Virus record (IMG/VR): IMGVR_UViG_3300027985_000700 | Span: 1-64,000 of that record | Source of the DNA: a virus | Strand: one strand, 5' to 3' | Length of the DNA stretch: 64,000 nt | In this document: positions 1 through 64,000 of the stretch, piece by piece | Layout: each line of letters starts with the position of its first letter | Position numbering within the stretch: the first letter of the stretch is position 1 | Translations under genes and position numbers: made by a program | The notes under the pieces: generated by a model | What the model saw: only the letters and a program-made list of their open reading frames with translations | Databases searched by the model: none | Told to the model about the DNA's origin: nothing

Positions 1-4
1 ACAC

Positions 5-33
5 TTGTTTTTCGTACATATTAATGGTATAAT
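5..33 (+). promoter_or_regulatory. Sigma-A-type promoter
   Basis: TTGTTT at 5-10 and TATAAT at 28-33 are separated by 17 bp, with GG just before the -10 box. It is followed by an AGGAGG-type ribosome-binding site and the gene at 60. The same layout recurs throughout the window. Confidence 0.75.
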
Positions 34-59
34 GTATTTAATAAAGGAGGGATTTAAAC

Positions 60-350
60 ATGGGAGAAAAAAATGTATGTGATATTATACTAGAATCACA
101 AAAAGTATTTAATAGTACTATAAATGATTTAATGTCATTACCACAAAGTGTTAAACGTGACACTGTTATTGGTTACACTCATTTTGTATGTGGTGCAATA
201 TTAATGGCAAATGAACGTAACTTACTTGGTGGTAGTACACGTGTTGTTGATGAGGATGACCCATATACTAGATATAATTACAACGAAGATGAAGAACCTT
301 ATTATGACGATGATGACGACACTTGTTTTTACAGCGGAGACGAAGATTAA
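60..350 (+). CDS. Hypothetical acidic protein
   Basis: 96-residue protein of unknown family. The start follows a strong AAAGGAGGG site 8 bases upstream. The first half looks like a small helical domain. The C-terminal third is extremely acidic (runs of Asp/Glu with Tyr), as in some DNA-mimic or early phage proteins, but no family is recognised and this is not a functional call. It is the first gene after the promoter at 5-33 and probably forms an operon with the SPFH gene downstream. Confidence 0.7.
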   Translation: MGEKNVCDIILESQKVFNSTINDLMSLPQSVKRDTVIGYTHFVCGAILMANERNLLGGSTRVVDEDDPYTRYNYNEDEEPYYDDDDDTCFYSGDED

Positions 351-370
351 TAGTTTTGGAGGGAAATAAA

Positions 371-1174
371 ATGGATAACTATGAAATTACAGGCAAAGAC
401 GTGTTAAAGATTACAGGAATTATATTAGGTATTGTTATATTCTTTATATTCCTATTTGGAAGTTTTAGAAGTATTAATGCTGGTGAAGTTGGCGTTAAGA
501 CAAGATTTGGTAAAGTTATAGGAACACAGTTAAATGAAGGTTTAAACTTTAAATTACCCATTGTAGAAAAGATTACTAAGATAAATGTTAAAGTTAATAA
601 ATATGAAATTACAGGTTCAGGAGCAAGTAAAGATTTACAGGATGTATCAATTGCAGTCGCAGTAAATTATAATGTTAATGCAGATAAAGCAACTGACCTA
701 TTTAAAAATGTAGGTACTAATTATGAAGTAACTATTATTGCACCTGCAGTACAAGAAGCAATTAAATCAGTTGTGTCATCTTACACTGCCGAAGAGCTTA
801 TTACTAAAAGAGCAGAAGTATCTTTAAAAATAAGTGAAGTACTTGAAAGTAAAACAGGTGACTACGGTCTAAACATTCAAACAATAAATATAACTAACTT
901 TAATTTTAGTGCTACTTACACGGCGGCTATTGAAGCAAAACAAGTTGCTGAAATGGAAGTTGCTACTGCTAAAAATAATTTAGAAAAAGCTAAAGTAGAA
1001 GCTGAAACAAAAGTTGTTGAAGCACAAGGAACTGCTGATGCTAATAAATTACTAGAAACAAGTTTAACACAGGAAATTATACAAAAAAGTTTTATTGAAA
1101 AATGGGATGGAAAGTTACCTACTGTATATGGTAGTAGCAACAGTATTCTTGATATCTCAGGATTAATTAAATAA
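371..1174 (+). CDS. SPFH/Band 7 (stomatin/prohibitin-like) membrane protein
   Basis: 267 residues from the ATG at 371, chosen because TTGGAGGG lies 8 bases upstream; the open frame begins earlier but without a ribosome site. An N-terminal transmembrane helix (about 12-30) is followed by the SPFH domain, with the typical stretch after the membrane (INAGEVGVKTRFGKV) and EGLNFKLP. A long Ala/Glu/Lys-rich coiled coil (about 190-235) is where these proteins oligomerise. SPFH proteins organise membrane microdomains and regulate proteases. Phage copies are uncommon; a role at the host membrane during infection is inference. Confidence 0.85.
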   Translation: MDNYEITGKDVLKITGIILGIVIFFIFLFGSFRSINAGEVGVKTRFGKVIGTQLNEGLNFKLPIVEKITKINVKVNKYEITGSGASKDLQDVSIAVAVNYNVNADKATDLFKNVGTNYEVTIIAPAVQEAIKSVVSSYTAEELITKRAEVSLKISEVLESKTGDYGLNIQTINITNFNFSATYTAAIEAKQVAEMEVATAKNNLEKAKVEAETKVVEAQGTADANKLLETSLTQEIIQKSFIEKWDGKLPTVYGSSNSILDISGLIK

Positions 1175-1184
1175 GGAGGACAAT

Positions 1185-1358
1185 ATGGAACAAAATGAAA
1201 ACGAAAAGATTTTAAACATTTTACATAAGGCGTATAATGAAATACAAGCTTTAGGTAAAGACTTGCTTAATGGGTCAGATGAATATAAAGTACACCACGA
1301 TATGTTAGAGACAATGCAACTATTAATTGATGCAGCAACTAACAGTCTTAATAAATAA
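1185..1358 (+). CDS. Hypothetical small protein
   Basis: 57 codons, starting 8 bases after an AAGGAGGA site. It encodes a small predicted-helical, charged protein (MEQNENEKIL start) of unknown function, between the SPFH gene and the gene at 1369. Codon use and spacing match its neighbours, so it is probably real. Confidence 0.65.
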   Translation: MEQNENEKILNILHKAYNEIQALGKDLLNGSDEYKVHHDMLETMQLLIDAATNSLNK

Positions 1359-1368
1359 GGAGGAAATT

Positions 1369-1704
1369 ATGACTATTGAACAAATAAAAAAACTATGTTC
1401 TTTACAACATAAAGACATTTGTTATAAGGTAGTATTAAGTAATATGCCTTTTGCTTACACTGATTTGGACATTGGTAAATTAGAAAAGGATATGAAATTA
1501 AGGGAAGCTGCATTAAGCAATGAAGCTGAATTAGAAAAAATGGTAGACGAAATTGGTTTTGACACAATTGAAAAAACATTTACAGATAAAGAACTAATGG
1601 CAAACACAAAGTTTACTTACGAAGACCAACGTCAAGCATCTAAAGAAGCAATAGGGGAAGAATTAACCCTAGAAGAAGTTTTTAAAAAATATAATTTACT
1701 ATAA
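1369..1704 (+). CDS. Hypothetical protein
   Basis: 111 residues from the ATG at 1369, which follows AAGGAGGA; the frame is open further upstream but overlaps the previous gene. It is a soluble, charged, helical-looking protein with two cysteines near the N-terminus. No family is recognised. It is the last gene of the first operon and is followed directly by an intrinsic terminator. Confidence 0.65.
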   Translation: MTIEQIKKLCSLQHKDICYKVVLSNMPFAYTDLDIGKLEKDMKLREAALSNEAELEKMVDEIGFDTIEKTFTDKELMANTKFTYEDQRQASKEAIGEELTLEEVFKKYNLL

Positions 1705-1731
1705 AGAAAAGGTAAAACTTTTCTTTTTTTA
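1703..1731 (+). terminator. Intrinsic terminator
   Basis: A 9-bp stem (AAAGAAAAG with CTTTTCTTT) around a 6-base loop, followed by a T run. It ends the 60-1704 operon. Confidence 0.8.
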
Positions 1732-1734
1732 ATA

Positions 1735-1763
1735 TTGTTTTATAACCCCATTTATGGTATAAT
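1735..1763 (+). promoter_or_regulatory. Sigma-A-type promoter
   Basis: TTGTTT at 1735-1740, 17-bp spacer, TATAAT at 1758-1763 preceded by GG. It drives the operon starting with the Clp-like ATPase. Confidence 0.75.
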
Positions 1764-1790
1764 TATATTAATAAAGGAGGTAGGTTATAG

Positions 1791-1856
1791 GTGGTAAAAA
1801 TAACCACAAAAGATAATTTAAAACTAATATTAAAAGGAGAGAAAGATGAAAAATAA
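1791..1856 (+). CDS. Possible 21-residue leader peptide
   Basis: GTG start 11 bases after AAAGGAGG, Lys-rich 21-residue frame that overlaps the start of the Clp-like gene (1846) in another phase. It could couple translation of that gene. Only the strong ribosome site supports it; it may simply be a long leader. Confidence 0.3.
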   Translation: MVKITTKDNLKLILKGEKDEK

Positions 1857-3042
1857 AGAATTAGAAGAATTACTTACAAAAGTTAAACAGTATGCTAAGG
1901 ACAGGGGAGACCTTGTTGCTTCAACACCTCATGTATTTGCTGTAATATTAAAAGAAAATAAAAAGTATTGTAATATGTTGGATATAGACTTTAGTGAATA
2001 TGAAACTATATTTAAGCTTGAATATCCAGTAACTGACGTTAATACTAAGAATGCAGTTGTAATTGATGATACATTACAAACTTATATAGAACTTAGTACC
2101 ACAGTAGCTGATTTACTTTATACCTTAATGACAGAACGTAATGATGGTATGGATTTACTATTATGTATAACATCTTCAAATCGTTGTATTAGGTTAACTG
2201 ACTCATTGTCAAAACAACAATCAACATTAAGAAATATGCCAAAATATTTAACTAACTTGAATACAAAAAAATATGTTACTAATCCAGCTATTGGAAGAGA
2301 AGTACTTTTGGAGGAAATTGAAAAAACATTACTTAAAATGAATAAACCAAATGTGTTATTAGTTGGTGAAGCAGGTGTAGGTAAAACTGCAGTTGTTGAA
2401 GGACTTGTGTATAGAATACAAAATGGAGAGGTTAGTAATAGGTTAAAAGATGCAATAGTGTTTGGTGTAGCAACTTCTACATTAGTAGCAGGAACTAAAT
2501 ACCGTGGTGAGTTCGAAGAAAGAGTGGATAATTTATGTAAATTCTTGTCAACAGTACCTAATTCAATTTTATTTGTAGACGAAATGCACACAACATTAAA
2601 TGCTGGTAAATCAGACGGTGCAATTGATATGGCTAATATACTTAAACCATATTTAGCTAGAGGTGAAATAAGAATGATAGGGGCTACTACTTTAACTGAA
2701 TCAGAAATAATTAAAAGTGACAGTGCTTATACTAGACGTTTTACAACTATGTTAGTAAAAGAACCACTACAACAAACAAGCTTGAAAATACTTGTACAAA
2801 GTTTACCTAAGTTTGAAAAATTCTTTGGGATTAAAATAGACGAGAACTTAATGCCTTACTTGGTAAAAGAAAGCAACAAACTTAATGGTAAGTTTCCAGA
2901 CGTATGTATAGATTTACTTGAAAACGTATGTGCTGATACTATATGGAATGAGGACAAGGACTTTAACAAAAAGGATATTGACCGTGTAGTAGAAAGACTT
3001 CTAGAAAAACAAGATATGTTAATAAAGGCAGGTGAAAAATAA
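1846..3042 (+). CDS. Single-ring Clp/HSP100-like AAA+ ATPase
   Basis: 398 residues. An N-terminal region (1-130) resembles a Clp N-domain. One AAA+ module follows, with Walker A GEAGVGKT (174-181), pore-loop-like GTKYRGEFE (about 217-224), Walker B ILFVDEMH (241-248) and an arginine finger in YTRRF. This is the D1 module of ClpA/ClpC; the second (D2) ring with the ClpP-docking loop is absent, so the protein is about half the usual size. It may unfold or remodel substrates by itself or alter host Clp machinery. The phage also has a ClpP-like protein at 25320, but nothing shows that the two interact. AAGGAGAG precedes the ATG. Confidence 0.85.
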   Translation: MKNKELEELLTKVKQYAKDRGDLVASTPHVFAVILKENKKYCNMLDIDFSEYETIFKLEYPVTDVNTKNAVVIDDTLQTYIELSTTVADLLYTLMTERNDGMDLLLCITSSNRCIRLTDSLSKQQSTLRNMPKYLTNLNTKKYVTNPAIGREVLLEEIEKTLLKMNKPNVLLVGEAGVGKTAVVEGLVYRIQNGEVSNRLKDAIVFGVATSTLVAGTKYRGEFEERVDNLCKFLSTVPNSILFVDEMHTTLNAGKSDGAIDMANILKPYLARGEIRMIGATTLTESEIIKSDSAYTRRFTTMLVKEPLQQTSLKILVQSLPKFEKFFGIKIDENLMPYLVKESNKLNGKFPDVCIDLLENVCADTIWNEDKDFNKKDIDRVVERLLEKQDMLIKAGEK

Positions 3043-3043
3043 A

Positions 3044-3361
3044 ATGTGTAGATATTGTACTTCTAACCTTAAACGAAGAAAACCAATACAAAAAGATAAA
3101 ACTAGATATATAAGGGTTATGCCTTCTAATAATGCAATACAAACTAATATATATTGGGATAATAATGACTATGGAGCACAGTTCTATATTAAGTATTGTC
3201 CAATGTGTGGTAGACAATTAGTAGGTAAACCAAGAAGTTTTAAACTAGTAAGACCTGTTAAATACACGGACCTAGCACAAGGATTGATTATGTGTAATAT
3301 AATAGTGTATGCTATGGTAATGTATGCAATATTATTGACTATATTTTTTGGAGGTAAATAA
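3044..3361 (+). CDS. Small membrane protein with zinc-ribbon cysteines
   Basis: 105 residues from the ATG at 3044; a GTG at 3032 is possible but overlaps the previous stop. An N-terminal CRYC and a CPMCGR pair 50 residues later form a four-cysteine zinc knuckle. The C-terminal 25 residues are a single hydrophobic helix, so the metal domain is probably membrane-anchored. Function unknown. Its stop overlaps the next start by one base. Confidence 0.65.
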   Translation: MCRYCTSNLKRRKPIQKDKTRYIRVMPSNNAIQTNIYWDNNDYGAQFYIKYCPMCGRQLVGKPRSFKLVRPVKYTDLAQGLIMCNIIVYAMVMYAILLTIFFGGK

Positions 3362-4092
3362 TGGAAAATAATGAATTAGAACCAAAAGTATTTTTTGACT
3401 ATTTAAAAAGTAAAAAACAAGGTATAACTGACGAAGACTTAACTAAGTTTTATGACGGTTGTTTACAACTTGTACATAAACATGAAATAACTGGACAAAA
3501 GAAAATAATTAATAAACTTGCATTTTTAGTTAATTGTGTAGACAGGGAAAGAGAGATAGTTAAACTAGGTATTAACACATTCGTATACAAGGACGATATT
3601 GAAGAGTATATTGACAATGTATCTAAAAACACTGTTAAAATAATAGAACTAGAAAACTACCCTAGAGAAATACCTGACGAGATTGTAAGTGTTATTGAAA
3701 AAACTAAAACTATATTTGATAAAATGTATGTAGTATTTACTGACTATACGGGTAGAGTTGAAAAACAAGTAGCTAAAGAACGTAGAGATAAAGACCCTAT
3801 ACTATTTGGAACATTTCAAAAGGAACTAAAAGGTGTACAAGGTCGTAACGTACAATATATTGTTAATGATAGGTTTTACTTTTTAGGAGATTGGGAAGAC
3901 GAATATTGTGATTTAACTATGGATAAGTTTTTAAATGAAGCTGGTAAAGAAAAATTAAAAACAATAGGTACACCAACTAATCCTGATTCAATTAAAGCTG
4001 AACTTAATAGACTTGACGCTGGTTTAAATATTACTACTCCTGAACCAAAACAAACTTGGTTTAAGAACATAACAAGTGTATTTAAAAAATGA
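3361..4092 (+). CDS. Hypothetical protein
   Basis: 243 residues, mostly charged and predicted soluble, with an acidic/aromatic segment (FLGDWEDEYCD) and a Pro/Thr-rich linker before a basic C-terminus. No family is recognised. It ends in TGA and overlaps the next gene by four bases, so the cluster 3044-4735 is translationally coupled. Confidence 0.65.
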   Translation: MENNELEPKVFFDYLKSKKQGITDEDLTKFYDGCLQLVHKHEITGQKKIINKLAFLVNCVDREREIVKLGINTFVYKDDIEEYIDNVSKNTVKIIELENYPREIPDEIVSVIEKTKTIFDKMYVVFTDYTGRVEKQVAKERRDKDPILFGTFQKELKGVQGRNVQYIVNDRFYFLGDWEDEYCDLTMDKFLNEAGKEKLKTIGTPTNPDSIKAELNRLDAGLNITTPEPKQTWFKNITSVFKK

Positions 4093-4385
4093 GAACAAAT
4101 GTAGACTTAACTGAAAATAGAATGTTTACTGCCCCCTTTGGTTCAACATTTAATCTTAGGGGTGTGGTAATTCATATGGAAGAACTAAAAGATACAGGAG
4201 CTATTGCACAAGGTAGTGGGTATGAAAGACTAAGTAAAAAGTTATGTGAACAAGCTGATAGTAATGAAATATGTATTGCTTGTGGACGTCCTATACACCC
4301 TTATGAACATAATGATTTGTGTAAAAAGTGTGATGAACACATAACTGACAACTCTTTTAAAAATATAATAGGAGAAACTATATGA
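4089..4385 (+). CDS. Hypothetical zinc-ribbon protein
   Basis: 98 residues. A clear four-cysteine zinc finger lies near residues 62-81 (CIACGRP and CKKC). Start overlaps the previous stop (ATGA) and end overlaps the next start (ATGA). Function unknown. Confidence 0.6.
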   Translation: MRTNVDLTENRMFTAPFGSTFNLRGVVIHMEELKDTGAIAQGSGYERLSKKLCEQADSNEICIACGRPIHPYEHNDLCKKCDEHITDNSFKNIIGETI

Positions 4386-4735
4386 TAGTAAAATTAACTG
4401 TTAATGACAACGACTTTAGCCAATTATTAGAACAATTTATTACCTACGTTTTTAAAGGAAAAATGAGATGTGGGGATATTGAGAAAGATTATAATTTTAT
4501 AACTTTAGGATTAAGATCAGATGAAAAGGAAAATAAAAAAATCATACTTAATTATTTAAAAGAAGTTTTTCCAATTTATCTAAAAAATTATCTATATGAT
4601 GATGTAGAACATACTACAGCTTACTTATTGTCAAATTTTAAAGTATCAATAGTAAATATATTTAATGATAATTTGGATGAAAATGGTGAATGTGTTTACT
4701 ATTTTGTACACCATAATATCTTTATAACTAAATAA
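4382..4735 (+). CDS. Hypothetical protein
   Basis: 117 residues, acidic, alternating hydrophobic segments typical of a small alpha/beta domain. No motif is recognised. Last gene of the coupled cluster that begins with the Clp-like ATPase. Confidence 0.6.
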   Translation: MIVKLTVNDNDFSQLLEQFITYVFKGKMRCGDIEKDYNFITLGLRSDEKENKKIILNYLKEVFPIYLKNYLYDDVEHTTAYLLSNFKVSIVNIFNDNLDENGECVYYFVHHNIFITK

Positions 4736-4762
4736 AATAATCAGAAATGTTAGTTAAAATAC

Positions 4763-4791
4763 TTGTATTTTTCACGTATTTGTGGTATACT
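4763..4791 (+). promoter_or_regulatory. Sigma-A-type promoter
   Basis: TTGTAT at 4763-4768, 17-bp spacer ending in TGG, TATACT at 4786-4791. It serves the PcfJ-like gene and the small frame before it. Confidence 0.7.
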
Positions 4792-4835
4792 ATAAATACG
4801 GGGGTACATAAAATATATTAGGTAGGATGGTGTTT

Positions 4836-4940
4836 ATGGCAAGAATAAGAAGAATTAAAAAATACAAAACTAGATTAGGTTGGTTATTACCAGCTGCAAT
4901 CGTTTGGGGTTTTGGGGGTACAAAAAAGAAATCGAGGTAG
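4836..4940 (+). CDS. Possible small cationic membrane peptide
   Basis: 34-residue frame (MARIRRIKKY start): a strongly basic N-terminus, a hydrophobic middle and a basic tail. It lies between the promoter at 4763 and the PcfJ-like gene, whose start is 6 bases after its stop. An AGG-type site is weak. It could be a coding leader peptide; evidence is limited. Confidence 0.35.
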   Translation: MARIRRIKKYKTRLGWLLPAAIVWGFGGTKKKSR

Positions 4941-4945
4941 GAAAA

Positions 4946-6583
4946 ATGGAATGTACTAAAAACTATATTAGGGATTATAATAAGAAAAAGGAAGAAATTA
5001 ATTTTGTTGATGTAATAAAACTAAATTCCGAGAGTATAACTAACATTGGAATTATTGAAAATAATATAAAAAATCTTCAAAAGGAAATTGTTAATCAAAA
5101 TAATTTATTAAGTGTATTTAATGAAAAAATGTATGAGAAGGATTATACTAAGTTAACTACCCCAACATATATTCATTATAATAATTCGAATTATTATAGT
5201 AACTATTATTATAATAAAGACACAGGGTTAAATGAAAATTCAGATAACATTGTACAAAATGAAGTTAATATTTATAACGTGGAAAAGAAAACTGGATTTA
5301 TAGAAATGGTTGAAGGATATTATTTTGACTTAGGTTGTGTAGTAACTAAAAAATATAAATATCAAATATCCGTAGATTGTTCAACTATTAAACTTACAAT
5401 GACCCACGGCGGTATTTATTCCATTTTTGAAAATAAATTCGCAAGAGTGGATATTAAAACTGGAGAGACTACTGGAGCAGATGAACTAAGGTACTACAAT
5501 GGGAATGCATTAAATATTAAATCAAAAGAATTTATTGACGAACTTTTTGGAGTTGATTACAAAGGTAACCTTACACTTAGTCAACATTTTGATTATTATA
5601 AAAGTAATAAAAGTTATGAAATAATTATTAAAACAGCTCCTAATGAAATAATGGATATATTAATAAAACATAAATATCAAAAAAGTGAACCTATACATAA
5701 ATTATTAGGTATTGAACCAAAAACATATAATAAACTAGTTGAAAATAATTTATTAAGTTTATTTATGGAGTGTAGTGACTTAGTTACCAACCAACAAGTT
5801 AAAGATATTTTAAGTAGACAATGTAATTTAAACATTACAGAAACTGAATGGTTAGATATATTACAAGAGTTTGACAACATGATTAAAGATTTTGAATTCT
5901 TTAATGTAGAGCCTGGATACAATACTTATTCATCTCGTGGTATTTTTGGATATAGAGATGGAATAGAAATAAATAATAAGTTTGTTGCAGAAACAATAGG
6001 TACTTACATAAATGATGACATACATAAATATTATGGTTTAAGAAAATTTATTGAATATGCTAAAAATTCGGTTATAGACCAAGGGTATACTAACCTTCAT
6101 TCATTTCTACACACATTGTCAGATTACCATAGAATGTGTAAAGAAATACAATACAAACCAATCACTTTTAGTAGTTACTTACAACAAACACATGATGTTA
6201 CTTCACGTAACTACCACATTGTAATTGAAGAAAAACAAGAAGAATGGTTTAATGAAAAATATCAAGATGTTAAACAATACAATGGTAATGACAAAGACGA
6301 ATATTTAATTACTTTCCCTAAGTGTAGTGGGGACTTAAAAGAAGAAGGAAGTAAATTAAATCACTGTGTAGCAAGTTATATTAAACGTGTTATAGACGGT
6401 CAATGTTTAATTATGTTTCTAAGGGATAAAAAGAATCCTAATGAAAGTTTAGTTACATTTGAAGTTAGGGATAACAATATTGTTCAAGTAAAAGGTATGC
6501 ATAATAGGAAGCCATTTGAAAACGAAATTAAGTTTTTAACTAAGTATGCAGAAGCAAAGGGTCTTGGGTTACAATTCAATTAA
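4946..6583 (+). CDS. PcfJ-like protein
   Basis: 545 residues from the ATG at 4946, which follows GAGGTAGG; an upstream GTG overlaps the small frame before it. The N-terminal part is Tyr/Asn-rich with no recognised fold. The last ~110 residues carry the PcfJ-like signature: EEGSKLNHCVASY, then an aromatic/basic strand, LVTFEVRDNNIVQ and the KGMHNRKP element. PcfJ-type domains occur on conjugative plasmids and phages; their activity is not established. It stands alone between its promoter and a weak terminator. Confidence 0.75.
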   Translation: MECTKNYIRDYNKKKEEINFVDVIKLNSESITNIGIIENNIKNLQKEIVNQNNLLSVFNEKMYEKDYTKLTTPTYIHYNNSNYYSNYYYNKDTGLNENSDNIVQNEVNIYNVEKKTGFIEMVEGYYFDLGCVVTKKYKYQISVDCSTIKLTMTHGGIYSIFENKFARVDIKTGETTGADELRYYNGNALNIKSKEFIDELFGVDYKGNLTLSQHFDYYKSNKSYEIIIKTAPNEIMDILIKHKYQKSEPIHKLLGIEPKTYNKLVENNLLSLFMECSDLVTNQQVKDILSRQCNLNITETEWLDILQEFDNMIKDFEFFNVEPGYNTYSSRGIFGYRDGIEINNKFVAETIGTYINDDIHKYYGLRKFIEYAKNSVIDQGYTNLHSFLHTLSDYHRMCKEIQYKPITFSSYLQQTHDVTSRNYHIVIEEKQEEWFNEKYQDVKQYNGNDKDEYLITFPKCSGDLKEEGSKLNHCVASYIKRVIDGQCLIMFLRDKKNPNESLVTFEVRDNNIVQVKGMHNRKPFENEIKFLTKYAEAKGLGLQFN

Positions 6584-6592
6584 CCCAACCTT

Positions 6593-6630
6593 TTCTTATA
6601 TATAGATCACATAAGAATTTTTAATTTTTG
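6593..6630 (+). terminator. Weak intrinsic terminator
   Basis: TTCTTAT pairs with ATAAGAA around an 11-base loop, followed by TTTTT and a second T run. The stem is AT-rich, so this is a tentative call. Confidence 0.4.
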
Positions 6631-6814
6631 TGGTGTAAAATTAAACGAAACATACTGGGTGGTATATTTATGTACCCCCAATACAAAAGTAGTTTAAAAG
6701 CGCTTTAAATAAGGTAAAAAAGGGGGTGTTATTATTAATTTTTATAACAATATTAAGGGTAGTAAAAACTATTTCCAAACAAAACAATACTTCAATGTTT
6801 GGTATAAGTTCGAC

Positions 6815-7357
6815 GTGCCTTACAAAGATGGTAGTGGTAAAACGTTCTTACGAATATATAAAGATGGAACTATAAAAACTAAAGAAGGAAGAGTTTTAAA
6901 ACGCCGTAGACAAAAAGATGGTAATGGTAAATATTTCATTTTTGTAAAAATAAAACACAAAGGTGTTGAATATAATTTTGAATATGACAGGGTAATTTAT
7001 AAAGCTACACATCCTGAATGGGATTACAAAAGTAAGGAACGTGTACTACATAAAGACGACAATTTATTTAATTCGAGACCAAGTAACTTATATTTAGCTC
7101 CACCATATAAGAAACCTAAGAAGTATACAGTGGAAACGAAAAAACTTATGAGGTACTTATATAGGTACACTGAATTAAGTTTACGTGAGATAGGTGAAAT
7201 GCATGGGTGTACAAAACAATTAGTTTGGAAATTTGTGCATGAGGTCGAGGATGAAATTGGAAAAGATAAACTTAATCCTGAGAACTATCATGAAAAGTTT
7301 AAAACACAGCTCAAGTTTGACAAAGTAACGGGAAAATTTATTTCTAGAAATTCATAA
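6815..7357 (+). CDS. HNH-type homing endonuclease-like protein with C-terminal helix-turn-helix
   Basis: 180 residues from the GTG at 6815. Residues about 70-92 match the HNH_3 pattern (HKDDNLFNSRPSNLYLAP: His, Asn, Asn). The last 60 residues form a helix-turn-helix (LSLREIGEMHGCTKQLV) as in intron- or phage-borne HNH enzymes. The frame stays open and protein-like upstream to an ATT at 6731, which follows AGGGGG by 6 bases. The true start may therefore be an unusual ATT codon, adding 28 residues. Mobile-element character is inference from the family. Confidence 0.65.
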   Translation: MPYKDGSGKTFLRIYKDGTIKTKEGRVLKRRRQKDGNGKYFIFVKIKHKGVEYNFEYDRVIYKATHPEWDYKSKERVLHKDDNLFNSRPSNLYLAPPYKKPKKYTVETKKLMRYLYRYTELSLREIGEMHGCTKQLVWKFVHEVEDEIGKDKLNPENYHEKFKTQLKFDKVTGKFISRNS

Positions 7358-7364
7358 TTTACTA

Positions 7365-7393
7365 TTTACAATCTGATATTAATATGTTATAAT
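7365..7393 (+). promoter_or_regulatory. Sigma-A-type promoter
   Basis: TTTACA at 7365-7370, 17-bp spacer, TATAAT at 7388-7393. It drives the RNA-ligase/ribonucleotide-reductase operon. Confidence 0.8.
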
Positions 7394-7439
7394 GTAAATA
7401 TCACTGAGGAATCAAACCGATTTTCTTAAGGAGGTATTT

Positions 7440-7586
7440 ATGGAGATATTAAAAAGTCTTTATGAACTAGAACTTCTTATTGGATTAGTATCAACTATTA
7501 TTTTTATTTTGTTATTTAATAAATTATCAGAACTTAATAAAAAGTTAATAGTTAAATCAATAAGGGTATTATTAAATAAAGAATAA
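7440..7586 (+). CDS. Small single-pass membrane protein
   Basis: 48 residues, start 7 bases after AAGGAGG. A hydrophobic helix spans about residues 11-27 (IGLVSTIIFILLF), followed by a Lys-rich tail. Function unknown; first gene of the RNA-ligase operon. Confidence 0.65.
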   Translation: MEILKSLYELELLIGLVSTIIFILLFNKLSELNKKLIVKSIRVLLNKE

Positions 7587-7621
7587 TAATATTTAACCTA
7601 TTAATAGTGAGGAGGAATAAT

Positions 7622-8566
7622 ATGAATAAATATTTAAGTTTAGTACGTTACCCAAAAGATTTAGCAATAGATGCATTAAGTAGTTTTGACGAAATTACTG
7701 TTACTGAAAAAGTAGATGGGTCTAATGCAAGTTTTAAATTGAACAAAGATGGAGAAATTAAATGCTATAGTAGAACTATGGAATTAAAAGGTGAAAACGG
7801 ATTAAATGGTTTCAAACAGTGGGTGTTAAGTAATGTTAAAAAGGAAGATTTAATTCCTAATATTATTTATTTTGGTGAGTGGTTAACAAGACACAAGGTA
7901 GTTTATCCTGAGGAATGTTATAATAAGTTTTACTTATTTGACTTATATGATGAGGTAAGAAACATTTATATAAATCCTTTTAGCGTAACTAGTGTTATTA
8001 ACTTGGTACAACAAACAGAAGGAATGAAGTTTGCTCCTTGTTTATATGCAGGAAAGAACCAACCAATTAGTTTCCTTAAAGAGTTATTAAGTGAAAGTAA
8101 ATTAAGGGAAGGTATACCTGAAGGAATAGTTATTAAGGATTACGACTATAGAAATATTCATAAAGAACTAGTAATAGTTAAGTGGCTTAATGAAGAGTTT
8201 CAAGAGTTTACACCACAAAAACAACCAAAAGTAATAAAAGAATTAACAACTGAAGAGGATATAATGAACGTTTGGTGTTTAAGCACTGTCACACAAAATA
8301 GAGTTGATAAATCAATTTTAAAATTACAGGATGACAATATACTTGAACCAAAGTTGATTATAGACCACATGAAAGACTATATTAATTTAGTAAATAAATA
8401 TGTTTATGAAGATGTAGTTAAGGAAGAATTAGAAGGATTTTTAAGTGAAAACAAAACTATTATCACTGAAGAAGAAGTTCTAAAGTGGTTAGGTAAGTTT
8501 GTAAGTTCACACGTACCAAGAATGATTAAATATTATATTGGTACATTAAACAAAGAAGGAGAATAA
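7622..8566 (+). CDS. RNA ligase, Rnl2-like
   Basis: 314 residues from the ATG at 7622 (GAGGAGG upstream). It is a nucleotidyltransferase ligase: motif I EKVDGSNA with the adenylated Lys30, an IIYFGEWL motif III region, EGIVIKDY (motif IV) and VIVKWL (motif V). Rnl2-type enzymes seal nicked RNA duplexes using ATP. The C-terminal ~110 residues are helical and may be a specificity domain. With a second ligase (8998), a kinase/HD enzyme (13932) and a CCA-adding enzyme (19542) it fits an RNA-repair role. Confidence 0.85.
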   Translation: MNKYLSLVRYPKDLAIDALSSFDEITVTEKVDGSNASFKLNKDGEIKCYSRTMELKGENGLNGFKQWVLSNVKKEDLIPNIIYFGEWLTRHKVVYPEECYNKFYLFDLYDEVRNIYINPFSVTSVINLVQQTEGMKFAPCLYAGKNQPISFLKELLSESKLREGIPEGIVIKDYDYRNIHKELVIVKWLNEEFQEFTPQKQPKVIKELTTEEDIMNVWCLSTVTQNRVDKSILKLQDDNILEPKLIIDHMKDYINLVNKYVYEDVVKEELEGFLSENKTIITEEEVLKWLGKFVSSHVPRMIKYYIGTLNKEGE

Positions 8567-8567
8567 T

Positions 8568-8996
8568 ATGAAAAAAGTTAAGTTAATTTATAATTGGAAA
8601 CATAATAATACAGTATACAAGGCATGGGATAAGATATATATTAGTTTAGAAGGTATTTTAAAGGATATGAATCTTGAAGATGAAAAAGTCGCTGACCTTT
8701 ACATAGCCTTATTAAAAGGTGAAGGTAAATGTACTTTTGAAGGAGTAAATATTGAAAAAATAATTGATACTACTAAAACAAGTACAAGTTCAGATACTAC
8801 GGTAAACCTTTTTAATAGTTTCCAAGATGCAGTTAAATTTATGACAAGTTTTAAAAAACAATATGGAGATAACTTTTTGTATACAAACTTTACTGATATT
8901 AAATATGATAAGGCATATCGTTTAGAAAATAAAAATAAGGATGCTGTTGAATCATTAGTATTACAAGATGTAACAGTTGCTTGTTTAAAAAAATAA
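8568..8996 (+). CDS. Hypothetical protein
   Basis: 142 residues, small soluble alpha/beta-looking protein with a Ser/Thr-rich middle (about 68-80). It is sandwiched with 1-2-base spacing between two RNA-ligase genes, so it could belong to RNA repair, but no motif supports a function. Confidence 0.65.
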   Translation: MKKVKLIYNWKHNNTVYKAWDKIYISLEGILKDMNLEDEKVADLYIALLKGEGKCTFEGVNIEKIIDTTKTSTSSDTTVNLFNSFQDAVKFMTSFKKQYGDNFLYTNFTDIKYDKAYRLENKNKDAVESLVLQDVTVACLKK

Positions 8997-8997
8997 G

Positions 8998-10149
8998 ATG
9001 AATAAATATCGTAAACAATTTTTAAACGAAGTACATAATGATTTTAAAGGGGTTTATAAACATTTATGTGAATTAGAAAAGGATGGGTATATTAATATAA
9101 AACAACATGATACCTATCCTAATCTTAAACTTTTTAATTATACCGACCTATGTACATTTGAAAGGAAATGGGACTACTATACACTTAATTGTAGGGGTTT
9201 AGTACTTGACACAGACAAACAAGAAATTGTAGCCCTACCTTTTTTAAAATTCTTTAATTATAATGAATTTGATTCAGAACTTTGTAAACCACAAAATGAC
9301 AATTATGAAGTTTATGAAAAAGTTGATGGTAGTTTAGGTATTGGTTTTTGGTATAATGATAAGGTAATGTGGGCAACACGTGGTAGTTTCACAAGTACCC
9401 AAGCAATCAAAGCACAAGAAATGTGGGACAAAGAAGAACGTGATTACTGTGGTTACGGCTCTACTTTACTTGCAGAAATTGTATACCCTGAGAATAGAAT
9501 TATTATTGACTATGGTAAGTACGAGGGTTTAAAACTATTACAACAAATAGATAATAAAACAGGAAATGAATGCAGTTACGAAAGGTTATTAGAACTTAGA
9601 GATTATACTAACATTGACATAGCTAACAAAGAAGAAATAAACAGTATTGAACAACTTATTGAAAATATAAATAAATATAAAGGTACTGAAAGGGAAGGTT
9701 ATGTTTTAAAGTTTAAAGATTGTACTAGGTTAAAAATAAAGAACAAAGAATACTTAAATATTAATAGATTGGTATTTGGTATTAGTGATAGAAGTTTAAC
9801 CGAAAACTGGAGAGATGGTAAAGCTGAAGACTATTTAAGCTTAATACCTGAAGAGTTTACCGAGAGTATAAAAGAAAAGTTTCAGTTACTTGACAGTGCC
9901 TTATTATATTGGAAACTAGAAGTAGCAAGTGCAGTTAGGTTTATAAATCACTTTCATATTGAAAGAAAAAATGTACAAAAAGAATTAAGGACAATGTTTG
10001 ACCCAATAACTATTAATTGTGTGTTTGAACATTTTAAATGGCAAGAAACTTGTAATACAGTTTACACATATCCCTTACAAGATGCAGTTAACAAACTGTT
10101 AAGGGAACATATATATCGTAACTATAGAGAATATATTAAGGGGGAATAA
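8998..10149 (+). CDS. RNA ligase, T4 Rnl1-like
   Basis: 383 residues. It has the Rnl1 arrangement: RGLV (66-69), the FLKFFNYNE element (82-90), motif I YEKVDGSLG with catalytic Lys108, LLAEIVYP (motif III region), EGYVLKF (motif IV) and LKIKNKEY (motif V). A helical C-terminal domain follows, as in T4 RnlA, the enzyme that repairs anticodon-cleaved tRNA. Overall length is close to that of T4 RnlA. Working partners here are probably the kinase/HD protein at 13932 and the phage tRNAs. Confidence 0.88.
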   Translation: MNKYRKQFLNEVHNDFKGVYKHLCELEKDGYINIKQHDTYPNLKLFNYTDLCTFERKWDYYTLNCRGLVLDTDKQEIVALPFLKFFNYNEFDSELCKPQNDNYEVYEKVDGSLGIGFWYNDKVMWATRGSFTSTQAIKAQEMWDKEERDYCGYGSTLLAEIVYPENRIIIDYGKYEGLKLLQQIDNKTGNECSYERLLELRDYTNIDIANKEEINSIEQLIENINKYKGTEREGYVLKFKDCTRLKIKNKEYLNINRLVFGISDRSLTENWRDGKAEDYLSLIPEEFTESIKEKFQLLDSALLYWKLEVASAVRFINHFHIERKNVQKELRTMFDPITINCVFEHFKWQETCNTVYTYPLQDAVNKLLREHIYRNYREYIKGE

Positions 10150-10151
10150 TT

Positions 10152-10406
10152 ATGTTTACGTTTTATTTAATTGGTTTTTATCTTTTCTTATTTGTAATGT
10201 TTATTGTAAATATTGCTTTAATAAAAGACATTAAATCATTAATTAATAACATATGTAACACAACAAGTTCACTTAATAACCAAGCTTCAAAATTAATGAT
10301 AGGGGTAATAATTTTTACAGGGTTATTATCCTTTGACATTATTTTTAGTGCTATGTGGTTCTTAGTTATAACTCTTTTGTTAATTATAACTATGAACAAT
10401 AAGTAA
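10152..10406 (+). CDS. Small membrane protein
   Basis: 84 residues with two clear hydrophobic helices (about 3-23 and 48-82, the latter possibly two short passes). Two bases after the Rnl1-like gene. Function unknown. Confidence 0.6.
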   Translation: MFTFYLIGFYLFLFVMFIVNIALIKDIKSLINNICNTTSSLNNQASKLMIGVIIFTGLLSFDIIFSAMWFLVITLLLIITMNNK

Positions 10407-10473
10407 TAATTGTACTACTATAAATGATTAAATACAATTATAAAATAACATACTATTTGTAGGAGGAAAGAAA

Positions 10474-12519
10474 ATGAGAAATATAGAGGAATCACAAAAG
10501 GATTTCCAAGATAGATACACCAATATTGTAAAAGATATTGAAAGTATAGCATTAAACGATGCTAAAAATGAAGACAAAAAAAGAGAAAATGGAAACATAA
10601 ATGGTGACAGTGCTATGGGTACTATGTTACAATTTGGAAGTACAGTTGGAAGGGAATTTACTAAAAGTTATTTAATGAATCCCTTGTATAGTAAACTACA
10701 TGATGAAGGTTTAATACATATTCATGATATGGATTTTTATCCTGAGGGTACAACAACTTGTATGCAAATAGATCTTGAAAAATTATTTAAGGAAGGTTTC
10801 AATACAGGGCATGGTTATTTAAGAACACCTAACGACATTATGTCTTATGGTGCTTTAACTGCTATTGCAATACAGGCTAATCAAAATGACCAACACGGAG
10901 GACAAAGTATACCATTTTTAGATTACTATTTAGCTCCTGGCGTATTGAAAACATTTAAAAAACAATATAAACAAACGTATGTTGATATGGCGGATGCTTT
11001 AGGGATTAATGAAGATGAAATTCATAGTGTTATAACATACATAAATAGTTTAAATAGTTTAAAAGAAGCTAAAGAAAATAGTGTTAAATTAACTGATAAT
11101 ATCTTAGTTATGGCTTATGATAAAGCGTTACAAAAAACGGAACGCATTACCTACCAAGCAATGGAAGCGTTAGTTCATAACTTAAATACTTTACACAGTA
11201 GAGCAGGTGCACAAGTACCGTTTAGCAGTGTTAATTTTGGTACAGACATAAGTGATGAGGGAAGAATGGTAGTAAGATCTTTCTTACTGGCAACTGATAA
11301 AGGTTTAGGTAAAGGTGAAACACCTATATTCCCAATATCAATATTTAGGGTAAAAGAAGGAGTTAACTATAATCCAACTGATCCTAATTATGATTTATTT
11401 AAACTAGCTTGTAAAGTTTCAGCTAAAAGGTTATTTCCAAACTTTGTGTTTCAAGATGCTCCATTTAATATGCAATATTATAACCCTAATGACTATAGAA
11501 CAGAAATTGCTACTATGGGATGTCGTACAAGAGTTATGGGGAATGTATGTGGTGAAAGTACAACTCCGGGACGTGGTAATTTAAGTTTTACAACAATTAA
11601 CTTAGTACGTCTAGGAATAGAACACGGTCTAGTTTCAGGTACTGTACAGAAACCTGATTTAGAAGGATTTTATAAAGACTTATTTACTTTAATGGATATA
11701 GTTAAAGAACAACTACTTGAACGTTATAGATGGCAATGTCAAAAACATAAATACAATTTTCCATTTTTAATTAATGAAGGTGTGTGGTATGGTGGGGAAA
11801 GATTAAATAACGATGACCAACTTGATAATGTATTAAAAACAGGAACATTAAGTATTGGATTTATTGGACTTGCTGAATGTTTAGTAGCATTAACTGGTTA
11901 CCACCACGGAGAAAATAATGAAAGTTATAAACTAGGTTATGACATAGTTAAAGAAATGCGTGTTAGATGTGACTATTATTGTAAACAATATGGTCTTAAT
12001 TTTAGTTTACTTGCAACACCAGCAGAAGGTTTAAGTGGTAGATTTACACGTATTGATGCTAAAAAGTATGGTAAAATCATAGGTGTAACTGATAGGGATT
12101 ATTACACAAATAGTTTCCACATTCCAGTTTACTATAATATTTCAGTAACTGACAAAATTCAGTTAGAGGCTCCATTTCATGAACTAACAAATGCTGGTCA
12201 TATTACTTATATAGAACTTGATGGGGATACTTGTAAAAATGTGGATGCATTTGAGAGTGTTATACGTACTATGAAGGAAGCAGGTATTGGTTATGGTGCC
12301 ATAAACCATCCAGTTGATAGAGATCCAGTTTGTGGGTTTAACGGTATTATAGATGATGTTTGTCCACAATGTGGTAGGTCAGAAGGTTCACATAAATTTG
12401 AGCGTATAAGACGTATTACTGGATATTTAGTTGGGACACTTGATCGTTTTAACGATGGTAAACGTGCTGAAGAACACGATAGAGTTAAACATAATTTAAA
12501 AGATAAAGAGGAGAATTAA
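10474..12519 (+). CDS. nrdD: Anaerobic ribonucleoside-triphosphate reductase (class III)
   Basis: 681 residues, full length. It reduces ribonucleoside triphosphates to deoxynucleotides with a glycyl radical. Visible features are FSSVNFGTD, the active-site region around GCRTRVMGNVCGES and GRGNLSFTTINL, a zinc-type CGF...CPQCGR near the C-terminus, and the glycyl-radical segment RRITGYLVG. The adjacent activase is nrdG (12909). An oxygen-sensitive enzyme implies replication in anaerobic hosts. GGAGGAA precedes the ATG. Confidence 0.95.
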   Translation: MRNIEESQKDFQDRYTNIVKDIESIALNDAKNEDKKRENGNINGDSAMGTMLQFGSTVGREFTKSYLMNPLYSKLHDEGLIHIHDMDFYPEGTTTCMQIDLEKLFKEGFNTGHGYLRTPNDIMSYGALTAIAIQANQNDQHGGQSIPFLDYYLAPGVLKTFKKQYKQTYVDMADALGINEDEIHSVITYINSLNSLKEAKENSVKLTDNILVMAYDKALQKTERITYQAMEALVHNLNTLHSRAGAQVPFSSVNFGTDISDEGRMVVRSFLLATDKGLGKGETPIFPISIFRVKEGVNYNPTDPNYDLFKLACKVSAKRLFPNFVFQDAPFNMQYYNPNDYRTEIATMGCRTRVMGNVCGESTTPGRGNLSFTTINLVRLGIEHGLVSGTVQKPDLEGFYKDLFTLMDIVKEQLLERYRWQCQKHKYNFPFLINEGVWYGGERLNNDDQLDNVLKTGTLSIGFIGLAECLVALTGYHHGENNESYKLGYDIVKEMRVRCDYYCKQYGLNFSLLATPAEGLSGRFTRIDAKKYGKIIGVTDRDYYTNSFHIPVYYNISVTDKIQLEAPFHELTNAGHITYIELDGDTCKNVDAFESVIRTMKEAGIGYGAINHPVDRDPVCGFNGIIDDVCPQCGRSEGSHKFERIRRITGYLVGTLDRFNDGKRAEEHDRVKHNLKDKEEN

Positions 12520-12520
12520 T

Positions 12521-12931
12521 ATGAATAAAAATACACAAATGCACGAAGATATAACTACTAATTTACATAAAATATATGTAGCTAAGAATCATGATTATGG
12601 TAATAGTGTACATGATACATATGAAAAATACGGTTTAGTTTCATTTTTAGTAAGAATGGAAGATAAAATAAGTAGAGCAAGAACTTTAGACCAAAAGAAG
12701 GAACAATATGTTTCAGACGAAAAGTTGGAGGATACTTTACTTGACTTAGCTAATTATGCTATAATGGCAGTAATGGAATTAAGATTGGCTAAAGAACAAC
12801 TAACACAAGAGGATTGTGTTGAAGAAAATACCAGTTATTTTGTAGAAGGTTACACTGTTAAGGATAATCAAATTGTAAGTGTAAAAGATAATAAGGTTGT
12901 GGAAATAGATGAAACTAAAATTAGCTGGTAA
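12521..12931 (+). CDS. DUF1599/Nmad1-type protein
   Basis: 136 residues, two bases after nrdD. KNHDYGNSVHDTYEKYG, FLVRMEDKISRA and EDTLLDLANYAIMAVMEL match the DUF1599 pattern (also called nucleotide-modification-associated domain 1), an all-helical family often found beside phage nucleotide genes. The exact reaction is unknown; hydrolysis or modification of a nucleotide is an inference from the family. It overlaps nrdG by 23 bases. Confidence 0.75.
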   Translation: MNKNTQMHEDITTNLHKIYVAKNHDYGNSVHDTYEKYGLVSFLVRMEDKISRARTLDQKKEQYVSDEKLEDTLLDLANYAIMAVMELRLAKEQLTQEDCVEENTSYFVEGYTVKDNQIVSVKDNKVVEIDETKISW

Positions 12932-13442
12932 TATAGTTTATGATAGTATAGTTGATGGTCCCGGACTACGTGCTACAATTTTTGTACAGGGTTGTACACA
13001 TAATTGTCCGGGTTGTCATAACCCTAGTACACACGACTTAAATGGTGGTACTGAGGTAGACATTAACGATATTATTAATGACTTAGAAAAGCATAAAAAA
13101 CAATTTAGTGGTGTTACTTTAAGTGGTGGGGAACCACTATTACAACAAGATAAATTAATACCTATTTGCTTGTGGTGTATAAATAATCATAAAGATATTT
13201 GGTTATACACAGGCTTTACATACGAAAAAGTAAATACATTAGAAATAATGGATTATATAGATATTGTAGTAGATGGACAGTTTATAGAAAAATACAAGTC
13301 ATATAATTGTTTATTTAAAGGAAGTACTAACCAACGTATAATAGACGTTAAACAAAGTAAAAAATTAAATGAAACATTTTTAAGTATTTACAATGATCAA
13401 CCTACAACTAGTGTAAAGAATAAAAACAATATTTTCATATAA
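12909..13442 (+). CDS. nrdG: Anaerobic ribonucleotide reductase activating enzyme (radical SAM)
   Basis: 177 residues. The radical-SAM cluster motif CTHNCPGC (Cys-x3-Cys-x2-Cys) and LSGGEPLLQ, the SAM-binding GGE element, are intact. It generates the glycyl radical on NrdD. Translation is coupled to the overlapping gene upstream. The final ~30 residues are Asn/Lys-rich and overlap the terminator hairpin. Confidence 0.93.
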   Translation: MKLKLAGNIVYDSIVDGPGLRATIFVQGCTHNCPGCHNPSTHDLNGGTEVDINDIINDLEKHKKQFSGVTLSGGEPLLQQDKLIPICLWCINNHKDIWLYTGFTYEKVNTLEIMDYIDIVVDGQFIEKYKSYNCLFKGSTNQRIIDVKQSKKLNETFLSIYNDQPTTSVKNKNNIFI

Positions 13443-13456
13443 TAATATTGTTTTTC
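13423..13456 (+). terminator. Intrinsic terminator overlapping the nrdG stop
   Basis: AAAACAATATT pairs with AATATTGTTTT (11 bp) and is followed by TCTC. The stem also contains the -35 box of the next promoter. Confidence 0.65.
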
Positions 13457-13476
13457 TCTTACCCTTATGTTATAAT
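13448..13476 (+). promoter_or_regulatory. Sigma-A-type promoter
   Basis: TTGTTT at 13448-13453, 17 bp, TATAAT at 13471-13476. It is placed partly inside the preceding terminator and drives the genes at 13500 and 13932. Confidence 0.75.
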
Positions 13477-13499
13477 GGTATTGTAAAGGAGGGAAGGTC

Positions 13500-13919
13500 A
13501 TGAGTAGTAAACAAAAAACCCCTAAGCAAATAATGAAAACATTATGTAGTGAATTACATAAAAGAGGTTTTATAGTACAATACTATGAAGCTTATAGTAC
13601 GTGTAGTTGTTATATTAAATTAGATTACGGTGCCTGTTATAGTATAAGGGTAAGTGATCACGATGGTTTTAGCCATTTAAAATACCGTTATAATGTTATG
13701 AATGATATAGTAAATAATTACACCGTTTTAGACGAAGGTAAAGAAAGAAAATATTATGGATTTACAGAATTAAATGAATTAGTTAATGATATAGTAAACT
13801 GTAGAGAAAATTTAAAAATTATGATGGGTGAGACGGGGTATAAAGACTATATTAAATCTTATAAATTAAGTGCACAATGTAGTACTGGATTTTGGTCTCA
13901 GTGTCATTTATATAAGTAA
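13500..13919 (+). CDS. Hypothetical protein
   Basis: 139 residues, Tyr- and Cys-rich, preceded by AAAGGAGGG. No family recognised. It is co-transcribed with the kinase/HD gene 12 bases downstream. Confidence 0.65.
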   Translation: MSSKQKTPKQIMKTLCSELHKRGFIVQYYEAYSTCSCYIKLDYGACYSIRVSDHDGFSHLKYRYNVMNDIVNNYTVLDEGKERKYYGFTELNELVNDIVNCRENLKIMMGETGYKDYIKSYKLSAQCSTGFWSQCHLYK

Positions 13920-13931
13920 AAGGAGAATAAA

Positions 13932-14882
13932 ATGAGTAAAGTAATAATGATGGTAGGGTTGCCTGGAAGTGGCAAAACAACATTTGCAAAAAATGTTTTA
14001 ATGAAAAAAGATAATTATATATATTTAAGTAGTGATGATTTACGTGTAGAATTATTTGGGTTTGAATACCAAACACGTAATGATGAATTATTTAAGGAAT
14101 TAGGTAGAAGATTAAAAGCTGCTATCGTTAATAAGCAAAATGTAATATATGATGCCACTAATATAAATAGAAAAAGAAGAATGGGGTTAATAAGAAATAT
14201 AAAACAATTAGATCCTAATGGTGAAGTTGAAGCATATTGTTTATGTATACCTTATGAATTTATACTTAATAGAAATTTAGTTAGAGAAGAACGTCATATA
14301 CCTGAAGATAAATTAGAACAAATGTATAGAGGTTTTAATGTACCTATAATGTCAGAGGGATTTAGTGATATTACGTTGTTAACTGTTACTGATACAATAA
14401 CTGCAAATGTGTTTAAAGGTTTTGTAGCGGAAACACAAGAAGGACGTTTACATTTAGACTTATTACCTTATTACAATGAATTAAAGGATTATGATCAAAA
14501 GAGTATTTATCATGATTTTACACTAGACAAACATATTGAAAATGTGTTTAATAGAACGTGTGAAATTAAAAATGTAAACGGTGCTTTATGTTTAGCAGCT
14601 GCTTTACATGATATTGGTAAACCTGACTGTTGCACTGTAAAGGAAGATGGTATACACCACGGTTTTGCAGGACATGAAAATGTAAGTGGGTATAAAGCAG
14701 CTATGTTATTAGGTAGATGCGATATATTAAGTAAAGAAACTAAAGATTTAGTTTTAACTATAATTAATTTACATATGATGATTAAAAATAGTGAAATTTC
14801 AGATGACACATTACTTGAATATTGTGGTAGTGAGGAATACCTAAACTATTTAAAAATGTTTAATAATTGTGACCAAAATTAA
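13932..14882 (+). CDS. Fused polynucleotide kinase and HD phosphohydrolase (RNA end-healing)
   Basis: 316 residues. The N-terminal half is a P-loop kinase like the T4 polynucleotide kinase domain: GLPGSGKT (9-16), SSDDLR (33-38) and DATNINRKRR (74-83). The C-terminal half is an HD domain: LHDIGKP (225-231) and HHGFAGHE (242-249), with a further His at 201. Kinase plus HD phosphohydrolase is the known composition of bacterial HD-Pnk enzymes, which heal broken RNA by phosphorylating 5'-OH and removing 3'-phosphate; here the domain order is reversed (kinase first). It would supply the ends needed by the two ligases upstream. Activity is inferred from domains. Confidence 0.8.
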   Translation: MSKVIMMVGLPGSGKTTFAKNVLMKKDNYIYLSSDDLRVELFGFEYQTRNDELFKELGRRLKAAIVNKQNVIYDATNINRKRRMGLIRNIKQLDPNGEVEAYCLCIPYEFILNRNLVREERHIPEDKLEQMYRGFNVPIMSEGFSDITLLTVTDTITANVFKGFVAETQEGRLHLDLLPYYNELKDYDQKSIYHDFTLDKHIENVFNRTCEIKNVNGALCLAAALHDIGKPDCCTVKEDGIHHGFAGHENVSGYKAAMLLGRCDILSKETKDLVLTIINLHMMIKNSEISDDTLLEYCGSEEYLNYLKMFNNCDQN

Positions 14883-14910
14883 AAAAGTTTAAAAATTTCA
14901 CAAAAAAGTA

Positions 14911-14939
14911 TTTACAAATCAGATCTTATATGTTATAAT
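14911..14939 (+). promoter_or_regulatory. Promoter of the long noncoding transcript
   Basis: TTTACA at 14911-14916, 17 bp, TATAAT at 14934-14939. No gene starts for 940 bases downstream, so this promoter serves the noncoding RNA. Confidence 0.8.
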
Positions 14940-14944
14940 ATATA

Positions 14945-15855
14945 CATAAAGTTAATTAAGAGGAAAAAATGTATAAGCAAGCATTTATTAACTTTATACT
15001 GTATAAGCGCAAAAAGACCCCTGTTTTATAAACGTTACCTTTACAGGTAGCGCAAGAAATATAATTATTTTGATAATAATCGTATTTCTTGCAGTACTTG
15101 TAAAAGTACTATTTAGGTACAACCAGCAACAACATAGTAATTAACGATGGTTAATATTTGTCTTTATATCTTTACGATATCAGGACATATCGACACTGTG
15201 TAAAAGTAATTTTACACTTGTCAAAAGCATAAAGAGACTACGGTTTCTTTGTACATTTAAAACGTACCTAGCTATACATATACAAAACTTTAGATACATA
15301 CAGCAATTAAAAATAAAAAAAGAAAATGCCGAAATTTTTCAAAAATGTATCTAGTTAAGTTTAGTTTACTCAAATGTTGATTAGGGTCGATATGGGATTA
15401 AATGCTAGACTTAAAGACAACACTACCTTCGAATGAACTTAATACAAAGGCAAAGTTAATTCTTTGCTTCATGGGCATAATGTCTACTTAACTTGTAAAA
15501 ATGTACCCCAGCACCAGAGCCAAGTAATTGCGGTACATAGGTAGATTAACGAAGTATACATTAGTTAATGATAACAATAGTAATTTGAATTTTCCGGGAA
15601 TTCGAAAGTTTGGGAAACGGTTATTGTTTAAAGTTATACCCATGAAGGAAAGAATTAATTTCCAAAATTAGATACTTACAGCAACTTAAAAATTAGGTCG
15701 CCAAAACACGTATTTGACTAAATACACGTATCTAGATAGTTAAAAAGTATATAATTAGATTCTCACAGCAAACCAAAATAAAGGAAGAATTTGTAAATCT
15801 TAACCAAAAGAATCTAGCATTATATAAATAACTACCTACGGGTAGTTTTCTTTTC
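14945..15855 (+). ncRNA. Large structured noncoding RNA (~0.9 kb) upstream of the Ro60-like gene
   Basis: No credible gene lies in this ~0.9-kb stretch, yet it has its own promoter and an intrinsic terminator, so it looks like one RNA of about 900 nt. Four modules share a closing helix and motif, TAGRTNC then 3 bases then CAGCAA, closed by GTAYCTAG or GAATCTAG: 15114-15270, 15291-15353, 15669-15734 and 15756-15816. A weaker fifth lies at 15501-15538 (ATGTACC, CAGCAC, GGTACAT). Other hairpins are AAGAAATA/TATTTCTT near 15053-15090 and GTGTAAAA/TTTTACAC near 15200. Size and phage context recall ornate phage RNAs such as GOLLD or ROOL, while the downstream Ro60-like gene suggests Y-RNA-like ligands; neither identity is shown. 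Confidence 0.6.
15830..15855 (+). terminator. Intrinsic terminator of the noncoding RNA
   Basis: AACTACC pairs with GGTAGTT around a TACG tetraloop (a stable UNCG type), followed by TTCTTTT. It lies just before the ribosome site of the gene at 15877, so some read-through could also feed that gene. Confidence 0.75.
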
Positions 15856-15876
15856 AAATAAAAGGAGGAATAAATT

Positions 15877-17412
15877 ATGAATTTTGACAAAGCATTACAA
15901 GAAGAAACAAACGTAGCATTCACTGAAAATGGTGGAGCTAGTAACCTAAGTACGCTTGACAAATGTTTAGACCTGTTTGCACGTTGTGGTAGTATGAGAT
16001 CTGCAAAAGAACAAGATATTATTGAACTTGTAGATAGAGCATATGGTCAAAACAAACAACTTACTTTACTAATTTTATTTTACAACTGTGATATTAAAGA
16101 AGGTTTAGGTGAAAGACGTTTTACACAGATAGCACTTAAATACCTTGCAAACAAAGACCCTAATACGCTTACAAAAGTAGCTAGTTTACTACCTACATAT
16201 AACCGTTGGGACTTAATGTATTGTTTCGTTGGTACACAATTACAAAAAACAGTATTTGGTATAATGAAAGAACAATATGTTTCAGATTTGGACGCTTTAC
16301 AAAAAGATTCTGAAGCCAACATAAGTTTGATTGGTAAGTGGTTAAAAAGTGAAAATACTGAAAGTAAAATATCTCGTAAACTTGCACGTTTAACTATAGA
16401 AGAATTTGGGGTAACTGAAAGACAATATAGAAAAGCATTAGTAACTTTACGTAAAAGAATTAAGATTGTAGAACACAACTTAGTTAATAAAGAATACGCA
16501 AGTATTGATTATGATAAAATACCAGCCAAGGCTCTTATGAAGTATATTAAGGCATTTTATCGTAACGACGAAGCTAAGATAAAGGCTTACTTTGATAGTA
16601 TTGAACGTGGAGAAAAAGAAATTAAAGTTACAGGTATTTACCCACATGATATTTTATATCAAGCAACAGGTGGTGTAACTTGTGGAAATAGTTATTTAAA
16701 ACCTAGAAAAAGTGTTCCAAACCAAAACTACTATAATGAATTATGGAAAAACCAAAAAGATTATATGAAAGAAGATGATCTTACTATGGTTGTAGCTGAC
16801 ACTAGTGCCAGCATGACATCTCCAATTAGTATTAATTCGAATGTTTCAGCATTAGATGTTGCTATGGCATTGGGTATTTATTGTAGTGAAAGATTAAAAG
16901 GACAATACACTAACAAAATGATTACGTTTAGTTCAAGACCTAGTTATGTAACACTAACAGGTGAAGATTTACTAAGTAAACTTAGATGTGTTCCTAGTAT
17001 TGTAGATAACACTAATCTTGTAGCTGTATTTAAACTTTTACTTGACACTGCTAAAAGTTATAACATAGACGAAAAGGAATTTCCTAAAAAGTTACTTATT
17101 ATAAGTGACATGGAATTTGATGCGTCTACCGAAACACGTTATGGTAATAAAAGAACTACTGTGTTTAGAGACATAAAAAATATGTTTGATGGTACAGGGT
17201 ACAAAATGCCACAAATAGTGTTCTGGAATGTTAATAGTAGAAATACACAATTTCCTATAACTGTAAATGACGAAGGGGCAGTACTTATAAGTGGGTATAG
17301 TCCAGTAGCATTAAAGGCAGTATATGAAAGTGAAATATTTACTCCTGTTGATGTTATGATAAAAGCAGTTACAGCACCACGTTACTACCAAGTAATAGAA
17401 AAGTTAAAGTAA
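15877..17412 (+). CDS. DUF2828-family, Ro60/TROVE-like protein with vWA domain
   Basis: 511 residues. The N-terminal ~290 residues are helical with DUF2828-type signatures: FYNCDIKEGLGERRF (68-82), PTYNRWDLM (106-114), SLIGKWLKS (150-158), YRKALVTLRKR (184-194) and an IDYDKIPAKAL element. The C-terminal part is a von Willebrand A domain with an intact MIDAS, DTSAS (308-312), and ISDMEFD. This architecture resembles Ro60/Rsr, which threads misfolded RNA through a helical ring and binds Y RNAs. A ~0.9-kb structured RNA lies directly upstream and RNA-repair genes flank it, supporting an RNA-binding role. That role is inference. Confidence 0.8.
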   Translation: MNFDKALQEETNVAFTENGGASNLSTLDKCLDLFARCGSMRSAKEQDIIELVDRAYGQNKQLTLLILFYNCDIKEGLGERRFTQIALKYLANKDPNTLTKVASLLPTYNRWDLMYCFVGTQLQKTVFGIMKEQYVSDLDALQKDSEANISLIGKWLKSENTESKISRKLARLTIEEFGVTERQYRKALVTLRKRIKIVEHNLVNKEYASIDYDKIPAKALMKYIKAFYRNDEAKIKAYFDSIERGEKEIKVTGIYPHDILYQATGGVTCGNSYLKPRKSVPNQNYYNELWKNQKDYMKEDDLTMVVADTSASMTSPISINSNVSALDVAMALGIYCSERLKGQYTNKMITFSSRPSYVTLTGEDLLSKLRCVPSIVDNTNLVAVFKLLLDTAKSYNIDEKEFPKKLLIISDMEFDASTETRYGNKRTTVFRDIKNMFDGTGYKMPQIVFWNVNSRNTQFPITVNDEGAVLISGYSPVALKAVYESEIFTPVDVMIKAVTAPRYYQVIEKLK

Positions 17413-17414
17413 AT

Positions 17415-17441
17415 AAAACTCACATAATGTGAGTTTTTTTG
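17415..17441 (+). terminator. Intrinsic terminator
   Basis: AAAACTCAC pairs with GTGAGTTTT around a 5-base loop, followed by a T run. Ends the Ro60-like gene. Confidence 0.85.
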
Positions 17442-17470
17442 TTTACTTTTAAGTAAAAATATGGTATAAT
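17442..17470 (+). promoter_or_regulatory. Sigma-A-type promoter
   Basis: TTTACT at 17442-17447, 17 bp ending in TGG, TATAAT at 17465-17470. Drives the NADAR/clamp-loader/CCA operon. Confidence 0.78.
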
Positions 17471-17491
17471 ATATACATAAGGAGAGTTAAT

Positions 17492-17917
17492 ATGGAAAAT
17501 AATGTAATAGACTCATTTAGTGGTGAGTATGAATTTTTAAGTAATTTTTATGTTAGAGAAATGACCTTTAGAGGTTTAAAATGTACAAGTTCAGAATCGG
17601 CATTTCAGGCTATGAAAACAACCAACTTAGAACAAAGGAAAGAAATTGCTGCTGCTTTACCTTCAAGATCTAAAAGACTTGGTAGAAAAGTACAACTAAG
17701 AAATGATTGGGATTATATAAAAACAAATGTTATGTATGAAATAGTTTTGGCTAAGTTTACACAACATCCTGATTTAAAACAAAAGTTATTAGACACAGGT
17801 GATGCTAAGTTAGTTGAAGGTAATACTTGGGGAGACCAATTTTGGGGTGTTTGCGACGGTGTAGGACAAAATGAACTCGGTAAAATATTAATGTGGGTGA
17901 GGTTTGAATTATCATGA
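17492..17917 (+). CDS. NADAR/YbiA-like N-glycosidase domain protein
   Basis: 141 residues, a stand-alone domain. FSGEYEFLSNFY at the N-terminus, SSESAFQAMK, then KFTQHPDLKQKLLDTG and the TWGDQFWGVCDG motif are the hallmarks of the YbiA/NADAR family (DUF1768). Members hydrolyse N-glycosidic bonds in ADP-ribose-linked compounds; some remove ADP-ribose from guanine in DNA and counter DarT-like toxins. In a phage an anti-defence function is plausible but is inference. First gene after its promoter; it overlaps the next gene by four bases. Confidence 0.88.
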   Translation: MENNVIDSFSGEYEFLSNFYVREMTFRGLKCTSSESAFQAMKTTNLEQRKEIAAALPSRSKRLGRKVQLRNDWDYIKTNVMYEIVLAKFTQHPDLKQKLLDTGDAKLVEGNTWGDQFWGVCDGVGQNELGKILMWVRFELS

Positions 17918-18714
17918 TAGGACAAAAATCATTAATTAATTATATAGATAATATGAAAGAACTGCCTAAGTGTATTTTATTACAAGGTATTAGGGGTTCT
18001 GACACACATAGTGTGGCTAATTATATTAAAGATAAATACCCTAACCATCAACTTGGTATTATAGACACGTTAGATGTTGAAACATTTAAGTTAATAAATA
18101 TCGAAGCAGAACAAACAATAACACCATTAATAATTTATATTGATAACTTAGATTTAAGTAGTGTACAATGTCAAAATATTGTTTTAAAAGAACTTGAAAC
18201 AGAAAACAATTTAGTTCATTTTATACTTGGTTGTTCAAATAAGGAAAACATAATTAGCACAATAGTTACTAGAAGTGTTACTTTAAAAATGTTACCTTAT
18301 ACTAAACAAGATATGGAACTATACAAAATTAAATACCATATTAAAAATAATATTGATTTAAGTATTATTGAGACACCAAAAGAATTACAGTATTGTGATA
18401 CTATTTACGATAAAATGGAAACAGTTATAAATACAGCTAATGCTTTAGTTTCAAAGTTACCAATAGTAAATACAAGTAACGCTTTAAAAGTTACTAAAAT
18501 TATACTTGACTTAGACACTAACCCAATGTTAATTACTATCTTTACTCACATATTACAAAAAGAAATTATGGGTAGTGATTACTTTTCAACAGGTCAAAAA
18601 ATAAAAATGGAATATATGTTGGAACGTACATTACAGGAGTTAAATAATAATATAATAACACCTAGTAGTGCTTTAGACACCCTTATAATTAATTTAACAT
18701 ATACCATTATGTAA
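17914..18714 (+). CDS. Probable clamp-loader delta'-like subunit
   Basis: 266 residues. The layout resembles DNA polymerase III delta' (HolB): GQKSLINYI at the start, a degenerate P-loop region (GIRGSDTHSV, no GKT), a Walker-B-like IIYIDNLD, then FILGCSN and IVTRSVTLKMLPY, the place of the TxxPxxxxxRC sensor and lid. Loss of the ATP-binding lysine is normal for delta'. The next gene looks like delta and dnaX lies at 22051, so the assignment rests partly on context. Confidence 0.6.
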   Translation: MIGQKSLINYIDNMKELPKCILLQGIRGSDTHSVANYIKDKYPNHQLGIIDTLDVETFKLINIEAEQTITPLIIYIDNLDLSSVQCQNIVLKELETENNLVHFILGCSNKENIISTIVTRSVTLKMLPYTKQDMELYKIKYHIKNNIDLSIIETPKELQYCDTIYDKMETVINTANALVSKLPIVNTSNALKVTKIILDLDTNPMLITIFTHILQKEIMGSDYFSTGQKIKMEYMLERTLQELNNNIITPSSALDTLIINLTYTIM

Positions 18715-18726
18715 AGGAGGATATTT

Positions 18727-19521
18727 ATGTTATATATAGGAGACAAATCATATTTTAAAAGTAAATATCCTAATTTACAGGAAGTAACTAGTTGTATACA
18801 AATAACAACTAATCAATTAAACTTGTTTAGTACTAACAATAATGAACTTTTATATTGTGGTGATGACATACTTAATGTTGAACCACAAGAAATAAAAGGT
18901 AGTATATGTTTGTTAACAATTGATAAAAGAAGTAAACTATATAAATATTTTAGTAAATTAAATAAAGTAGAATGCGAACCTGAAGTAACTGACCAATTAG
19001 TTAACAACATCTTTCCGGGGGCTAATACTAATTTATTTAAAGGTATTTCATATAGTAGTTTATTAAAAATTAAAACACAATACGATTTAATAAATAACCC
19101 AACAGTAAATGATTTAAAATGGTTAGTAAGTAACACAAACACTGACTGTATATTTGAATGTATTGAACAATTGCTTAATAAGAATGTAGGATTTTTTACA
19201 TTATACAATTATTTAATTGGTTGTGGTGAAAGTAAGTTTAAAATACTTGTAATGGTTAAAAAACGTGTACAACAATTAATACAGGTTTATAACTACAAAA
19301 ATGCGGATATAAACGAGATTGTTAGTAAAACAGGTATAAACTACTATGGGGTTAAGAACTCCCTTGTATTGGTGTTTAAATACAATTTAGTAGAGCTTAT
19401 TACTATATATAATAAGTGTAACAATGTAGAAGTTGGAATTAAGGAAGGTTTATATAGTGAACTAATAGATATAGACAACTTATTTATTAGTATCTTCCAT
19501 AAGGAAAATATATATGAATAG
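18727..19521 (+). CDS. Probable clamp-loader delta-like subunit
   Basis: 264 residues, preceded by AAAGGAGG. Its C-terminal half resembles the helical collar of HolA: a long helix with KFKILVMVKKRVQQLIQVY, then a 'KTGINYYGVKNSL' segment and an alternating helix before ELITIYNKCN and VGIKEG. The N-terminal half is weakly conserved. With delta'-like (17914), DnaX (22051) and the clamp (29079) this would make a bacterial-type clamp-loading set. Moderately sure. Confidence 0.55.
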   Translation: MLYIGDKSYFKSKYPNLQEVTSCIQITTNQLNLFSTNNNELLYCGDDILNVEPQEIKGSICLLTIDKRSKLYKYFSKLNKVECEPEVTDQLVNNIFPGANTNLFKGISYSSLLKIKTQYDLINNPTVNDLKWLVSNTNTDCIFECIEQLLNKNVGFFTLYNYLIGCGESKFKILVMVKKRVQQLIQVYNYKNADINEIVSKTGINYYGVKNSLVLVFKYNLVELITIYNKCNNVEVGIKEGLYSELIDIDNLFISIFHKENIYE

Positions 19522-19541
19522 AAAGAATAAAGGTGGTAAAA

Positions 19542-20711
19542 ATGAATGATGCAATAAGTGTAATTACCAAATTAAAAGAAAAAGGTTTTGAAGCCTATTT
19601 AGTAGGTGGGTGTGTAAGAGATTACATACTTGATAAAGTCCCAAATGATTATGATATTTGTACTAATGCTTCACCTAGTGACATGATGCGAATATTTAAT
19701 TATGAACTTACAAATGGAATTGAATATGGTTGTGTAACAATACTTGAAGGTAGTTCTAAAATACAGGTTACTACATACAGAACTGAACAATACAATGGTG
19801 TTAATAGGTCACCTAGTGTTAGGTATAGTAGAGATGTTAAAGAAGATGTAATTCGTCGTGACTTTACAATTAATGGTTTGTTACAAGATGAAAACTTAAA
19901 TATTATAGACTATGTAGGTGGTGTACACGATTTAGTGTATGAAACAATTAAGTTTGTAGGTGACCCAAGAGAAAGAATTATGGAAGATCCTTTAAGAATA
20001 CTACGAGCAATAAGATTTAGTTGTACCCTTAATTTCACTATCGATCCAGACCATTTTATCATAATGAAAGAATTAAGAAATGAATTAAGTAGAGTAAGTG
20101 CTGAAAGGATACAATATGAATTAAATAAGATGTTTAGTTGTAACAATGTTAAACGTGCTATTTATTTATTAAAGGTACTTGGTTATGATTTTTATGGTTT
20201 ACCTATAAAGGACTGTTTTAACTATGTTACTAATGGAGATTACTTAATGCAACTTGCACATATAAATCATAGTTATTTATATAAAGTAAGTGACGTACTA
20301 AATAGTTTGAAATATACAAAAAGTGAAATTGCTATTGTAATTATGTACATTATGTGTTATAATAATATTGTTAATTCCAGTAACTTGGATGTAACCATAA
20401 AGGAAATAATTAATGAATATGGGGAAACTAATTTTTTAAAGGTTTGCGAATATATACGTAATTGTAATCAACCATTATATATAAATGTTTACTTTAGATA
20501 CAAAAATATTTTAAACAGAAAAGAAGCTTGTACTATTAAGGATTTAAAAATAAATGGGGAAGATTTAATTAAGCTTGATGTACCTGAACACAAACGTGCT
20601 AGGGTATTAAATTATTGTTTAGAAACAATACACGAGTTTCCAGTATTAAATACAAAACCAATGTTAAAAAGTATTATAAAAGACTTTTTACAAGAAGATT
20701 ATTTTGAATAA
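19542..20711 (+). CDS. cca: CCA-adding enzyme (tRNA nucleotidyltransferase)
   Basis: 389 residues from the ATG at 19542, 6 bases after AAAGGTGG; a GTG at 19533 lies inside that site. Class II nucleotidyltransferase head: LVGGCVRD, then NDYDICTNA with the metal-binding DYD, VTTYRTEQYNG, RRDFTINGL, DPLRILRAIRFS and the neck helix. It repairs or adds the 3'-terminal CCA of tRNAs. Most phage tRNAs here already encode CCA, so end repair after nuclease damage, or maturation of the few without CCA, is the likely job. Confidence 0.92.
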   Translation: MNDAISVITKLKEKGFEAYLVGGCVRDYILDKVPNDYDICTNASPSDMMRIFNYELTNGIEYGCVTILEGSSKIQVTTYRTEQYNGVNRSPSVRYSRDVKEDVIRRDFTINGLLQDENLNIIDYVGGVHDLVYETIKFVGDPRERIMEDPLRILRAIRFSCTLNFTIDPDHFIIMKELRNELSRVSAERIQYELNKMFSCNNVKRAIYLLKVLGYDFYGLPIKDCFNYVTNGDYLMQLAHINHSYLYKVSDVLNSLKYTKSEIAIVIMYIMCYNNIVNSSNLDVTIKEIINEYGETNFLKVCEYIRNCNQPLYINVYFRYKNILNRKEACTIKDLKINGEDLIKLDVPEHKRARVLNYCLETIHEFPVLNTKPMLKSIIKDFLQEDYFE

Positions 20712-20727
20712 TAAAGGTGGAGATTAA

Positions 20728-21528
20728 ATGAAATACTTTGTAGTAAGTGACATACACGGACATTTTAAGGAATTAAAGTATTACTTATACAAGGCAGGGT
20801 ATAGATACAAAAACCCTAAACATAAGATTATTGTATGTGGTGATATATTTGATAGGGGTAATGAGTCTTTAGAAGTACTTACCTATGTTAGAAGGTTACA
20901 ACGTAAAGATAAACTTATACTTGTAAGAGGTAACCACGAAAATTATTTTCAAATGTTCTTAGAAGGTGCAAGCATTGCATGGCATTGGTTTAATAATGGT
21001 TTTTACAAAACAGTTAATAGTTTAACAGGTTATGCAGACCATTTTAAGAGTACTATGGAATTATGGGAAAATAACCAAAGTGTTGAAGCTAATAATGTAA
21101 CTTACGATACTTACTTGAAGTATGAAAATTGGGTACGCGGTGATTTAACATCATACTACCATTGGTTATTACCTTGGTTACAACAATTACCTGATTATTA
21201 CGAAACAGAACACTATATATTTACCCACGCAGGTATTGACACAAATACTTATGATTATAGAACTCCAACTAGTAAAAGTTGGTTTGAATTACAACAAGAT
21301 GATGGAAGTTTCTTTAATAAAAGTATTTGTAATACTGAAAAAACTGTTGTTATTGGACATTTTGCAACAGACAGGTTACGTGATATGTATAATATACCTT
21401 TAACTAACACCACTAATGACATATTAGTTAGGGAAGATAAAAAGGTAATTGCTATTGATACCTGTACAATATTAACAAAAAGAATAAATGTTTTAATTAT
21501 AGAAGAAGAAGGAGAAGACAAACAATGA
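20728..21528 (+). CDS. Calcineurin-like serine/threonine phosphatase
   Basis: 266 residues. Metallophosphatase motifs in order: SDIHGHF (8-14), VCGDIFDRG, LVRGNHE, FTHAG and IGHFATD. The arrangement matches bacteriophage lambda-type and PrpA-type protein phosphatases with two metals. Substrate unknown. AAAGGTGG upstream; overlaps the next gene by four bases. Confidence 0.85.
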   Translation: MKYFVVSDIHGHFKELKYYLYKAGYRYKNPKHKIIVCGDIFDRGNESLEVLTYVRRLQRKDKLILVRGNHENYFQMFLEGASIAWHWFNNGFYKTVNSLTGYADHFKSTMELWENNQSVEANNVTYDTYLKYENWVRGDLTSYYHWLLPWLQQLPDYYETEHYIFTHAGIDTNTYDYRTPTSKSWFELQQDDGSFFNKSICNTEKTVVIGHFATDRLRDMYNIPLTNTTNDILVREDKKVIAIDTCTILTKRINVLIIEEEGEDKQ

Positions 21529-22046
21529 AACAATTATGGAACGAAAATTTAATACCCTACATAACTGACAAACAGTTAAATTATTTATGGGGATATGTAA
21601 ACAGTTTATTACAAAAAATAAGTGATGGCGAAACAGTTGACACTTATGCTTGTACTAGCAAGGAAAGGTTATGGGCATACACTTTACTAGTTGAATACGA
21701 ACTTATTAGACGTGGATTAGATGTAGACTTTGGTTTACTAGAAGGTGAGGTTCACTTTTACAACCTACATAGTTTACACTATAATATGATTATTAACTAT
21801 AATAATGTAGTAGGTTATATTAAACAAGGTAGATGTTATGTCGACCACCATGATGCACAACTATGCGAACAAATAGTTAAGTTAAATGCTAAAAATGTAA
21901 CACCAAGAAACTTTGAAGGTACTTGGGATAATTGGTACACTAGTTATGAAGAAGGAACATTACCTGTACGTAATATACATAAAACATTAGCAAAATTTAT
22001 TATAGACGATATTGAATATAGAATTAAAAAAACTGAAGAGGAGTGA
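21525..22046 (+). CDS. Hypothetical protein
   Basis: 173 residues, Trp/Tyr-rich, mostly helical. The opening (KQLWNENLIPYITDKQL) faintly recalls small phage proteins called pyrimidine-dimer glycosylase-like, but the catalytic pattern is not clear, so no function is assigned. Start overlaps the phosphatase stop. Confidence 0.6.
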   Translation: MKQLWNENLIPYITDKQLNYLWGYVNSLLQKISDGETVDTYACTSKERLWAYTLLVEYELIRRGLDVDFGLLEGEVHFYNLHSLHYNMIINYNNVVGYIKQGRCYVDHHDAQLCEQIVKLNAKNVTPRNFEGTWDNWYTSYEEGTLPVRNIHKTLAKFIIDDIEYRIKKTEEE

Positions 22047-22050
22047 TAAT

Positions 22051-23088
22051 ATGTTAGCTGTAAAATATAGACCAAGGTTATTTACAGAAGTGATAGGACA
22101 GAGTGTTATAATTCAAATATTACAAAACCAAATTGAACAAGGTAAAGTAGTAAGCAGTTATTTATTCAACGGGGGTAGTGGTACTGGAAAGACCACTATT
22201 GCCCGTATTTTTGCTAATACACTAGATAGTGAAGTAGTAGAAATAGATGCTGCAAGTAATAATGGTGTGGATAGTATTAGACAAATAAATGACAATGTTA
22301 AATACCAACCACTTAATCATAAGTATAAAATATTTATAATAGATGAGTGTCATATGTTAAGTACAGGCGCTTGGAACGCTTTACTAAAAACACTTGAAGA
22401 GCCACCATCATATGTAATATTTATTTTATGTACAACTGACCCACAAAAAATACCTGAAACTATTATTAGTAGGGTACAAAGGTACAACTTCCAACAACCA
22501 TCACAAGAAGAAATAAAAAATAATTTAGTAGACATTTATACAAAAGAAGGTTATGAACTTGAAGAATATAGTATGGAAGCACTTAATTATATAAGCAAAC
22601 TATGTAATGGTGGGGTTAGATTAAGTATTAGTATGTTAGAAACTTGTTTACATAGTGGGCAATTACTTAGTGTAGACGTGGTTAATAGTGTACTAGGTAG
22701 GGTTGACACACTTAATTACATTACAATGTTACAACGTATTGTAGATAAGGATTATAGTAACCTTATAGACGAACTTGAAATTACAAAAGAACAAGGTATG
22801 AATTTTAAACAATATATACAAGAATACTTAGTATTTATAGTTGACCTAAAAAGATATATAATTACACGTGATTTAAGTACCTGTTTAGTTAGTGAAACAT
22901 ACTTAGAGGATATTAAAGGATTGTTAAATAACATAGTGGATATGTATGGTGGGGATATTAATAAATTAAACACCTTATTAAACACCATTTACAGCTCTTT
23001 ACAACAACTTTTAAGGGACTCCCAATACCTAAACAACCCTTACTATATTTTACTTGGTAATATGTTAAAAATAGGGGAGGAATTGTAA
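22051..23088 (+). CDS. dnaX: DNA polymerase III gamma/tau-like clamp-loader ATPase
   Basis: 345 residues from the ATG at 22051 (GAGGAG upstream; a longer in-frame start is unlikely). YRPRLFTEVIGQ opens the protein, Walker A is GGSGTGKTT (41-49), IDAASNNGVD follows, Walker B is FIIDECH (95-101), then LLKTLEEPP and IISRVQRYNF. Bacterial DnaX normally carries a four-cysteine zinc module between Walker A and IDAASN; here it is missing and only ~16 residues join the two. The C-terminal collar domain is present, no tau extension. Overlaps the next gene by one base. Confidence 0.9.
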   Translation: MLAVKYRPRLFTEVIGQSVIIQILQNQIEQGKVVSSYLFNGGSGTGKTTIARIFANTLDSEVVEIDAASNNGVDSIRQINDNVKYQPLNHKYKIFIIDECHMLSTGAWNALLKTLEEPPSYVIFILCTTDPQKIPETIISRVQRYNFQQPSQEEIKNNLVDIYTKEGYELEEYSMEALNYISKLCNGGVRLSISMLETCLHSGQLLSVDVVNSVLGRVDTLNYITMLQRIVDKDYSNLIDELEITKEQGMNFKQYIQEYLVFIVDLKRYIITRDLSTCLVSETYLEDIKGLLNNIVDMYGGDINKLNTLLNTIYSSLQQLLRDSQYLNNPYYILLGNMLKIGEEL

Positions 23089-23324
23089 TGAGACTATATG
23101 CAATTAAAGATATTAAAAATGGGGGATTAATAAAAGTTAGTTGTGAACAAAATTCCCCTTTTTACCTTTCATATGATGGGTGTAATAAAGCTTTGAATTA
23201 TTATTGTAGACCTTATGAAAGATATAGTAGAACTAAAGAAGAAAATGAAAAAATATTTAATGAAAAGTTAGCTAATTATAAAGTAGTTAAATTTGAGGTA
23301 ACCGAAATAAATGAAAACATATAG
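23088..23324 (+). CDS. Hypothetical small protein
   Basis: 78 residues, basic and Tyr-rich (YLSYDGCNKALNYYCRP). Start overlaps the dnaX stop, stop overlaps the following gene. No family recognised. Confidence 0.6.
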   Translation: MRLYAIKDIKNGGLIKVSCEQNSPFYLSYDGCNKALNYYCRPYERYSRTKEENEKIFNEKLANYKVVKFEVTEINENI

Positions 23325-23487
23325 AATAAATGTATGGGTTAGTGACGGTATATACCCACAACACGAAAAAGAAATATTAATTAATTTAAACCAAGATGAA
23401 CTTAATTGTGTTGAAAAAATAATAAGTGCTTTGTTTAATAATACTAACTTTTATAGGTACAGTATTACCGAGGTAACTATATTATAA
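23311..23487 (+). CDS. Hypothetical small protein
   Basis: 58 residues (MKTYRINVWV start), overlapping the previous gene by 14 bases. A compact beta/alpha pattern with no recognised motif. Supported only by tight packing and matching codon use. Confidence 0.5.
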   Translation: MKTYRINVWVSDGIYPQHEKEILINLNQDELNCVEKIISALFNNTNFYRYSITEVTIL

Positions 23488-23503
23488 AAAAGGAGGAAAT
23501 AGA

Positions 23504-23803
23504 ATGGAAATAAACGAAGAATTATTAAAAACATATGATGTGTATTTATACACTAGTATGAATCCTATTACTAAAACAGCACAGGGTGTATACTATAGAC
23601 GTTTAAACGAATTTCAATTTAGTAAAATACTAATGAGGGTTAAATGGTACAAAGAATTAAGAGGTACACCTACATATAGTAATGCTAAACAGTTGATGAC
23701 TGTACACGAAGTAATAAGAGAAATTAATGAAACTAAGTATTTAGAAATAGGTACTAGAGTACAGTATTGTGATTTATCCCAAGACATAATAAAAAAGGCT
23801 TAA
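23504..23803 (+). CDS. Hypothetical protein
   Basis: 99 residues, preceded by AAGGAGGAA. No family recognised. Last gene of the rightward block; its stop lies inside the convergent terminator. Confidence 0.6.
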   Translation: MEINEELLKTYDVYLYTSMNPITKTAQGVYYRRLNEFQFSKILMRVKWYKELRGTPTYSNAKQLMTVHEVIREINETKYLEIGTRVQYCDLSQDIIKKA

Positions 23804-23816
23804 CGCCTTTTTTTTT
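23791..23816. terminator. Bidirectional terminator at the strand switch
   Basis: AAAAAAGGC pairs with GCCTTTTTT around a 5-base loop. A-runs and T-runs on both sides let it stop transcription from either direction. Genes converge here. Confidence 0.85.
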
Positions 23817-23817
23817 G

Positions 23818-25062
23818 TTATAGTGTTATTTGGTAAGTAGTAATAGGACCTTTTAATTCTTTGTTATATAGGAATGCTTGCATTGTTTTATAACTAGTTG
23901 TGTAACCTTTTTTATAGTGCCAGTTATCATCACCTGCAAGTGTACCAACAGTACGTTTAACAACACCACTTTTTTCCTTAACTTCCATATGATGTGTATG
24001 TCCTACAAACCATTCACTATACTCTGTAACACCCCATAGTGTTCTTTGTTCACTTTGCATAAGTTCAAATAGTCTATCTCCTTCATCGTCACCGTGGGTA
24101 AACCCAAGTAAGTTAATTCCAATTTGTCTGTATTGTCTACTCTTTGCACTACTGTCTACTGTAACTCTTCCATTATTACTGTACTGAGCTCTAAGTACTT
24201 CTAATGCAAAAAATGACATTTTAGTATCGTGATTGCCGGGTACATAAAATACATCAATATTACAATGGTTACTAAGTTCATCAATAATACTTTCTAACCA
24301 TTCTACCCCTTCCCTAAATACTTGTCTAAGTGTAGTTTGGGTGTCTTGTCTAGTACCATTAGTAGTAGTAACTTCTATATTATCGTAATGAAAAAAATCA
24401 CTACCTATTGGAAATAATATATTGTCAATAGTGTCTAAGTTTACACGATTTAATAATTCATACAAAGCATATTCATATCGACATTTTGTACTAAATATAT
24501 CTACATTATCGTCTACTTCTCCCTCCCAACTATACTTTCCAAAGTGTACGTCGTATAGTGGTAAAACAAGTGTATTATTATTAACCTCTTTAAACCTTAT
24601 TTTAGGCTCTTTTAACGGTGAGTCTGTTAACCTAGTAACAATATACTGTAACTCCTCTTTCCCGTTAAATACCCAGTTATTTATAGGCTTAAACGTAGCC
24701 TTAACATTATAGTTTGTTATAACCATTGGCTCCATTTGTTTGTTCTTCATTGTAACGTTGTGTGCACCACATTTGTACCCTGTACACTCCCATTTATCCC
24801 CGTCAATATCAAACAATGATCTAAGTTGATCTAATGTTAAATTGGCAGGGTTAGTATTTAATATTTTAGTGGCACTTAGCGTACCATTGTTGTAAATAAC
24901 TTCCCCATCCTGTAAATTAGGTTCAACTCCAGTTTGATCATTATTTTTTAATAAATCATTTATCTTTTGGTAAGTGGTTGGGTACTTATTAGGGTTCTTT
25001 TTGGCTCTACATATTGTACTTACACTTACTTTAAGTGTCTTTGCCAGTTGTTTGTTTGTCAT
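23818..25062 (-). CDS. Metallophosphoesterase with N-terminal helix-turn-helix
   Basis: 414 residues. A short LacI-type helix-turn-helix opens the protein (NKQLAKTLKVSVSTICRA). The middle carries a WECTGYKCGAHN segment, and the C-terminal half is a calcineurin-like phosphoesterase: LYDVHFGK, IGSDFFHYDN, VPGNHD, THGD and VGHTHH. Phage proteins of this build are often annotated as phosphoesterases or Mre11-like; the substrate is unknown. AAGGAGG precedes the start, which lies inside the end of the HNH gene. Confidence 0.8.
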   Translation of the reverse strand: MTNKQLAKTLKVSVSTICRAKKNPNKYPTTYQKINDLLKNNDQTGVEPNLQDGEVIYNNGTLSATKILNTNPANLTLDQLRSLFDIDGDKWECTGYKCGAHNVTMKNKQMEPMVITNYNVKATFKPINNWVFNGKEELQYIVTRLTDSPLKEPKIRFKEVNNNTLVLPLYDVHFGKYSWEGEVDDNVDIFSTKCRYEYALYELLNRVNLDTIDNILFPIGSDFFHYDNIEVTTTNGTRQDTQTTLRQVFREGVEWLESIIDELSNHCNIDVFYVPGNHDTKMSFFALEVLRAQYSNNGRVTVDSSAKSRQYRQIGINLLGFTHGDDEGDRLFELMQSEQRTLWGVTEYSEWFVGHTHHMEVKEKSGVVKRTVGTLAGDDNWHYKKGYTTSYKTMQAFLYNKELKGPITTYQITL

Positions 25063-25405
25063 TTAGTTCCTCCTTCATTTGTAATAGTTCTAGTTTATCT
25101 TTGTATTGTAAATAACCTTTACGTAGCATATATTGATATATTTGTTTTCTAAGACTAGTTTCTTTTTCATGACAGTACTTACATAGTGTAATTAAGTTTT
25201 CGGGCAACCCTTTACCGCCGTGGCTACGACGCTCTATATGGTGAGTTTCTAAACAAACTATACCACCACATAGGGCGCATTTATTATGGTCACGGTGTCT
25301 AACAAACTCGAAAACTTCGTTACTTATCTGTAGACTTTGTTTTCTTTCCTGTTTGTTTTTTTGTCGTTGTCTTTTTTGTTTTAGTTGTTGTTCTTTTTGG
25401 TACAT
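25031..25405 (-). CDS. HNH endonuclease
   Basis: About 124 residues from the ATG at 25405 (GAGGAAG upstream; an ATG at 25417 is also in frame). A Lys/Gln-rich basic N-terminus is followed by a compact HNH: FVRHRDHNKCALCGG, LETHHIERRSHGG and ENLITLCKYCHEK, with both CxxC zinc pairs. It overlaps the ClpP-like gene by ~85 bases at its start and the phosphoesterase by 32 bases at its end. That is typical of a free-standing mobile HNH or of a packaging/recombination-linked one. Confidence 0.8.
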   Translation of the reverse strand: MYQKEQQLKQKRQRQKNKQERKQSLQISNEVFEFVRHRDHNKCALCGGIVCLETHHIERRSHGGKGLPENLITLCKYCHEKETSLRKQIYQYMLRKGYLQYKDKLELLQMKEELNDKQTTGKDT

Positions 25406-26003
25406 TAACTTCCTCATAAGAACTAAGCACTGTTGTTTGGGAAGGCATTGTTATTTTTTGTTCCACCATTTCGTGTGTAACTATTCCTAACTGTTTAGCT
25501 TCTTCGTAATTTAAAAACCACTCACGTTTACCTTTGTCTATTACCTCTAATTGTTTATCCGTAATACGTGTATACTTAGTAATAAGTTTATGCATACAGT
25601 TGGTTAAATCCTGTTTAAATTCCACTTCATTTTCGTGGTCAACACGTTTACCATACATACCATAACTTAAATCATGGTACATTAAATGGGCATTATTACT
25701 CATTGTTCTAACTCTTGCTGAACACAAAATTAAAAACCCAGCACTGTAAGCATAGCCGTCTACGTGTACATTAACATTGTACTCTTGTATAATGTCTATT
25801 AAGGCAAAAGTATCATGTAGTGAACCACCACACGTTTTAACACGTAAGGTTTTGTTTTTATTTACGTTATCAAATATCTCTTTTATACATTTATTAACAC
25901 TAAATTCGTTAACCTCATCGTATAAAAATATAATAGCATCGGTCTCGGTTACGTGAGGCATTGGGCTCTTACATAACACTTTCATCATTTCTTTTTCATC
26001 CAT
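25320..26003 (-). CDS. ClpP-like serine protease
   Basis: 227 residues. ClpP/crotonase fold with VKTCGGSLHDTFALID, the nucleophile Ser in GYAYSAGF, and the catalytic His in LMYHDLSYGMYG. The last ~35 residues are Lys/Thr-rich and disordered. In phages such proteins often mature head proteins, but no capsid genes are visible beside it here. Partnership with the Clp ATPase at 1846 is speculative. Confidence 0.82.
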   Translation of the reverse strand: MDEKEMMKVLCKSPMPHVTETDAIIFLYDEVNEFSVNKCIKEIFDNVNKNKTLRVKTCGGSLHDTFALIDIIQEYNVNVHVDGYAYSAGFLILCSARVRTMSNNAHLMYHDLSYGMYGKRVDHENEVEFKQDLTNCMHKLITKYTRITDKQLEVIDKGKREWFLNYEEAKQLGIVTHEMVEQKITMPSQTTVLSSYEEVNVPKRTTTKTKKTTTKKQTGKKTKSTDK

Positions 26004-26055
26004 AGTTGGACCTCCCTTTTTCTACTACCTACAAAATATAACAACGCGTTATTTT

Positions 26056-26111
26056 AGTAGTAATTAAATTATAACATACTTTTATTTAAAAATAAACATT
26101 TAATTACTACT
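26056..26111. promoter_or_regulatory. 14-bp inverted repeat enclosing a promoter
   Basis: AGTAGTAATTAAAT at 26056-26069 is repeated in perfect inverted orientation at 26098-26111, 28 bp apart. A leftward promoter lies between the arms (TTTATT at 26096-26091, 17 bp, TATAAT at 26073-26068), so the repeat looks like a repressor operator or a looped regulatory site for the ClpP-like operon. It follows recA directly and could alternatively form a hairpin in the recA transcript, but no T run follows. Confidence 0.6.
26068..26096 (-). promoter_or_regulatory. Sigma-A-type promoter inside the inverted repeat
   Basis: On the minus strand TTTATT, 17 bp ending in TGT, TATAAT. Drives the ClpP-like, HNH and phosphoesterase genes. 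Confidence 0.6.
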
Positions 26112-26119
26112 TTTTATAA

Positions 26120-27103
26120 CTAATCGGTATTTCTTATAGCTTCAATAGTTAGTTGTTTTATTTCGTTGTATAAGTCTTCATTATCATGTAAAAATTCTAC
26201 AACTTTTGGTTTGCCCTGTCCTATTTTTGTTTCATTATAAGAGAACCATGAACCACCTTTGGTAATAACACCCAAGTCACTTGCTACATCGGCAAGTTCA
26301 CTATAAGGGTCTAATCCTTTACCAAATTCAATGGTAACATCTGTTTTCTTAAATGGTGCTGCTACTTTATTTTTAACTACCTTTACAGTTGCAGTTGTAC
26401 TTTCTTCAGTGTTGTTGGCAGTTGCACCTTTTCTTATTTCAATACGTTGTGATGCAGCAAACTTTAATGCTTGACCACCTGGAGTAGTTTCAGGATTTCC
26501 ATACATAACACCAATTTTCATACGTATTTGATTAATAAATACTATTGTAGTGTTTGTCTTTTGGGCAACGGCTACAAGTTTACGCATTGCTTGTGACATT
26601 AACCTTGCAAGTAAGCCAATATGTGTGTCTCCCATTTCTCCTTCAATTTCTGCTTGTGGTGTAAGTGCGGCAACACTGTCAATTACTATTAAACTTATTT
26701 GCCCAGTACGTGCAAGGGCTTCACAAACTTCAAGTGCTTGCTCACCATTGTCAGGCTGGTTAAAAATCAACTTATTAAAATCTACCCCTAAGTTACCTGC
26801 ATAATAAGTATCTACTGCGTGTTCAGCATCTATATAGGCACATACTTTATCAGGAAACTTTTTTTGTGCTTCTGCTACTGCGTGTAAAGCAAGTGTAGTT
26901 TTACCACTACTCTCAGGTCCATATATTTCTATAATTCTACCCTGTGGATAACCACCACCTAAAATGTGGTCTATTTTTAAACTACCACTACTTATAGTAG
27001 GTACTTTTTTAATAGTTTCCTCAGTTAAAATCATAACACTTTCATCACCAAATTGTTTTCTTAATACTTTAAGTGTGTCTACTATGTCTTGATTTAATTC
27101 CAT
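26120..27103 (-). CDS. recA: RecA recombinase
   Basis: 327 residues. Full RecA core: GSLKIDHILGGGYPQGR, Walker A GPESSGKT, DAEHAVD, Walker B LIVIDSVAAL, the L1/L2 region with FINQIR and GNPETTPGGQALKF. Slightly shorter than bacterial RecA because the C-terminal domain is trimmed. It performs homologous strand exchange, probably with the RecU-like resolvase and Cas4-like nuclease in the same operon. Confidence 0.96.
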   Translation of the reverse strand: MELNQDIVDTLKVLRKQFGDESVMILTEETIKKVPTISSGSLKIDHILGGGYPQGRIIEIYGPESSGKTTLALHAVAEAQKKFPDKVCAYIDAEHAVDTYYAGNLGVDFNKLIFNQPDNGEQALEVCEALARTGQISLIVIDSVAALTPQAEIEGEMGDTHIGLLARLMSQAMRKLVAVAQKTNTTIVFINQIRMKIGVMYGNPETTPGGQALKFAASQRIEIRKGATANNTEESTTATVKVVKNKVAAPFKKTDVTIEFGKGLDPYSELADVASDLGVITKGGSWFSYNETKIGQGKPKVVEFLHDNEDLYNEIKQLTIEAIRNTD

Positions 27104-27118
27104 ATTGTTCTTCCTTCC

Positions 27119-27289
27119 TTATGTTATTGTATAATTAGTTACACTAACTATACTATATTCTATTAGTATTACAGGTACAACTATGCCTTCATCATTACAA
27201 GAAGGAAAATTCCATACATTTGTTATATGGTAGTTTCCTTTAATAAAATCTTGTAGTTCTTTTACGTTATATACTATTTTATAAAACAT
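27119..27289 (-). CDS. Hypothetical small protein
   Basis: 56 residues (MFYKIVYNVK start), just upstream of recA and two bases after the stop of the previous gene. It has a weak ribosome site. Alternating hydrophobic residues suggest a small beta-rich domain. No family recognised. Confidence 0.5.
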   Translation of the reverse strand: MFYKIVYNVKELQDFIKGNYHITNVWNFPSCNDEGIVVPVILIEYSIVSVTNYTIT

Positions 27290-27290
27290 A

Positions 27291-27758
27291 TTACCACTTA
27301 AAATTATTTAATTGTTCTTGTAATTTCTTTAAAGCATTTATTTTAGTTTCGTAGTTGTTATAAAATTTCTTAAACCTTGTTAGGTTAAGTTTAATTTCAT
27401 TTAAACTAGTCCATTCTTCAATAGTGTCCTGTAATGCTAATGTGTCAAAATATTCATTGGCTGGAAACTTATTACTATTATGTTCTGTTTCCCATTGATC
27501 TCTATGTTTCTTAACCGCTAAAGCGTGGTCTTTATCACATAGTAATTTTTTGTTTTCGTATTCTTTTTCATACCTAGCAAGTATCTCTCCAGCTACCATT
27601 TGTAAGTCACTTAATATAACTGTTTTTTCTGCTATACTACTTGCGTCAGTGTTAGGTAGTACCTCTACCTTTTTACTTAAATCATTAATAATATATACAA
27701 GTTGGTCTTGTGTATATGTTATTAAACTAAAAGGGTCTAAGTTATAATTGTTTTCCAT
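27291..27758 (-). CDS. Hypothetical coiled-coil protein
   Basis: 155 residues, strongly helical and charged, with a predicted coiled coil over the second half (NLTRFKKFYNNYETKINALKK region). Overlaps the RecU-like gene by 17 bases. It may be a recombination-associated protein by position; no motif supports this. Confidence 0.6.
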   Translation of the reverse strand: MENNYNLDPFSLITYTQDQLVYIINDLSKKVEVLPNTDASSIAEKTVILSDLQMVAGEILARYEKEYENKKLLCDKDHALAVKKHRDQWETEHNSNKFPANEYFDTLALQDTIEEWTSLNEIKLNLTRFKKFYNNYETKINALKKLQEQLNNFKW

Positions 27759-28230
27759 ATTTTATAATTAACCTCCTTAATAAGTCTTCAACATCGTATA
27801 CGTAGGTTACAATTTTCTTAGTTCCATACATCGGTGTCGCTTCAATGTCTCCATTTTTTATATGGTTACGACTTATACTTTTAGCTCCAGTTTTTGCTAA
27901 CCTATTTAATTCATTTATGTGAACAAAATAATGTTCATCAAACTTACTGTATTTAATTAGTACACCCGGAATAACACCATCATATTTAGTTTTATTAGTT
28001 AACCCATCTTTTTGGTTTTTACTAATATGATTTAACGGTAATGTGCCCGTAGCCGTACTTTTTAACTCCATATAAAAGATGTTTGGGTATAGGTAGTTAA
28101 TATAGTCGCAAATGTTAGAAACGGCTGTAAAACCACCCATAGTATCGTATAAGCGTGTGATACATAAATTTTGTACCTCACAACTTATGTTAAAGTCTTC
28201 TTCAAAACGTTTACCACTATTCTTCGCCAT
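27742..28230 (-). CDS. recU: RecU-like Holliday junction resolvase
   Basis: About 162 residues from the ATG at 28230. It starts with AKNSGKRFEEDF, as RecU does, followed by CDYI and the PD-(D/E)xK core YMELKST, then LPLNHISKNQ and a strand with VLIKY. RecU cuts four-way junctions and acts with RecA in Gram-positive bacteria. Start chosen by spacing to AGGAG; two further in-frame ATGs lie just upstream. Confidence 0.8.
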   Translation of the reverse strand: MAKNSGKRFEEDFNISCEVQNLCITRLYDTMGGFTAVSNICDYINYLYPNIFYMELKSTATGTLPLNHISKNQKDGLTNKTKYDGVIPGVLIKYSKFDEHYFVHINELNRLAKTGAKSISRNHIKNGDIEATPMYGTKKIVTYVYDVEDLLRRLIIKYGKQL

Positions 28231-29086
28231 CTTCATCATCTCCTGCTACTGTAAAATCTACTTTAGTAAGGTCTGGTGTAAAACCATCATTACCACAACG
28301 ATTTTTATAATGACAGTATTTACATTTTGATATTTTAATAGTACGTGGTGGTAGTTGTTCTAATTTTTGGTAAGTTTTAACATTTTCTATTTCTCCTATT
28401 ACATCTTGTTTAACTTGTCCGTCAACAAAAAATTCAATAGGTAGTAACTTTAAGTTGTCCCTGTTTTCGTACACATAAAGTATATTATCAATACCTAAGG
28501 CAATACTATATGCCCCACCCTGTCTTTGGTGTTCTTCATAAGGTACACGTTCAACTTCTTTGTACTTAACTGTCCATTTATAGTTACCCATAGTTTTAAT
28601 TTCTATAATATAATAAACACCTTTTATTTTTACAATACCATCACATAAAAATCTAGCACTTATTATATCATTATAAAGTTTAACTTCATTACCTTGTCTT
28701 TCAATTACTTGGGTTTGTAGTTCAGGGTGTTCCTCTAAGTATTGAATAGGGTCTACCCATTCTATGTCAAACCCATTTTCTTTCATTTTCATAACAATTT
28801 GTTGTATACGTTCATGTCGGTCTGTACCAGTTTGTAACATACTTAGGTTAGGTCCAGCCTCACTTGGAGGTCTGTTATCGGGTTCTTCTTCTATACCTTG
28901 TACCTTGTAATATAACTGTCTAGCACAACCACCAAGACTACTTGGACTAAACATATCTTTTTTTGGCATTCTTGGTGGGTTCATTTTTTGTTGTGTACAG
29001 TAAAAAGCATATTCAAATTGTTCAGCAATAGACTTAGGTTTAGTTGCTTCACGTATTAATTTAGCAAGTATATTACCACTACTCAT
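28217..29086 (-). CDS. Cas4/RecB-like PD-(D/E)xK nuclease with Fe-S cysteines
   Basis: 289 residues. FSPSSLGGCARQLYY holds the first cluster cysteine, CDGIVKIKG and IIEIKTMGNYK form the catalytic Asp/Glu-x-Lys core, HQRQGGAYSIAL is the QxxxY-type helix, and CKYCHYKNRC supplies the remaining cysteines. This is the Cas4-type exonuclease layout. There is no CRISPR array or other cas gene nearby, so it belongs to phage replication or recombination. Confidence 0.85.
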   Translation of the reverse strand: MSSGNILAKLIREATKPKSIAEQFEYAFYCTQQKMNPPRMPKKDMFSPSSLGGCARQLYYKVQGIEEEPDNRPPSEAGPNLSMLQTGTDRHERIQQIVMKMKENGFDIEWVDPIQYLEEHPELQTQVIERQGNEVKLYNDIISARFLCDGIVKIKGVYYIIEIKTMGNYKWTVKYKEVERVPYEEHQRQGGAYSIALGIDNILYVYENRDNLKLLPIEFFVDGQVKQDVIGEIENVKTYQKLEQLPPRTIKISKCKYCHYKNRCGNDGFTPDLTKVDFTVAGDDEDGEE

Positions 29087-30161
29087 TAGTATTACCTTCT
29101 GTTAATGGGGCAAGTATTTGTACTAAATTAGGGGTTTTAATAAATATAGGGCTATAACCTTCACAGTAACCAATAGTTATATTAGTTTTTTGTTTATTTA
29201 TTAAATCGCTTAGTGCTTGTACGTCAAGTAACACATTTAAACTTATAGGTATTTCAGCAACGTCAGTTGTTAAAACTTCTTGTGTACCTTTAGTGTCTTG
29301 TAAACAAAGTTTATCATCAACTGTTTTTAAATAAATAGTATTGTTTGAAAGTATTTTAACTCTGTCAATAATATTTTGTATGTTACTTAATGTGTCAGTT
29401 AATAATAATGTTTGTGTAAGTTCAAATTCTTTAAAATTTAGGTAGTTAGGGTAATCTCCCTTACCTGGCTGTTCACCACCATATATAGTGTAGTTATCAC
29501 TAACTATCATTACTACACCATCTTGTTGGTATAAATTAATATCTACTGTACCATCTATTGTAAGTAATAATTCTACCATTCTTTGTGTTAAGTAAAATGG
29601 TGTTGTGAAACTGTTGGCTAACCCTGTTGCAATACTTAATTTAATACCGTCTGTTGTAACAATATCTTTATCATTCAAGTAATAACCCATTAACATAGGG
29701 TTAACAATTAATTTACCCAAAGCGGCACTTGCAGTATCAAAAAGTAATAAATCTTTTATATTAAGTTTACCACTTACTACTTCTTCACTTGTAACATCAA
29801 GTAACGCAGGTTCAGGTACTATGTCAGTTAATATATCCATCTTATAAACACCATTACCTATTATTTCAAGTAATGTATTATTGTGTTTAAGTGTTATTGT
29901 TTCCGTTGTAATTTTTTGTACTAATTTAATAAACTGCTCCCCCATAATACTATAAGTATCTTCTTGTTCACAATCTACATTTAAACTAATTAAATACGTG
30001 TTGTTACCATCACTTGTATAAAATGTAAGTTGTTTGTCTTTTAGTTTAATAGTAATATAGTTAGTATATGGTACTATTTTATTACTGCCAAGACCTTTTA
30101 ACAATTTACGGGTTACATTTTGTAGTAATATCGTATTTAATGTTATCTTTTCATATTCCAT
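29079..30161 (-). CDS. dnaN: DNA polymerase sliding clamp, DnaN-like
   Basis: 360 residues from the ATG at 30161, which follows TAGGAGGAA; an in-frame start at 30206 lies inside dpdA. The sequence is divergent but shows the three-fold repeated clamp pattern, e.g. ILLQNVTRKLLKGLG at the start, SGKLNIKDLLLFDTAS in the middle and the GYSPIFIKTP C-terminal strand that contacts the loader. A phage-encoded beta clamp fits with its own clamp loader and family-A polymerase. Confidence 0.78.
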   Translation of the reverse strand: MEYEKITLNTILLQNVTRKLLKGLGSNKIVPYTNYITIKLKDKQLTFYTSDGNNTYLISLNVDCEQEDTYSIMGEQFIKLVQKITTETITLKHNNTLLEIIGNGVYKMDILTDIVPEPALLDVTSEEVVSGKLNIKDLLLFDTASAALGKLIVNPMLMGYYLNDKDIVTTDGIKLSIATGLANSFTTPFYLTQRMVELLLTIDGTVDINLYQQDGVVMIVSDNYTIYGGEQPGKGDYPNYLNFKEFELTQTLLLTDTLSNIQNIIDRVKILSNNTIYLKTVDDKLCLQDTKGTQEVLTTDVAEIPISLNVLLDVQALSDLINKQKTNITIGYCEGYSPIFIKTPNLVQILAPLTEGNTNE

Positions 30162-30171
30162 TTTGTTCCTC

Positions 30172-31103
30172 CTAAAATAATGTATTTTGTTTTGGTTTTG
30201 TACCATAAGTACAAACGTTATCTTTTGCTTTTTGTTCTAAGTACTTTATGTTAAATAAAGTTCTCTTCTTGTAGTCTTCACTAAGTTCCTCAATGGTATA
30301 ACCAAACTTATTTACATAACTAGTTATTGCCTTTTGTACTGGTAATGATTGGTTAACAAAGTGTTGTTTTTTGTTGGTACTTTTGTCACTTAATAGTATG
30401 GCACCAAAGTCTGACATTACACCACCATTAGCACTTTGCATAATCCAACTACTTGCGTCTGCACTGTATAATGGAAATTGTGCTATTAAATCAAAGTCTT
30501 GTACCCCTAAGGCATGAACCTTAATATCAGGATTTTTGCTATGTTTAATAATTTCAAATATCTTATGCAACTTAGCAACCTTTTCTGCCTTTGTTTTACC
30601 TACTATATTTCCAATAGCAACTAAATCTACTTTAGGTTCAAAGTTAAGTATATTCTCTAAATACATAGTATTACTACCAGCATGAAATACAGGAACAAGT
30701 TTTTGTGGACTTTTTACTTTACCATACATATATAAAAAGTTTTCCCACGTTTTCTTATTAGCTTCTAAACGTTCCTGACTTGTAGCATTTTTACCCAATC
30801 TGCCTGGTATTGAATCTACTTCCATAAAGTAACGTAAACCATCGTCCCATTTATTAACGTAAGCAATGTATTCATCTATGTCTACACTAACACCACGTGT
30901 CCAAGCAGTGAATGCACCACTATCTAAAAAAGTTAATTTACCTGCTGCACAACGTTTCTCAAATGGTCTTTTATCGTTCCAGTAACTTAATAACCTGTGT
31001 AGGTCTTGTTGGTCTATATACTCGTCAGCTTCAGGACACTGAACCGGACGCCAGCAAAATAAATATTAAAAGGTTTTTTATCTTTTAAATTGTTGCTGTT
31101 CAT
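30172..31103 (-). CDS. dpdA: 7-deazaguanine DNA transglycosylase DpdA, interrupted by a frameshift
   Basis: TGT-like DpdA enzymes exchange guanine in DNA for a 7-deazaguanine base. Seen here: LTFLDSGAF, the catalytic-Asp region, FMEVD, PVFHAG, VAIGNIVG, KVHALGV and SADASSW. The ATG at 31103 opens PFNIYFAGV, but the frame then shifts at 31049-31036: the start frame hits a stop about 10 codons later, while CPEADEY and all the rest lie in another frame. A 5-base hop from GTC to GTT would give FAGVQCPEADEY, a continuous 308-residue protein. If no recoding occurs the gene is broken, or an internal start at 30825 gives a truncated form. It directly follows a GIY-YIG gene. Confidence 0.75.
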
Positions 31104-31108
31104 AATCA

Positions 31109-31801
31109 TCACTCTCCTTTATATTTCCAAATATAACCCAAACCTGTCTTGTTTACACCTTGTAAACACTTACCAATAGTATCAACACAACAATTATTAT
31201 CTTTTGCCGCTTGTACTATACTTGGATAACTATTTAAAAATTTTCCTTCTTTACTATATTGTTCTATTTCTTTACCCATAATTAATTTACAGTTTTTATG
31301 TGCTAGTATTTCTGGTAACAAATAAACCTCGTGTTCATATAACCATACATACCCCTTACATAATATTTTATTACGACAAGCATAATTAATACTATTATAA
31401 TGAACCTTCATTTGTTTGGCAGCTATACCACTACTTTCAAAAATGTTTATTTGGTTACCATTTAAATCGTATTGTAAAACTGTTTTACTTCTTTTGTTGT
31501 CCTTACCACTATTAACAGGACAAGCATCCCCACCTATTGTTGAATTAAAACCTTTATTATAACTATTATATAAATCAACATAGTAAATTTCTTTTTGTTT
31601 TAACTCTTTCATTGTGTTTGCATTATCTATAACTTCCCACGTAAAGTAATCTTTTGGATATTTACTTAGAGCCTTTTGGAATTTGTGGTTCTTTTTAAGG
31701 TCGTAATAATGTTTTTTAATACGTTCTTTTAAGGTATGGGTAGTTATTCCAATATAAACTCTTCCATCTTTATGTGTGCATTTGTAAACAATGCCTTCCA
31801 T
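31109..31801 (-). CDS. GIY-YIG homing endonuclease
   Basis: 230 residues from the ATG at 31801, 7 bases after AAAGGAG. The GIY-YIG domain is intact (IVYKCTHKDGRVYIG, then ERIKKH, FTWEVID and the catalytic-Glu-like LKQKEIYYVDLY). Two NUMOD-type DNA-binding repeats follow (FESSGIAAKQM and YPSIVQAAKDN). It has its own promoter and ends with AAAGGAGAG, which doubles as the ribosome site for dpdA. This cassette-like position matches the HNH gene before queE. Confidence 0.88.
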   Translation of the reverse strand: MEGIVYKCTHKDGRVYIGITTHTLKERIKKHYYDLKKNHKFQKALSKYPKDYFTWEVIDNANTMKELKQKEIYYVDLYNSYNKGFNSTIGGDACPVNSGKDNKRSKTVLQYDLNGNQINIFESSGIAAKQMKVHYNSINYACRNKILCKGYVWLYEHEVYLLPEILAHKNCKLIMGKEIEQYSKEGKFLNSYPSIVQAAKDNNCCVDTIGKCLQGVNKTGLGYIWKYKGE

Positions 31802-31826
31802 ATTATTCTCCTTTCTCATTACTTAA

Positions 31827-31855
31827 ATTATACCATATCTGTGGTGAAATGTCAA
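31827..31855 (-). promoter_or_regulatory. Sigma-A promoter of the GIY-YIG/dpdA/dnaN/recA operon
   Basis: Consensus TTGACA (31855-31850), 17 bp ending in TGG, TATAAT (31832-31827). One of the strongest promoters in the window. Confidence 0.85.
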
Positions 31856-31864
31856 GTAATATAA

Positions 31865-31891
31865 ATAAAAAAAGTTGGTTGTTCACCAACT
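31865..31891 (-). terminator. Intrinsic terminator
   Basis: On the minus strand AGTTGGT pairs with ACCAACT around 5 bases and is followed by seven T. Ends the queC operon. Confidence 0.85.
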
Positions 31892-32174
31892 ATTTTTTAA
31901 GTAGTTTTACATTTACTCTGTCACGGTAACTACCATTATTTATCCATAATCTATATTCTTGATGTATTTCAAAACAGTGTGGATAGTTAATGTCTTCGTT
32001 GTAACATATAGACATCTCTTCATCAATTATGGGTATAGTAACATATTTGTGGTCTTTACTTAAAACTACACCACATTTGTATTCTCCATTAAAGTATTCG
32101 TTTTCTATAAGTATGTAATAATCTTCATAGGGTATATTTTCCTGTTTAAGGACCTTTATAACCTCGTTTAACAT
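31890..32174 (-). CDS. Hypothetical protein
   Basis: 94 residues, acidic N-terminus and basic C-terminus, predicted alpha/beta. No family recognised. Its start overlaps the previous stop by one base; last gene of the queC operon. Confidence 0.6.
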   Translation of the reverse strand: MLNEVIKVLKQENIPYEDYYILIENEYFNGEYKCGVVLSKDHKYVTIPIIDEEMSICYNEDINYPHCFEIHQEYRLWINNGSYRDRVNVKLLKK

Positions 32175-32395
32175 TACTTAATAAATAGGTAACCAAACAC
32201 TTTTAAAGCCGTGTACATACCCATTATACCCATAATACCACTAAAACTAATAGGGTGGGTAGCAAACCTGTATAACCCACTTGTTTCACTTGGTACACCA
32301 AATATGCGTGTACAAATAAATAGTACCATAAAACTAACTACAAATCCTATTATAAATAATATAGGGGTATCCCAACTAAATATTTCTTTTAGCAT
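32174..32395 (-). CDS. Small membrane protein
   Basis: 73 residues with two hydrophobic helices (about 11-31 and 46-68). Overlaps the gene upstream by seven bases. Function unknown. Confidence 0.6.
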   Translation of the reverse strand: MLKEIFSWDTPILFIIGFVVSFMVLFICTRIFGVPSETSGLYRFATHPISFSGIMGIMGMYTALKVFGYLFIK

Positions 32396-32868
32396 TTAGC
32401 ACCTCCAAAGTAAATTAAAAATCTCCAATTACTATTATCAATACGTTTCATTTTTAAGTCTTTAACCTGTTGTTTGTTATCATAATACATTGTTAACTGT
32501 TTGTTAACTAAGTCACTTGCCTTTAAGTCAGGGTATAAAGCAACTAATGTAGCAAGATCAACATTGTTAAGGTTGGTATAAGTTTGTTGTTCATAATTCA
32601 TATAATTACCAACTATTTTAGTGATACCAACTTCTATATCAGCATTTTCTACTTCTAGCATTTCTATTTTTTGGTTTATTGTAGTATTGTCAAGTAGTTT
32701 AAAACTAACGGAGAATAATAAACCTACCATTACAAAAAATGCTACCACAAACAGTGTGCCACCAATACCCAAAAATGTTTCTTGGGTATTATTATCATAC
32801 TTAGCATTGTCCCCCTTTGCTACAATAAACACACCACAAATCATTATTAGTAAACATATAATTACCAT
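32389..32868 (-). CDS. Membrane protein with soluble helical domain
   Basis: 159 residues, two N-terminal transmembrane helices (about 1-16 and 33-55) followed by a helical domain (INQKIEMLEVENADIE...). This layout resembles small phage membrane proteins of unknown role, possibly superinfection-related, but no motif is decisive. Confidence 0.6.
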   Translation of the reverse strand: MVIICLLIMICGVFIVAKGDNAKYDNNTQETFLGIGGTLFVVAFFVMVGLLFSVSFKLLDNTTINQKIEMLEVENADIEVGITKIVGNYMNYEQQTYTNLNNVDLATLVALYPDLKASDLVNKQLTMYYDNKQQVKDLKMKRIDNSNWRFLIYFGGAKC

Positions 32869-32880
32869 ATTATTTCCTCC

Positions 32881-33630
32881 TTATAATATTATATTACCTT
32901 CACTTGGTTTAATGTCTCTTTGTAATAAGTAAAGGTATGCATCTTTAATATCATTTTCTTCTTTAGCACCACGACCATATGTACCGTTGTCAATTTGTGT
33001 CATAACAAGTTTTAAGTAAGCCATAACGTCACTTAATACATCGTCACTAAATTTCATACCATTTAGCATAAATGCAATAACTTTTCTAACACATGGTTTA
33101 CATTTAAAACAAGGTTTTCCATCGTGTGGGAAGTAACAACTAAAACTGCCGTTCCATGCTTCTTCTAGTGTACCACCTTTGTCTAAATACATTTTAAGTA
33201 ATTCACGTTTAGTGTATTCTTTAAAGTCTACATTAATACGTATATTACGTTCTTCAGTCCAGTGTTGTTTTTGGTACAAGAAACTAAATAGTTCTCCTGC
33301 CTTTTGTGCGAACTCAGGACTCTTATCTAAAACTCTGTCCCCGTAAGTTGCACCCAAACATATTTCATCGCCATAGTTAGTTGCTATAGCAGTAAAATAT
33401 AAGTTACGTAAAGGAATTATTTTATCTTCCCTTTCAATACTATGTAGGTTAAGTACATCTTTTAGTACAATAACATCACTATCTAGTTTACTTATTTCTT
33501 CTTTACTATAGCTACTATTAATATCTATGTATAGTTTTACATCAGGTTCCCATATTTTACTTATTAACCAACTATCCATACCACCACTATAAAGTAGTAC
33601 TTTTTTACTTTTTGGGTTAAAGTCTGTCAT
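32881..33630 (-). CDS. queC: 7-cyano-7-deazaguanine (preQ0) synthase
   Basis: 249 residues from the ATG at 33630, 8 bases after AAAGGGG. The PP-loop is LLYSGGMDS, followed by GATYGDR and the zinc site SCYFPHDGKPCFKCKPC. QueC converts 7-carboxy-7-deazaguanine to preQ0 using ATP and ammonia. It separates QueC from QueD/E/FolE by 6-8 kb, but all parts of the pathway are present. No QueF-like reductase was seen, so preQ0 itself is probably the base inserted in DNA. Confidence 0.88.
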   Translation of the reverse strand: MTDFNPKSKKVLLYSGGMDSWLISKIWEPDVKLYIDINSSYSKEEISKLDSDVIVLKDVLNLHSIEREDKIIPLRNLYFTAIATNYGDEICLGATYGDRVLDKSPEFAQKAGELFSFLYQKQHWTEERNIRINVDFKEYTKRELLKMYLDKGGTLEEAWNGSFSCYFPHDGKPCFKCKPCVRKVIAFMLNGMKFSDDVLSDVMAYLKLVMTQIDNGTYGRGAKEENDIKDAYLYLLQRDIKPSEGNIIL

Positions 33631-33904
33631 AACCATTACCCCTTTCATTATCGGCTTTTATTTTACCTTTAATATTTTTTAATCTTTGTTCAATACGTTT
33701 TATAATAACATTTTGTGCTTCCTCCATTGTGGCATACATAAAGTTTTCGTTAGTGTGTGTTGTACCGTTAGACACAATTTCATAACAAAGATTATTGTCT
33801 CTATCAATAGCCATACCCGTAACAGTATATTTATAAATGTTATCTTTATACCATAATTCATCGATTACGTATACATCTTGTCCTAGTTTAAATTTTGGTT
33901 CCAT
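33617..33904 (-). CDS. Hypothetical protein
   Basis: 95 residues, small beta-rich N-terminal part (KFKLGQDVYVID) and a Lys-rich helix at the end. It overlaps queC by 14 bases. Function unknown. Confidence 0.6.
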   Translation of the reverse strand: MEPKFKLGQDVYVIDELWYKDNIYKYTVTGMAIDRDNNLCYEIVSNGTTHTNENFMYATMEEAQNVIIKRIEQRLKNIKGKIKADNERGNGYDRL

Positions 33905-33905
33905 A

Positions 33906-34136
33906 TTATCTTTCTCCTTTTAAAATTAAATATTCATCTACAGCTCTAATAGATTCTACTACTTTATCAAGTAGTTCTATTAGTTTCTTTTCTTGGTTAA
34001 TATCTAAGTTGTTGTGTTGTATACCCATAACATTAACTTCATTATCAACCATATAATCTACTTTTTTATGGTCAGTAATAAATGTTGTATTACCCCACAA
34101 TCTAATATCGTAATCAGTTACACTTCTTTTTTCCAT
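33906..34136 (-). CDS. Hypothetical protein
   Basis: 76 residues, ending with a helix (KLIELLDKVVESIRAVDEYL). Tight spacing to both neighbours. No family recognised. Confidence 0.6.
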   Translation of the reverse strand: MEKRSVTDYDIRLWGNTTFITDHKKVDYMVDNEVNVMGIQHNNLDINQEKKLIELLDKVVESIRAVDEYLILKGER

Positions 34137-34147
34137 ATTAATCCTCC

Positions 34148-34567
34148 TTATTTAAAGTATGCTTTATTATGGTAGTCAACTAATTCATACTGTGTTAAAT
34201 CAGTACCAATTAATTCTTCAGGTGTTTTAGTAGGGTTACTTACAATACATTTAACAACGGCGTGTAAACCGTAATGTAATTGTAAACCTATTGTTTTACT
34301 TGTAATGCCTGTAATGTCACGTATGTCTTCCCATACTTCTTCATTACCGTAAGGTCTTTTACCGTCCATTTCCATAGCACCAAACTCACACCCATTATTA
34401 CTTATAAAGTATGCACGTCTTAAAAGTAATAAATGATAGTTAGTTAATACGTGTGTATTTATTTTTTCTTCATTTTTGTTAATAAGGTTAAGTTCTTTTA
34501 AAACCTCATCTCCATATTCATCTTGTATTAAAGCAATTGCCCTTTTGGCTTCTTTACTTAATTCCAT
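34148..34567 (-). CDS. Hypothetical protein
   Basis: 139 residues, starting after AAAGGAGGG. Helical N-terminus; contains MDGKRPYGNEEVWEDIRDI. Unknown family. First gene of the queC operon after its promoter. Confidence 0.62.
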   Translation of the reverse strand: MELSKEAKRAIALIQDEYGDEVLKELNLINKNEEKINTHVLTNYHLLLLRRAYFISNNGCEFGAMEMDGKRPYGNEEVWEDIRDITGITSKTIGLQLHYGLHAVVKCIVSNPTKTPEELIGTDLTQYELVDYHNKAYFK

Positions 34568-34588
34568 ATTACCCTCCTTTATATTACT

Positions 34589-34617
34589 ATTATACCATAT
34601 TAATTATAGAAAGTAAA
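34589..34617 (-). promoter_or_regulatory. Sigma-A promoter of the queC operon
   Basis: TTTACT (34617-34612), 17 bp ending in TGG, TATAAT (34594-34589). Confidence 0.78.
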
Positions 34618-34636
34618 GGACTTATTAAATAAGCCC
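34609..34636 (-). terminator. Possible terminator
   Basis: GGGCTTAT pairs with ATAAGTCC (one G-T) around three bases and is followed by TTTACTTT. It overlaps the stop of the gene at 34625 and the -35 box of the next promoter. Confidence 0.45.
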
Positions 34637-35071
34637 TTGTTTTTCAAGTTTTTCTAGTACTTCGTTACGTTTATTGGTATTCCATACCATATTCATATGT
34701 CTATTACCAACTTCATTACGTACTTGATTTCTTGCAATTTTTCTATTATAAACAGTAAATTGTTTATTTTTACCACTACCAACAACTTCAACACCTAGTT
34801 TTGTTTTAAGTTGTTTACCATTTTTATCCCTGTTAAAAGGGTATATAAGTGTGTTCTTACCTAGTGTTTTACAAACATTTAAAGCATGGTTTAACTTTAG
34901 TTGTCTAATGGTATATTTAACTAGTTCCTTAAGGTTGTTAACTACTGTGTCTTCATTAGTAGTTGCATCTTTAATACTAACTGGTTCAATACCTTCCTTC
35001 GTTAGTTGTTCTTTAATTTCGTCAAGATCTGCATAAACATATCCAGCTGTTCTTAATTTTTTGTCGTCCAT
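34625..35071 (-). CDS. Hypothetical protein
   Basis: 148 residues, basic C-terminal half (RKIARNQVRNEVGNRHMNM) that could bind nucleic acid. No family recognised. Two bases after hpt. Confidence 0.6.
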   Translation of the reverse strand: MDDKKLRTAGYVYADLDEIKEQLTKEGIEPVSIKDATTNEDTVVNNLKELVKYTIRQLKLNHALNVCKTLGKNTLIYPFNRDKNGKQLKTKLGVEVVGSGKNKQFTVYNRKIARNQVRNEVGNRHMNMVWNTNKRNEVLEKLEKQGLI

Positions 35072-35072
35072 A

Positions 35073-35615
35073 TTAATTCTCCTCTTTTATCATAATGTGA
35101 TTTAAGTTACGTTTTAAACCATTATCATCTAAACCATAACCATATACAAATAAGTCATCTATTACATATAACTTCCAATCAGGTATATATACTTTTTTAC
35201 TAGGGTCTATTGCTTTATCTAAAAGTACACACGTATTAATACTTACAGGATTCATTTTCATAAGTTCTTCAGTAACTGCTTTTAACGTAACCCCAGTATC
35301 ACAAATGTCGTCCATTATAATAACATGACAACCACCCACATCAGGTAATTTAGTTTCTATCTTTAATTTACCTTGTTTGTTGTCAGTGTAGCTTTTTACC
35401 TTTATAAATTCAAGTGTATGATCAGTAGTTAACTTACGTGTTAAGTCACTTACAAAGTGCACACTACCGTTTAAAATACCAATAATAACAACTTTATTTT
35501 CTTCGCTTGCTTGTATTTTTAATTTTAAATACTCGTCAATATCTATAGCTAAATATTTTAAATCGTATTGTAGTTCCTTACTATTTATTAAAACATTTTT
35601 ATTCTTTTTAAACAT
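35073..35615 (-). CDS. hpt: Hypoxanthine phosphoribosyltransferase
   Basis: 180 residues from the ATG at 35615 (TAGGAGGAA upstream). The PRPP-binding loop VIIMDDICDTGVTL, the GILNGSVHF hydrophobic loop and the C-terminal VYGYGLDDNG-type metal segment identify it. It salvages hypoxanthine or guanine to IMP/GMP. Supply of guanine nucleotides could serve DNA synthesis and GTP for the FolE-to-preQ0 route; that link is inference. Confidence 0.88.
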   Translation of the reverse strand: MFKKNKNVLINSKELQYDLKYLAIDIDEYLKLKIQASEENKVVIIGILNGSVHFVSDLTRKLTTDHTLEFIKVKSYTDNKQGKLKIETKLPDVGGCHVIIMDDICDTGVTLKAVTEELMKMNPVSINTCVLLDKAIDPSKKVYIPDWKLYVIDDLFVYGYGLDDNGLKRNLNHIMIKEEN

Positions 35616-35625
35616 TTTGTTCCTC

Positions 35626-35865
35626 CTAGTACCTACGTACATCTTTTATTCTTATATAGTCTCCACTACATTTTTGTAGTGTAATAATTTCACGTAAAAT
35701 AAGTTCTCCAAATGTAATTATAAGATACCAACTTGTTTCGTTTATTGGCAAGTTGGTAACCTTATACCCTACATTTTTGGTGTTAAGTATTAAACTATTA
35801 TATTCGTCTACTGTTAATATTTTATTTACTTTTGGATACCATAAATCTTTAGCTTTATAACTCAT
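35626..35865 (-). CDS. Hypothetical small protein
   Basis: 79 residues from the ATG at 35865, which overlaps the polymerase stop; longer in-frame starts up to 35910 exist inside the polymerase gene. Small basic protein with a beta-strand pattern. Function unknown. Confidence 0.5.
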   Translation of the reverse strand: MSYKAKDLWYPKVNKILTVDEYNSLILNTKNVGYKVTNLPINETSWYLIITFGELILREIITLQKCSGDYIRIKDVRRY

Positions 35866-38125
35866 CTTGTATGTCTTCTCCATACCAACGTTCGTTAATT
35901 TCACCATCACATTTAATAGGCATCTTTAGTTTAATATTAGCAGCGTCTTTCATTATTTGTACCATTATACTTAACGCCTCCTTAGCATTTTCTTTTGGTA
36001 CTTCCCCAATTACTTCATCATGTATTGTAAGTAATGTCTTGTACCCAAGTTCACGTAATCTTTCATTTCTGTATAACATAAGTATTGCTACTTTAGTTAT
36101 ATCAGCACTACTACCTTGTATTGCACTATTTAGTATTTGTCTTTGTGCCTGTGCTATAGCTGTACCATTATCAATAATTTTAACTCTAAAATGTTGGGCT
36201 ATTTCAGGCATTCTTTTTCTAGCCTCCCATTTGTTAAATTGGTTTAACATATTACGGGCACTTTCACATAATGTAGGATCTTGTCCAGTAATACTAAATT
36301 GTGGTAAGTTATAATCAGGTAGTCTTCTTTTTCTTCCCCATATAGTTTTAACAAAACCTTTTTGTCTAACTAATTCTTGAAGTTGTTGTTCAAAAACTTT
36401 AATTGAAGGATAAGTTTCGTAGAAACGGTTAATAATATCCTTAGCTTCATCAACAGACGTTTTTATTTGTTCTGCAATACTTGCAGCCCCACGCCCATAT
36501 AAAATACCAAGTAAAACACTTTTAACATAACCTCTACGTTGTTTAGCTTCAGGACTAAATTTTTCTAAACATTCTTCATAAGGTAGGTTGTATATTTTAC
36601 TAGCCATGTCACTATATAAATCTTTACCTGTTGTATAGGCTTCAATCATATGTGGGTCTTGGGCTAGAAATGCAGTAAGTCTTGGTTCAATTTGGCTATA
36701 GTCAGCTCCTATAAAATAATAACCTTCTTTTGGTATAAACATTTTACGTATGTCTGTATTATGGGAAGGTATATTTTGTAAGTTAGGGTCACTACTACTA
36801 AATCTACCTGTATCAGCTCCATATTGGTTAAACTTACCGTGTACACGTCCAGTATTAGGACTAATACTTTTATTAGGTAGTTTATCAATATAAGTTCCAA
36901 GTAATTTTTTTAATCCTCTATATTCAAGTAACTTAGTTATCATTTGGTTAAGTTCAGGGTATGCCTTACCAACTTTTGCCAATTCTTTTTTACCAACACT
37001 TTCCTTTTTAAGTCCTACTTTTAAATAATCTACTTTTAATATTTTAAATAATAAAATATTAAATTGTGTAGGACTATCTAGGTTAACAGGGTCATTAAGT
37101 TTACTATATAACTCAGGTTGTTCCTGTTTAAATTGTGGTAAATAAGGGTTTATTAAGTTACTAACAAGTTCATTTAATTCTATAAAACAAGCATCTATTT
37201 GTTCAGTATACTTAACACTTAACTCATGTGCATATTCTATATCAATACTAACACCAGTATCCTCCATACTTGCTACTGCCTCAGTAAGTGGGGCTTCTAT
37301 TTGGGTAAATAAATAACCAGTATCTACTAAATCTTGTTCTATACAAGGCTCACTAACACCATCTAAAAATGGTAATTGGAATTTGTATAGTTCGTATGTA
37401 GCCCACGCATCAAATGCTGCATAGTAATACACACGGTTAGGGTCTAGTATGTCAAAGGTTAAATGTCCAAATAGTTTTTTATAATTATCAGGGTCTATTG
37501 TTTTCTCAGGTGTACCTAAACAATATTTTTCCCATAACCATTTTAAGGCATGAGAACTGTCGTTTTCGTTTAAAAACTTACCTGCAATAAGACAGTCCCA
37601 ATAAGGTCTTATGTATTCATTTCCTTTGTAGGCATTGTTTATGTATCTAAGGTCAAAGGTAGCATTGGCAAATAATACTTTTAATTTACCATTTCTACTT
37701 AAATCTATAATACTTTTTATAAAGTTAGTTGCGTCTATATTAGGGTAGTTTAAATGTCCAACAGGTACATACAAACTTGTCTCCCCCTCAGTGTATAAAC
37801 ACAAACCAACTAGTTTGTCGTCAATTGGGTTTAAGCCAGTTCCTTCTGTATCTAAAGATAAAACGCCTGTTTGAATTATCTTTTGTAAGTAATCATTCAG
37901 GCGTTGTTCATCTTTACATAATTCCAATACCACGTCAGGTCTTTTATGTTGTAGCCTTGTTACGTACTCGTCCATACGTTTATAACATTCTTCAACATCT
38001 TGTACCCTTGTTCTAACTACACGTACTTGTTTAGGCTTTTTAGCTTTATCAATTACTTCTTTAGCAGTTAGTTTTGGTGTTGGTTGTTTAACGGCAATGC
38101 CAGCAAATAAACTATTTTGGTTCAC
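35855..38125 (-). CDS. polA: Family A DNA polymerase (Pol I-like)
   Basis: 756 residues. A 3'-5' exonuclease domain starts near residue 90 (LSLDTEGTGLNP, later FANATFDLRYINN and the YAAFDAW segment). The polymerase domain has motif A DYSQIEPRLTAF, motif B RRGYVKSVLLGILYG and motif C TIHDEV. There is no 5'-3' exonuclease domain. It is the replicative polymerase, expected to work with the phage clamp and clamp loader. Confidence 0.95.
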   Translation of the reverse strand: MNQNSLFAGIAVKQPTPKLTAKEVIDKAKKPKQVRVVRTRVQDVEECYKRMDEYVTRLQHKRPDVVLELCKDEQRLNDYLQKIIQTGVLSLDTEGTGLNPIDDKLVGLCLYTEGETSLYVPVGHLNYPNIDATNFIKSIIDLSRNGKLKVLFANATFDLRYINNAYKGNEYIRPYWDCLIAGKFLNENDSSHALKWLWEKYCLGTPEKTIDPDNYKKLFGHLTFDILDPNRVYYYAAFDAWATYELYKFQLPFLDGVSEPCIEQDLVDTGYLFTQIEAPLTEAVASMEDTGVSIDIEYAHELSVKYTEQIDACFIELNELVSNLINPYLPQFKQEQPELYSKLNDPVNLDSPTQFNILLFKILKVDYLKVGLKKESVGKKELAKVGKAYPELNQMITKLLEYRGLKKLLGTYIDKLPNKSISPNTGRVHGKFNQYGADTGRFSSSDPNLQNIPSHNTDIRKMFIPKEGYYFIGADYSQIEPRLTAFLAQDPHMIEAYTTGKDLYSDMASKIYNLPYEECLEKFSPEAKQRRGYVKSVLLGILYGRGAASIAEQIKTSVDEAKDIINRFYETYPSIKVFEQQLQELVRQKGFVKTIWGRKRRLPDYNLPQFSITGQDPTLCESARNMLNQFNKWEARKRMPEIAQHFRVKIIDNGTAIAQAQRQILNSAIQGSSADITKVAILMLYRNERLRELGYKTLLTIHDEVIGEVPKENAKEALSIMVQIMKDAANIKLKMPIKCDGEINERWYGEDIQDEL

Positions 38126-38835
38126 TAGAACATTTTAGCTGGTGAATTTGTATTGTTTGTTTGTGTAGGTGTTGTAGGCATAACAATATTAGGGTTAACA
38201 TTAAATTGTGTTGTTTGTGGTTGAACATGTTGTGAATATGCATTCATTATATTAGTACTTGTTTGGTTGGTGTTTAGGTTTAATGTACCTTGTGCTGCTT
38301 GAATCATTTCTTCTTCAGTTAACTCAAGTACAAAACCTTTGTGTCCATCAACTATTTTTTTACGTTCAGGTAAGTTAGGTACTGCACTATTAATAGCTGA
38401 TACCACAGGTGATATAAAGTATTTAGTGTCCTTACTACCTCTATTACCTTGTCTTGTAATGCTATATGGAATCTTATTTAAAGCTCCATTTTGGTTCATA
38501 AATACTATTAATTGTTCAATATGGTTTTTACCTCTATCCCAAATTAATACTTCTTCTGTACCTTCTTTTACAAGTTGAATCATAGCTCTTAACATTGGTT
38601 TATAACCAGAACGTGCTAATGCGTCGTTGTCACTGTTTTGTTTTACATATCTTTCCTTGTCTCCAATTTTAATTTTGTAAACAATAAACCAGTCCAATTC
38701 GTTAGGGTTATCCCCATATAAGAATCTAACCACGGCACTGTCACCGTTGTTTTGTAGGTTAAAGAAACTTGTACCTCCATTGTTACCATATTTTTTTAAT
38801 GCATCTTCAAGTGATAAGTTTGTGTTGTTGTTCAT
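38125..38835 (-). CDS. Probable single-stranded DNA-binding protein
   Basis: 236 residues. The N-terminal ~165 residues look like a phage SSB core (SFFNLQNNGDSAVVRFLYG and YFISPVV). The last ~60 are Gln/Asn/Thr/Pro-rich and disordered, like the tail of many SSBs, ending in SPAKMF. It sits directly upstream of polA in the same operon. The call is from composition and position more than from motifs. Confidence 0.65.
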   Translation of the reverse strand: MNNNTNLSLEDALKKYGNNGGTSFFNLQNNGDSAVVRFLYGDNPNELDWFIVYKIKIGDKERYVKQNSDNDALARSGYKPMLRAMIQLVKEGTEEVLIWDRGKNHIEQLIVFMNQNGALNKIPYSITRQGNRGSKDTKYFISPVVSAINSAVPNLPERKKIVDGHKGFVLELTEEEMIQAAQGTLNLNTNQTSTNIMNAYSQHVQPQTTQFNVNPNIVMPTTPTQTNNTNSPAKMF

Positions 38836-38840
38836 ATTTT

Positions 38841-39275
38841 CTAATCCTCCTCTGTGTAAGTTGCGAAACTTGTTGGTGTTTCGTATAATTTAATTTCTGT
38901 TACCTTCATACCTACTGGCAATGCCTCATTTATATCTTTAAACATAATACGACTCATGTTTTCACAAGTAGTTCTACAACCTATTACTTTATTTTTGTAA
39001 CCAAGTTCTTGGATATATTTTAAAATAGGTTCGTCACCACAAGCAATAAATGCGTGGTCATATTTTGATAAGATAGCTTCTTCTACGATAGATTTTAAGT
39101 TTTTAAAATCTATTATCATACCCTCTTTAGGGTGGGCTGTAATACTTTCAACTACTGGACCTGTTAAGGTTACAAATAGTTTATAAGTATGTCCATGAAT
39201 ATTTTTACATAAACCATCATGATTTAGTAATTGGTGAGAACAGTCAAAACTGTACTCTTTTGTTACGGTTAACAT
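38841..39275 (-). CDS. queD: 6-carboxytetrahydropterin synthase
   Basis: 144 residues. Zinc ligands appear as DCSHQL and NIHGHTY, the pterin-anchoring Glu as KLYETP, and the catalytic DHAF element is intact. QueD converts dihydroneopterin triphosphate (from FolE) to 6-carboxytetrahydropterin, the second step to preQ0. It heads the operon that also encodes the SSB-like protein and polymerase. GGGAGGAA precedes the ATG. Confidence 0.9.
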   Translation of the reverse strand: MLTVTKEYSFDCSHQLLNHDGLCKNIHGHTYKLFVTLTGPVVESITAHPKEGMIIDFKNLKSIVEEAILSKYDHAFIACGDEPILKYIQELGYKNKVIGCRTTCENMSRIMFKDINEALPVGMKVTEIKLYETPTSFATYTEED

Positions 39276-39381
39276 ATTATTCCTCCCTTTAATAAGTTGT
39301 AGCCCCCCACCAAACTACATAATACTGTACCCATTATTAATGGTTAACTAACCACCATGTCAACAGTATCCCAATAAATTA
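39276..39381 (-). promoter_or_regulatory. Structured leader of the queD/polA operon
   Basis: The ~100-nt leader can fold with ATACTGT paired to ACAGTAT. Inside it GGTTAGTTAACC forms a hairpin that competes with CCATTAATAATGG; a GTAG/CTAC hairpin with a G-rich loop follows. It could be a riboswitch or an operator. It does not match the preQ1 class I pattern as I know it. A TTGACA lies in the leader with TTAATA 17 bp downstream, a possible second, weaker promoter. Confidence 0.4.
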
Positions 39382-39410
39382 ATTATACCACAATCTTGTT
39401 AGAATGTAAA
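39382..39410 (-). promoter_or_regulatory. Sigma-A promoter of the queD/polA/hpt operon
   Basis: TTTACA (39410-39405), 17 bp ending in TGG, TATAAT (39387-39382). Confidence 0.8.
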
Positions 39411-39416
39411 TACTTT

Positions 39417-39545
39417 TTAACAACTTATGAGTTGTTTATATAAATCATAAGCCACACTCCAACCAAGAAATGCAGCAAGTGTTGTAATAAGGGCTATGAC
39501 AATAGCAGCTACCATTACGGCAAACATTTTTTCATCTTCGCTCAT
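39417..39545 (-). CDS. Small single-pass membrane protein
   Basis: 42 residues: acidic start (MSEDEK), hydrophobic helix at about 7-28, short cytosolic tail. AAGGAGGAT lies just upstream of its ATG. Last gene of the queE/folE operon. Function unknown. Confidence 0.6.
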   Translation of the reverse strand: MSEDEKMFAVMVAAIVIALITTLAAFLGWSVAYDLYKQLISC

Positions 39546-39557
39546 ATGTAATCCTCC

Positions 39558-40244
39558 TTATTTAATTGCTTGTAAAAATCTTTCTTCTAAGTGTTTATCA
39601 GTTCTAAATACACCTCTTGTACTTATAGTAACTGTACTACTATCAAATGGTGCTTCAACTCCTCTGGCTGTCATACAAGTATGTGTTTCTTCTAAACAAA
39701 CAATTACACCTTGTGCGTCCATTTCTTCCATTAAAGCATTTGCTATTTGATCACTTAGTCTTTCTTGTAGTTGGAAACGTTTAGCGTAACCTTCTACCAT
39801 TCTAGGTATTTTACTTAAACCAACTACTTTTTTATTAGGTAAATAACCAATACTTACATAACCATAAACAGGTAATACGTGATGTTCACAAACACTACGG
39901 CATTCAATACGTTTAACAATTACAATATCGTCATTACCACTATCTTTAAAGTTATAATCTAGGTCATCGTCATCTAAGTTAAATTGTACTTCTAAGTAGT
40001 CTTTAGGATTTTCACAATAACCTCTTGTCATTTCAAGCCAAGCTTTAACTACTCTAAAAGGTGTGTTTTTCATACCATTACTTTCACTATCACCACCACA
40101 AATGTCAATAAGTTTAGCAATACTAGGCATGATTTCGTTTTCTATACTTTCCATTATATCGTTATGGTCACCACTGCCTTTAATAATAACTCTATTTATG
40201 AGTAGTTTATTTATTTTTTCACGTTGTTTTTCATTTAATTCCAT
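39558..40244 (-). CDS. folE: GTP cyclohydrolase I
   Basis: 228 residues. Zinc and catalytic residues lie in CRSVCEHHVLP and EETHTCMTARG; GLSKIPRMV and the FQLQERL helix are intact. It converts GTP to dihydroneopterin triphosphate, the first step of 7-deazaguanine synthesis. The first ~30 residues and an acidic insert (DDDDLDYNF) are phage-specific. It lies ten bases after queE. Confidence 0.94.
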   Translation of the reverse strand: MELNEKQREKINKLLINRVIIKGSGDHNDIMESIENEIMPSIAKLIDICGGDSESNGMKNTPFRVVKAWLEMTRGYCENPKDYLEVQFNLDDDDLDYNFKDSGNDDIVIVKRIECRSVCEHHVLPVYGYVSIGYLPNKKVVGLSKIPRMVEGYAKRFQLQERLSDQIANALMEEMDAQGVIVCLEETHTCMTARGVEAPFDSSTVTISTRGVFRTDKHLEERFLQAIK

Positions 40245-40253
40245 ATTTCCTCC

Positions 40254-41021
40254 TTACACGCCCTGCCTATTACCCCATACCAAAGTATGAAGTTGTAACA
40301 TAACATAAACGTCTTCCATATCACTTTCTAAAACCTTGGTAACAAGTTTTTCATAATCTTGTATTACCCTGTTTCGTACATTTAATATATCTTGTTCCCC
40401 AACGTCAGTGTTACCAACATTTAAGTACAATTTTATACCAGTTCTATTTGTACGTAGTTTAATATCTTGTATTAAGTTATAGTATCTACGAGCAAATTCA
40501 AAATCCTCGTCGTTAAATACTGGTATTTTAATTGTAACAGGTAAATTAAAACGTACTTTAGGATTATACATTAACCAATTACCTACGTTATCAATTACAT
40601 CAGGTTGTCCACTAGATGGTGCTTTTGGGCTAATAACCACATTGTCTACCTTGTCTAGCCAATCAGGTAATTTACTACCTTGTGTTTCAACATCCACTTT
40701 AATGTCAGCTTCATGTAATGCATTAATAACTTTACTAAAGTCATATAAACAAGGGTTACCACCTGTTAGTACAACATTTTTTGTATTTGTGTCTTGACAT
40801 TTAATTATTAATTCAAATAGTAGTTCATCTTCAGTATACACTTTTGTGTCATTATTTCTCTTCCAAGCAAACTTACTATCACACCAACTACAATTAAAAT
40901 CACACCCTACAACTCTAACAAATAAAGTTTTTTTACCTGTGTTAGGACCTTCTCCTTGTATTGTAGGACCTCAACCGAACACTTCGGCAACAGGTATTCT
41001 TACTGTTCTTTCGGTATTCAT
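40254..41021 (-). CDS. queE: 7-carboxy-7-deazaguanine synthase QueE, interrupted by an in-frame TGA
   Basis: Radical SAM enzyme converting carboxytetrahydropterin to 7-carboxy-7-deazaguanine. The ATG at 41021 (SD inside the HNH gene's end; ATGA overlap) encodes VRIPVAEVFG, then TGA at 40973-40971, then GGT and the conserved PTIQGEG in the same frame, with radical-SAM cysteines in GCDFNCSWC. Relatives such as B. subtilis QueE read EIFGPTIQGEG with nothing between G and P. Hopping from the GGT before the stop to the GGT after it would give exactly that, a 253-residue protein. A 5-bp hairpin (CCGAA/TTCGG) ends one base before the TGA. No UGA-reading tRNA was found here. Without recoding, only an N-terminally truncated form from 40841 could be made, lacking the cluster cysteines. 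Confidence 0.8.
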
Positions 41022-41587
41022 ATGTTATCACTCTCCTTTATATGTTTCCACGAACGGTTGTTATAAATATCCCATATAGTAGCATATTTTATATTAGGAT
41101 ACTTTTTACAAACGTCTTTTAAACATATCTTTTTATATTTCATATTTTTAATGTCTTGTACTATATTAACATTAAGTAAACAGGCTGGGTTGTCTACCCC
41201 TAACCGATTACGTAAATGAGTTCGTATAGCGTGTTGTGTATTTTCTTTAGCGGTTACCCATTCTAAGTTGTTAACAAAACAATTATTTTTGTTGCCATCA
41301 ATATGGTTAACCTGTGGTAAATTATCAGGATTTGGTATAAAAGTTTGGGCTACCAATATGTGAACTAAATGTTGTTGTTCCTTACCATCTTTACATAAGG
41401 AAACAACGGGGTATCCGTTAGGTTTAAATGTATTTTTCTTTATAACACCTTTAAACGTACGAAGTCTACCCATACTATCTGTGTAAGTTCTATCAAGACT
41501 TCTTACTGTTCCATAATTAGATATCTCATACCAACCTTCATAGTTAGGAATCGGTTTAAATATTTCTGCTACTGGTATTTTAACCAT
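41018..41587 (-). CDS. NUMOD4/HNH homing endonuclease whose N-terminus copies QueE
   Basis: 189 residues after AAGGAGGAG. The NUMOD4 motif (PNYEGWYEISNYGTVRSL) is followed by an HNH (VAQTFIPNPDNLPQVNHIDGNK at about 82-103 with the N-N-x-x-x-N-LEWVT tail) and a C-terminal helix-turn-helix. Before NUMOD4 it begins VKIPVAEIF, nearly identical to the QueE start VRIPVAEVF encoded downstream but with AT-rich codons. The enzyme therefore probably inserted into queE near codon 15 and queE was rebuilt behind it. Own promoter at 41614. Confidence 0.88.
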   Translation of the reverse strand: MVKIPVAEIFKPIPNYEGWYEISNYGTVRSLDRTYTDSMGRLRTFKGVIKKNTFKPNGYPVVSLCKDGKEQQHLVHILVAQTFIPNPDNLPQVNHIDGNKNNCFVNNLEWVTAKENTQHAIRTHLRNRLGVDNPACLLNVNIVQDIKNMKYKKICLKDVCKKYPNIKYATIWDIYNNRSWKHIKESDNI

Positions 41588-41613
41588 TTTTACTCCTCCT
41601 TAACTATAAATAA

Positions 41614-41642
41614 ATTATACCATATTAACTTCTGAAAGTAAA
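41614..41642 (-). promoter_or_regulatory. Sigma-A promoter of the HNH/queE/folE operon
   Basis: TTTACT (41642-41637), 17 bp ending in TGG, TATAAT (41619-41614). Confidence 0.8.
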
Positions 41643-41647
41643 TATCT

Positions 41648-42631
41648 TTAATTAAATAACATACTATTTTCACAAGTTAATAATTGTGCAGGTGTTAAAT
41701 CATTAATATCCTTACACCCTTTTGGAAATATAAATCTTGTTACAAGTTTATATTTTATTTTTTGGTTTAACATATTGGCTCCAATTTTACCTGCCTTATC
41801 ATTATCAGTTGCCACTATTATGTGGTTAACAGGTAAATTTTTTATTAAGTCTAATTGTTGTGGTGTAGGAACAGCTTGCATCATTGCTACAGCAAGTTTA
41901 CCATAACTCCATAAATATAAAGCATCAATTATACTTTCAACTACATACACACATGATGTGTCCATAAGACTTAATTGTGGATTGTTTAAATGTTCATTTA
42001 CTTTATCAATAGCATATAAGGTAGTTCCTTTACGTCCATCGTTATCATTTATAAACATTTTAATTTTGGTACATCTTTTTTGTACCATAATACATTTAGA
42101 ATCTATATTATAAACTGGAAAACATACAACCTCGTTAATGTGGTCATAACTAATTTTAAAATATTCTAGTATAGCCGCATTTAACCCCCTATTAAGTAAA
42201 TACCAGTTATTATTAACATTATAATCAGTGTCCGTAGGTAAGTCACAATAAGTTATAGGTAAGTCCGGTTTATTTTCTTTAAGTATATTTATAACTGGGC
42301 GTTCCTCTTGGGTAAACATAAAATGTTTACTTAACCATATCATGCCATAATGACCTTTATCGTCGTAACCAAACACATAGCTAATTAATTCAGTTAAATC
42401 AACTGTTTTGTTACAAGTAAAACAGTGACACACACCTGCATCTTGTTTACCTTTACTATCTAGTAATATACCCATACTTGGATGTTGTTCCATACCATTA
42501 CCATGATAAGGACAACTAAACATAATGTTATCCCCTGTTTTTTTAATCTTTGTTAAAAAGGTAGATTTATAAAAGTGTAATTCTTGTAATAAAGTGTCAA
42601 ACACTTCTTCTATATTTAAGTACTCTAACAT
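41648..42631 (-). CDS. dnaG: DnaG-type primase
   Basis: 327 residues. A zinc-binding head with CPYHG and CHCFTCNK (about 41-76), then a TOPRIM-like catalytic core: VYVVESIIDALYLW and VATDNDKAGKIG. It is shorter than bacterial DnaG because the helicase-binding C-terminal domain is absent or reduced. It makes RNA primers; its partner DnaB helicase is encoded immediately upstream. Confidence 0.9.
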   Translation of the reverse strand: MLEYLNIEEVFDTLLQELHFYKSTFLTKIKKTGDNIMFSCPYHGNGMEQHPSMGILLDSKGKQDAGVCHCFTCNKTVDLTELISYVFGYDDKGHYGMIWLSKHFMFTQEERPVINILKENKPDLPITYCDLPTDTDYNVNNNWYLLNRGLNAAILEYFKISYDHINEVVCFPVYNIDSKCIMVQKRCTKIKMFINDNDGRKGTTLYAIDKVNEHLNNPQLSLMDTSCVYVVESIIDALYLWSYGKLAVAMMQAVPTPQQLDLIKNLPVNHIIVATDNDKAGKIGANMLNQKIKYKLVTRFIFPKGCKDINDLTPAQLLTCENSMLFN

Positions 42632-50936: not shown

Positions 50937-51012
50937 TGGTACTCCGTGCGGGATTTGAACCCGCAATTACCACCTTGAAAGGGTGGTGGCTTAACCGTTC
51001 GCCTAACGGAGC
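50937..51012 (-). tRNA. tRNA-Glu(UUC)
   Basis: Loop CTTTCAA on CCACC/GGTGG, acceptor GCTCCGT/ACGGAGT, CCA encoded. Confidence 0.9.
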
Positions 51013-51017
51013 AATTA

Positions 51018-51094
51018 TGGTACACCCTGTAAGACTCGAACTTACGACCTTCTGCTTGTAGAACAGATGCGCTAACCAACTGTGCTAAGGGTGC
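51018..51094 (-). tRNA. tRNA-Val(UAC)
   Basis: Loop TCTACAA, acceptor GCACCCT/AGGGTGT, A73, CCA encoded. Confidence 0.9.
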
Positions 51095-51205
51095 ATGACG
51101 TGGCTTCTTTATTTGTGTACCTTTATTACAGGGTATTCGATGTACCCACCTGAAGCCGATCCCCACTTCATCTAGTTTATGTACGGGGGATTTATTTTTA
51201 ATTTA
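51095..51205 (-). other. Spacer with a minimal tRNA-like hairpin pair
   Basis: Between tRNA-Val and tRNA-Arg. GGCTTC pairs with GAAGCC at the ends of a ~56-nt segment that encloses a 5-bp stem with 7-base loop (GGGTA, CATCGAA, TACCC), which looks like an anticodon arm without D- and T-arms. A second hairpin (GATCCCC/GGGGGAT) follows. Function unknown. Confidence 0.3.
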
Positions 51206-51282
51206 TGGTGTATCTGAAGGGACTCGAACCCATAATCTTTTGGTTCGTAGCCAAGTGCTTTATCCAGTTAAGCTACAGATAC
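51206..51282 (-). tRNA. tRNA-Arg(ACG)
   Basis: Loop CTACGAA, acceptor GTATCTG/CAGATAC, CCA encoded. A34 would need host TadA to become inosine. Confidence 0.9.
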
Positions 51283-51285
51283 ATA

Positions 51286-51399
51286 TTAACCACGTTTTTT
51301 CTTTTTATTAGTTTTACCTTTACTAGTAGTAGTTGCTATTTTAGCAAAGTGTGCACTAAACTTTTCTTGTTTGTGTTTACTACCTTTTCCTTTTGCCAT
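51286..51399 (-). CDS. Small basic protein
   Basis: 37 residues, about one third Lys/Arg (MAKGKGSKHK start, NKKKKRG end), after AAGGAGTG. Located between tRNA genes. It may bind RNA, but this is only composition. Confidence 0.55.
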   Translation of the reverse strand: MAKGKGSKHKQEKFSAHFAKIATTTSKGKTNKKKKRG

Positions 51400-51423
51400 A
51401 TTAATCACTCCTTAATTATATAA

Positions 51424-51500
51424 TGGTGCGCCACCGAAGACTCGAACTTCGGACCTCTCACGTATCAGGCGAGTACTCTAACCAACTGAGTTAATGGCGC
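51424..51500 (-). tRNA. tRNA-Ile(GAU)
   Basis: Loop CTGATAC, acceptor GCGCCAT/GTGGCGC, CCA encoded. Confidence 0.9.
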
Positions 51501-51503
51501 AAG

Positions 51504-51578
51504 TGGTGCATCCAGAAAGATTCGAACTTTCAACCTCTACATTAAAAGTGTATTATTCTACCATTGAATTATGGATGC
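51504..51578 (-). tRNA. tRNA-Lys(UUU)
   Basis: Loop CTTTTAA, acceptor GCATCCA/TGGATGC, CCA encoded. Confidence 0.9.
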
Positions 51579-51579
51579 G

Positions 51580-51747
51580 TTATGTATCTTGTGCACCCTT
51601 ATACTTTCGTTTTCTAGGTATTAGATACTTTAATGACTTATGTACTTTACCACCCTTCATGACTTGTTCTTGATGCCATAAATTGGGTAACTTAGCATAA
51701 TCTATTTTGTTTGTAGGTAATTTTATAACTTGTTTTTTCTTACTCAT
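51580..51747 (-). CDS. Small basic protein
   Basis: 55 residues, Lys-rich (MSKKKQVIKL start; PRKRKYKG near the end), after GAGGTGA. Second basic mini-protein in the tRNA array. Unknown function. Confidence 0.55.
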   Translation of the reverse strand: MSKKKQVIKLPTNKIDYAKLPNLWHQEQVMKGGKVHKSLKYLIPRKRKYKGAQDT

Positions 51748-51770
51748 TTTAATCACCTCTTATATATTTA

Positions 51771-51846
51771 TGGTGGAGAATAAGGGACTCGAACCCTTGA
51801 CCTACTGCGTGCAAGGCAGTTGTTCTACCAGCTGAACTAATTCCCC
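51771..51846 (-). tRNA. tRNA-Ala(UGC)
   Basis: Loop CTTGCAC, acceptor GGGGAAT/ATTCTCC, CCA encoded. Confidence 0.93.
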
Positions 51847-51850
51847 ATAA

Positions 51851-51928
51851 TGGTCGGGATAGAGGGATTCGAACCCCCAACGCCTCCGCTCCAAACGGAG
51901 AGTTCTACCAAATTGAATCTACATCCCG
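51851..51928 (-). tRNA. tRNA-Pro(UGG)
   Basis: Loop TTTGGAG on CTCCG/CGGAG, acceptor CGGGATG/TATCCCG, CCA encoded. Confidence 0.9.
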
Positions 51929-51952
51929 ATATAGTTAGTTAAATAAAATATG

Positions 51953-52234
51953 CTATCTTATTCTTTCTATTGTTTGACCTTGGTTGTTTAATAAAAATAC
52001 TCCTGCATACAAACTTGGTCTACTTTCTTTGTCTAATATTTTAAGTTCTACTTCTTCATCAGTTGGTATTCTATTTAATGGTAATGTATATAATAATTCC
52101 TTACTTCTATACATATTTATAAAATCCCTATTTGACGCATCTGTAAATGTGTTTACATTATCTATATCGGCATATATGTGCTTATGTCCATCTATAGACA
52201 ATCCTTTACTATATTCAACTAATTCTACTATCAT
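51953..52234 (-). CDS. Hypothetical protein inside the tRNA array
   Basis: 93 residues, acidic, predicted alpha/beta. Ribosome site AAGAGATAAG is weak. A short direct repeat of CTAT/CTAA units lies just upstream. Function unknown. Confidence 0.55.
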   Translation of the reverse strand: MIVELVEYSKGLSIDGHKHIYADIDNVNTFTDASNRDFINMYRSKELLYTLPLNRIPTDEEVELKILDKESRPSLYAGVFLLNNQGQTIERIR

Positions 52235-52280
52235 TCTATCTTATCTCTTTTCTATCTAACTATCTATCTAACTAACTATT

Positions 52281-52357
52281 TGGTGCCAGTAACAGGACTT
52301 GAACCTATAATCCCACGGGTATGAACCGTGTGCATTAACCATTTGTGCTATACTGGC
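52281..52357 (-). tRNA. tRNA-Met(CAU), elongator type
   Basis: Loop TTCATAC, acceptor GCCAGTA/TACTGGC, CCA encoded. It could be elongator Met or, if lysidine-modified, Ile(CAU); the separate initiator is at 52439. Confidence 0.85.
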
Positions 52358-52360
52358 ATT

Positions 52361-52434
52361 TGGTTGCAGTTGCTAGGATTCCAACCTAGTATCTTCCTAT
52401 AACGAGGCGTGCGTGCATCACACTCTCAACTACA
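52361..52434 (-). ncRNA. Degenerate tRNA-like RNA
   Basis: Good acceptor (TGTAGTT/AACTGCA), A73 and CCA, and a T-stem (CTAGG/CCTAG), but the T-loop is TTGGAAT instead of TTCGAAT. The D domain is shortened and no normal 5-bp/7-base anticodon arm forms (CCT, CGTTAT, AGG at best). Anticodon not assignable. Confidence 0.45.
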
Positions 52435-52438
52435 TATA

Positions 52439-52514
<76 letters not shown>

Positions 52515-52521
52515 ATATAAT

Positions 52522-52598
52522 TGGTACTCGTTGATGGACTTGAACCACCGACCGCTCGCGTATAAGGCGTTTACTCTAACCAACTGAGCTAAACGAGC
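52522..52598 (-). tRNA. tRNA-Ile(UAU)
   Basis: Loop CTTATAC, acceptor GCTCGTT/AACGAGT, CCA encoded. Reads AUA, abundant in this genome. No sense-codon conflict seen. Confidence 0.88.
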
Positions 52599-52670
52599 AA
52601 TTAGCGTACCACTTTGATATAAGGTCCAAAATGTTTCCAACTGTAAACTCCCTATGGGTTACCATAATTT

Positions 52671-52753
52671 TTGAACTGGGGAGGACTCGAACCTCCATAC
52701 CCAAACTTGTTGTGTTGTACGTACAACGCTTTTCCAATTAAGCTACCTGTTCA
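52671..52753 (-). ncRNA. tRNA-like RNA without encoded CCA
   Basis: Acceptor TGAACAG/CAGTTCA, D-arm (AGCTTAATTGGAAAAGC) and T-arm (GGAGG, TTCGAGT, CCTCC) are normal. The anticodon region is a near-palindrome (GTTGTACGTACAAC) that leaves no standard 7-base loop; a 9-base loop between GTTGT and ACAAC is the alternative. CCA is not encoded, so the phage CCA-adding enzyme would be needed. Confidence 0.5.
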
Positions 52754-52759
52754 TATAAT

Positions 52760-52832
52760 TGGTGGAGTCATTAGGATTCTAACCTAAATTGAAGGCAACG
52801 CGTGACTTACTTCTAGTAACATACTTTTCCCC
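52760..52832 (-). ncRNA. Degenerate tRNA-like RNA
   Basis: Ends in CCA with a T-stem (TTAGG/CCTAA) and altered T-loop TTAGAAT; only four acceptor pairs (GGGG/CTCC). D and anticodon arms are not recognisable; a TTACTAGAAGTAA hairpin occupies their place. Confidence 0.4.
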
Positions 52833-52840
52833 ATATAAAT

Positions 52841-52941
52841 TGGTGCGGACGGGAGGGATCGAACCTCCAAACTTGTGTACTTAAAGCCTGCCTTAAAAGT
52901 CATGAACAATTAAGGGTGTATACCCATTTCACCACGACCGC
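52841..52941 (-). ncRNA. tRNA-like RNA with enlarged anticodon loop
   Basis: 101 nt: acceptor GCGGTCG/CGTCCGC (one mismatch), CCA encoded, T-arm GGAGG, TTCGATC, CCTCC. The anticodon-position stem CCTTAA/TTAAGG closes a 13-base loop (TTGTTCATGACTT) instead of seven, and the variable region is long. No amino acid assigned. Confidence 0.5.
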
Positions 52942-53587
52942 ATTTTGTGTTACCTCACTTGTTTTTTAAAAGGTTATAGAGTAACTATTTACTGTTATTT
53001 CCCTTTAGTACCTTATAGGCACTGTACTAAATAATACATTAAAGTTTTAAATTAATCATTACGCTTAGATTAATTCTTTGCGTTATGGCAGGTATCTCCA
53101 TTTGTATTTATCAGCTTAACAAATAAAATAAAAATAACTTTTACCCGCTGTATTTTTATATTTTATTTAGTACACTAACTACAAGAGTTAATGTGTATAG
53201 TAATGCCTCGGACTCATTACTAAATTTCCTACACTAAGGTATTACCTTAGACCGAGTAGCATATTGTAGAGTTATTAACTCCTTTGTAAGATGTAAACAT
53301 ATTGCAATGTTTTATGTTTTTAGTCAGCTGTTTTACAAATATTAAACATAAACTCATACATCTTACAAAGCAAAGAACAATTTTATTTGCTCTTGGCGGG
53401 GCAGTAGGATTTTACCTACCGTTAGTATTACTACTAACACCTTTGTCCCCCGCCAGCAACAAACAAATGTTGCCCCTAGTTTACAGGTTATACGCTTCCT
53501 CTGTTGTAGCTCATTCTGCGTTAACCATAATTTCGGTCGATACTTTGCTACAAGGGTTTACCAGCATCTTTCCCTTAATTTTTAATA
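52942..53587 (-). ncRNA. Second large structured noncoding RNA (~650 nt) inside the tRNA array
   Basis: No gene is supported here, but base-pairing is dense on the minus strand. TGGCGGGG pairs with CCCCGCCA around two inner hairpins (TTAGTAGTAATACTAA and TAGGTAAAATCCTA, near 53395-53455). TTGTAAGATGTA pairs with TACATCTTACAA (53284-53372). CTAAGGTAATACCTTAG (near 53235) and AATTAATCTAAGCGTAATGATTAATT (near 53050) are further hairpins. GC content in the stems exceeds the surroundings. Location beside tRNAs and size fit ornate phage RNAs such as ROOL or GOLLD, but I cannot confirm a family. Confidence 0.5.
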
Positions 53588-53677
53588 TGGCGCCAGGAGA
53601 GGGATTCGAACCCGCAGTACGCTTTCACGTACACTGGTTTTCAAGACCAGCTCTTTCACCAATTCAGACATCCTGGC
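53588..53677 (-). tRNA. tRNA-Ser(UGA)
   Basis: Loop CTTGAAA, class II variable arm, acceptor GCCAGGA/TCCTGGC, G73, CCA encoded. Confidence 0.92.
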
Positions 53678-53838
53678 ATCTCTTCGCCAAGGAACCTTTG
53701 TAAGTCACGTTTTTGTCTTGTTCTTACATAGCCACTTCCCATATTACGCTCACGTTTTCTATTTTTTGTATTTCTTCCGTGACCAAAGGCTGAGTAACAA
53801 CCAAGTACTTTTTTAACGTAACTATTTTTTGTTTTCAT
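53656..53838 (-). CDS. Small basic protein overlapping tRNA-Ser
   Basis: 60 residues from the ATG at 53838 after AAAGGAGG. Very Arg/Lys-rich (GRNTKNRKRERN, YVRTRQKRDLQRF). Its last codons run 22 bases into the tRNA-Ser gene, so processing of the tRNA would remove its stop codon. Third basic mini-protein in the array. Confidence 0.55.
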   Translation of the reverse strand: MKTKNSYVKKVLGCYSAFGHGRNTKNRKRERNMGSGYVRTRQKRDLQRFLGEEMPGCLNW

Positions 53839-53880
53839 GTAAATTACCTCCTTTAGAAGATAATCACACCCTTTCGTTAT

Positions 53881-53955
53881 TGGTTGGAAAGGTGGGAATC
53901 GAACCCACATGCTTAGATTCACAATCTAATACGTTAACCATTACGTCACTAACCA
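53881..53955 (-). tRNA. tRNA-His(GUG)
   Basis: Loop TTGTGAA on TTAGA/TCTAA, T-arm GTGGG, TTCGATT, CCCAC, CCA encoded. Two mismatches in the middle of the acceptor stem are unusual. Confidence 0.82.
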
Positions 53956-53956
53956 C

Positions 53957-54131
53957 ATATTGGAGTCAGGTTTATTTCTGCACTTGGAAAACCCTTCACG
54001 AAAACCATCCAAAAATTTTTACATAAAGCTCAACGCCCTATATTGCGATTTAACCGAATCGACATCAGTACTTTATAATTTATTAAATCTTTGTATCTTC
54101 AATGGAATAATGAGTTCCACTTGTTGTTAAT
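53957..54131 (-). other. Spacer without a recognised gene
   Basis: 175 bases. A hairpin CGATT/AATCG and a TGGA/TCCA pairing of its ends are visible, but no cloverleaf or gene can be supported. Confidence 0.4.
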
Positions 54132-54207
54132 TGGAGAAAGTGATGGGATTCGAACCCACGTAATCTGCTTGGAAGGCAGATAGACTAGACCACTGTCCTA
54201 CACTCTC
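54132..54207 (-). tRNA. tRNA-Gly(UCC)
   Basis: Loop CTTCCAA, acceptor GAGAGTG/CACTTTC, U73 as expected, CCA encoded. First RNA after the array promoter. Confidence 0.92.
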
Positions 54208-54289
54208 AAGTTACCTTATACATACAGGTCGGTATATATAAGGTTGTATTCCTATGGAATTTCGTTTGTTAATTTAACTTAACAAATTA

Positions 54290-54318
54290 ATTATAACACA
54301 TTCTATTATGAATGTCAA
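54290..54318 (-). promoter_or_regulatory. Main promoter of the tRNA array
   Basis: TTGACA (54318-54313), 17 bp, TATAAT (54295-54290). The ~75-base leader before tRNA-Gly contains TTTGTTAA/TTAACAAA and CCTTATA/TATAAGG hairpins. Confidence 0.88.
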
Positions 54319-54327
54319 TAGTAAAGT

Positions 54328-54362
54328 GTGAAAAAGTTTAATTTGTGGGTTTAAACTTTTTC
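54328..54362 (-). terminator. Intrinsic terminator of the tail gene
   Basis: GAAAAAGTTTAA pairs exactly with TTAAACTTTTTC around nine bases. It separates the tail operon from the tRNA promoter. Confidence 0.75.
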
Positions 54363-54426
54363 AATGAGGGAGTAATAATATGGTGTACGACTTTTTTGGT
54401 AAGGTCATTCGTCAGGACCGTGTATA

Positions 54427-57400
54427 TTATAATAAGGATGTAACGCTAGCGTTTTTAAGTTTATACTTAATTCCGTCGTATACAGTATAATTTAATGTTC
54501 CTAAGGTTAATTGTACAGTACCACTATTACTAGGGAAATAACGTTCAGTAATTTGTATAACTCTATAATTAGCAATTACACCTATTTCTTCTAATTTAAC
54601 CGTTATAATGTCACCTAAATAAAATGTTTTGTCTACCATACTTTCTAACTTAGAAGCTGGAACTGTAACTTCAATTGAAGTAGTTTGGTTTAAACTTTCA
54701 ATTTCTGCTTCGGTTGTTGAAATAACAGAATTAAGTGAAGATTGGTTACGACAATCTTTATAACCTAATTTACTGTTTACCCCGTAAGCATTTTTATTTC
54801 CACCAAAATAAATAGTTCTAGCTGATCCTTGTCCTTGACCTGCACTTATTAATTGATTAATTGTACTTAAAGTGTCTTCTGTATTTGTAACCCCAGTAAT
54901 ATCACCTGTACTAAAATTAAGTACAACAGGGTTATTAATTTGTTGGTTTAAACTTCTATTTACCCCTTTTACAATCATACAAGTATTTGGCATAATAGTA
55001 CGTGTATTATAAATGTTAATACCTTTTTTTAAATTATAAACATCGGTGTATAATAACCAACTATAATCAGTTCCTGAACATAATTCAAATAGTGAAGTAC
55101 TTAATACTTTAAATCTAAAACTATTACTTACTAGTGGTCCTTCCCAAGATGTTGAATCAAATAAAGTACCAAAGTTTACATTACCCATACTCCAAGACAT
55201 AGGTATATTTTGTTGTGGGATAATTTGGTTGTTTGATCTAGTTTTATATATTAAATCAAATATAGCATAAGTTACTGGAACATTTGTATAAATAATTGAA
55301 GAATCACTTGTACCATCTGTGTCTCCAGTTATTGTTGTGTCTAACACATAATTGTATGCTGGAACAAAAGTACCGTTATTGGCTAAATAATTATCCATAT
55401 AAGTAATGTAACGTTGTAAATCAACACAAGCCGCATCAACTAATGTTTGGGTAGTGTCGTCTGGTGTATCTAACATTGTTGTTTGATATAATAATAATTT
55501 GGTTCTTAAAGTAGTTAAGTTAGTTGTAAAATCAGTTGTTGGTGAGTTACTTATTTTAGCATACTTTATACCATCTTTAAATTTTGTTTGTAAGTCTTCA
55601 AAATCAGTATAAGGGTAAGTTATTTGTCCTGTACTTAATAATGTTCCTCCCGGAGGCACAATAGTAGAAAAACTAAATAAACCTTTAACTTCTATACCCC
55701 TAACACACATATTGTAAACAATATTATCTTCATCTTTTTGTACCTGTAACCTCTTGTATAAGATTATATATTGACGATAATATTTACCCCATGTGTCATT
55801 AATTATAATATCATTTTCGGTATCACCATATATAAAGTTAGTTGTTTTTTGTTCTAACTCTGGTAATAGTATATAATCACCTATGTTTATATTAGATACG
55901 TCTGTTAATTTAGGGTTAAGATTTAATGTCACTGTTCCTATGTCACTCCAAGCTCTACTTAAAGTTATATCAGTGTAATTACGTATAGTTTGTTTTTGAA
56001 CAAAGTCAACTGGAACACCAAGGGAAACAAAAGTACATTTAATAGAATCTTGATTTTTAAACACCCCTCTATTTTCCATAACGAAAGAACTATCATAAGC
56101 TGATTCCCAAGTAGTAAAATGAGGTACGTGATATAAAATAGAACAATTATCTTTGTTTAAAATACTATTATCTTTAATATAAGATACAGCTTCTTGTGCA
56201 ACTTCTTTACATTCAAGTTTAGTTAAATAAGTTAGCCCTATGGCTAAAGTAAATAAAGACCAATCACATAAAGAATCAAATTCAACTGAATTGAATATAA
56301 TAACATTAGGTTTACCATTCCAAGGTGGTAAATAACTACTGTTAGAATAGGTTTCATACCCCGTATATTCTATTTCTCGTTCATTTTGGTCATAAGCAAT
56401 ATAGGTTCCAGGATTTTCAAGTAATGTTTCTTCATCTGTGTTAGGAACCCACGTAAAGGCAAGGGTGTTAACTTCACCAGTTTTAAACCTAGTTTTAAAT
56501 ATGTGAGAAAATTCATAATTTGTACTATAAGAAGAAGTGGAAATATAGTAAAACTGTAAGTCATATATAAATTCACCATCTTGTTGTTGGGTAATGTTTA
56601 TAACTTTAAGGTTATAATTTCCAAAACTACCTATTATAGCTCCTTCAGTTAATTCTTTTTTATTAACCATAAATTTTAAATACATACTATACATATAATG
56701 AGTAAATCCAGACATAGAAATTTGAACTATGTTTACAGTACTTAATTTATTATTAGAACAAGCGTCATTACTGTAAACGTAACCACTATAATCAATATAG
56801 TTTACGTTACTGTTTGTAAGTTGTGATTTACCTATATTGGAATCTAGTTCATAAAATCCTTCCTGTGGTTGTATAGTGTTGTAATAATAACCTTTTAACG
56901 TCATATCGGATAAAATTATACCATCGCTGCTATACGCCAATCTATGTACAATTAAGCTATCAGTAATGTCAGATAAATCTATATCCGTTCCTATTATTGT
57001 TTCAATACCATTTATTACAATGGATAGTTGAACATCTCCATATTTTAATAAAGTCTTTTTAAATTTTATATTATAACCACTCATATATTCTGGCGCATAT
57101 AAACTACTTGATTCTACATAATTATTAAAATATGGTAAAGGTATTAAATGTTGTGTTGTATTGTCTAAGTAGTTACTTTGGTATAATAAGTAAAACTTAT
57201 TATTTGTATATATAATATTAGCAAATTGCGTACCTTGTTGAAATAAGTTAGTATTATAACAATAGTTATGTGTACAATCATAATTTACAATGGTTGTATA
57301 GTCACTTGTATTTTCATTATAACCTAATATTTTAAATGAGCTTAGTACACCACTTAAATAGGTTTTTGTATCACTATTTAATGTACCTATATAATTATAT

Positions 57401-59673
57401 AAACGTGTAACATTATAGTTAAAAGATCCACAATCTCCCCAATCAGTACCCCCAGTATTATAGAAAGTAATTGATTTTGTTTGATTTAATGTTCCATCAA
57501 TATATAACTTAATAGTAAATATACCACCAGTATGTACACCACTAGATTGAACTAATTCTAATACGTATGTGTGTTCAGTTGTTAAGGTTAAACCAGTAAA
57601 ATCAACTGTTTTTGTGCCTAATGTACCTGTCATAGCTAATCGTAAAGTATTAGTTGAAGCAGTAGGTGTATATAATTTTATATTATCTGTATTATTTATA
57701 TTACCCAAATCAAATATATAACCATTTGTTATAATTGAGTTTAATTTTAACTTAAATTCAATTTTATTAGTAAAATGTAATGGTTTAATATACGTACCCT
57801 TGATATAAGAAGTTGTACCATTAAGTACCACAGTGTTATCACTATGAGTACAATTATATAATCTCGCAGAACCATAATTACCACTAATGTCCATTAATGT
57901 ATTATAACCAACTACTAGTCTGTCTGCACTATAAGATAATTCAGGAGTTATAAAATTAAAAGTATGTTCTGGAACCACATTTGGTGTGTAACTGTTGTAA
58001 AATCTTATACAAGCAGGTTCAGTATCAGTAGACCTAAAGAATCCTTTTTCAAATTCATGTTCTATTGATGTTCTTGTTATAGGAGAAGCAATTTTAGTAT
58101 AATAATATTGACCTGTTTCTGTATCATAGTAAGTAAATTTAACTCCAGTAGTAGCTGTTAATATATAACACATAGGAGCAGTACTATCAAGTTTTGTTTT
58201 ATTAATAAGACCTATAAATTTACTATTAGCAAGTGTTTCAAAAAAAGGGTTACCTAAAGTTGCGTGTGTTTTATCATAAGTGTAGTAATACAATTTACCG
58301 TTATCATATTTGTCATTTGTTATAATTCCATTTACAATATTTGCACCAATAAAAGAAATTGCAAGAATGTTATTTTTAATTGTTAACCCACTAGACATAT
58401 ATAAATTTCCACTGTTATTATAAGCATCATTAACTGTAAATAACCAGTGTGCATTATAAGGTGTAGGTTGTGTTGTTATTTGTCCATATTCATTCATTGT
58501 GTATTGGTAACAAACTAAATAGTATGTTATCGGTACACTTACAGTTTTACTATCATCTGTGGATAATGTGTTATGGTATAAATAAATATCGCTTACATTA
58601 GTATAATCAAAAAATGTCATATAGTATGCGGTTGCTGGTGTAGTAAGAACTTGCGATCCATTAAATGTATTAAAAACTTGACTACTGATAAATTGTTTGC
58701 TTTGGTTCATATACATTATACTTAGTTGTCTTGTTTCAGTATTGTTAGGTGTTGTATAAGTATAATGATCATTACTTGGGTTTAAATAAGGTAATGGTAT
58801 AATACCGTAAGGACTAGTAGTTGGTACTCCTTCTACAAGTTCTGTATGATAATAATCACTTGGTAGTAGGTTCCATTTAGCACCGTCATATGTTTTGCCT
58901 TCAGGAAAAGTTATAGTAAATATATCAGTATCTGTACAATAAACTCCCCTAACTAGTGTGTTGTCTACATTACCGTGCACTAATGTTGTACTACCCGTAG
59001 TTGTGTTTATTTGATAAATACAAAAAGGACTTTCAACAAAATGGTAACCATCAGTCGTACTATCTGCACTACAAAAAATGCTTATATTAACTAAATTGAT
59101 ATTTTCATTTGTTACAATATCTTTTTTTACATAAGGATATAAGTTTAAATCCCTAGTGGTAATCTCGGTATTATCATAATCTCTAACTATGTAGTTAGCC
59201 AAAGAAGTACAACTTTTTATATTAGTTGTTGTATTGTCTATTACATATAAATAAACATTAAGATTAAGTTGGTATAAGTCATAACCTTTACCTACAACGT
59301 AAGTATTATATTCATCACTAATCATTTTATAAACGTGAATATTGTATTCTTTATCATAATTAGTTTCGTTTATGTTAGTTACTGTATAACAATATAATTT
59401 ATTATCTCTACTAACAAAAAATTTTGGGGAAGTTAAAGAAATGGCTAAAAATCCTGTTGGGTTTAGAGCGGTTAGATCATAAGAGGTAACATCTCTTGAG
59501 TCATCTATTATGTTAACTGTACCATTATCTTCTATTACATTAATAAAGTCAGCAGATACGGAAGCAGAATTAAGATTATATGTGTTAAAACTAACTGCAT
59601 AATCATCATACTGTTCTATTTTTGCTATTTTAACTTCTGGTGCTTCTCTTAATGTTGGTGATATATTAGCCAT
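54427..59673 (-). CDS. Large tail protein (Gp37-like C-terminus, LamG-like insert)
   Basis: 1748 residues, the largest gene here. The N-terminal ~600 residues are beta-rich, Thr/Tyr/Asn-rich strands. At about 620-770 a LamG/concanavalin-type domain is seen (VVLNGTTSYIKG, FKLKLNS, YVLELVQSS, IKLYIDGTLNQTKS), usually carbohydrate-binding. The C-terminal ~550 residues resemble siphovirus ReqiPepy6 Gp37-like tail proteins (ITLSRAWSDIGTVTLNLNP, INIGDYILL, VPPGGTLL, FYLGDIITV). It is probably the tail-tip or baseplate protein that binds the host surface. Confidence 0.78.
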   Translation of the reverse strand: MANISPTLREAPEVKIAKIEQYDDYAVSFNTYNLNSASVSADFINVIEDNGTVNIIDDSRDVTSYDLTALNPTGFLAISLTSPKFFVSRDNKLYCYTVTNINETNYDKEYNIHVYKMISDEYNTYVVGKGYDLYQLNLNVYLYVIDNTTTNIKSCTSLANYIVRDYDNTEITTRDLNLYPYVKKDIVTNENINLVNISIFCSADSTTDGYHFVESPFCIYQINTTTGSTTLVHGNVDNTLVRGVYCTDTDIFTITFPEGKTYDGAKWNLLPSDYYHTELVEGVPTTSPYGIIPLPYLNPSNDHYTYTTPNNTETRQLSIMYMNQSKQFISSQVFNTFNGSQVLTTPATAYYMTFFDYTNVSDIYLYHNTLSTDDSKTVSVPITYYLVCYQYTMNEYGQITTQPTPYNAHWLFTVNDAYNNSGNLYMSSGLTIKNNILAISFIGANIVNGIITNDKYDNGKLYYYTYDKTHATLGNPFFETLANSKFIGLINKTKLDSTAPMCYILTATTGVKFTYYDTETGQYYYTKIASPITRTSIEHEFEKGFFRSTDTEPACIRFYNSYTPNVVPEHTFNFITPELSYSADRLVVGYNTLMDISGNYGSARLYNCTHSDNTVVLNGTTSYIKGTYIKPLHFTNKIEFKLKLNSIITNGYIFDLGNINNTDNIKLYTPTASTNTLRLAMTGTLGTKTVDFTGLTLTTEHTYVLELVQSSGVHTGGIFTIKLYIDGTLNQTKSITFYNTGGTDWGDCGSFNYNVTRLYNYIGTLNSDTKTYLSGVLSSFKILGYNENTSDYTTIVNYDCTHNYCYNTNLFQQGTQFANIIYTNNKFYLLYQSNYLDNTTQHLIPLPYFNNYVESSSLYAPEYMSGYNIKFKKTLLKYGDVQLSIVINGIETIIGTDIDLSDITDSLIVHRLAYSSDGIILSDMTLKGYYYNTIQPQEGFYELDSNIGKSQLTNSNVNYIDYSGYVYSNDACSNNKLSTVNIVQISMSGFTHYMYSMYLKFMVNKKELTEGAIIGSFGNYNLKVINITQQQDGEFIYDLQFYYISTSSYSTNYEFSHIFKTRFKTGEVNTLAFTWVPNTDEETLLENPGTYIAYDQNEREIEYTGYETYSNSSYLPPWNGKPNVIIFNSVEFDSLCDWSLFTLAIGLTYLTKLECKEVAQEAVSYIKDNSILNKDNCSILYHVPHFTTWESAYDSSFVMENRGVFKNQDSIKCTFVSLGVPVDFVQKQTIRNYTDITLSRAWSDIGTVTLNLNPKLTDVSNINIGDYILLPELEQKTTNFIYGDTENDIIINDTWGKYYRQYIILYKRLQVQKDEDNIVYNMCVRGIEVKGLFSFSTIVPPGGTLLSTGQITYPYTDFEDLQTKFKDGIKYAKISNSPTTDFTTNLTTLRTKLLLYQTTMLDTPDDTTQTLVDAACVDLQRYITYMDNYLANNGTFVPAYNYVLDTTITGDTDGTSDSSIIYTNVPVTYAIFDLIYKTRSNNQIIPQQNIPMSWSMGNVNFGTLFDSTSWEGPLVSNSFRFKVLSTSLFELCSGTDYSWLLYTDVYNLKKGINIYNTRTIMPNTCMIVKGVNRSLNQQINNPVVLNFSTGDITGVTNTEDTLSTINQLISAGQGQGSARTIYFGGNKNAYGVNSKLGYKDCRNQSSLNSVISTTEAEIESLNQTTSIEVTVPASKLESMVDKTFYLGDIITVKLEEIGVIANYRVIQITERYFPSNSGTVQLTLGTLNYTVYDGIKYKLKNASVTSLL

Positions 59674-59684
59674 TTACATCTCTC

Positions 59685-64000: not shown

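Follow-up and report, generated by a model that had tools for sequence, protein, structure and literature searches.

The queE and dpdA genes of a viral preQ0 pathway appear to have been invaded at their 5' ends by homing-endonuclease cassettes. In queE the native start seems to have been captured by an HNH endonuclease gene, and both genes would be expressed by ribosomes hopping over a few bases at the cassette border. We give this reading as a whole a probability of about one half. The window analyzed comprises bases 1-64000 of the record of a 108,396-bp virus with ~30% G+C. Its minus strand carries queC, dpdA, queD, folE and queE, which constitute the preQ0 (7-deazaguanine) DNA-modification pathway, as judged from Pfam matches and inspection of the reading frames. 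The folE, queD and queC genes are intact, and queE and dpdA are intact apart from one 5'-proximal break each. The frame of dpdA is broken once near its 5' end, and queE contains an in-frame TGA near its 5' end; both are otherwise long open frames.

The HNH gene and the start of queE

The following features were identified at the 5' end of queE:
41018..41587, minus strand: HNH homing endonuclease gene (NUMOD4 + HNH_3; Pfam NUMOD4 4.4e-15, HNH_3 6.6e-8)
41558..41587, minus strand: original queE 5' end, which now forms the beginning of the HNH gene, ATGGTTAAAATACCAGTAGCAGAAATATTT, matching the queE of L016
41027..41039, minus strand: Shine-Dalgarno sequence of the substitute queE start, AAAGGAGAGTGAT, within the end of the HNH gene
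40977..41021, minus strand: substitute queE 5' segment MNTERTVRIPVAEVF, a largely synonymous recoding of the original
40971..40976, minus strand: 6-nt insert GGTTGA, not present in uninterrupted QueE
40254..40970, minus strand: remainder of queE, GPTIQGEG..., 238 codons, intact, with a radical SAM Pfam match

Both domains of the NUMOD4-HNH homing endonucleases are present in the HNH gene product (Pfam), and the NUMOD4 match starts at residue 8. The gene begins by encoding MVKIPVAEIF, which is the start of QueE, and continues as an ordinary NUMOD4 protein. Compared with the queE of the relative L016, its start is identical at 22/24 nt; the next-best gene start in the record reaches 15/24, and when the entire record was scanned no stronger start duplication on the same strand emerged, save for one in an ORF that runs antisense to a long gene. 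NUMOD4 homologues are without KIPVA, and other NUMOD4-HNH genes begin with M..EIWKPI or similar. Since the HNH gene carries the authentic queE start, the cassette sits inside queE after codon 9; we consider it highly probable that a nuclease cassette with a substitute start is located there, at the codon 9/10 border. Directly 5' of the HNH gene, a TATAAT-like -10 box and a Shine-Dalgarno sequence were recognized by eye.

The new queE ATG overlaps the HNH stop codon TGA (ATATGA). The substitute sequence RIPVAEVF is identical to the upstream KIPVAEIF at 17/24 nt, with the changes mostly at wobble positions. Alignment with uninterrupted relatives, which the original prediction had called for, defined the inserted bases as 5 nt in dpdA and 6 nt in queE. 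The queE junction in the window reads GTGTTC[GGTTGA]GGTCCT, and the uninterrupted queE genes of L004 and L016 (62% identical) read ATATTTGGTCCC (IFGP). The end of the old start, the end of the substitute and the 6-nt insert all fall at the same codon border. Within the insert lie the putative take-off codon GGT and the stop TGA; the putative landing codon GGT follows at 40970-40968. Conserved columns match at 38/40, the two missing ones lying upstream of the junction. Nearly all of the ~80 other viral QueE loci examined are continuous at the break position, and a pattern search of viral contigs for any 6-nt insert in the FG-PT motif of QueE gave no match. The queE locus has the layout of replacement-type elements, with the displaced native end beside the nuclease and a divergent substitute copy both present.

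In L027, the ends of the queE and HNH genes (NTTGV vs NITGV) are suggestive, but an equal or better match is given by 1 of 131 unrelated gene ends.

The GIY-YIG gene, dpdA and sequences shared by both borders

For dpdA, the corresponding features are:
31109..31819, minus strand: GIY-YIG homing endonuclease gene (GIY-YIG + NUMOD1; Pfam NUMOD1 1.6e-16, GIY-YIG 4.1e-7)
31108..31120, minus strand: Shine-Dalgarno sequence of the substitute dpdA start, AAAGGAGAGTGAT
31047..31109, minus strand: substitute dpdA 5' segment M(IM)NSNNLKDKKPFNIYFAGV, matching FNTYYAGV (L001) and FNTYYAGI (L097)
31042..31046, minus strand: 5-nt insert CGGTT; in L001 and L097, AGV and AGI stand directly before QCPEA
30172..31041, minus strand: remainder of dpdA, QCPEADEYI..., 289 codons, intact, with 66% full-length identity to L001 and L097

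The product of the nuclease gene contains the catalytic domain and NUMOD repeats of the GIY-YIG homing endonucleases (Pfam), and TTGACA/TATAAT-like boxes 5' of the gene form a promoter-like site of its own (by eye). The new dpdA start, MNSNNLKDKKPFNIYFAGV, also terminates at the insert. The junction in the window is GGCGTC[CGGTT]CAGTGTCCT, and the uninterrupted dpdA of L001 is GCAGGTGTTCAGTGTCCT (AGVQCP), that of L097 AGIQCP. Take-off would be at GTC 31049-31047, followed by the rarest codon, CGG, with landing at GTT 31044-31042. Conserved columns match at 39/48, the differences being mostly conservative, and no clear step in identity to relatives was seen at the junction. Nearly all of ~35 viral DpdA loci examined are continuous at the break position.

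The inserts, the queE remnant and the substitute segments are directly established. Upstream of the GIY-YIG gene, inspection by eye for a displaced dpdA 5' remnant revealed chance-level similarity only. Because no displaced 5' copy was found here, we rank the dpdA case as less supported than queE; that its cassette has the same design as the queE cassette is nevertheless the reading we favor. The shared mobile cassette that had been proposed from the window alone, consisting of endonuclease, ribosome site, rewritten 5' segment and boundary, is therefore strongly borne out for queE, where the HNH gene holds the original 5' end, and more weakly for dpdA, where no remnant was found. C-terminal duplications near dpdA in L158, L170, L112 and L163 were considered as mirror cases and not counted, because the ...KLF/...DLW tails that they share could be motifs for sliding-clamp binding.

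The original prediction had also described one ~19-nt motif at both breaks. It is present in dpdA (31051-31033, minus strand) and in queE (40982-40965, minus strand); by eye, the two copies align with 15 identical positions, 3 mismatches and a single 1-nt gap. It is otherwise rare in the window, where a search for TCGGTTSAG with <=1 mismatch gave a single further match (4048-4040). As the mobile element itself the motif did not hold up. Its flanks, GTYC and GTCCT, come mostly from conserved coding sequence, as seen in a relative's dpdA (GGTGTTCAGTGTCCT) and a relative's queE (TTTGGTCCC), and the nucleases represent two different families. The bases that are abnormal are GTC[CGGTT]CAG in dpdA and TTC[GGTTGA]GGT in queE, the latter with the in-frame stop. 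At this position, ~79 other viral QueE loci and ~35 DpdA loci that were inspected lack the motif, and none was found in the relatives examined. That the motif does not recur and that its flanks are ordinary coding sequence speaks against the motif claim but leaves the cassette claim untouched. When the flanks were kept fixed and random 5- and 6-nt inserts were used, an equal or better alignment was obtained in 0.5-0.65% of trials, in a test picked post hoc. The similarity between the two junctions is modest and probably not accidental, and the motif is a weak mobile signature.

The string shared by both nuclease/gene borders, as had been noted, AAAGGAGAGTGAT, has exactly two copies in the window and none in the rest of the record. 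As a cassette signature it was rejected: 24 other viral contigs contain ATATAAAGGAGAGTGAT, and no endonuclease-like frame was found upstream among those inspected. It is weak evidence for a common cassette.

Possible expression of the interrupted genes

In the mechanism that we propose, homing-endonuclease cassettes would invade the 5' ends of queE and dpdA. The HNH gene would enter queE between codons 9 and 10 and take the native start as its own N-terminus. The cassette would bring a ribosome site overlapping the HNH stop and a substitute queE N-terminus, encoding the same protein with most wobble positions changed, which would be joined to the old queE via the few inserted bases. Recoding and insert may keep the nuclease from re-cutting its own carrier. 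The arrangement of dpdA and the GIY-YIG gene would be the same minus the remnant. The peptidyl-tRNA would then hop the insert, from GGT over TGA to GGT (+6) in queE and from GTC over CGG to GTT (+5) in dpdA. Homing, protection and hopping are what we infer from the sequence; a search among phages for the source of the substitute starts gave no close match.

Either hop would restore the ancestral sequence exactly (FGPTIQ in queE, AGVQCPEA in dpdA). Take-off and landing codons, GGT/GGT and GTC/GTT, are readable by the same tRNA, as in a bypass element; random inserts permit such a hop in 6% and 4-5% of cases, with a joint P of ~0.003 in a test picked post hoc. The A-site codon at the hop would be the stop TGA in queE and the rarest codon, CGG, in dpdA (5/29,619 codons, 0.17 per 1000). 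Rare-codon runs like those before the junctions are found in 1.2% (queE) and 0.007% (dpdA) of windows, the dpdA run being GCT GGC GTC CGG (7e-5). RNA structure as strong as at the two junctions is present in 1.5% and 0.7% of coding windows, values that depend on the fold window, and a native relative, L019, is equally stable; the structure is suggestive rather than decisive. The substitute starts provide strongly conserved residues that are absent from the downstream frames. Internal initiation is unlikely, since no ATG, GTG or TTG was found soon after either junction, before essential sequence.

The substitute peptides are short, with 15 and ~19-21 residues vs 46 codons before the T4 gap, which counts against hopping, as does the inefficiency of natural stop-hops without stimulators. 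In addition, short inserts repeating flanking bases arise easily, so the matched codons may be by-products. The T4 gene 60 bypass, hops past slow sense codons and, in synthetic constructs, matched-codon stop-hops have all been described (PMC5009743). Functional hopping across the inserts is predicted tentatively; production of the QueE and DpdA proteins at some level via such hops would be the most likely outcome.

A substantial minority chance falls to the main alternative, in which the same cassettes are present and queE and dpdA were recently killed, the inserts being scars of cutting and misrepair or of sloppy insertion, and DNA modification being dispensable. The anatomy would be identical, because insertion with a short scar gives the same layout. 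An in-frame stop in one gene and a frameshift in the other are what dead genes would show, and both genes belong to one dispensable pathway, so that once one is lost, selection on the other weakens. Indels from cutting and repair at a homing-nuclease site are known for yeast WHO6 (PMC7282813). However, no second lesion was found in the ~527 downstream codons of queE and dpdA, nor in folE, queD or queC, the substitute starts keep conserved residues, and the hop geometry is present in both genes. Moreover, an end-joining scar alone would not import a nuclease cassette.

Other kinds of recoding are improbable. UGA read-through in queE, where the TGA context is in frame, would yield FG-X-GPTIQ and thus place two extra residues in FGPTIQGEG, a motif continuous in nearly all of the viral QueE loci examined; furthermore, no suppressor tRNA was found in the record and no in-frame TGA was seen in other genes. 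In dpdA the downstream frame is open ~9 codons upstream of the junction, so an ordinary -1 frameshift (e.g. at U-UUU in TAT TTT GCT) would join the frames, but the conserved AG of YFAG would be replaced. An assembly or sequencing artefact in the metagenomic contig is very improbable: the basis is a single record, but the two breaks are of unequal lengths, lie at two nuclease borders and consist of bases absent from relatives, and the other inspected genes are clean.

Least probable of all is a self-splicing intron, whose removal would join the original 5' exon (...ATATTT) to GGTCCT and restore queE exactly, with the HNH frame fused to upstream coding sequence like some intron ORFs; against it, the HNH stop is separated from the boundary by only ~48 nt, which encode a second queE N-terminus, the boundary is without the in-frame terminal G that group I introns have, a 5' exon is missing from dpdA, and no Rfam ribozyme matched at E<=1, in a search that likewise missed the presumed polA intron of L001.

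Relation to known mobile elements

The T4 mobA/gene 60 system, which had been suggested as a precedent, is an apt analogy for the cassettes proposed here. As in the window, an HNH nuclease gene is inserted in a host gene and splits it (PMC5009743, PMC2988022), the downstream part starts anew with a short non-coding insert, take-off and landing codons are matched, and a stop adjoins the take-off. The 50-nt insert of gene 60 is tied to the neighbouring homing endonuclease and is thought to protect against cutting (PMC5009743, PMC2988022). The window differs in that the inserts have 5-6 nt, not 50, two genes and two nuclease families are involved, and bypass is predicted from sequence. Furthermore, its substitute N-terminus duplicates and recodes the original, and the native start is fused to the nuclease.

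Fungal mitochondrial mORFs (Glomus, Allomyces atp6; PMC3630166) likewise combine an endonuclease, inserted in a gene, with a copy of the displaced gene end that is divergent but mostly synonymous. In contrast to the window, they replace the C-terminus, so that neither a second start nor a bypass is needed, and they are mitochondrial and encode LAGLIDADG or GIY-YIG enzymes (PMC3630166). The WHO elements at yeast FBA1 also consist of a nuclease and a resistant replacement segment, and the displaced native fragment stays; they are nuclear, replace the 3' end, encode LAGLIDADG enzymes and leave the host gene fully open (PMC7282813). The '+5, +6' hops and stop-hops of Weiss et al. 1987, as far as they are described in PMC5009743, share with the window matched codons around a stop or slow codon, 9 nt being decoded as one amino acid, but were observed in synthetic reporters rather than in a natural gene. 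In the ShiLan element of phage methylases an HNH gene without a splicing element is inserted in a DNA-modification gene, as in the window, but in frame with the host gene and with no replacement gene end (PMC11855218). No published account of such an arrangement in phage dpdA or queE was found in the literature covered, which is incomplete. New relative to the known systems are the replaced 5' end, the native start fused to the nuclease and the very short insert.

It is rather doubtful that these represent a class of phage cassettes that replaces the start of a host gene, with the native start kept by the nuclease, a recoded copy, a 5-6 nt insert against re-cutting and a +5/+6 hop. If true, no natural bypass elements shorter than these inserts would be known, and they would occur twice in one DNA-modification pathway. 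The cassettes themselves would give phages an equivalent of the replacement-type homing elements of fungi and yeast, one that sits at a gene's 5' end and so requires a new start codon. To our knowledge, the short hops known so far are largely those in synthetic reporters, in T4 gene 60 and in yeast mitochondria; the small inserts would offer a tractable test of short ribosome hops in natural genes. Selfish nucleases would here target the pathway that shields phage DNA from restriction.

tRNA genes of the window

The window, which belongs to an AT-rich phage, carries the following tRNA features:

48115-54207, minus strand: array of 25 predicted tRNA genes
52671-52753, minus strand: predicted tRNA-Val (tac) that lacks a CCA end and whose anticodon arm is odd (GTTGTACGTACAAC)

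Among the 25 predicted genes of the array, no stop-codon-reading tRNA was found, and neither tRNA-Tyr nor tRNA-Trp was called. The predicted tRNA-Val (tac) may be a degenerate or a tRNA-Tyr-like gene.

Polymerase insertions and probable recoding in other phages

The DNA polymerase genes of two relatives contain insertions (L001:1-893 and L097:900-1220), one of them with a GIY-YIG gene inside. These insertions look like group I introns; Rfam returned no match to them. The viral contig L022 encodes a QueE with at least six internal TAG codons (L022:2501-3184), some of which fall on conserved Gln positions (GPTI*GEG, ET*GS), and this phage probably uses TAG-to-Gln recoding.

Gene ends resembling those of dpdA and queE

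Genes adjacent to dpdA share its short terminal tail in four viral loci (L158:3338-4453, L170:3346-3588, L112:3289-3993 and L163:1633-2193). These tails (..KKLF, ..KRLF, ..RKLF, ..KEDLW) could bind the sliding clamp. On contig IMGVR_UViG_3300005910_000256 (L027:1466-1972), an HNH gene overlaps the queE stop, and the C-terminal ends of both genes are alike (..NITGV in the HNH gene, ..NTTGV in queE), a similarity within chance. This pair is possibly a 3'-end counterpart of the window's endonuclease cassette.

Follow-up and report, generated by a model that had tools for sequence, protein, structure and literature searches.

The stretch of DNA analysed here (the window, 64,000 nucleotides) is part of a virus record of 108,396 bases with about 30% G+C. 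The record holds a gene set of the 7-deazaguanine type, composed of FolE, QueD, QueE and QueC together with a DpdA-like gene; in some phages the same set serves 7-deazaguanine DNA modification (e.g. PMC6884629). The sequences of folE, queD and queC are intact. The gap between folE and queD (39276-39557) contains a hydrophobic ORF of 43 residues and, ahead of queD, a promoter-like leader that may form hairpins. A broken gene was considered for this gap and rejected, as only the small ORF and the leader are present.

The interrupted start of queE

The queE gene lies on the minus strand. From the ATG (41021-41019) it reads MNTERTVRIPVAEVFG and reaches a GGT (40976-40974), a TGA (40973-40971) and a second GGT (40970-40968). 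Past the TGA, the frame remains open for 238 codons, up to the stop at 40256-40254. This downstream part (40254-40970, minus strand, GPTIQGEG onwards) is QueE, with matches to the family PHROG phrog_2076 (E 1e-38) and to the B. subtilis QueE structure 5tgs (E 8e-44). The reading VAEVFG-TGA-GPTIQGEG is a 6-nt insertion in comparison with the relatives, in which the F directly precedes GPTIQGEG. The initial annotation had described GGT-TGA-GGT in place of one conserved glycine codon, with no change of phase. This description was borne out: the codon, the stop and the same codon again stand where the relatives have one glycine, and the TGA insertion is confirmed as real.

A hairpin of 5 bp with a 3-base loop (CCGAA-GTG-TTCGG) ends one base before the TGA, exactly as first described. 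At the codon usage of the phage, about 1.1% of synonymous recodings would produce this hairpin (a post hoc figure), and the fold of the 161-nt region is not unusual (z -1.1).

The earliest ordinary in-frame start after the TGA is a GTG at 40841, where the initial annotation had placed an ATG. Ribosomes could terminate and reinitiate just after the TGA, at an AUA seven nt after GAGG, and make a QueE without its first residues. The UGAGGU is Shine-Dalgarno-like and suitably spaced for this purpose, but AUA initiates very poorly, GPT would be missing from the product and the first ordinary start, the GTG, already lies past the cysteine motif. As reinitiation also leaves the second affected gene, dpdA, unexplained, it is very improbable.

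The inserted cassette and its homing endonuclease

The gene upstream of queE (41018-41587, minus strand) encodes a homing endonuclease with NUMOD4 and HNH_3 domains (Pfam E 4e-15 and 7e-8, respectively; PHROG phrog_59, E 1e-50), and its stop overlaps the queE start codon (ATGA). The N-terminus of the protein is MVKIPVAEIFKPIPNYEGWYEIS. In other phages, the HNH homologues start with EIWKPI..YEG or a little ahead of it and have no MVKIPVA-type extension, so that MVKIPVA is foreign to the HNH gene. The first ten codons of this gene (MVKIPVAEIF, 41558-41587, minus strand) are the original 5' end of queE, to which the endonuclease is fused in frame. In this upstream copy, the DNA of KIPVAEIF is identical at 22 of 24 nt to the empty allele of the closest relative, L001, whose uninterrupted queE reads ATGAAAATTCCAGTAGCAGAGATATTT continued by GGTCCCACAATACAAGGAGAG; the second copy matches at 15 of 24. 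Given the match of the upstream copy, the ancestral queE was split between TTT and GGT by a cassette of 587 nt (40971-41557, minus strand), as delimited against the uninterrupted queE of L001 and other relatives.

The cassette comprises the endonuclease, its own Shine-Dalgarno AAAGGAGAG (41031-41039), an ATG, a second and differently coded QueE start, and a terminal GGT-TGA at the seam. The second start (40974-41021) keeps the peptide (KIPVAEIF becomes RIPVAEVF), yet it differs from the first copy at 7 of 24 nt, so it was not copied recently from the start that the phage already had. An endonuclease domain, insertion at a conserved site and uninterrupted alleles in L001 and other relatives are thus found together. 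At the upstream joint, the EIF common to the QueE start and the NUMOD4 start may have acted as microhomology. The arrangement indicates that a selfish DNA-cutting gene inserted into the start of queE, with a rebuilt start and a stop placed exactly at the seam. Neither the position of the stop, at the seam of an inserted cassette, nor the QueE origin of the first codons of the upstream gene had been recognised in the initial annotation.

The same fusion cassette was sought elsewhere, and the fusion patterns matched only unrelated frames. A match to the HNH of the queE cassette occurs in one of nine related records, on another contig; the HNH relative L005 was rejected as the same cassette, being without the QueE extension. 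A third NUMOD4-like gene of the record (83999-84304) was likewise rejected as a further case, with no seam nearby.

The insert could also be removed from the RNA as a group I intron extending from TTT/AAACCG to TTGA/GGTCCT, which would splice the original MVKIPVAEIF to GPTIQGEG and give a perfect QueE from the ligated product. In the relatives G008 and G010, likely group I introns with GIY-YIG genes are present in other genes, and Rfam missed them; the lack of an Rfam match in the queE insert is consequently weak on its own. A stronger argument is the terminal base, which the exact exon join makes an A and which in group I introns is a G. In addition, the ORF fills the cassette and leaves nearly no non-coding room, no core motif was detected, the second in-frame QueE start and its Shine-Dalgarno would be left unexplained, and the original 5' end of dpdA is not seen upstream of the dpdA endonuclease. 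The intron was rejected for its missing core, its wrong end and the absent Rfam match, and is hardly credible. Among the loci collected, apparent group I introns without an Rfam match occur in L197 (1300-2360), where a GIY-YIG gene interrupts a metallophosphoesterase-like gene, and in L198 (1345-2340), where one interrupts a DNA polymerase A gene.

The queE site in relatives

An anchored scan of fetched viral, bacterial and phage loci (160-odd related loci) required the GPTxQGEG motif, so that queE genes diverging inside the motif fall outside its scope. In all the matches listed, the residue directly before the motif is F, rarely Y or L. Four loci outside the anchor pattern (L015, L089, L019 and L020), read separately, have no insert at this site. 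A search of 2.9 million viral contigs for FG-NNN-GPTIQGE, excluding the record of the window itself, gave no match. The search of relatives for the same insertion that the initial annotation had called for therefore returned none, either among the matches listed or in the viral contigs. No near-identical phage DNA was found in the phage collection.

The resident queE has dN/dS values of 0.18-0.36 against relatives (for L015 and L089 the synonymous sites are saturated and the ratio is not computable), and relative to L001 it shows no clear excess of unique changes. These values point to past constraint, with which a recent loss is compatible.

Some of these loci have features of their own. The queE genes of L015 and L089 (3001-3684) contain 7 and 9 in-frame stops. 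One of these stops, a TAG, takes the place of the Q in GPTIQGEG, and the pattern points to phages in which TAG is read as glutamine; L089 is located in an Acholeplasmatales MAG. In L020 (1397-1969, on the contig of L194), an HNH gene lies between queE and folE and overlaps the queE stop without damage. In L001, both queD and the end of queE seem to contain single-base errors (4600-4610 and 5680-5690), a caution on the quality of that contig.

The second junction, at dpdA

The PHROG match of dpdA (phrog_887, E 2e-27) covers only the interior of the gene, and its upstream region was therefore examined. On the minus strand, a homing endonuclease gene with GIY-YIG and NUMOD1 domains (31109-31819; Pfam E 4e-7 and 2e-16, respectively) is followed by ATATAAAGGAGAGTGAT, a Shine-Dalgarno as at the rebuilt queE, an ATG, the rebuilt 5' end MNSNNLKDKKPFNIYFAGV (31047-31103, delimited against the relatives L186 and L194) and the resident gene. 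The latter runs from GTT (VQCPEADEY...) to the stop (30172-31044), as placed by phrog_887 and an uninterrupted relative, and is out of frame with the rebuilt start. At the seam the sequence leaves the frame, GGC GTC CG GTT CAG TGT CCT GAA, where the CG (31045-31046) and the next G form the codon CGG. The uninterrupted genes read MGKFNTYYAGIQCPEA (L186) and MAKFNTYYAGVQCPEA (L194), both without the 5 nt. The corresponding DNA is ...TAT GCC GGG ATA CAG TGT CCT in L186, whose protein is 66% identical, and ...TAT GCA GGT GTT CAG TGT CCT in L194. One family codon has become two synonymous codons separated by a short gap (GTC-CG-GTT). CGG is the rarest sense codon of the phage (6 of 27,126 codons), and GTC makes up 1.2% of its valine codons. 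Upstream of the dpdA endonuclease, no trace of the gene's original 5' end was seen, and hence the limits of the insertion are less certain here than at queE.

Both cassettes follow one design: endonuclease, Shine-Dalgarno, ATG, rebuilt 5' end, codon pair and resident gene. At both seams one family codon is written twice, synonymously, with 2-3 nt between. A shared recognition sequence was rejected, as random pairs are as similar as the queE and dpdA junctions in a fraction of 0.11, and the common Shine-Dalgarno is a weak mark of the cassettes, a near-identical one being present at a structural-region gene at 76955 of the record.

An error of assembly or sequencing, or a mixture of strains at the seams, might produce such anomalies. 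The record is a single virus contig, and indel errors seem to be present in queD and in the terminal part of queE of L001, the closest relative. However, random base errors would not be expected to take the form of a 6-nt in-frame and a 5-nt insert, each exactly at an endonuclease seam, and the 108-kb record shows no further convincing interruption, which makes an error improbable.

Stop codon usage and tRNA genes

TGA, TAG and TAA are each used as ordinary stops, and 12 genes terminate in TGA. A stop screen of the 108-kb record, which missed the queE TGA itself on account of the short upstream stretch and so has low sensitivity to short 5' parts, gave no second convincing in-frame TGA, and none of the same-frame neighbours that it listed made a convincing case of another interrupted gene. 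A general reassignment of UGA to an amino acid was rejected, TGA and TAG being ordinary stops here. ARAGORN detects 25 tRNA genes in the window (48115-54207), with none for tryptophan and none able to read UGA. The initial annotation had credited the phage with a tRNA-Trp with a CCA anticodon, but ARAGORN finds none in the window or in the remainder of the record, and thus no CCA or UCA tRNA. A suppressor tRNA of the phage for UGA was rejected on the same search.

UGA is the leakiest stop in bacteria, and the queE frame continues in phase past it. Readthrough, e.g. by the host tRNA-Trp, would give VAEVFG-W-GPTIQGEG, and dpdA would then require an independent -1 frameshift or be lost. On the other hand, readthrough adds two residues right before the conserved GPTxQGEG motif. 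Such a QueE occurs in none of the 2.9 million viral contigs and in none of the relatives listed; simple readthrough to a normal enzyme is disfavoured by this absence of any viral QueE with an FG-X-G insertion in the collection. The out-of-frame dpdA is not restorable by readthrough, and no phage tRNA for Trp or UGA was found. Readthrough is accordingly given little credence.

Two readings of the seams

The sequences leave the phage, probably, either hopping its ribosomes over both seams or having lost both enzymes. The leading mechanism, to which a probability of roughly 0.4 is assigned, is the production of full-length QueE and DpdA by ribosomal hops over the cassette seams. The homing-endonuclease cassette entered queE where the conserved GPTIQGEG motif begins, and on this reading the endonuclease took the promoter, the ribosome-binding site and the start codon of queE. 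The cassette gives queE a new ribosome-binding site, a new start and recoded first residues. With UGA in the A site, the peptidyl-tRNA-Gly would leave GGU and re-pair with the GGU six bases on, after which translation would resume and the product would be exactly VAEVFGPTIQGEG. DpdA would be obtained through a matching +5 hop, from GUC to GUU, over the slow CGG codon. A more tentative proposition is that minimal hops of this kind, +6 across a stop and +5 across a rare codon, allow two genes to be expressed after homing-endonuclease cassettes had captured and rebuilt their starts.

The 6-nt hop from GGT to GGT, proposed by the initial annotation, remains the best geometric fit. It is strengthened by the like-built junction at dpdA and by the homing-endonuclease context, which is also that of T4 gene 60; it stands as a candidate rather than a demonstrated event. 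At both genes, the family sequence is recovered exactly once one codon and the gap are taken out. The A-site codon after take-off is a stop (UGA) in queE and the rarest sense codon (CGG) in dpdA. Also in favour of hopping are the uninterrupted resident queE, which evolves as its relatives do, the intact folE, queD and queC, and the ordinary use of UGA and UAG as stops, with no other convincing interruption in the stop screen. The insertion, both copies of the 5' end, the endonuclease domains, the empty alleles of relatives and the second junction are shown; we infer that the proteins are produced, that hopping is the route and that the level is useful. Stop-hops without stimulators are inefficient. 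The queE stop comes after no more than 16 codons and the dpdA shift after 19, so that the nascent-peptide stimulator of T4 gene 60 cannot be present. The lack of significant sequence similarity between the two junctions is a further point against hopping.

A serious though less probable rival is an inactivating repair scar. Under it, imprecise joining after cleavage would have left a trace of 5-6 nt at each seam; both queE and dpdA would be dead, and the modification pathway would be inactive or disappearing. The scar is made a serious rival by the stop at the seam of an inserted cassette and by the upstream gene that begins with the original QueE start. Each anomaly sits exactly at a cassette seam and each breaks the reading frame. 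Since queE and dpdA serve the same dispensable pathway, their joint loss would fit, and this counts against hopping. The original 5' copy, nearly as in L001 (22 of 24 nt), suggests a recent insertion; if the insertions are recent, the intact resident frames are uninformative on present function. In another phage the HNH gene between queE and folE is harmless, so that a broken neighbour is no rule. Against a scar, random joins need not leave one synonymous codon pair twice, nor the rarest codon behind. Rebuilt starts, each equipped with a Shine-Dalgarno, would make no sense unless the genes had at some time been expressed while carrying the cassette, and the remaining genes of the pathway are intact. 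The weights given to hopping and to the scar are judgements on two seams, with the dpdA pattern noticed post hoc.

Natural bypassing is known in very few places. Should hopping be true, T4 gene 60 would no longer be near-solitary, and homing cassettes would become a repeated source of bypassed inserts, here with the smallest gap. The phage would then provide a natural in-frame stop-hop and a class of cassettes whose damage is mended in translation. Should the genes be dead, endonuclease cassettes would be able to switch off a phage DNA-modification pathway in two strokes. Either reading carries a warning for annotation, as the upstream HNH gene opens with the start of another gene.

Comparison with known bypassing and homing systems

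The queE seam shares with T4 gene 60/mobA the matched glycine codons for take-off and landing, the stop directly after take-off and an insert tied to the disruption of the host gene by an HNH homing endonuclease. Of the likeness to T4 gene 60 first pointed out, the glycines and the stop hold. A 2016 review (PMC5009743) places the nascent-peptide stimulator about 25-30 residues upstream, and the queE 5' end, 16 codons including take-off, is too short for it. The insert of T4 gene 60 has 50 nt, in contrast to a 3-nt gap (a hop of 6) in queE. Furthermore, the queE cassette rebuilds the gene start and a second gene, dpdA, has the same design, although with a synonymous GTC/GTT pair and the rare sense codon CGG instead of a stop after take-off. 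The same review links the bypassed insert of T4 gene 60 to protection from a homing endonuclease, lays weight on slow codons in the A site and refers to studies of hops by +5 and +6.

The synthetic stop-hops (Weiss et al. 1987, as reviewed in PMC5009743) resemble queE in that a codon, a stop and an identical codon, nine nt in all, yield one amino acid. Those were engineered reporters, whereas queE is a natural gene with a proposed hop; according to the review, no natural in-frame stop-hop was known. The byps of Magnusiomyces capitatus mitochondria are likewise short inserts in several genes of one genome, tolerated through bypassing. They number 81 and concern mitochondrial genes and ribosomes, and the passage of the review on them describes no adjacent endonuclease with a rebuilt 5' end. 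In the nrdA of Aeh1 (PMC2988022), the free-standing endonuclease gene mobE also lies within a conserved and functionally critical site. There, the interrupted gene gives two working subunits, whereas queE has received a recoded copy in place of its displaced 5' end.

Follow-up and report, generated by a model that had tools for sequence, protein, structure and literature searches.

In phage T4, gene 60 is a split gene associated with a homing endonuclease and carries a 50-nt interruption, in which a stop codon follows a glycine codon and ribosomes skip to a matched glycine codon; this interruption may protect against the nuclease (PMC5009743). Apart from gene 60, hardly any natural ribosomal bypass is known from bacteria or phages. 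The T4 endonuclease and the bypass sequence were reportedly found by Bonocora and colleagues, in 2011, to form one mobile cassette. Synthetic stop-hops have been constructed in which matched codons flank a stop codon and 9 nt are read as one amino acid, and a 2016 review described natural in-frame stop-hopping as not known (PMC5009743). Mobile ORFs of fungal mitochondria, in Allomyces atp6 and in Glomus atp6, atp9, cox2 and nad3, bring with them a diverged replacement gene end (PMC3630166).

Our study examined a queE gene in a virus record of 108,396 bases with 30% G+C, of which a stretch of 64,000 nt, referred to here as the window, forms part. The locus resembles T4 mobA/gene 60 in having a homing endonuclease in a conserved gene, the downstream part of which is re-started (PMC5009743, PMC11194080). 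The two also share an in-frame stop directly after a glycine codon, with a matching glycine codon where coding would resume (GGT TGA GGT, 40976-40968). Unlike T4 mobA/gene 60, the interruption here lies at the split point itself, and the native 5′ end appears to have been captured by the endonuclease, with a diverged copy replacing it. The gap is 3 nt and in frame, compared to 50 nt in T4 gene 60, and the matched codon is GGU rather than GGA. In T4 a signal lies 25-30 residues before take-off, whereas only 16 codons precede the stop in queE, which leaves no room for a nascent-peptide signal of the T4 type. The bypass is experimentally supported in T4, whereas in queE it is proposed. The 9-nt GGU-UGA-GGU layout is also that of the synthetic stop-hop sites, although those were constructs.

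The fungal mobile ORFs and the present locus both pair a homing endonuclease gene with a duplicated, diverged version of one gene end and displace the native end. However, the fungal ORFs are mitochondrial, encode LAGLIDADG or GIY-YIG enzymes and replace the C-terminal end, whereas the present one encodes an HNH enzyme, replaces the N-terminal end of a phage gene and has a stop codon at the junction. The free-standing NUMOD4-HNH proteins of Bacillota phages have the same domains as the enzyme studied here, but the 13 compared do not carry a copy of the start of the downstream gene.

Results

The HNH homing endonuclease ORF (41018..41587, minus strand, as are all features of the locus) encodes 189 aa and reads MVKIPVAEIFKPIPNYEGWYEIS. 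It matched the Pfam models NUMOD4 (4.4e-15; residues 8-64, 41396..41566) and HNH_3 (6.6e-08; residues 74-117, 41237..41368), both over the curated cut-off, and was up to 54% identical over part of the protein to that of Enterococcus phage KEN20. Its start, MVKIPVA-EIF, is the native QueE start, QueE homologues from phages and bacteria reading (K)IPVAEIFGPTIQGEG or close variants. The sequence-only reading of this DNA had pointed to an N-terminus shared by the HNH protein (VKIPVAEIF) and QueE (VRIPVAEVF), and this was borne out, with 7/9 residues agreeing and two conservative changes; the underlying DNA segments, termed copy 1 and copy 2, were identical at 19/27 nt. The RBS of the old queE start (GGAGGAG, 41593..41599) now precedes the HNH ORF. 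A promoter-like site upstream of that start (TTTACT-17-TATAAT with TG, 41614..41642) would now drive the same ORF, but it matched the consensus at only 10/12 positions and such sites were no commoner than in shuffled sequences.

The N-terminal pair of HNH and queE scored 39 (BLOSUM62). By comparison, the first 12 aa of each of the 13 related phage HNH proteins gave best scores of 14-25 against the DNA just downstream, and the best pair among the N-termini of neighbouring ORFs in this genome scored 33, one exceptional pair of adjacent ORFs aside (65.5-66.1 kb, score 55). The likeness of the HNH and queE N-termini exceeds chance. Not all of it is exclusive to QueE. The NUMOD4 segment lies almost at the start of the 13 related proteins (M..EIWKDI or similar, apart from one that is annotated with an unrelated leader of greater length), and the usual start of the endonuclease family is EIWKPI, so that EIF is common to the family and QueE. 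Because residue 8 is the first to be covered by the NUMOD4 model, EIF is attributable to both proteins, and therefore only MVKIPVA is exclusively QueE-derived. The EIF similarity may have been used in joining HNH to queE. A NUMOD4-HNH gene that starts with VKIPVAEIF far from queE, put forward earlier as the counter-evidence to look for, was found neither among the 13 related HNH proteins nor by pattern scan in viral contigs, where the degenerate pattern PVAE[IV]FKP had two matches, neither of them an HNH gene. The exceptional ORF pair (record 65514-66116, plus strand) is antisense to a 752-aa gene and probably reflects a repeat within it.

The sequence-only reading had placed the insertion in queE right after codon 10, with the original 5′ end now fused to the endonuclease and a replacement start behind it, and our data agree on each point. 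Removing 587 nt in silico (41557..40971) rejoined an uninterrupted queE in frame, and the restored QueE was 63% identical, with a gap-free join, to that of L004, the contig with the nearest phage queE homologue. Copy 1 (41558..41584), corresponding to native queE codons 2-10 and now the HNH N-terminus, was identical to the L004 queE at 23/27 nt, compared to only 16/27 for copy 2, the diverged queE 5′ segment (40977..41003). Copy 1, the closer of the two, most likely represents the original queE start, and copy 2 most likely arrived with the cassette or diverged within it. The GC-richer codons described for the queE copy (GCC, GTG and TTC) are present; a foreign queE 5′ end borne by the cassette could account for copy 2 as well as recoding in place. 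The rebuilt queE, a radical SAM QueE of 255 codons including the TGA (40254..41021), has its own RBS (AAAGGAG, 41033..41039) inside the HNH 3′ end, and the HNH stop codon overlaps its ATG (41021) as ATGA. Taken as a whole, the insertion of a homing cassette with a captured 5′ end and a replacement start is highly probable.

The gene order on the minus strand is primase, HNH, queE, folE and queD-like, with a queC-like gene further along. The folE (GTP cyclohydrolase I, 39558..40244), queD-like (PTPS, 38841..39275) and queC-like (32881..33648) genes belong to the same pathway as queE. Despite their presence beside queE (window 32881-40244, minus strand), a TGT-family gene (PF01702) was not found in the record. 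Elsewhere in the window, 25 tRNA genes covering most amino acids are clustered at 48115-54207 (minus strand), and a second homing endonuclease, of the GIY-YIG type, lies upstream of unrelated genes (31109-31819, minus strand); in an all-pairs comparison, the N-terminus of this ORF was unlike those of its neighbours. A third, shorter ORF resembling NUMOD4-HNH (record 83993-84358, plus strand; positions 3993-4358 of contig L012) was 37% identical to the queE-associated HNH.

The queE frame from 41021 reads MNTERTVRIPVAEVFG*GPTIQGEG and is thereafter open to 40254. The TGA (40971..40973) is codon 17 and stands between two GGT codons, codon 16 (40974..40976), the proposed take-off codon, and codon 18 (40968..40970), the proposed landing codon, which corresponds to the single glycine of homologues. 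Neither this in-frame TGA nor the hairpin around the preceding codon had featured in the sequence-only reading, and the TGA means that the replacement 5′ end cannot simply be translated. All 86 queE homologues compared (80 bacterial and 6 phage) have a single glycine at the junction and no extra codons; a hop from GGU to GGU would therefore yield exactly the conserved sequence, whereas readthrough would add two residues.

When a residue was assigned to the stop codon, homology to a solved QueE and the GPTxQGEG and CX3CX2C motifs classed the gene as queE. The 238 codons behind the TGA are intact and keep all motifs, as seen in alignment to the solved QueE 5tgs. Compared to L004, dN was 0.300 and dS 1.248, giving a dN/dS of about 0.24, which indicates purifying selection on queE but mostly reflects the time before the insertion. 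Judged by these features, the frame, TGA aside, looks like a working gene.

The take-off GGU is part of a hairpin, GCCGAA-GUG-UUCGGU (40974..40988), predicted at -5.2 kcal/mol with the UGA and built from the GC-richer codons GCC GAA GTG TTC GGT. Equal stability was found in 1.2% of synonymous versions generated with the codon usage of this genome (3% for a wider window) and was reached by 0/86 homologues. Folding of an 84-nt window was not unusual compared to synonymous versions, and the wider structure gave z = -1.66 against dinucleotide shuffles, by which measure the hairpin is modest. The evidence for a role of the hairpin at take-off is suggestive.

Other ways of decoding the frame were also considered. 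An alternative code in which TGA encodes Trp was rejected, as TGA ends 10/102 long ORFs, and reading the genome with code 4 completed no other recognisable gene; the standard code applies in this phage. Among the phage tRNA genes, none with the anticodon UCA was found. Re-initiation behind the stop would have to use the next start, a GTG at 40841, with loss of GPTIQGEG and the cluster cysteines. In Escherichia coli QueE, Q13 and E15 bind the substrate (PMC11142719), and by motif alignment these probably correspond to the Q and E of QGE here; re-initiation cannot rescue QueE, because the substrate-binding segment and the cluster cysteines are lost. A +1 or -1 frameshift at the stop would lead out of the queE frame. 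Three more sites in the genome have a codon, a stop and the same codon with a long open frame behind, at least one of which is a normal termination codon followed by an ATG start.

The junction was also sought in other viruses. An exact 14-mer of the junction occurred in 86 stretches of viral contigs, of which none passing the context filter reads as queE, and a degenerate EIFG-stop-GPT pattern had one match in viral contigs, which was unrelated. Neither the neighbouring primase nor folE led to a close relative in IMG/VR. Very near records may be left out of searches of this kind. A phage queE relative in another contig (L010, IMGVR_UViG_3300028797_000104, 3001-3717) has seven in-frame stops under table 11. 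One of these, in GPTI*GEG, occupies the Gln position of QueE, as though a stop codon were read as Gln in that phage.

Discussion

The best explanation of these observations, which we put forward tentatively and at somewhat less than an even chance, is that a homing cassette brought queE a replacement 5′ end and that QueE is made by a +6 in-frame stop-hop past the UGA. The NUMOD4-HNH gene would have inserted in queE between the TTT of codon 10 and the GGT next to it, where AEIF of QueE resembles the usual EIW-K start of the endonuclease itself. Joining at this likeness would have let the endonuclease take over the queE promoter region, RBS and first ten codons. The cassette would have brought a new RBS, an ATG and a diverged queE 5′ segment behind itself, so that queE would restart as a downstream gene with the target sequence altered. 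The extra bases and altered codons would shield the locus from its own endonuclease, as has been proposed for T4 gene 60, and the cassette as a unit would be mobile.

Expression of QueE from the replacement start would then depend on the ribosome passing the UGA. Peptidyl-tRNA-Gly would leave the first GGU, skip the UGA and pair with the second GGU, perhaps with help from the hairpin containing the take-off codon. The product would be VRIPVAEVFGPTIQGEG, exactly the canonical junction (VFGPTIQGEG), and ribosomes that do not hop would end after 16 residues. The presence of the folE, queD-like and queC-like pathway genes counts in favour of a hop, whereas the occurrence of the junction in one genome, with no second example, counts against it, and the GGU match may have arisen as a side effect of junction formation. 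Taken by itself, a ribosomal hop over the UGA is possible but we would stop short of calling it probable. That it represents a natural in-frame stop-hop which operates routinely and is kept as the immunity part of a homing cassette is a slightly bolder proposal, and we advance it with corresponding caution.

The explanation that survives next best involves the same cassette, with the UGA read through by near-cognate tRNA-Trp or a host suppressor in a fraction of the product. The two routes predict different junction peptides, VAEVFGPTIQGEG with no extra residue for the hop and VFG-X-GPT for readthrough. Low-level readthrough of UGA is common in bacteria. In an AlphaFold model of the readthrough form (mean pLDDT 88.5) the two extra residues lie just after strand 1 and cause no break, so the readthrough product might fold. 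However, the phage tRNA set has no UCA anticodon, an insertion at the junction is absent from every one of the 86 homologues and readthrough has no need of a matching GGU. We consider readthrough unlikely.

It is also rather unlikely that the insertion killed queE, which would make the replacement a failed or decaying repair that yields only the 16-codon peptide, with host QueE used or QueE dispensed with. The stop at codon 17, the absence of a usable start behind it and the failure of the junction to appear in a second genome would all be expected of a dead gene. Against this, the frame beyond the stop is preserved for 238 codons with every motif, the new 5′ end comes complete with RBS, ATG and a conserved peptide, and the rest of the pathway is retained.

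An error or minor variant in the metagenome assembly, in which the TGA stands for TGG or another codon and the gene simply has a two-residue insertion, is improbable. The locus is known from a single contig and one base change would remove the stop, but the gene would still have two extra codons, which sit precisely at the edge of the cassette and occur in no homologue, and no other gene appears to be broken by TGA. A spliced intron of 587 nt carrying the HNH ORF and joining copy 1 to the queE body can be dismissed as very improbable, for although the HNH ORF is in frame with a 5′ segment that ends in T and excision would restore a perfect QueE, Rfam gave no group I or II match even at a permissive threshold, the ORF occupies nearly all of the 587 nt, the insert ends in A rather than G, and splicing gives no reason for a second RBS, ATG and queE-like segment.

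In summary, the locus represents a homing gene that appears to have taken over its host gene's 5′ end and supplied a diverged replacement, the comparable cases that we found being of 3′ ends in fungal mitochondria. If the hop over the UGA is true, queE would be a second, minimal and independent case of the T4 mobA/gene 60 principle. It would also provide a minimal 9-nt system for the study of take-off and landing, in which queE activity is easily scored through queuosine in tRNA, and ribosomal bypasses would then be a recurring by-product of homing cassettes.
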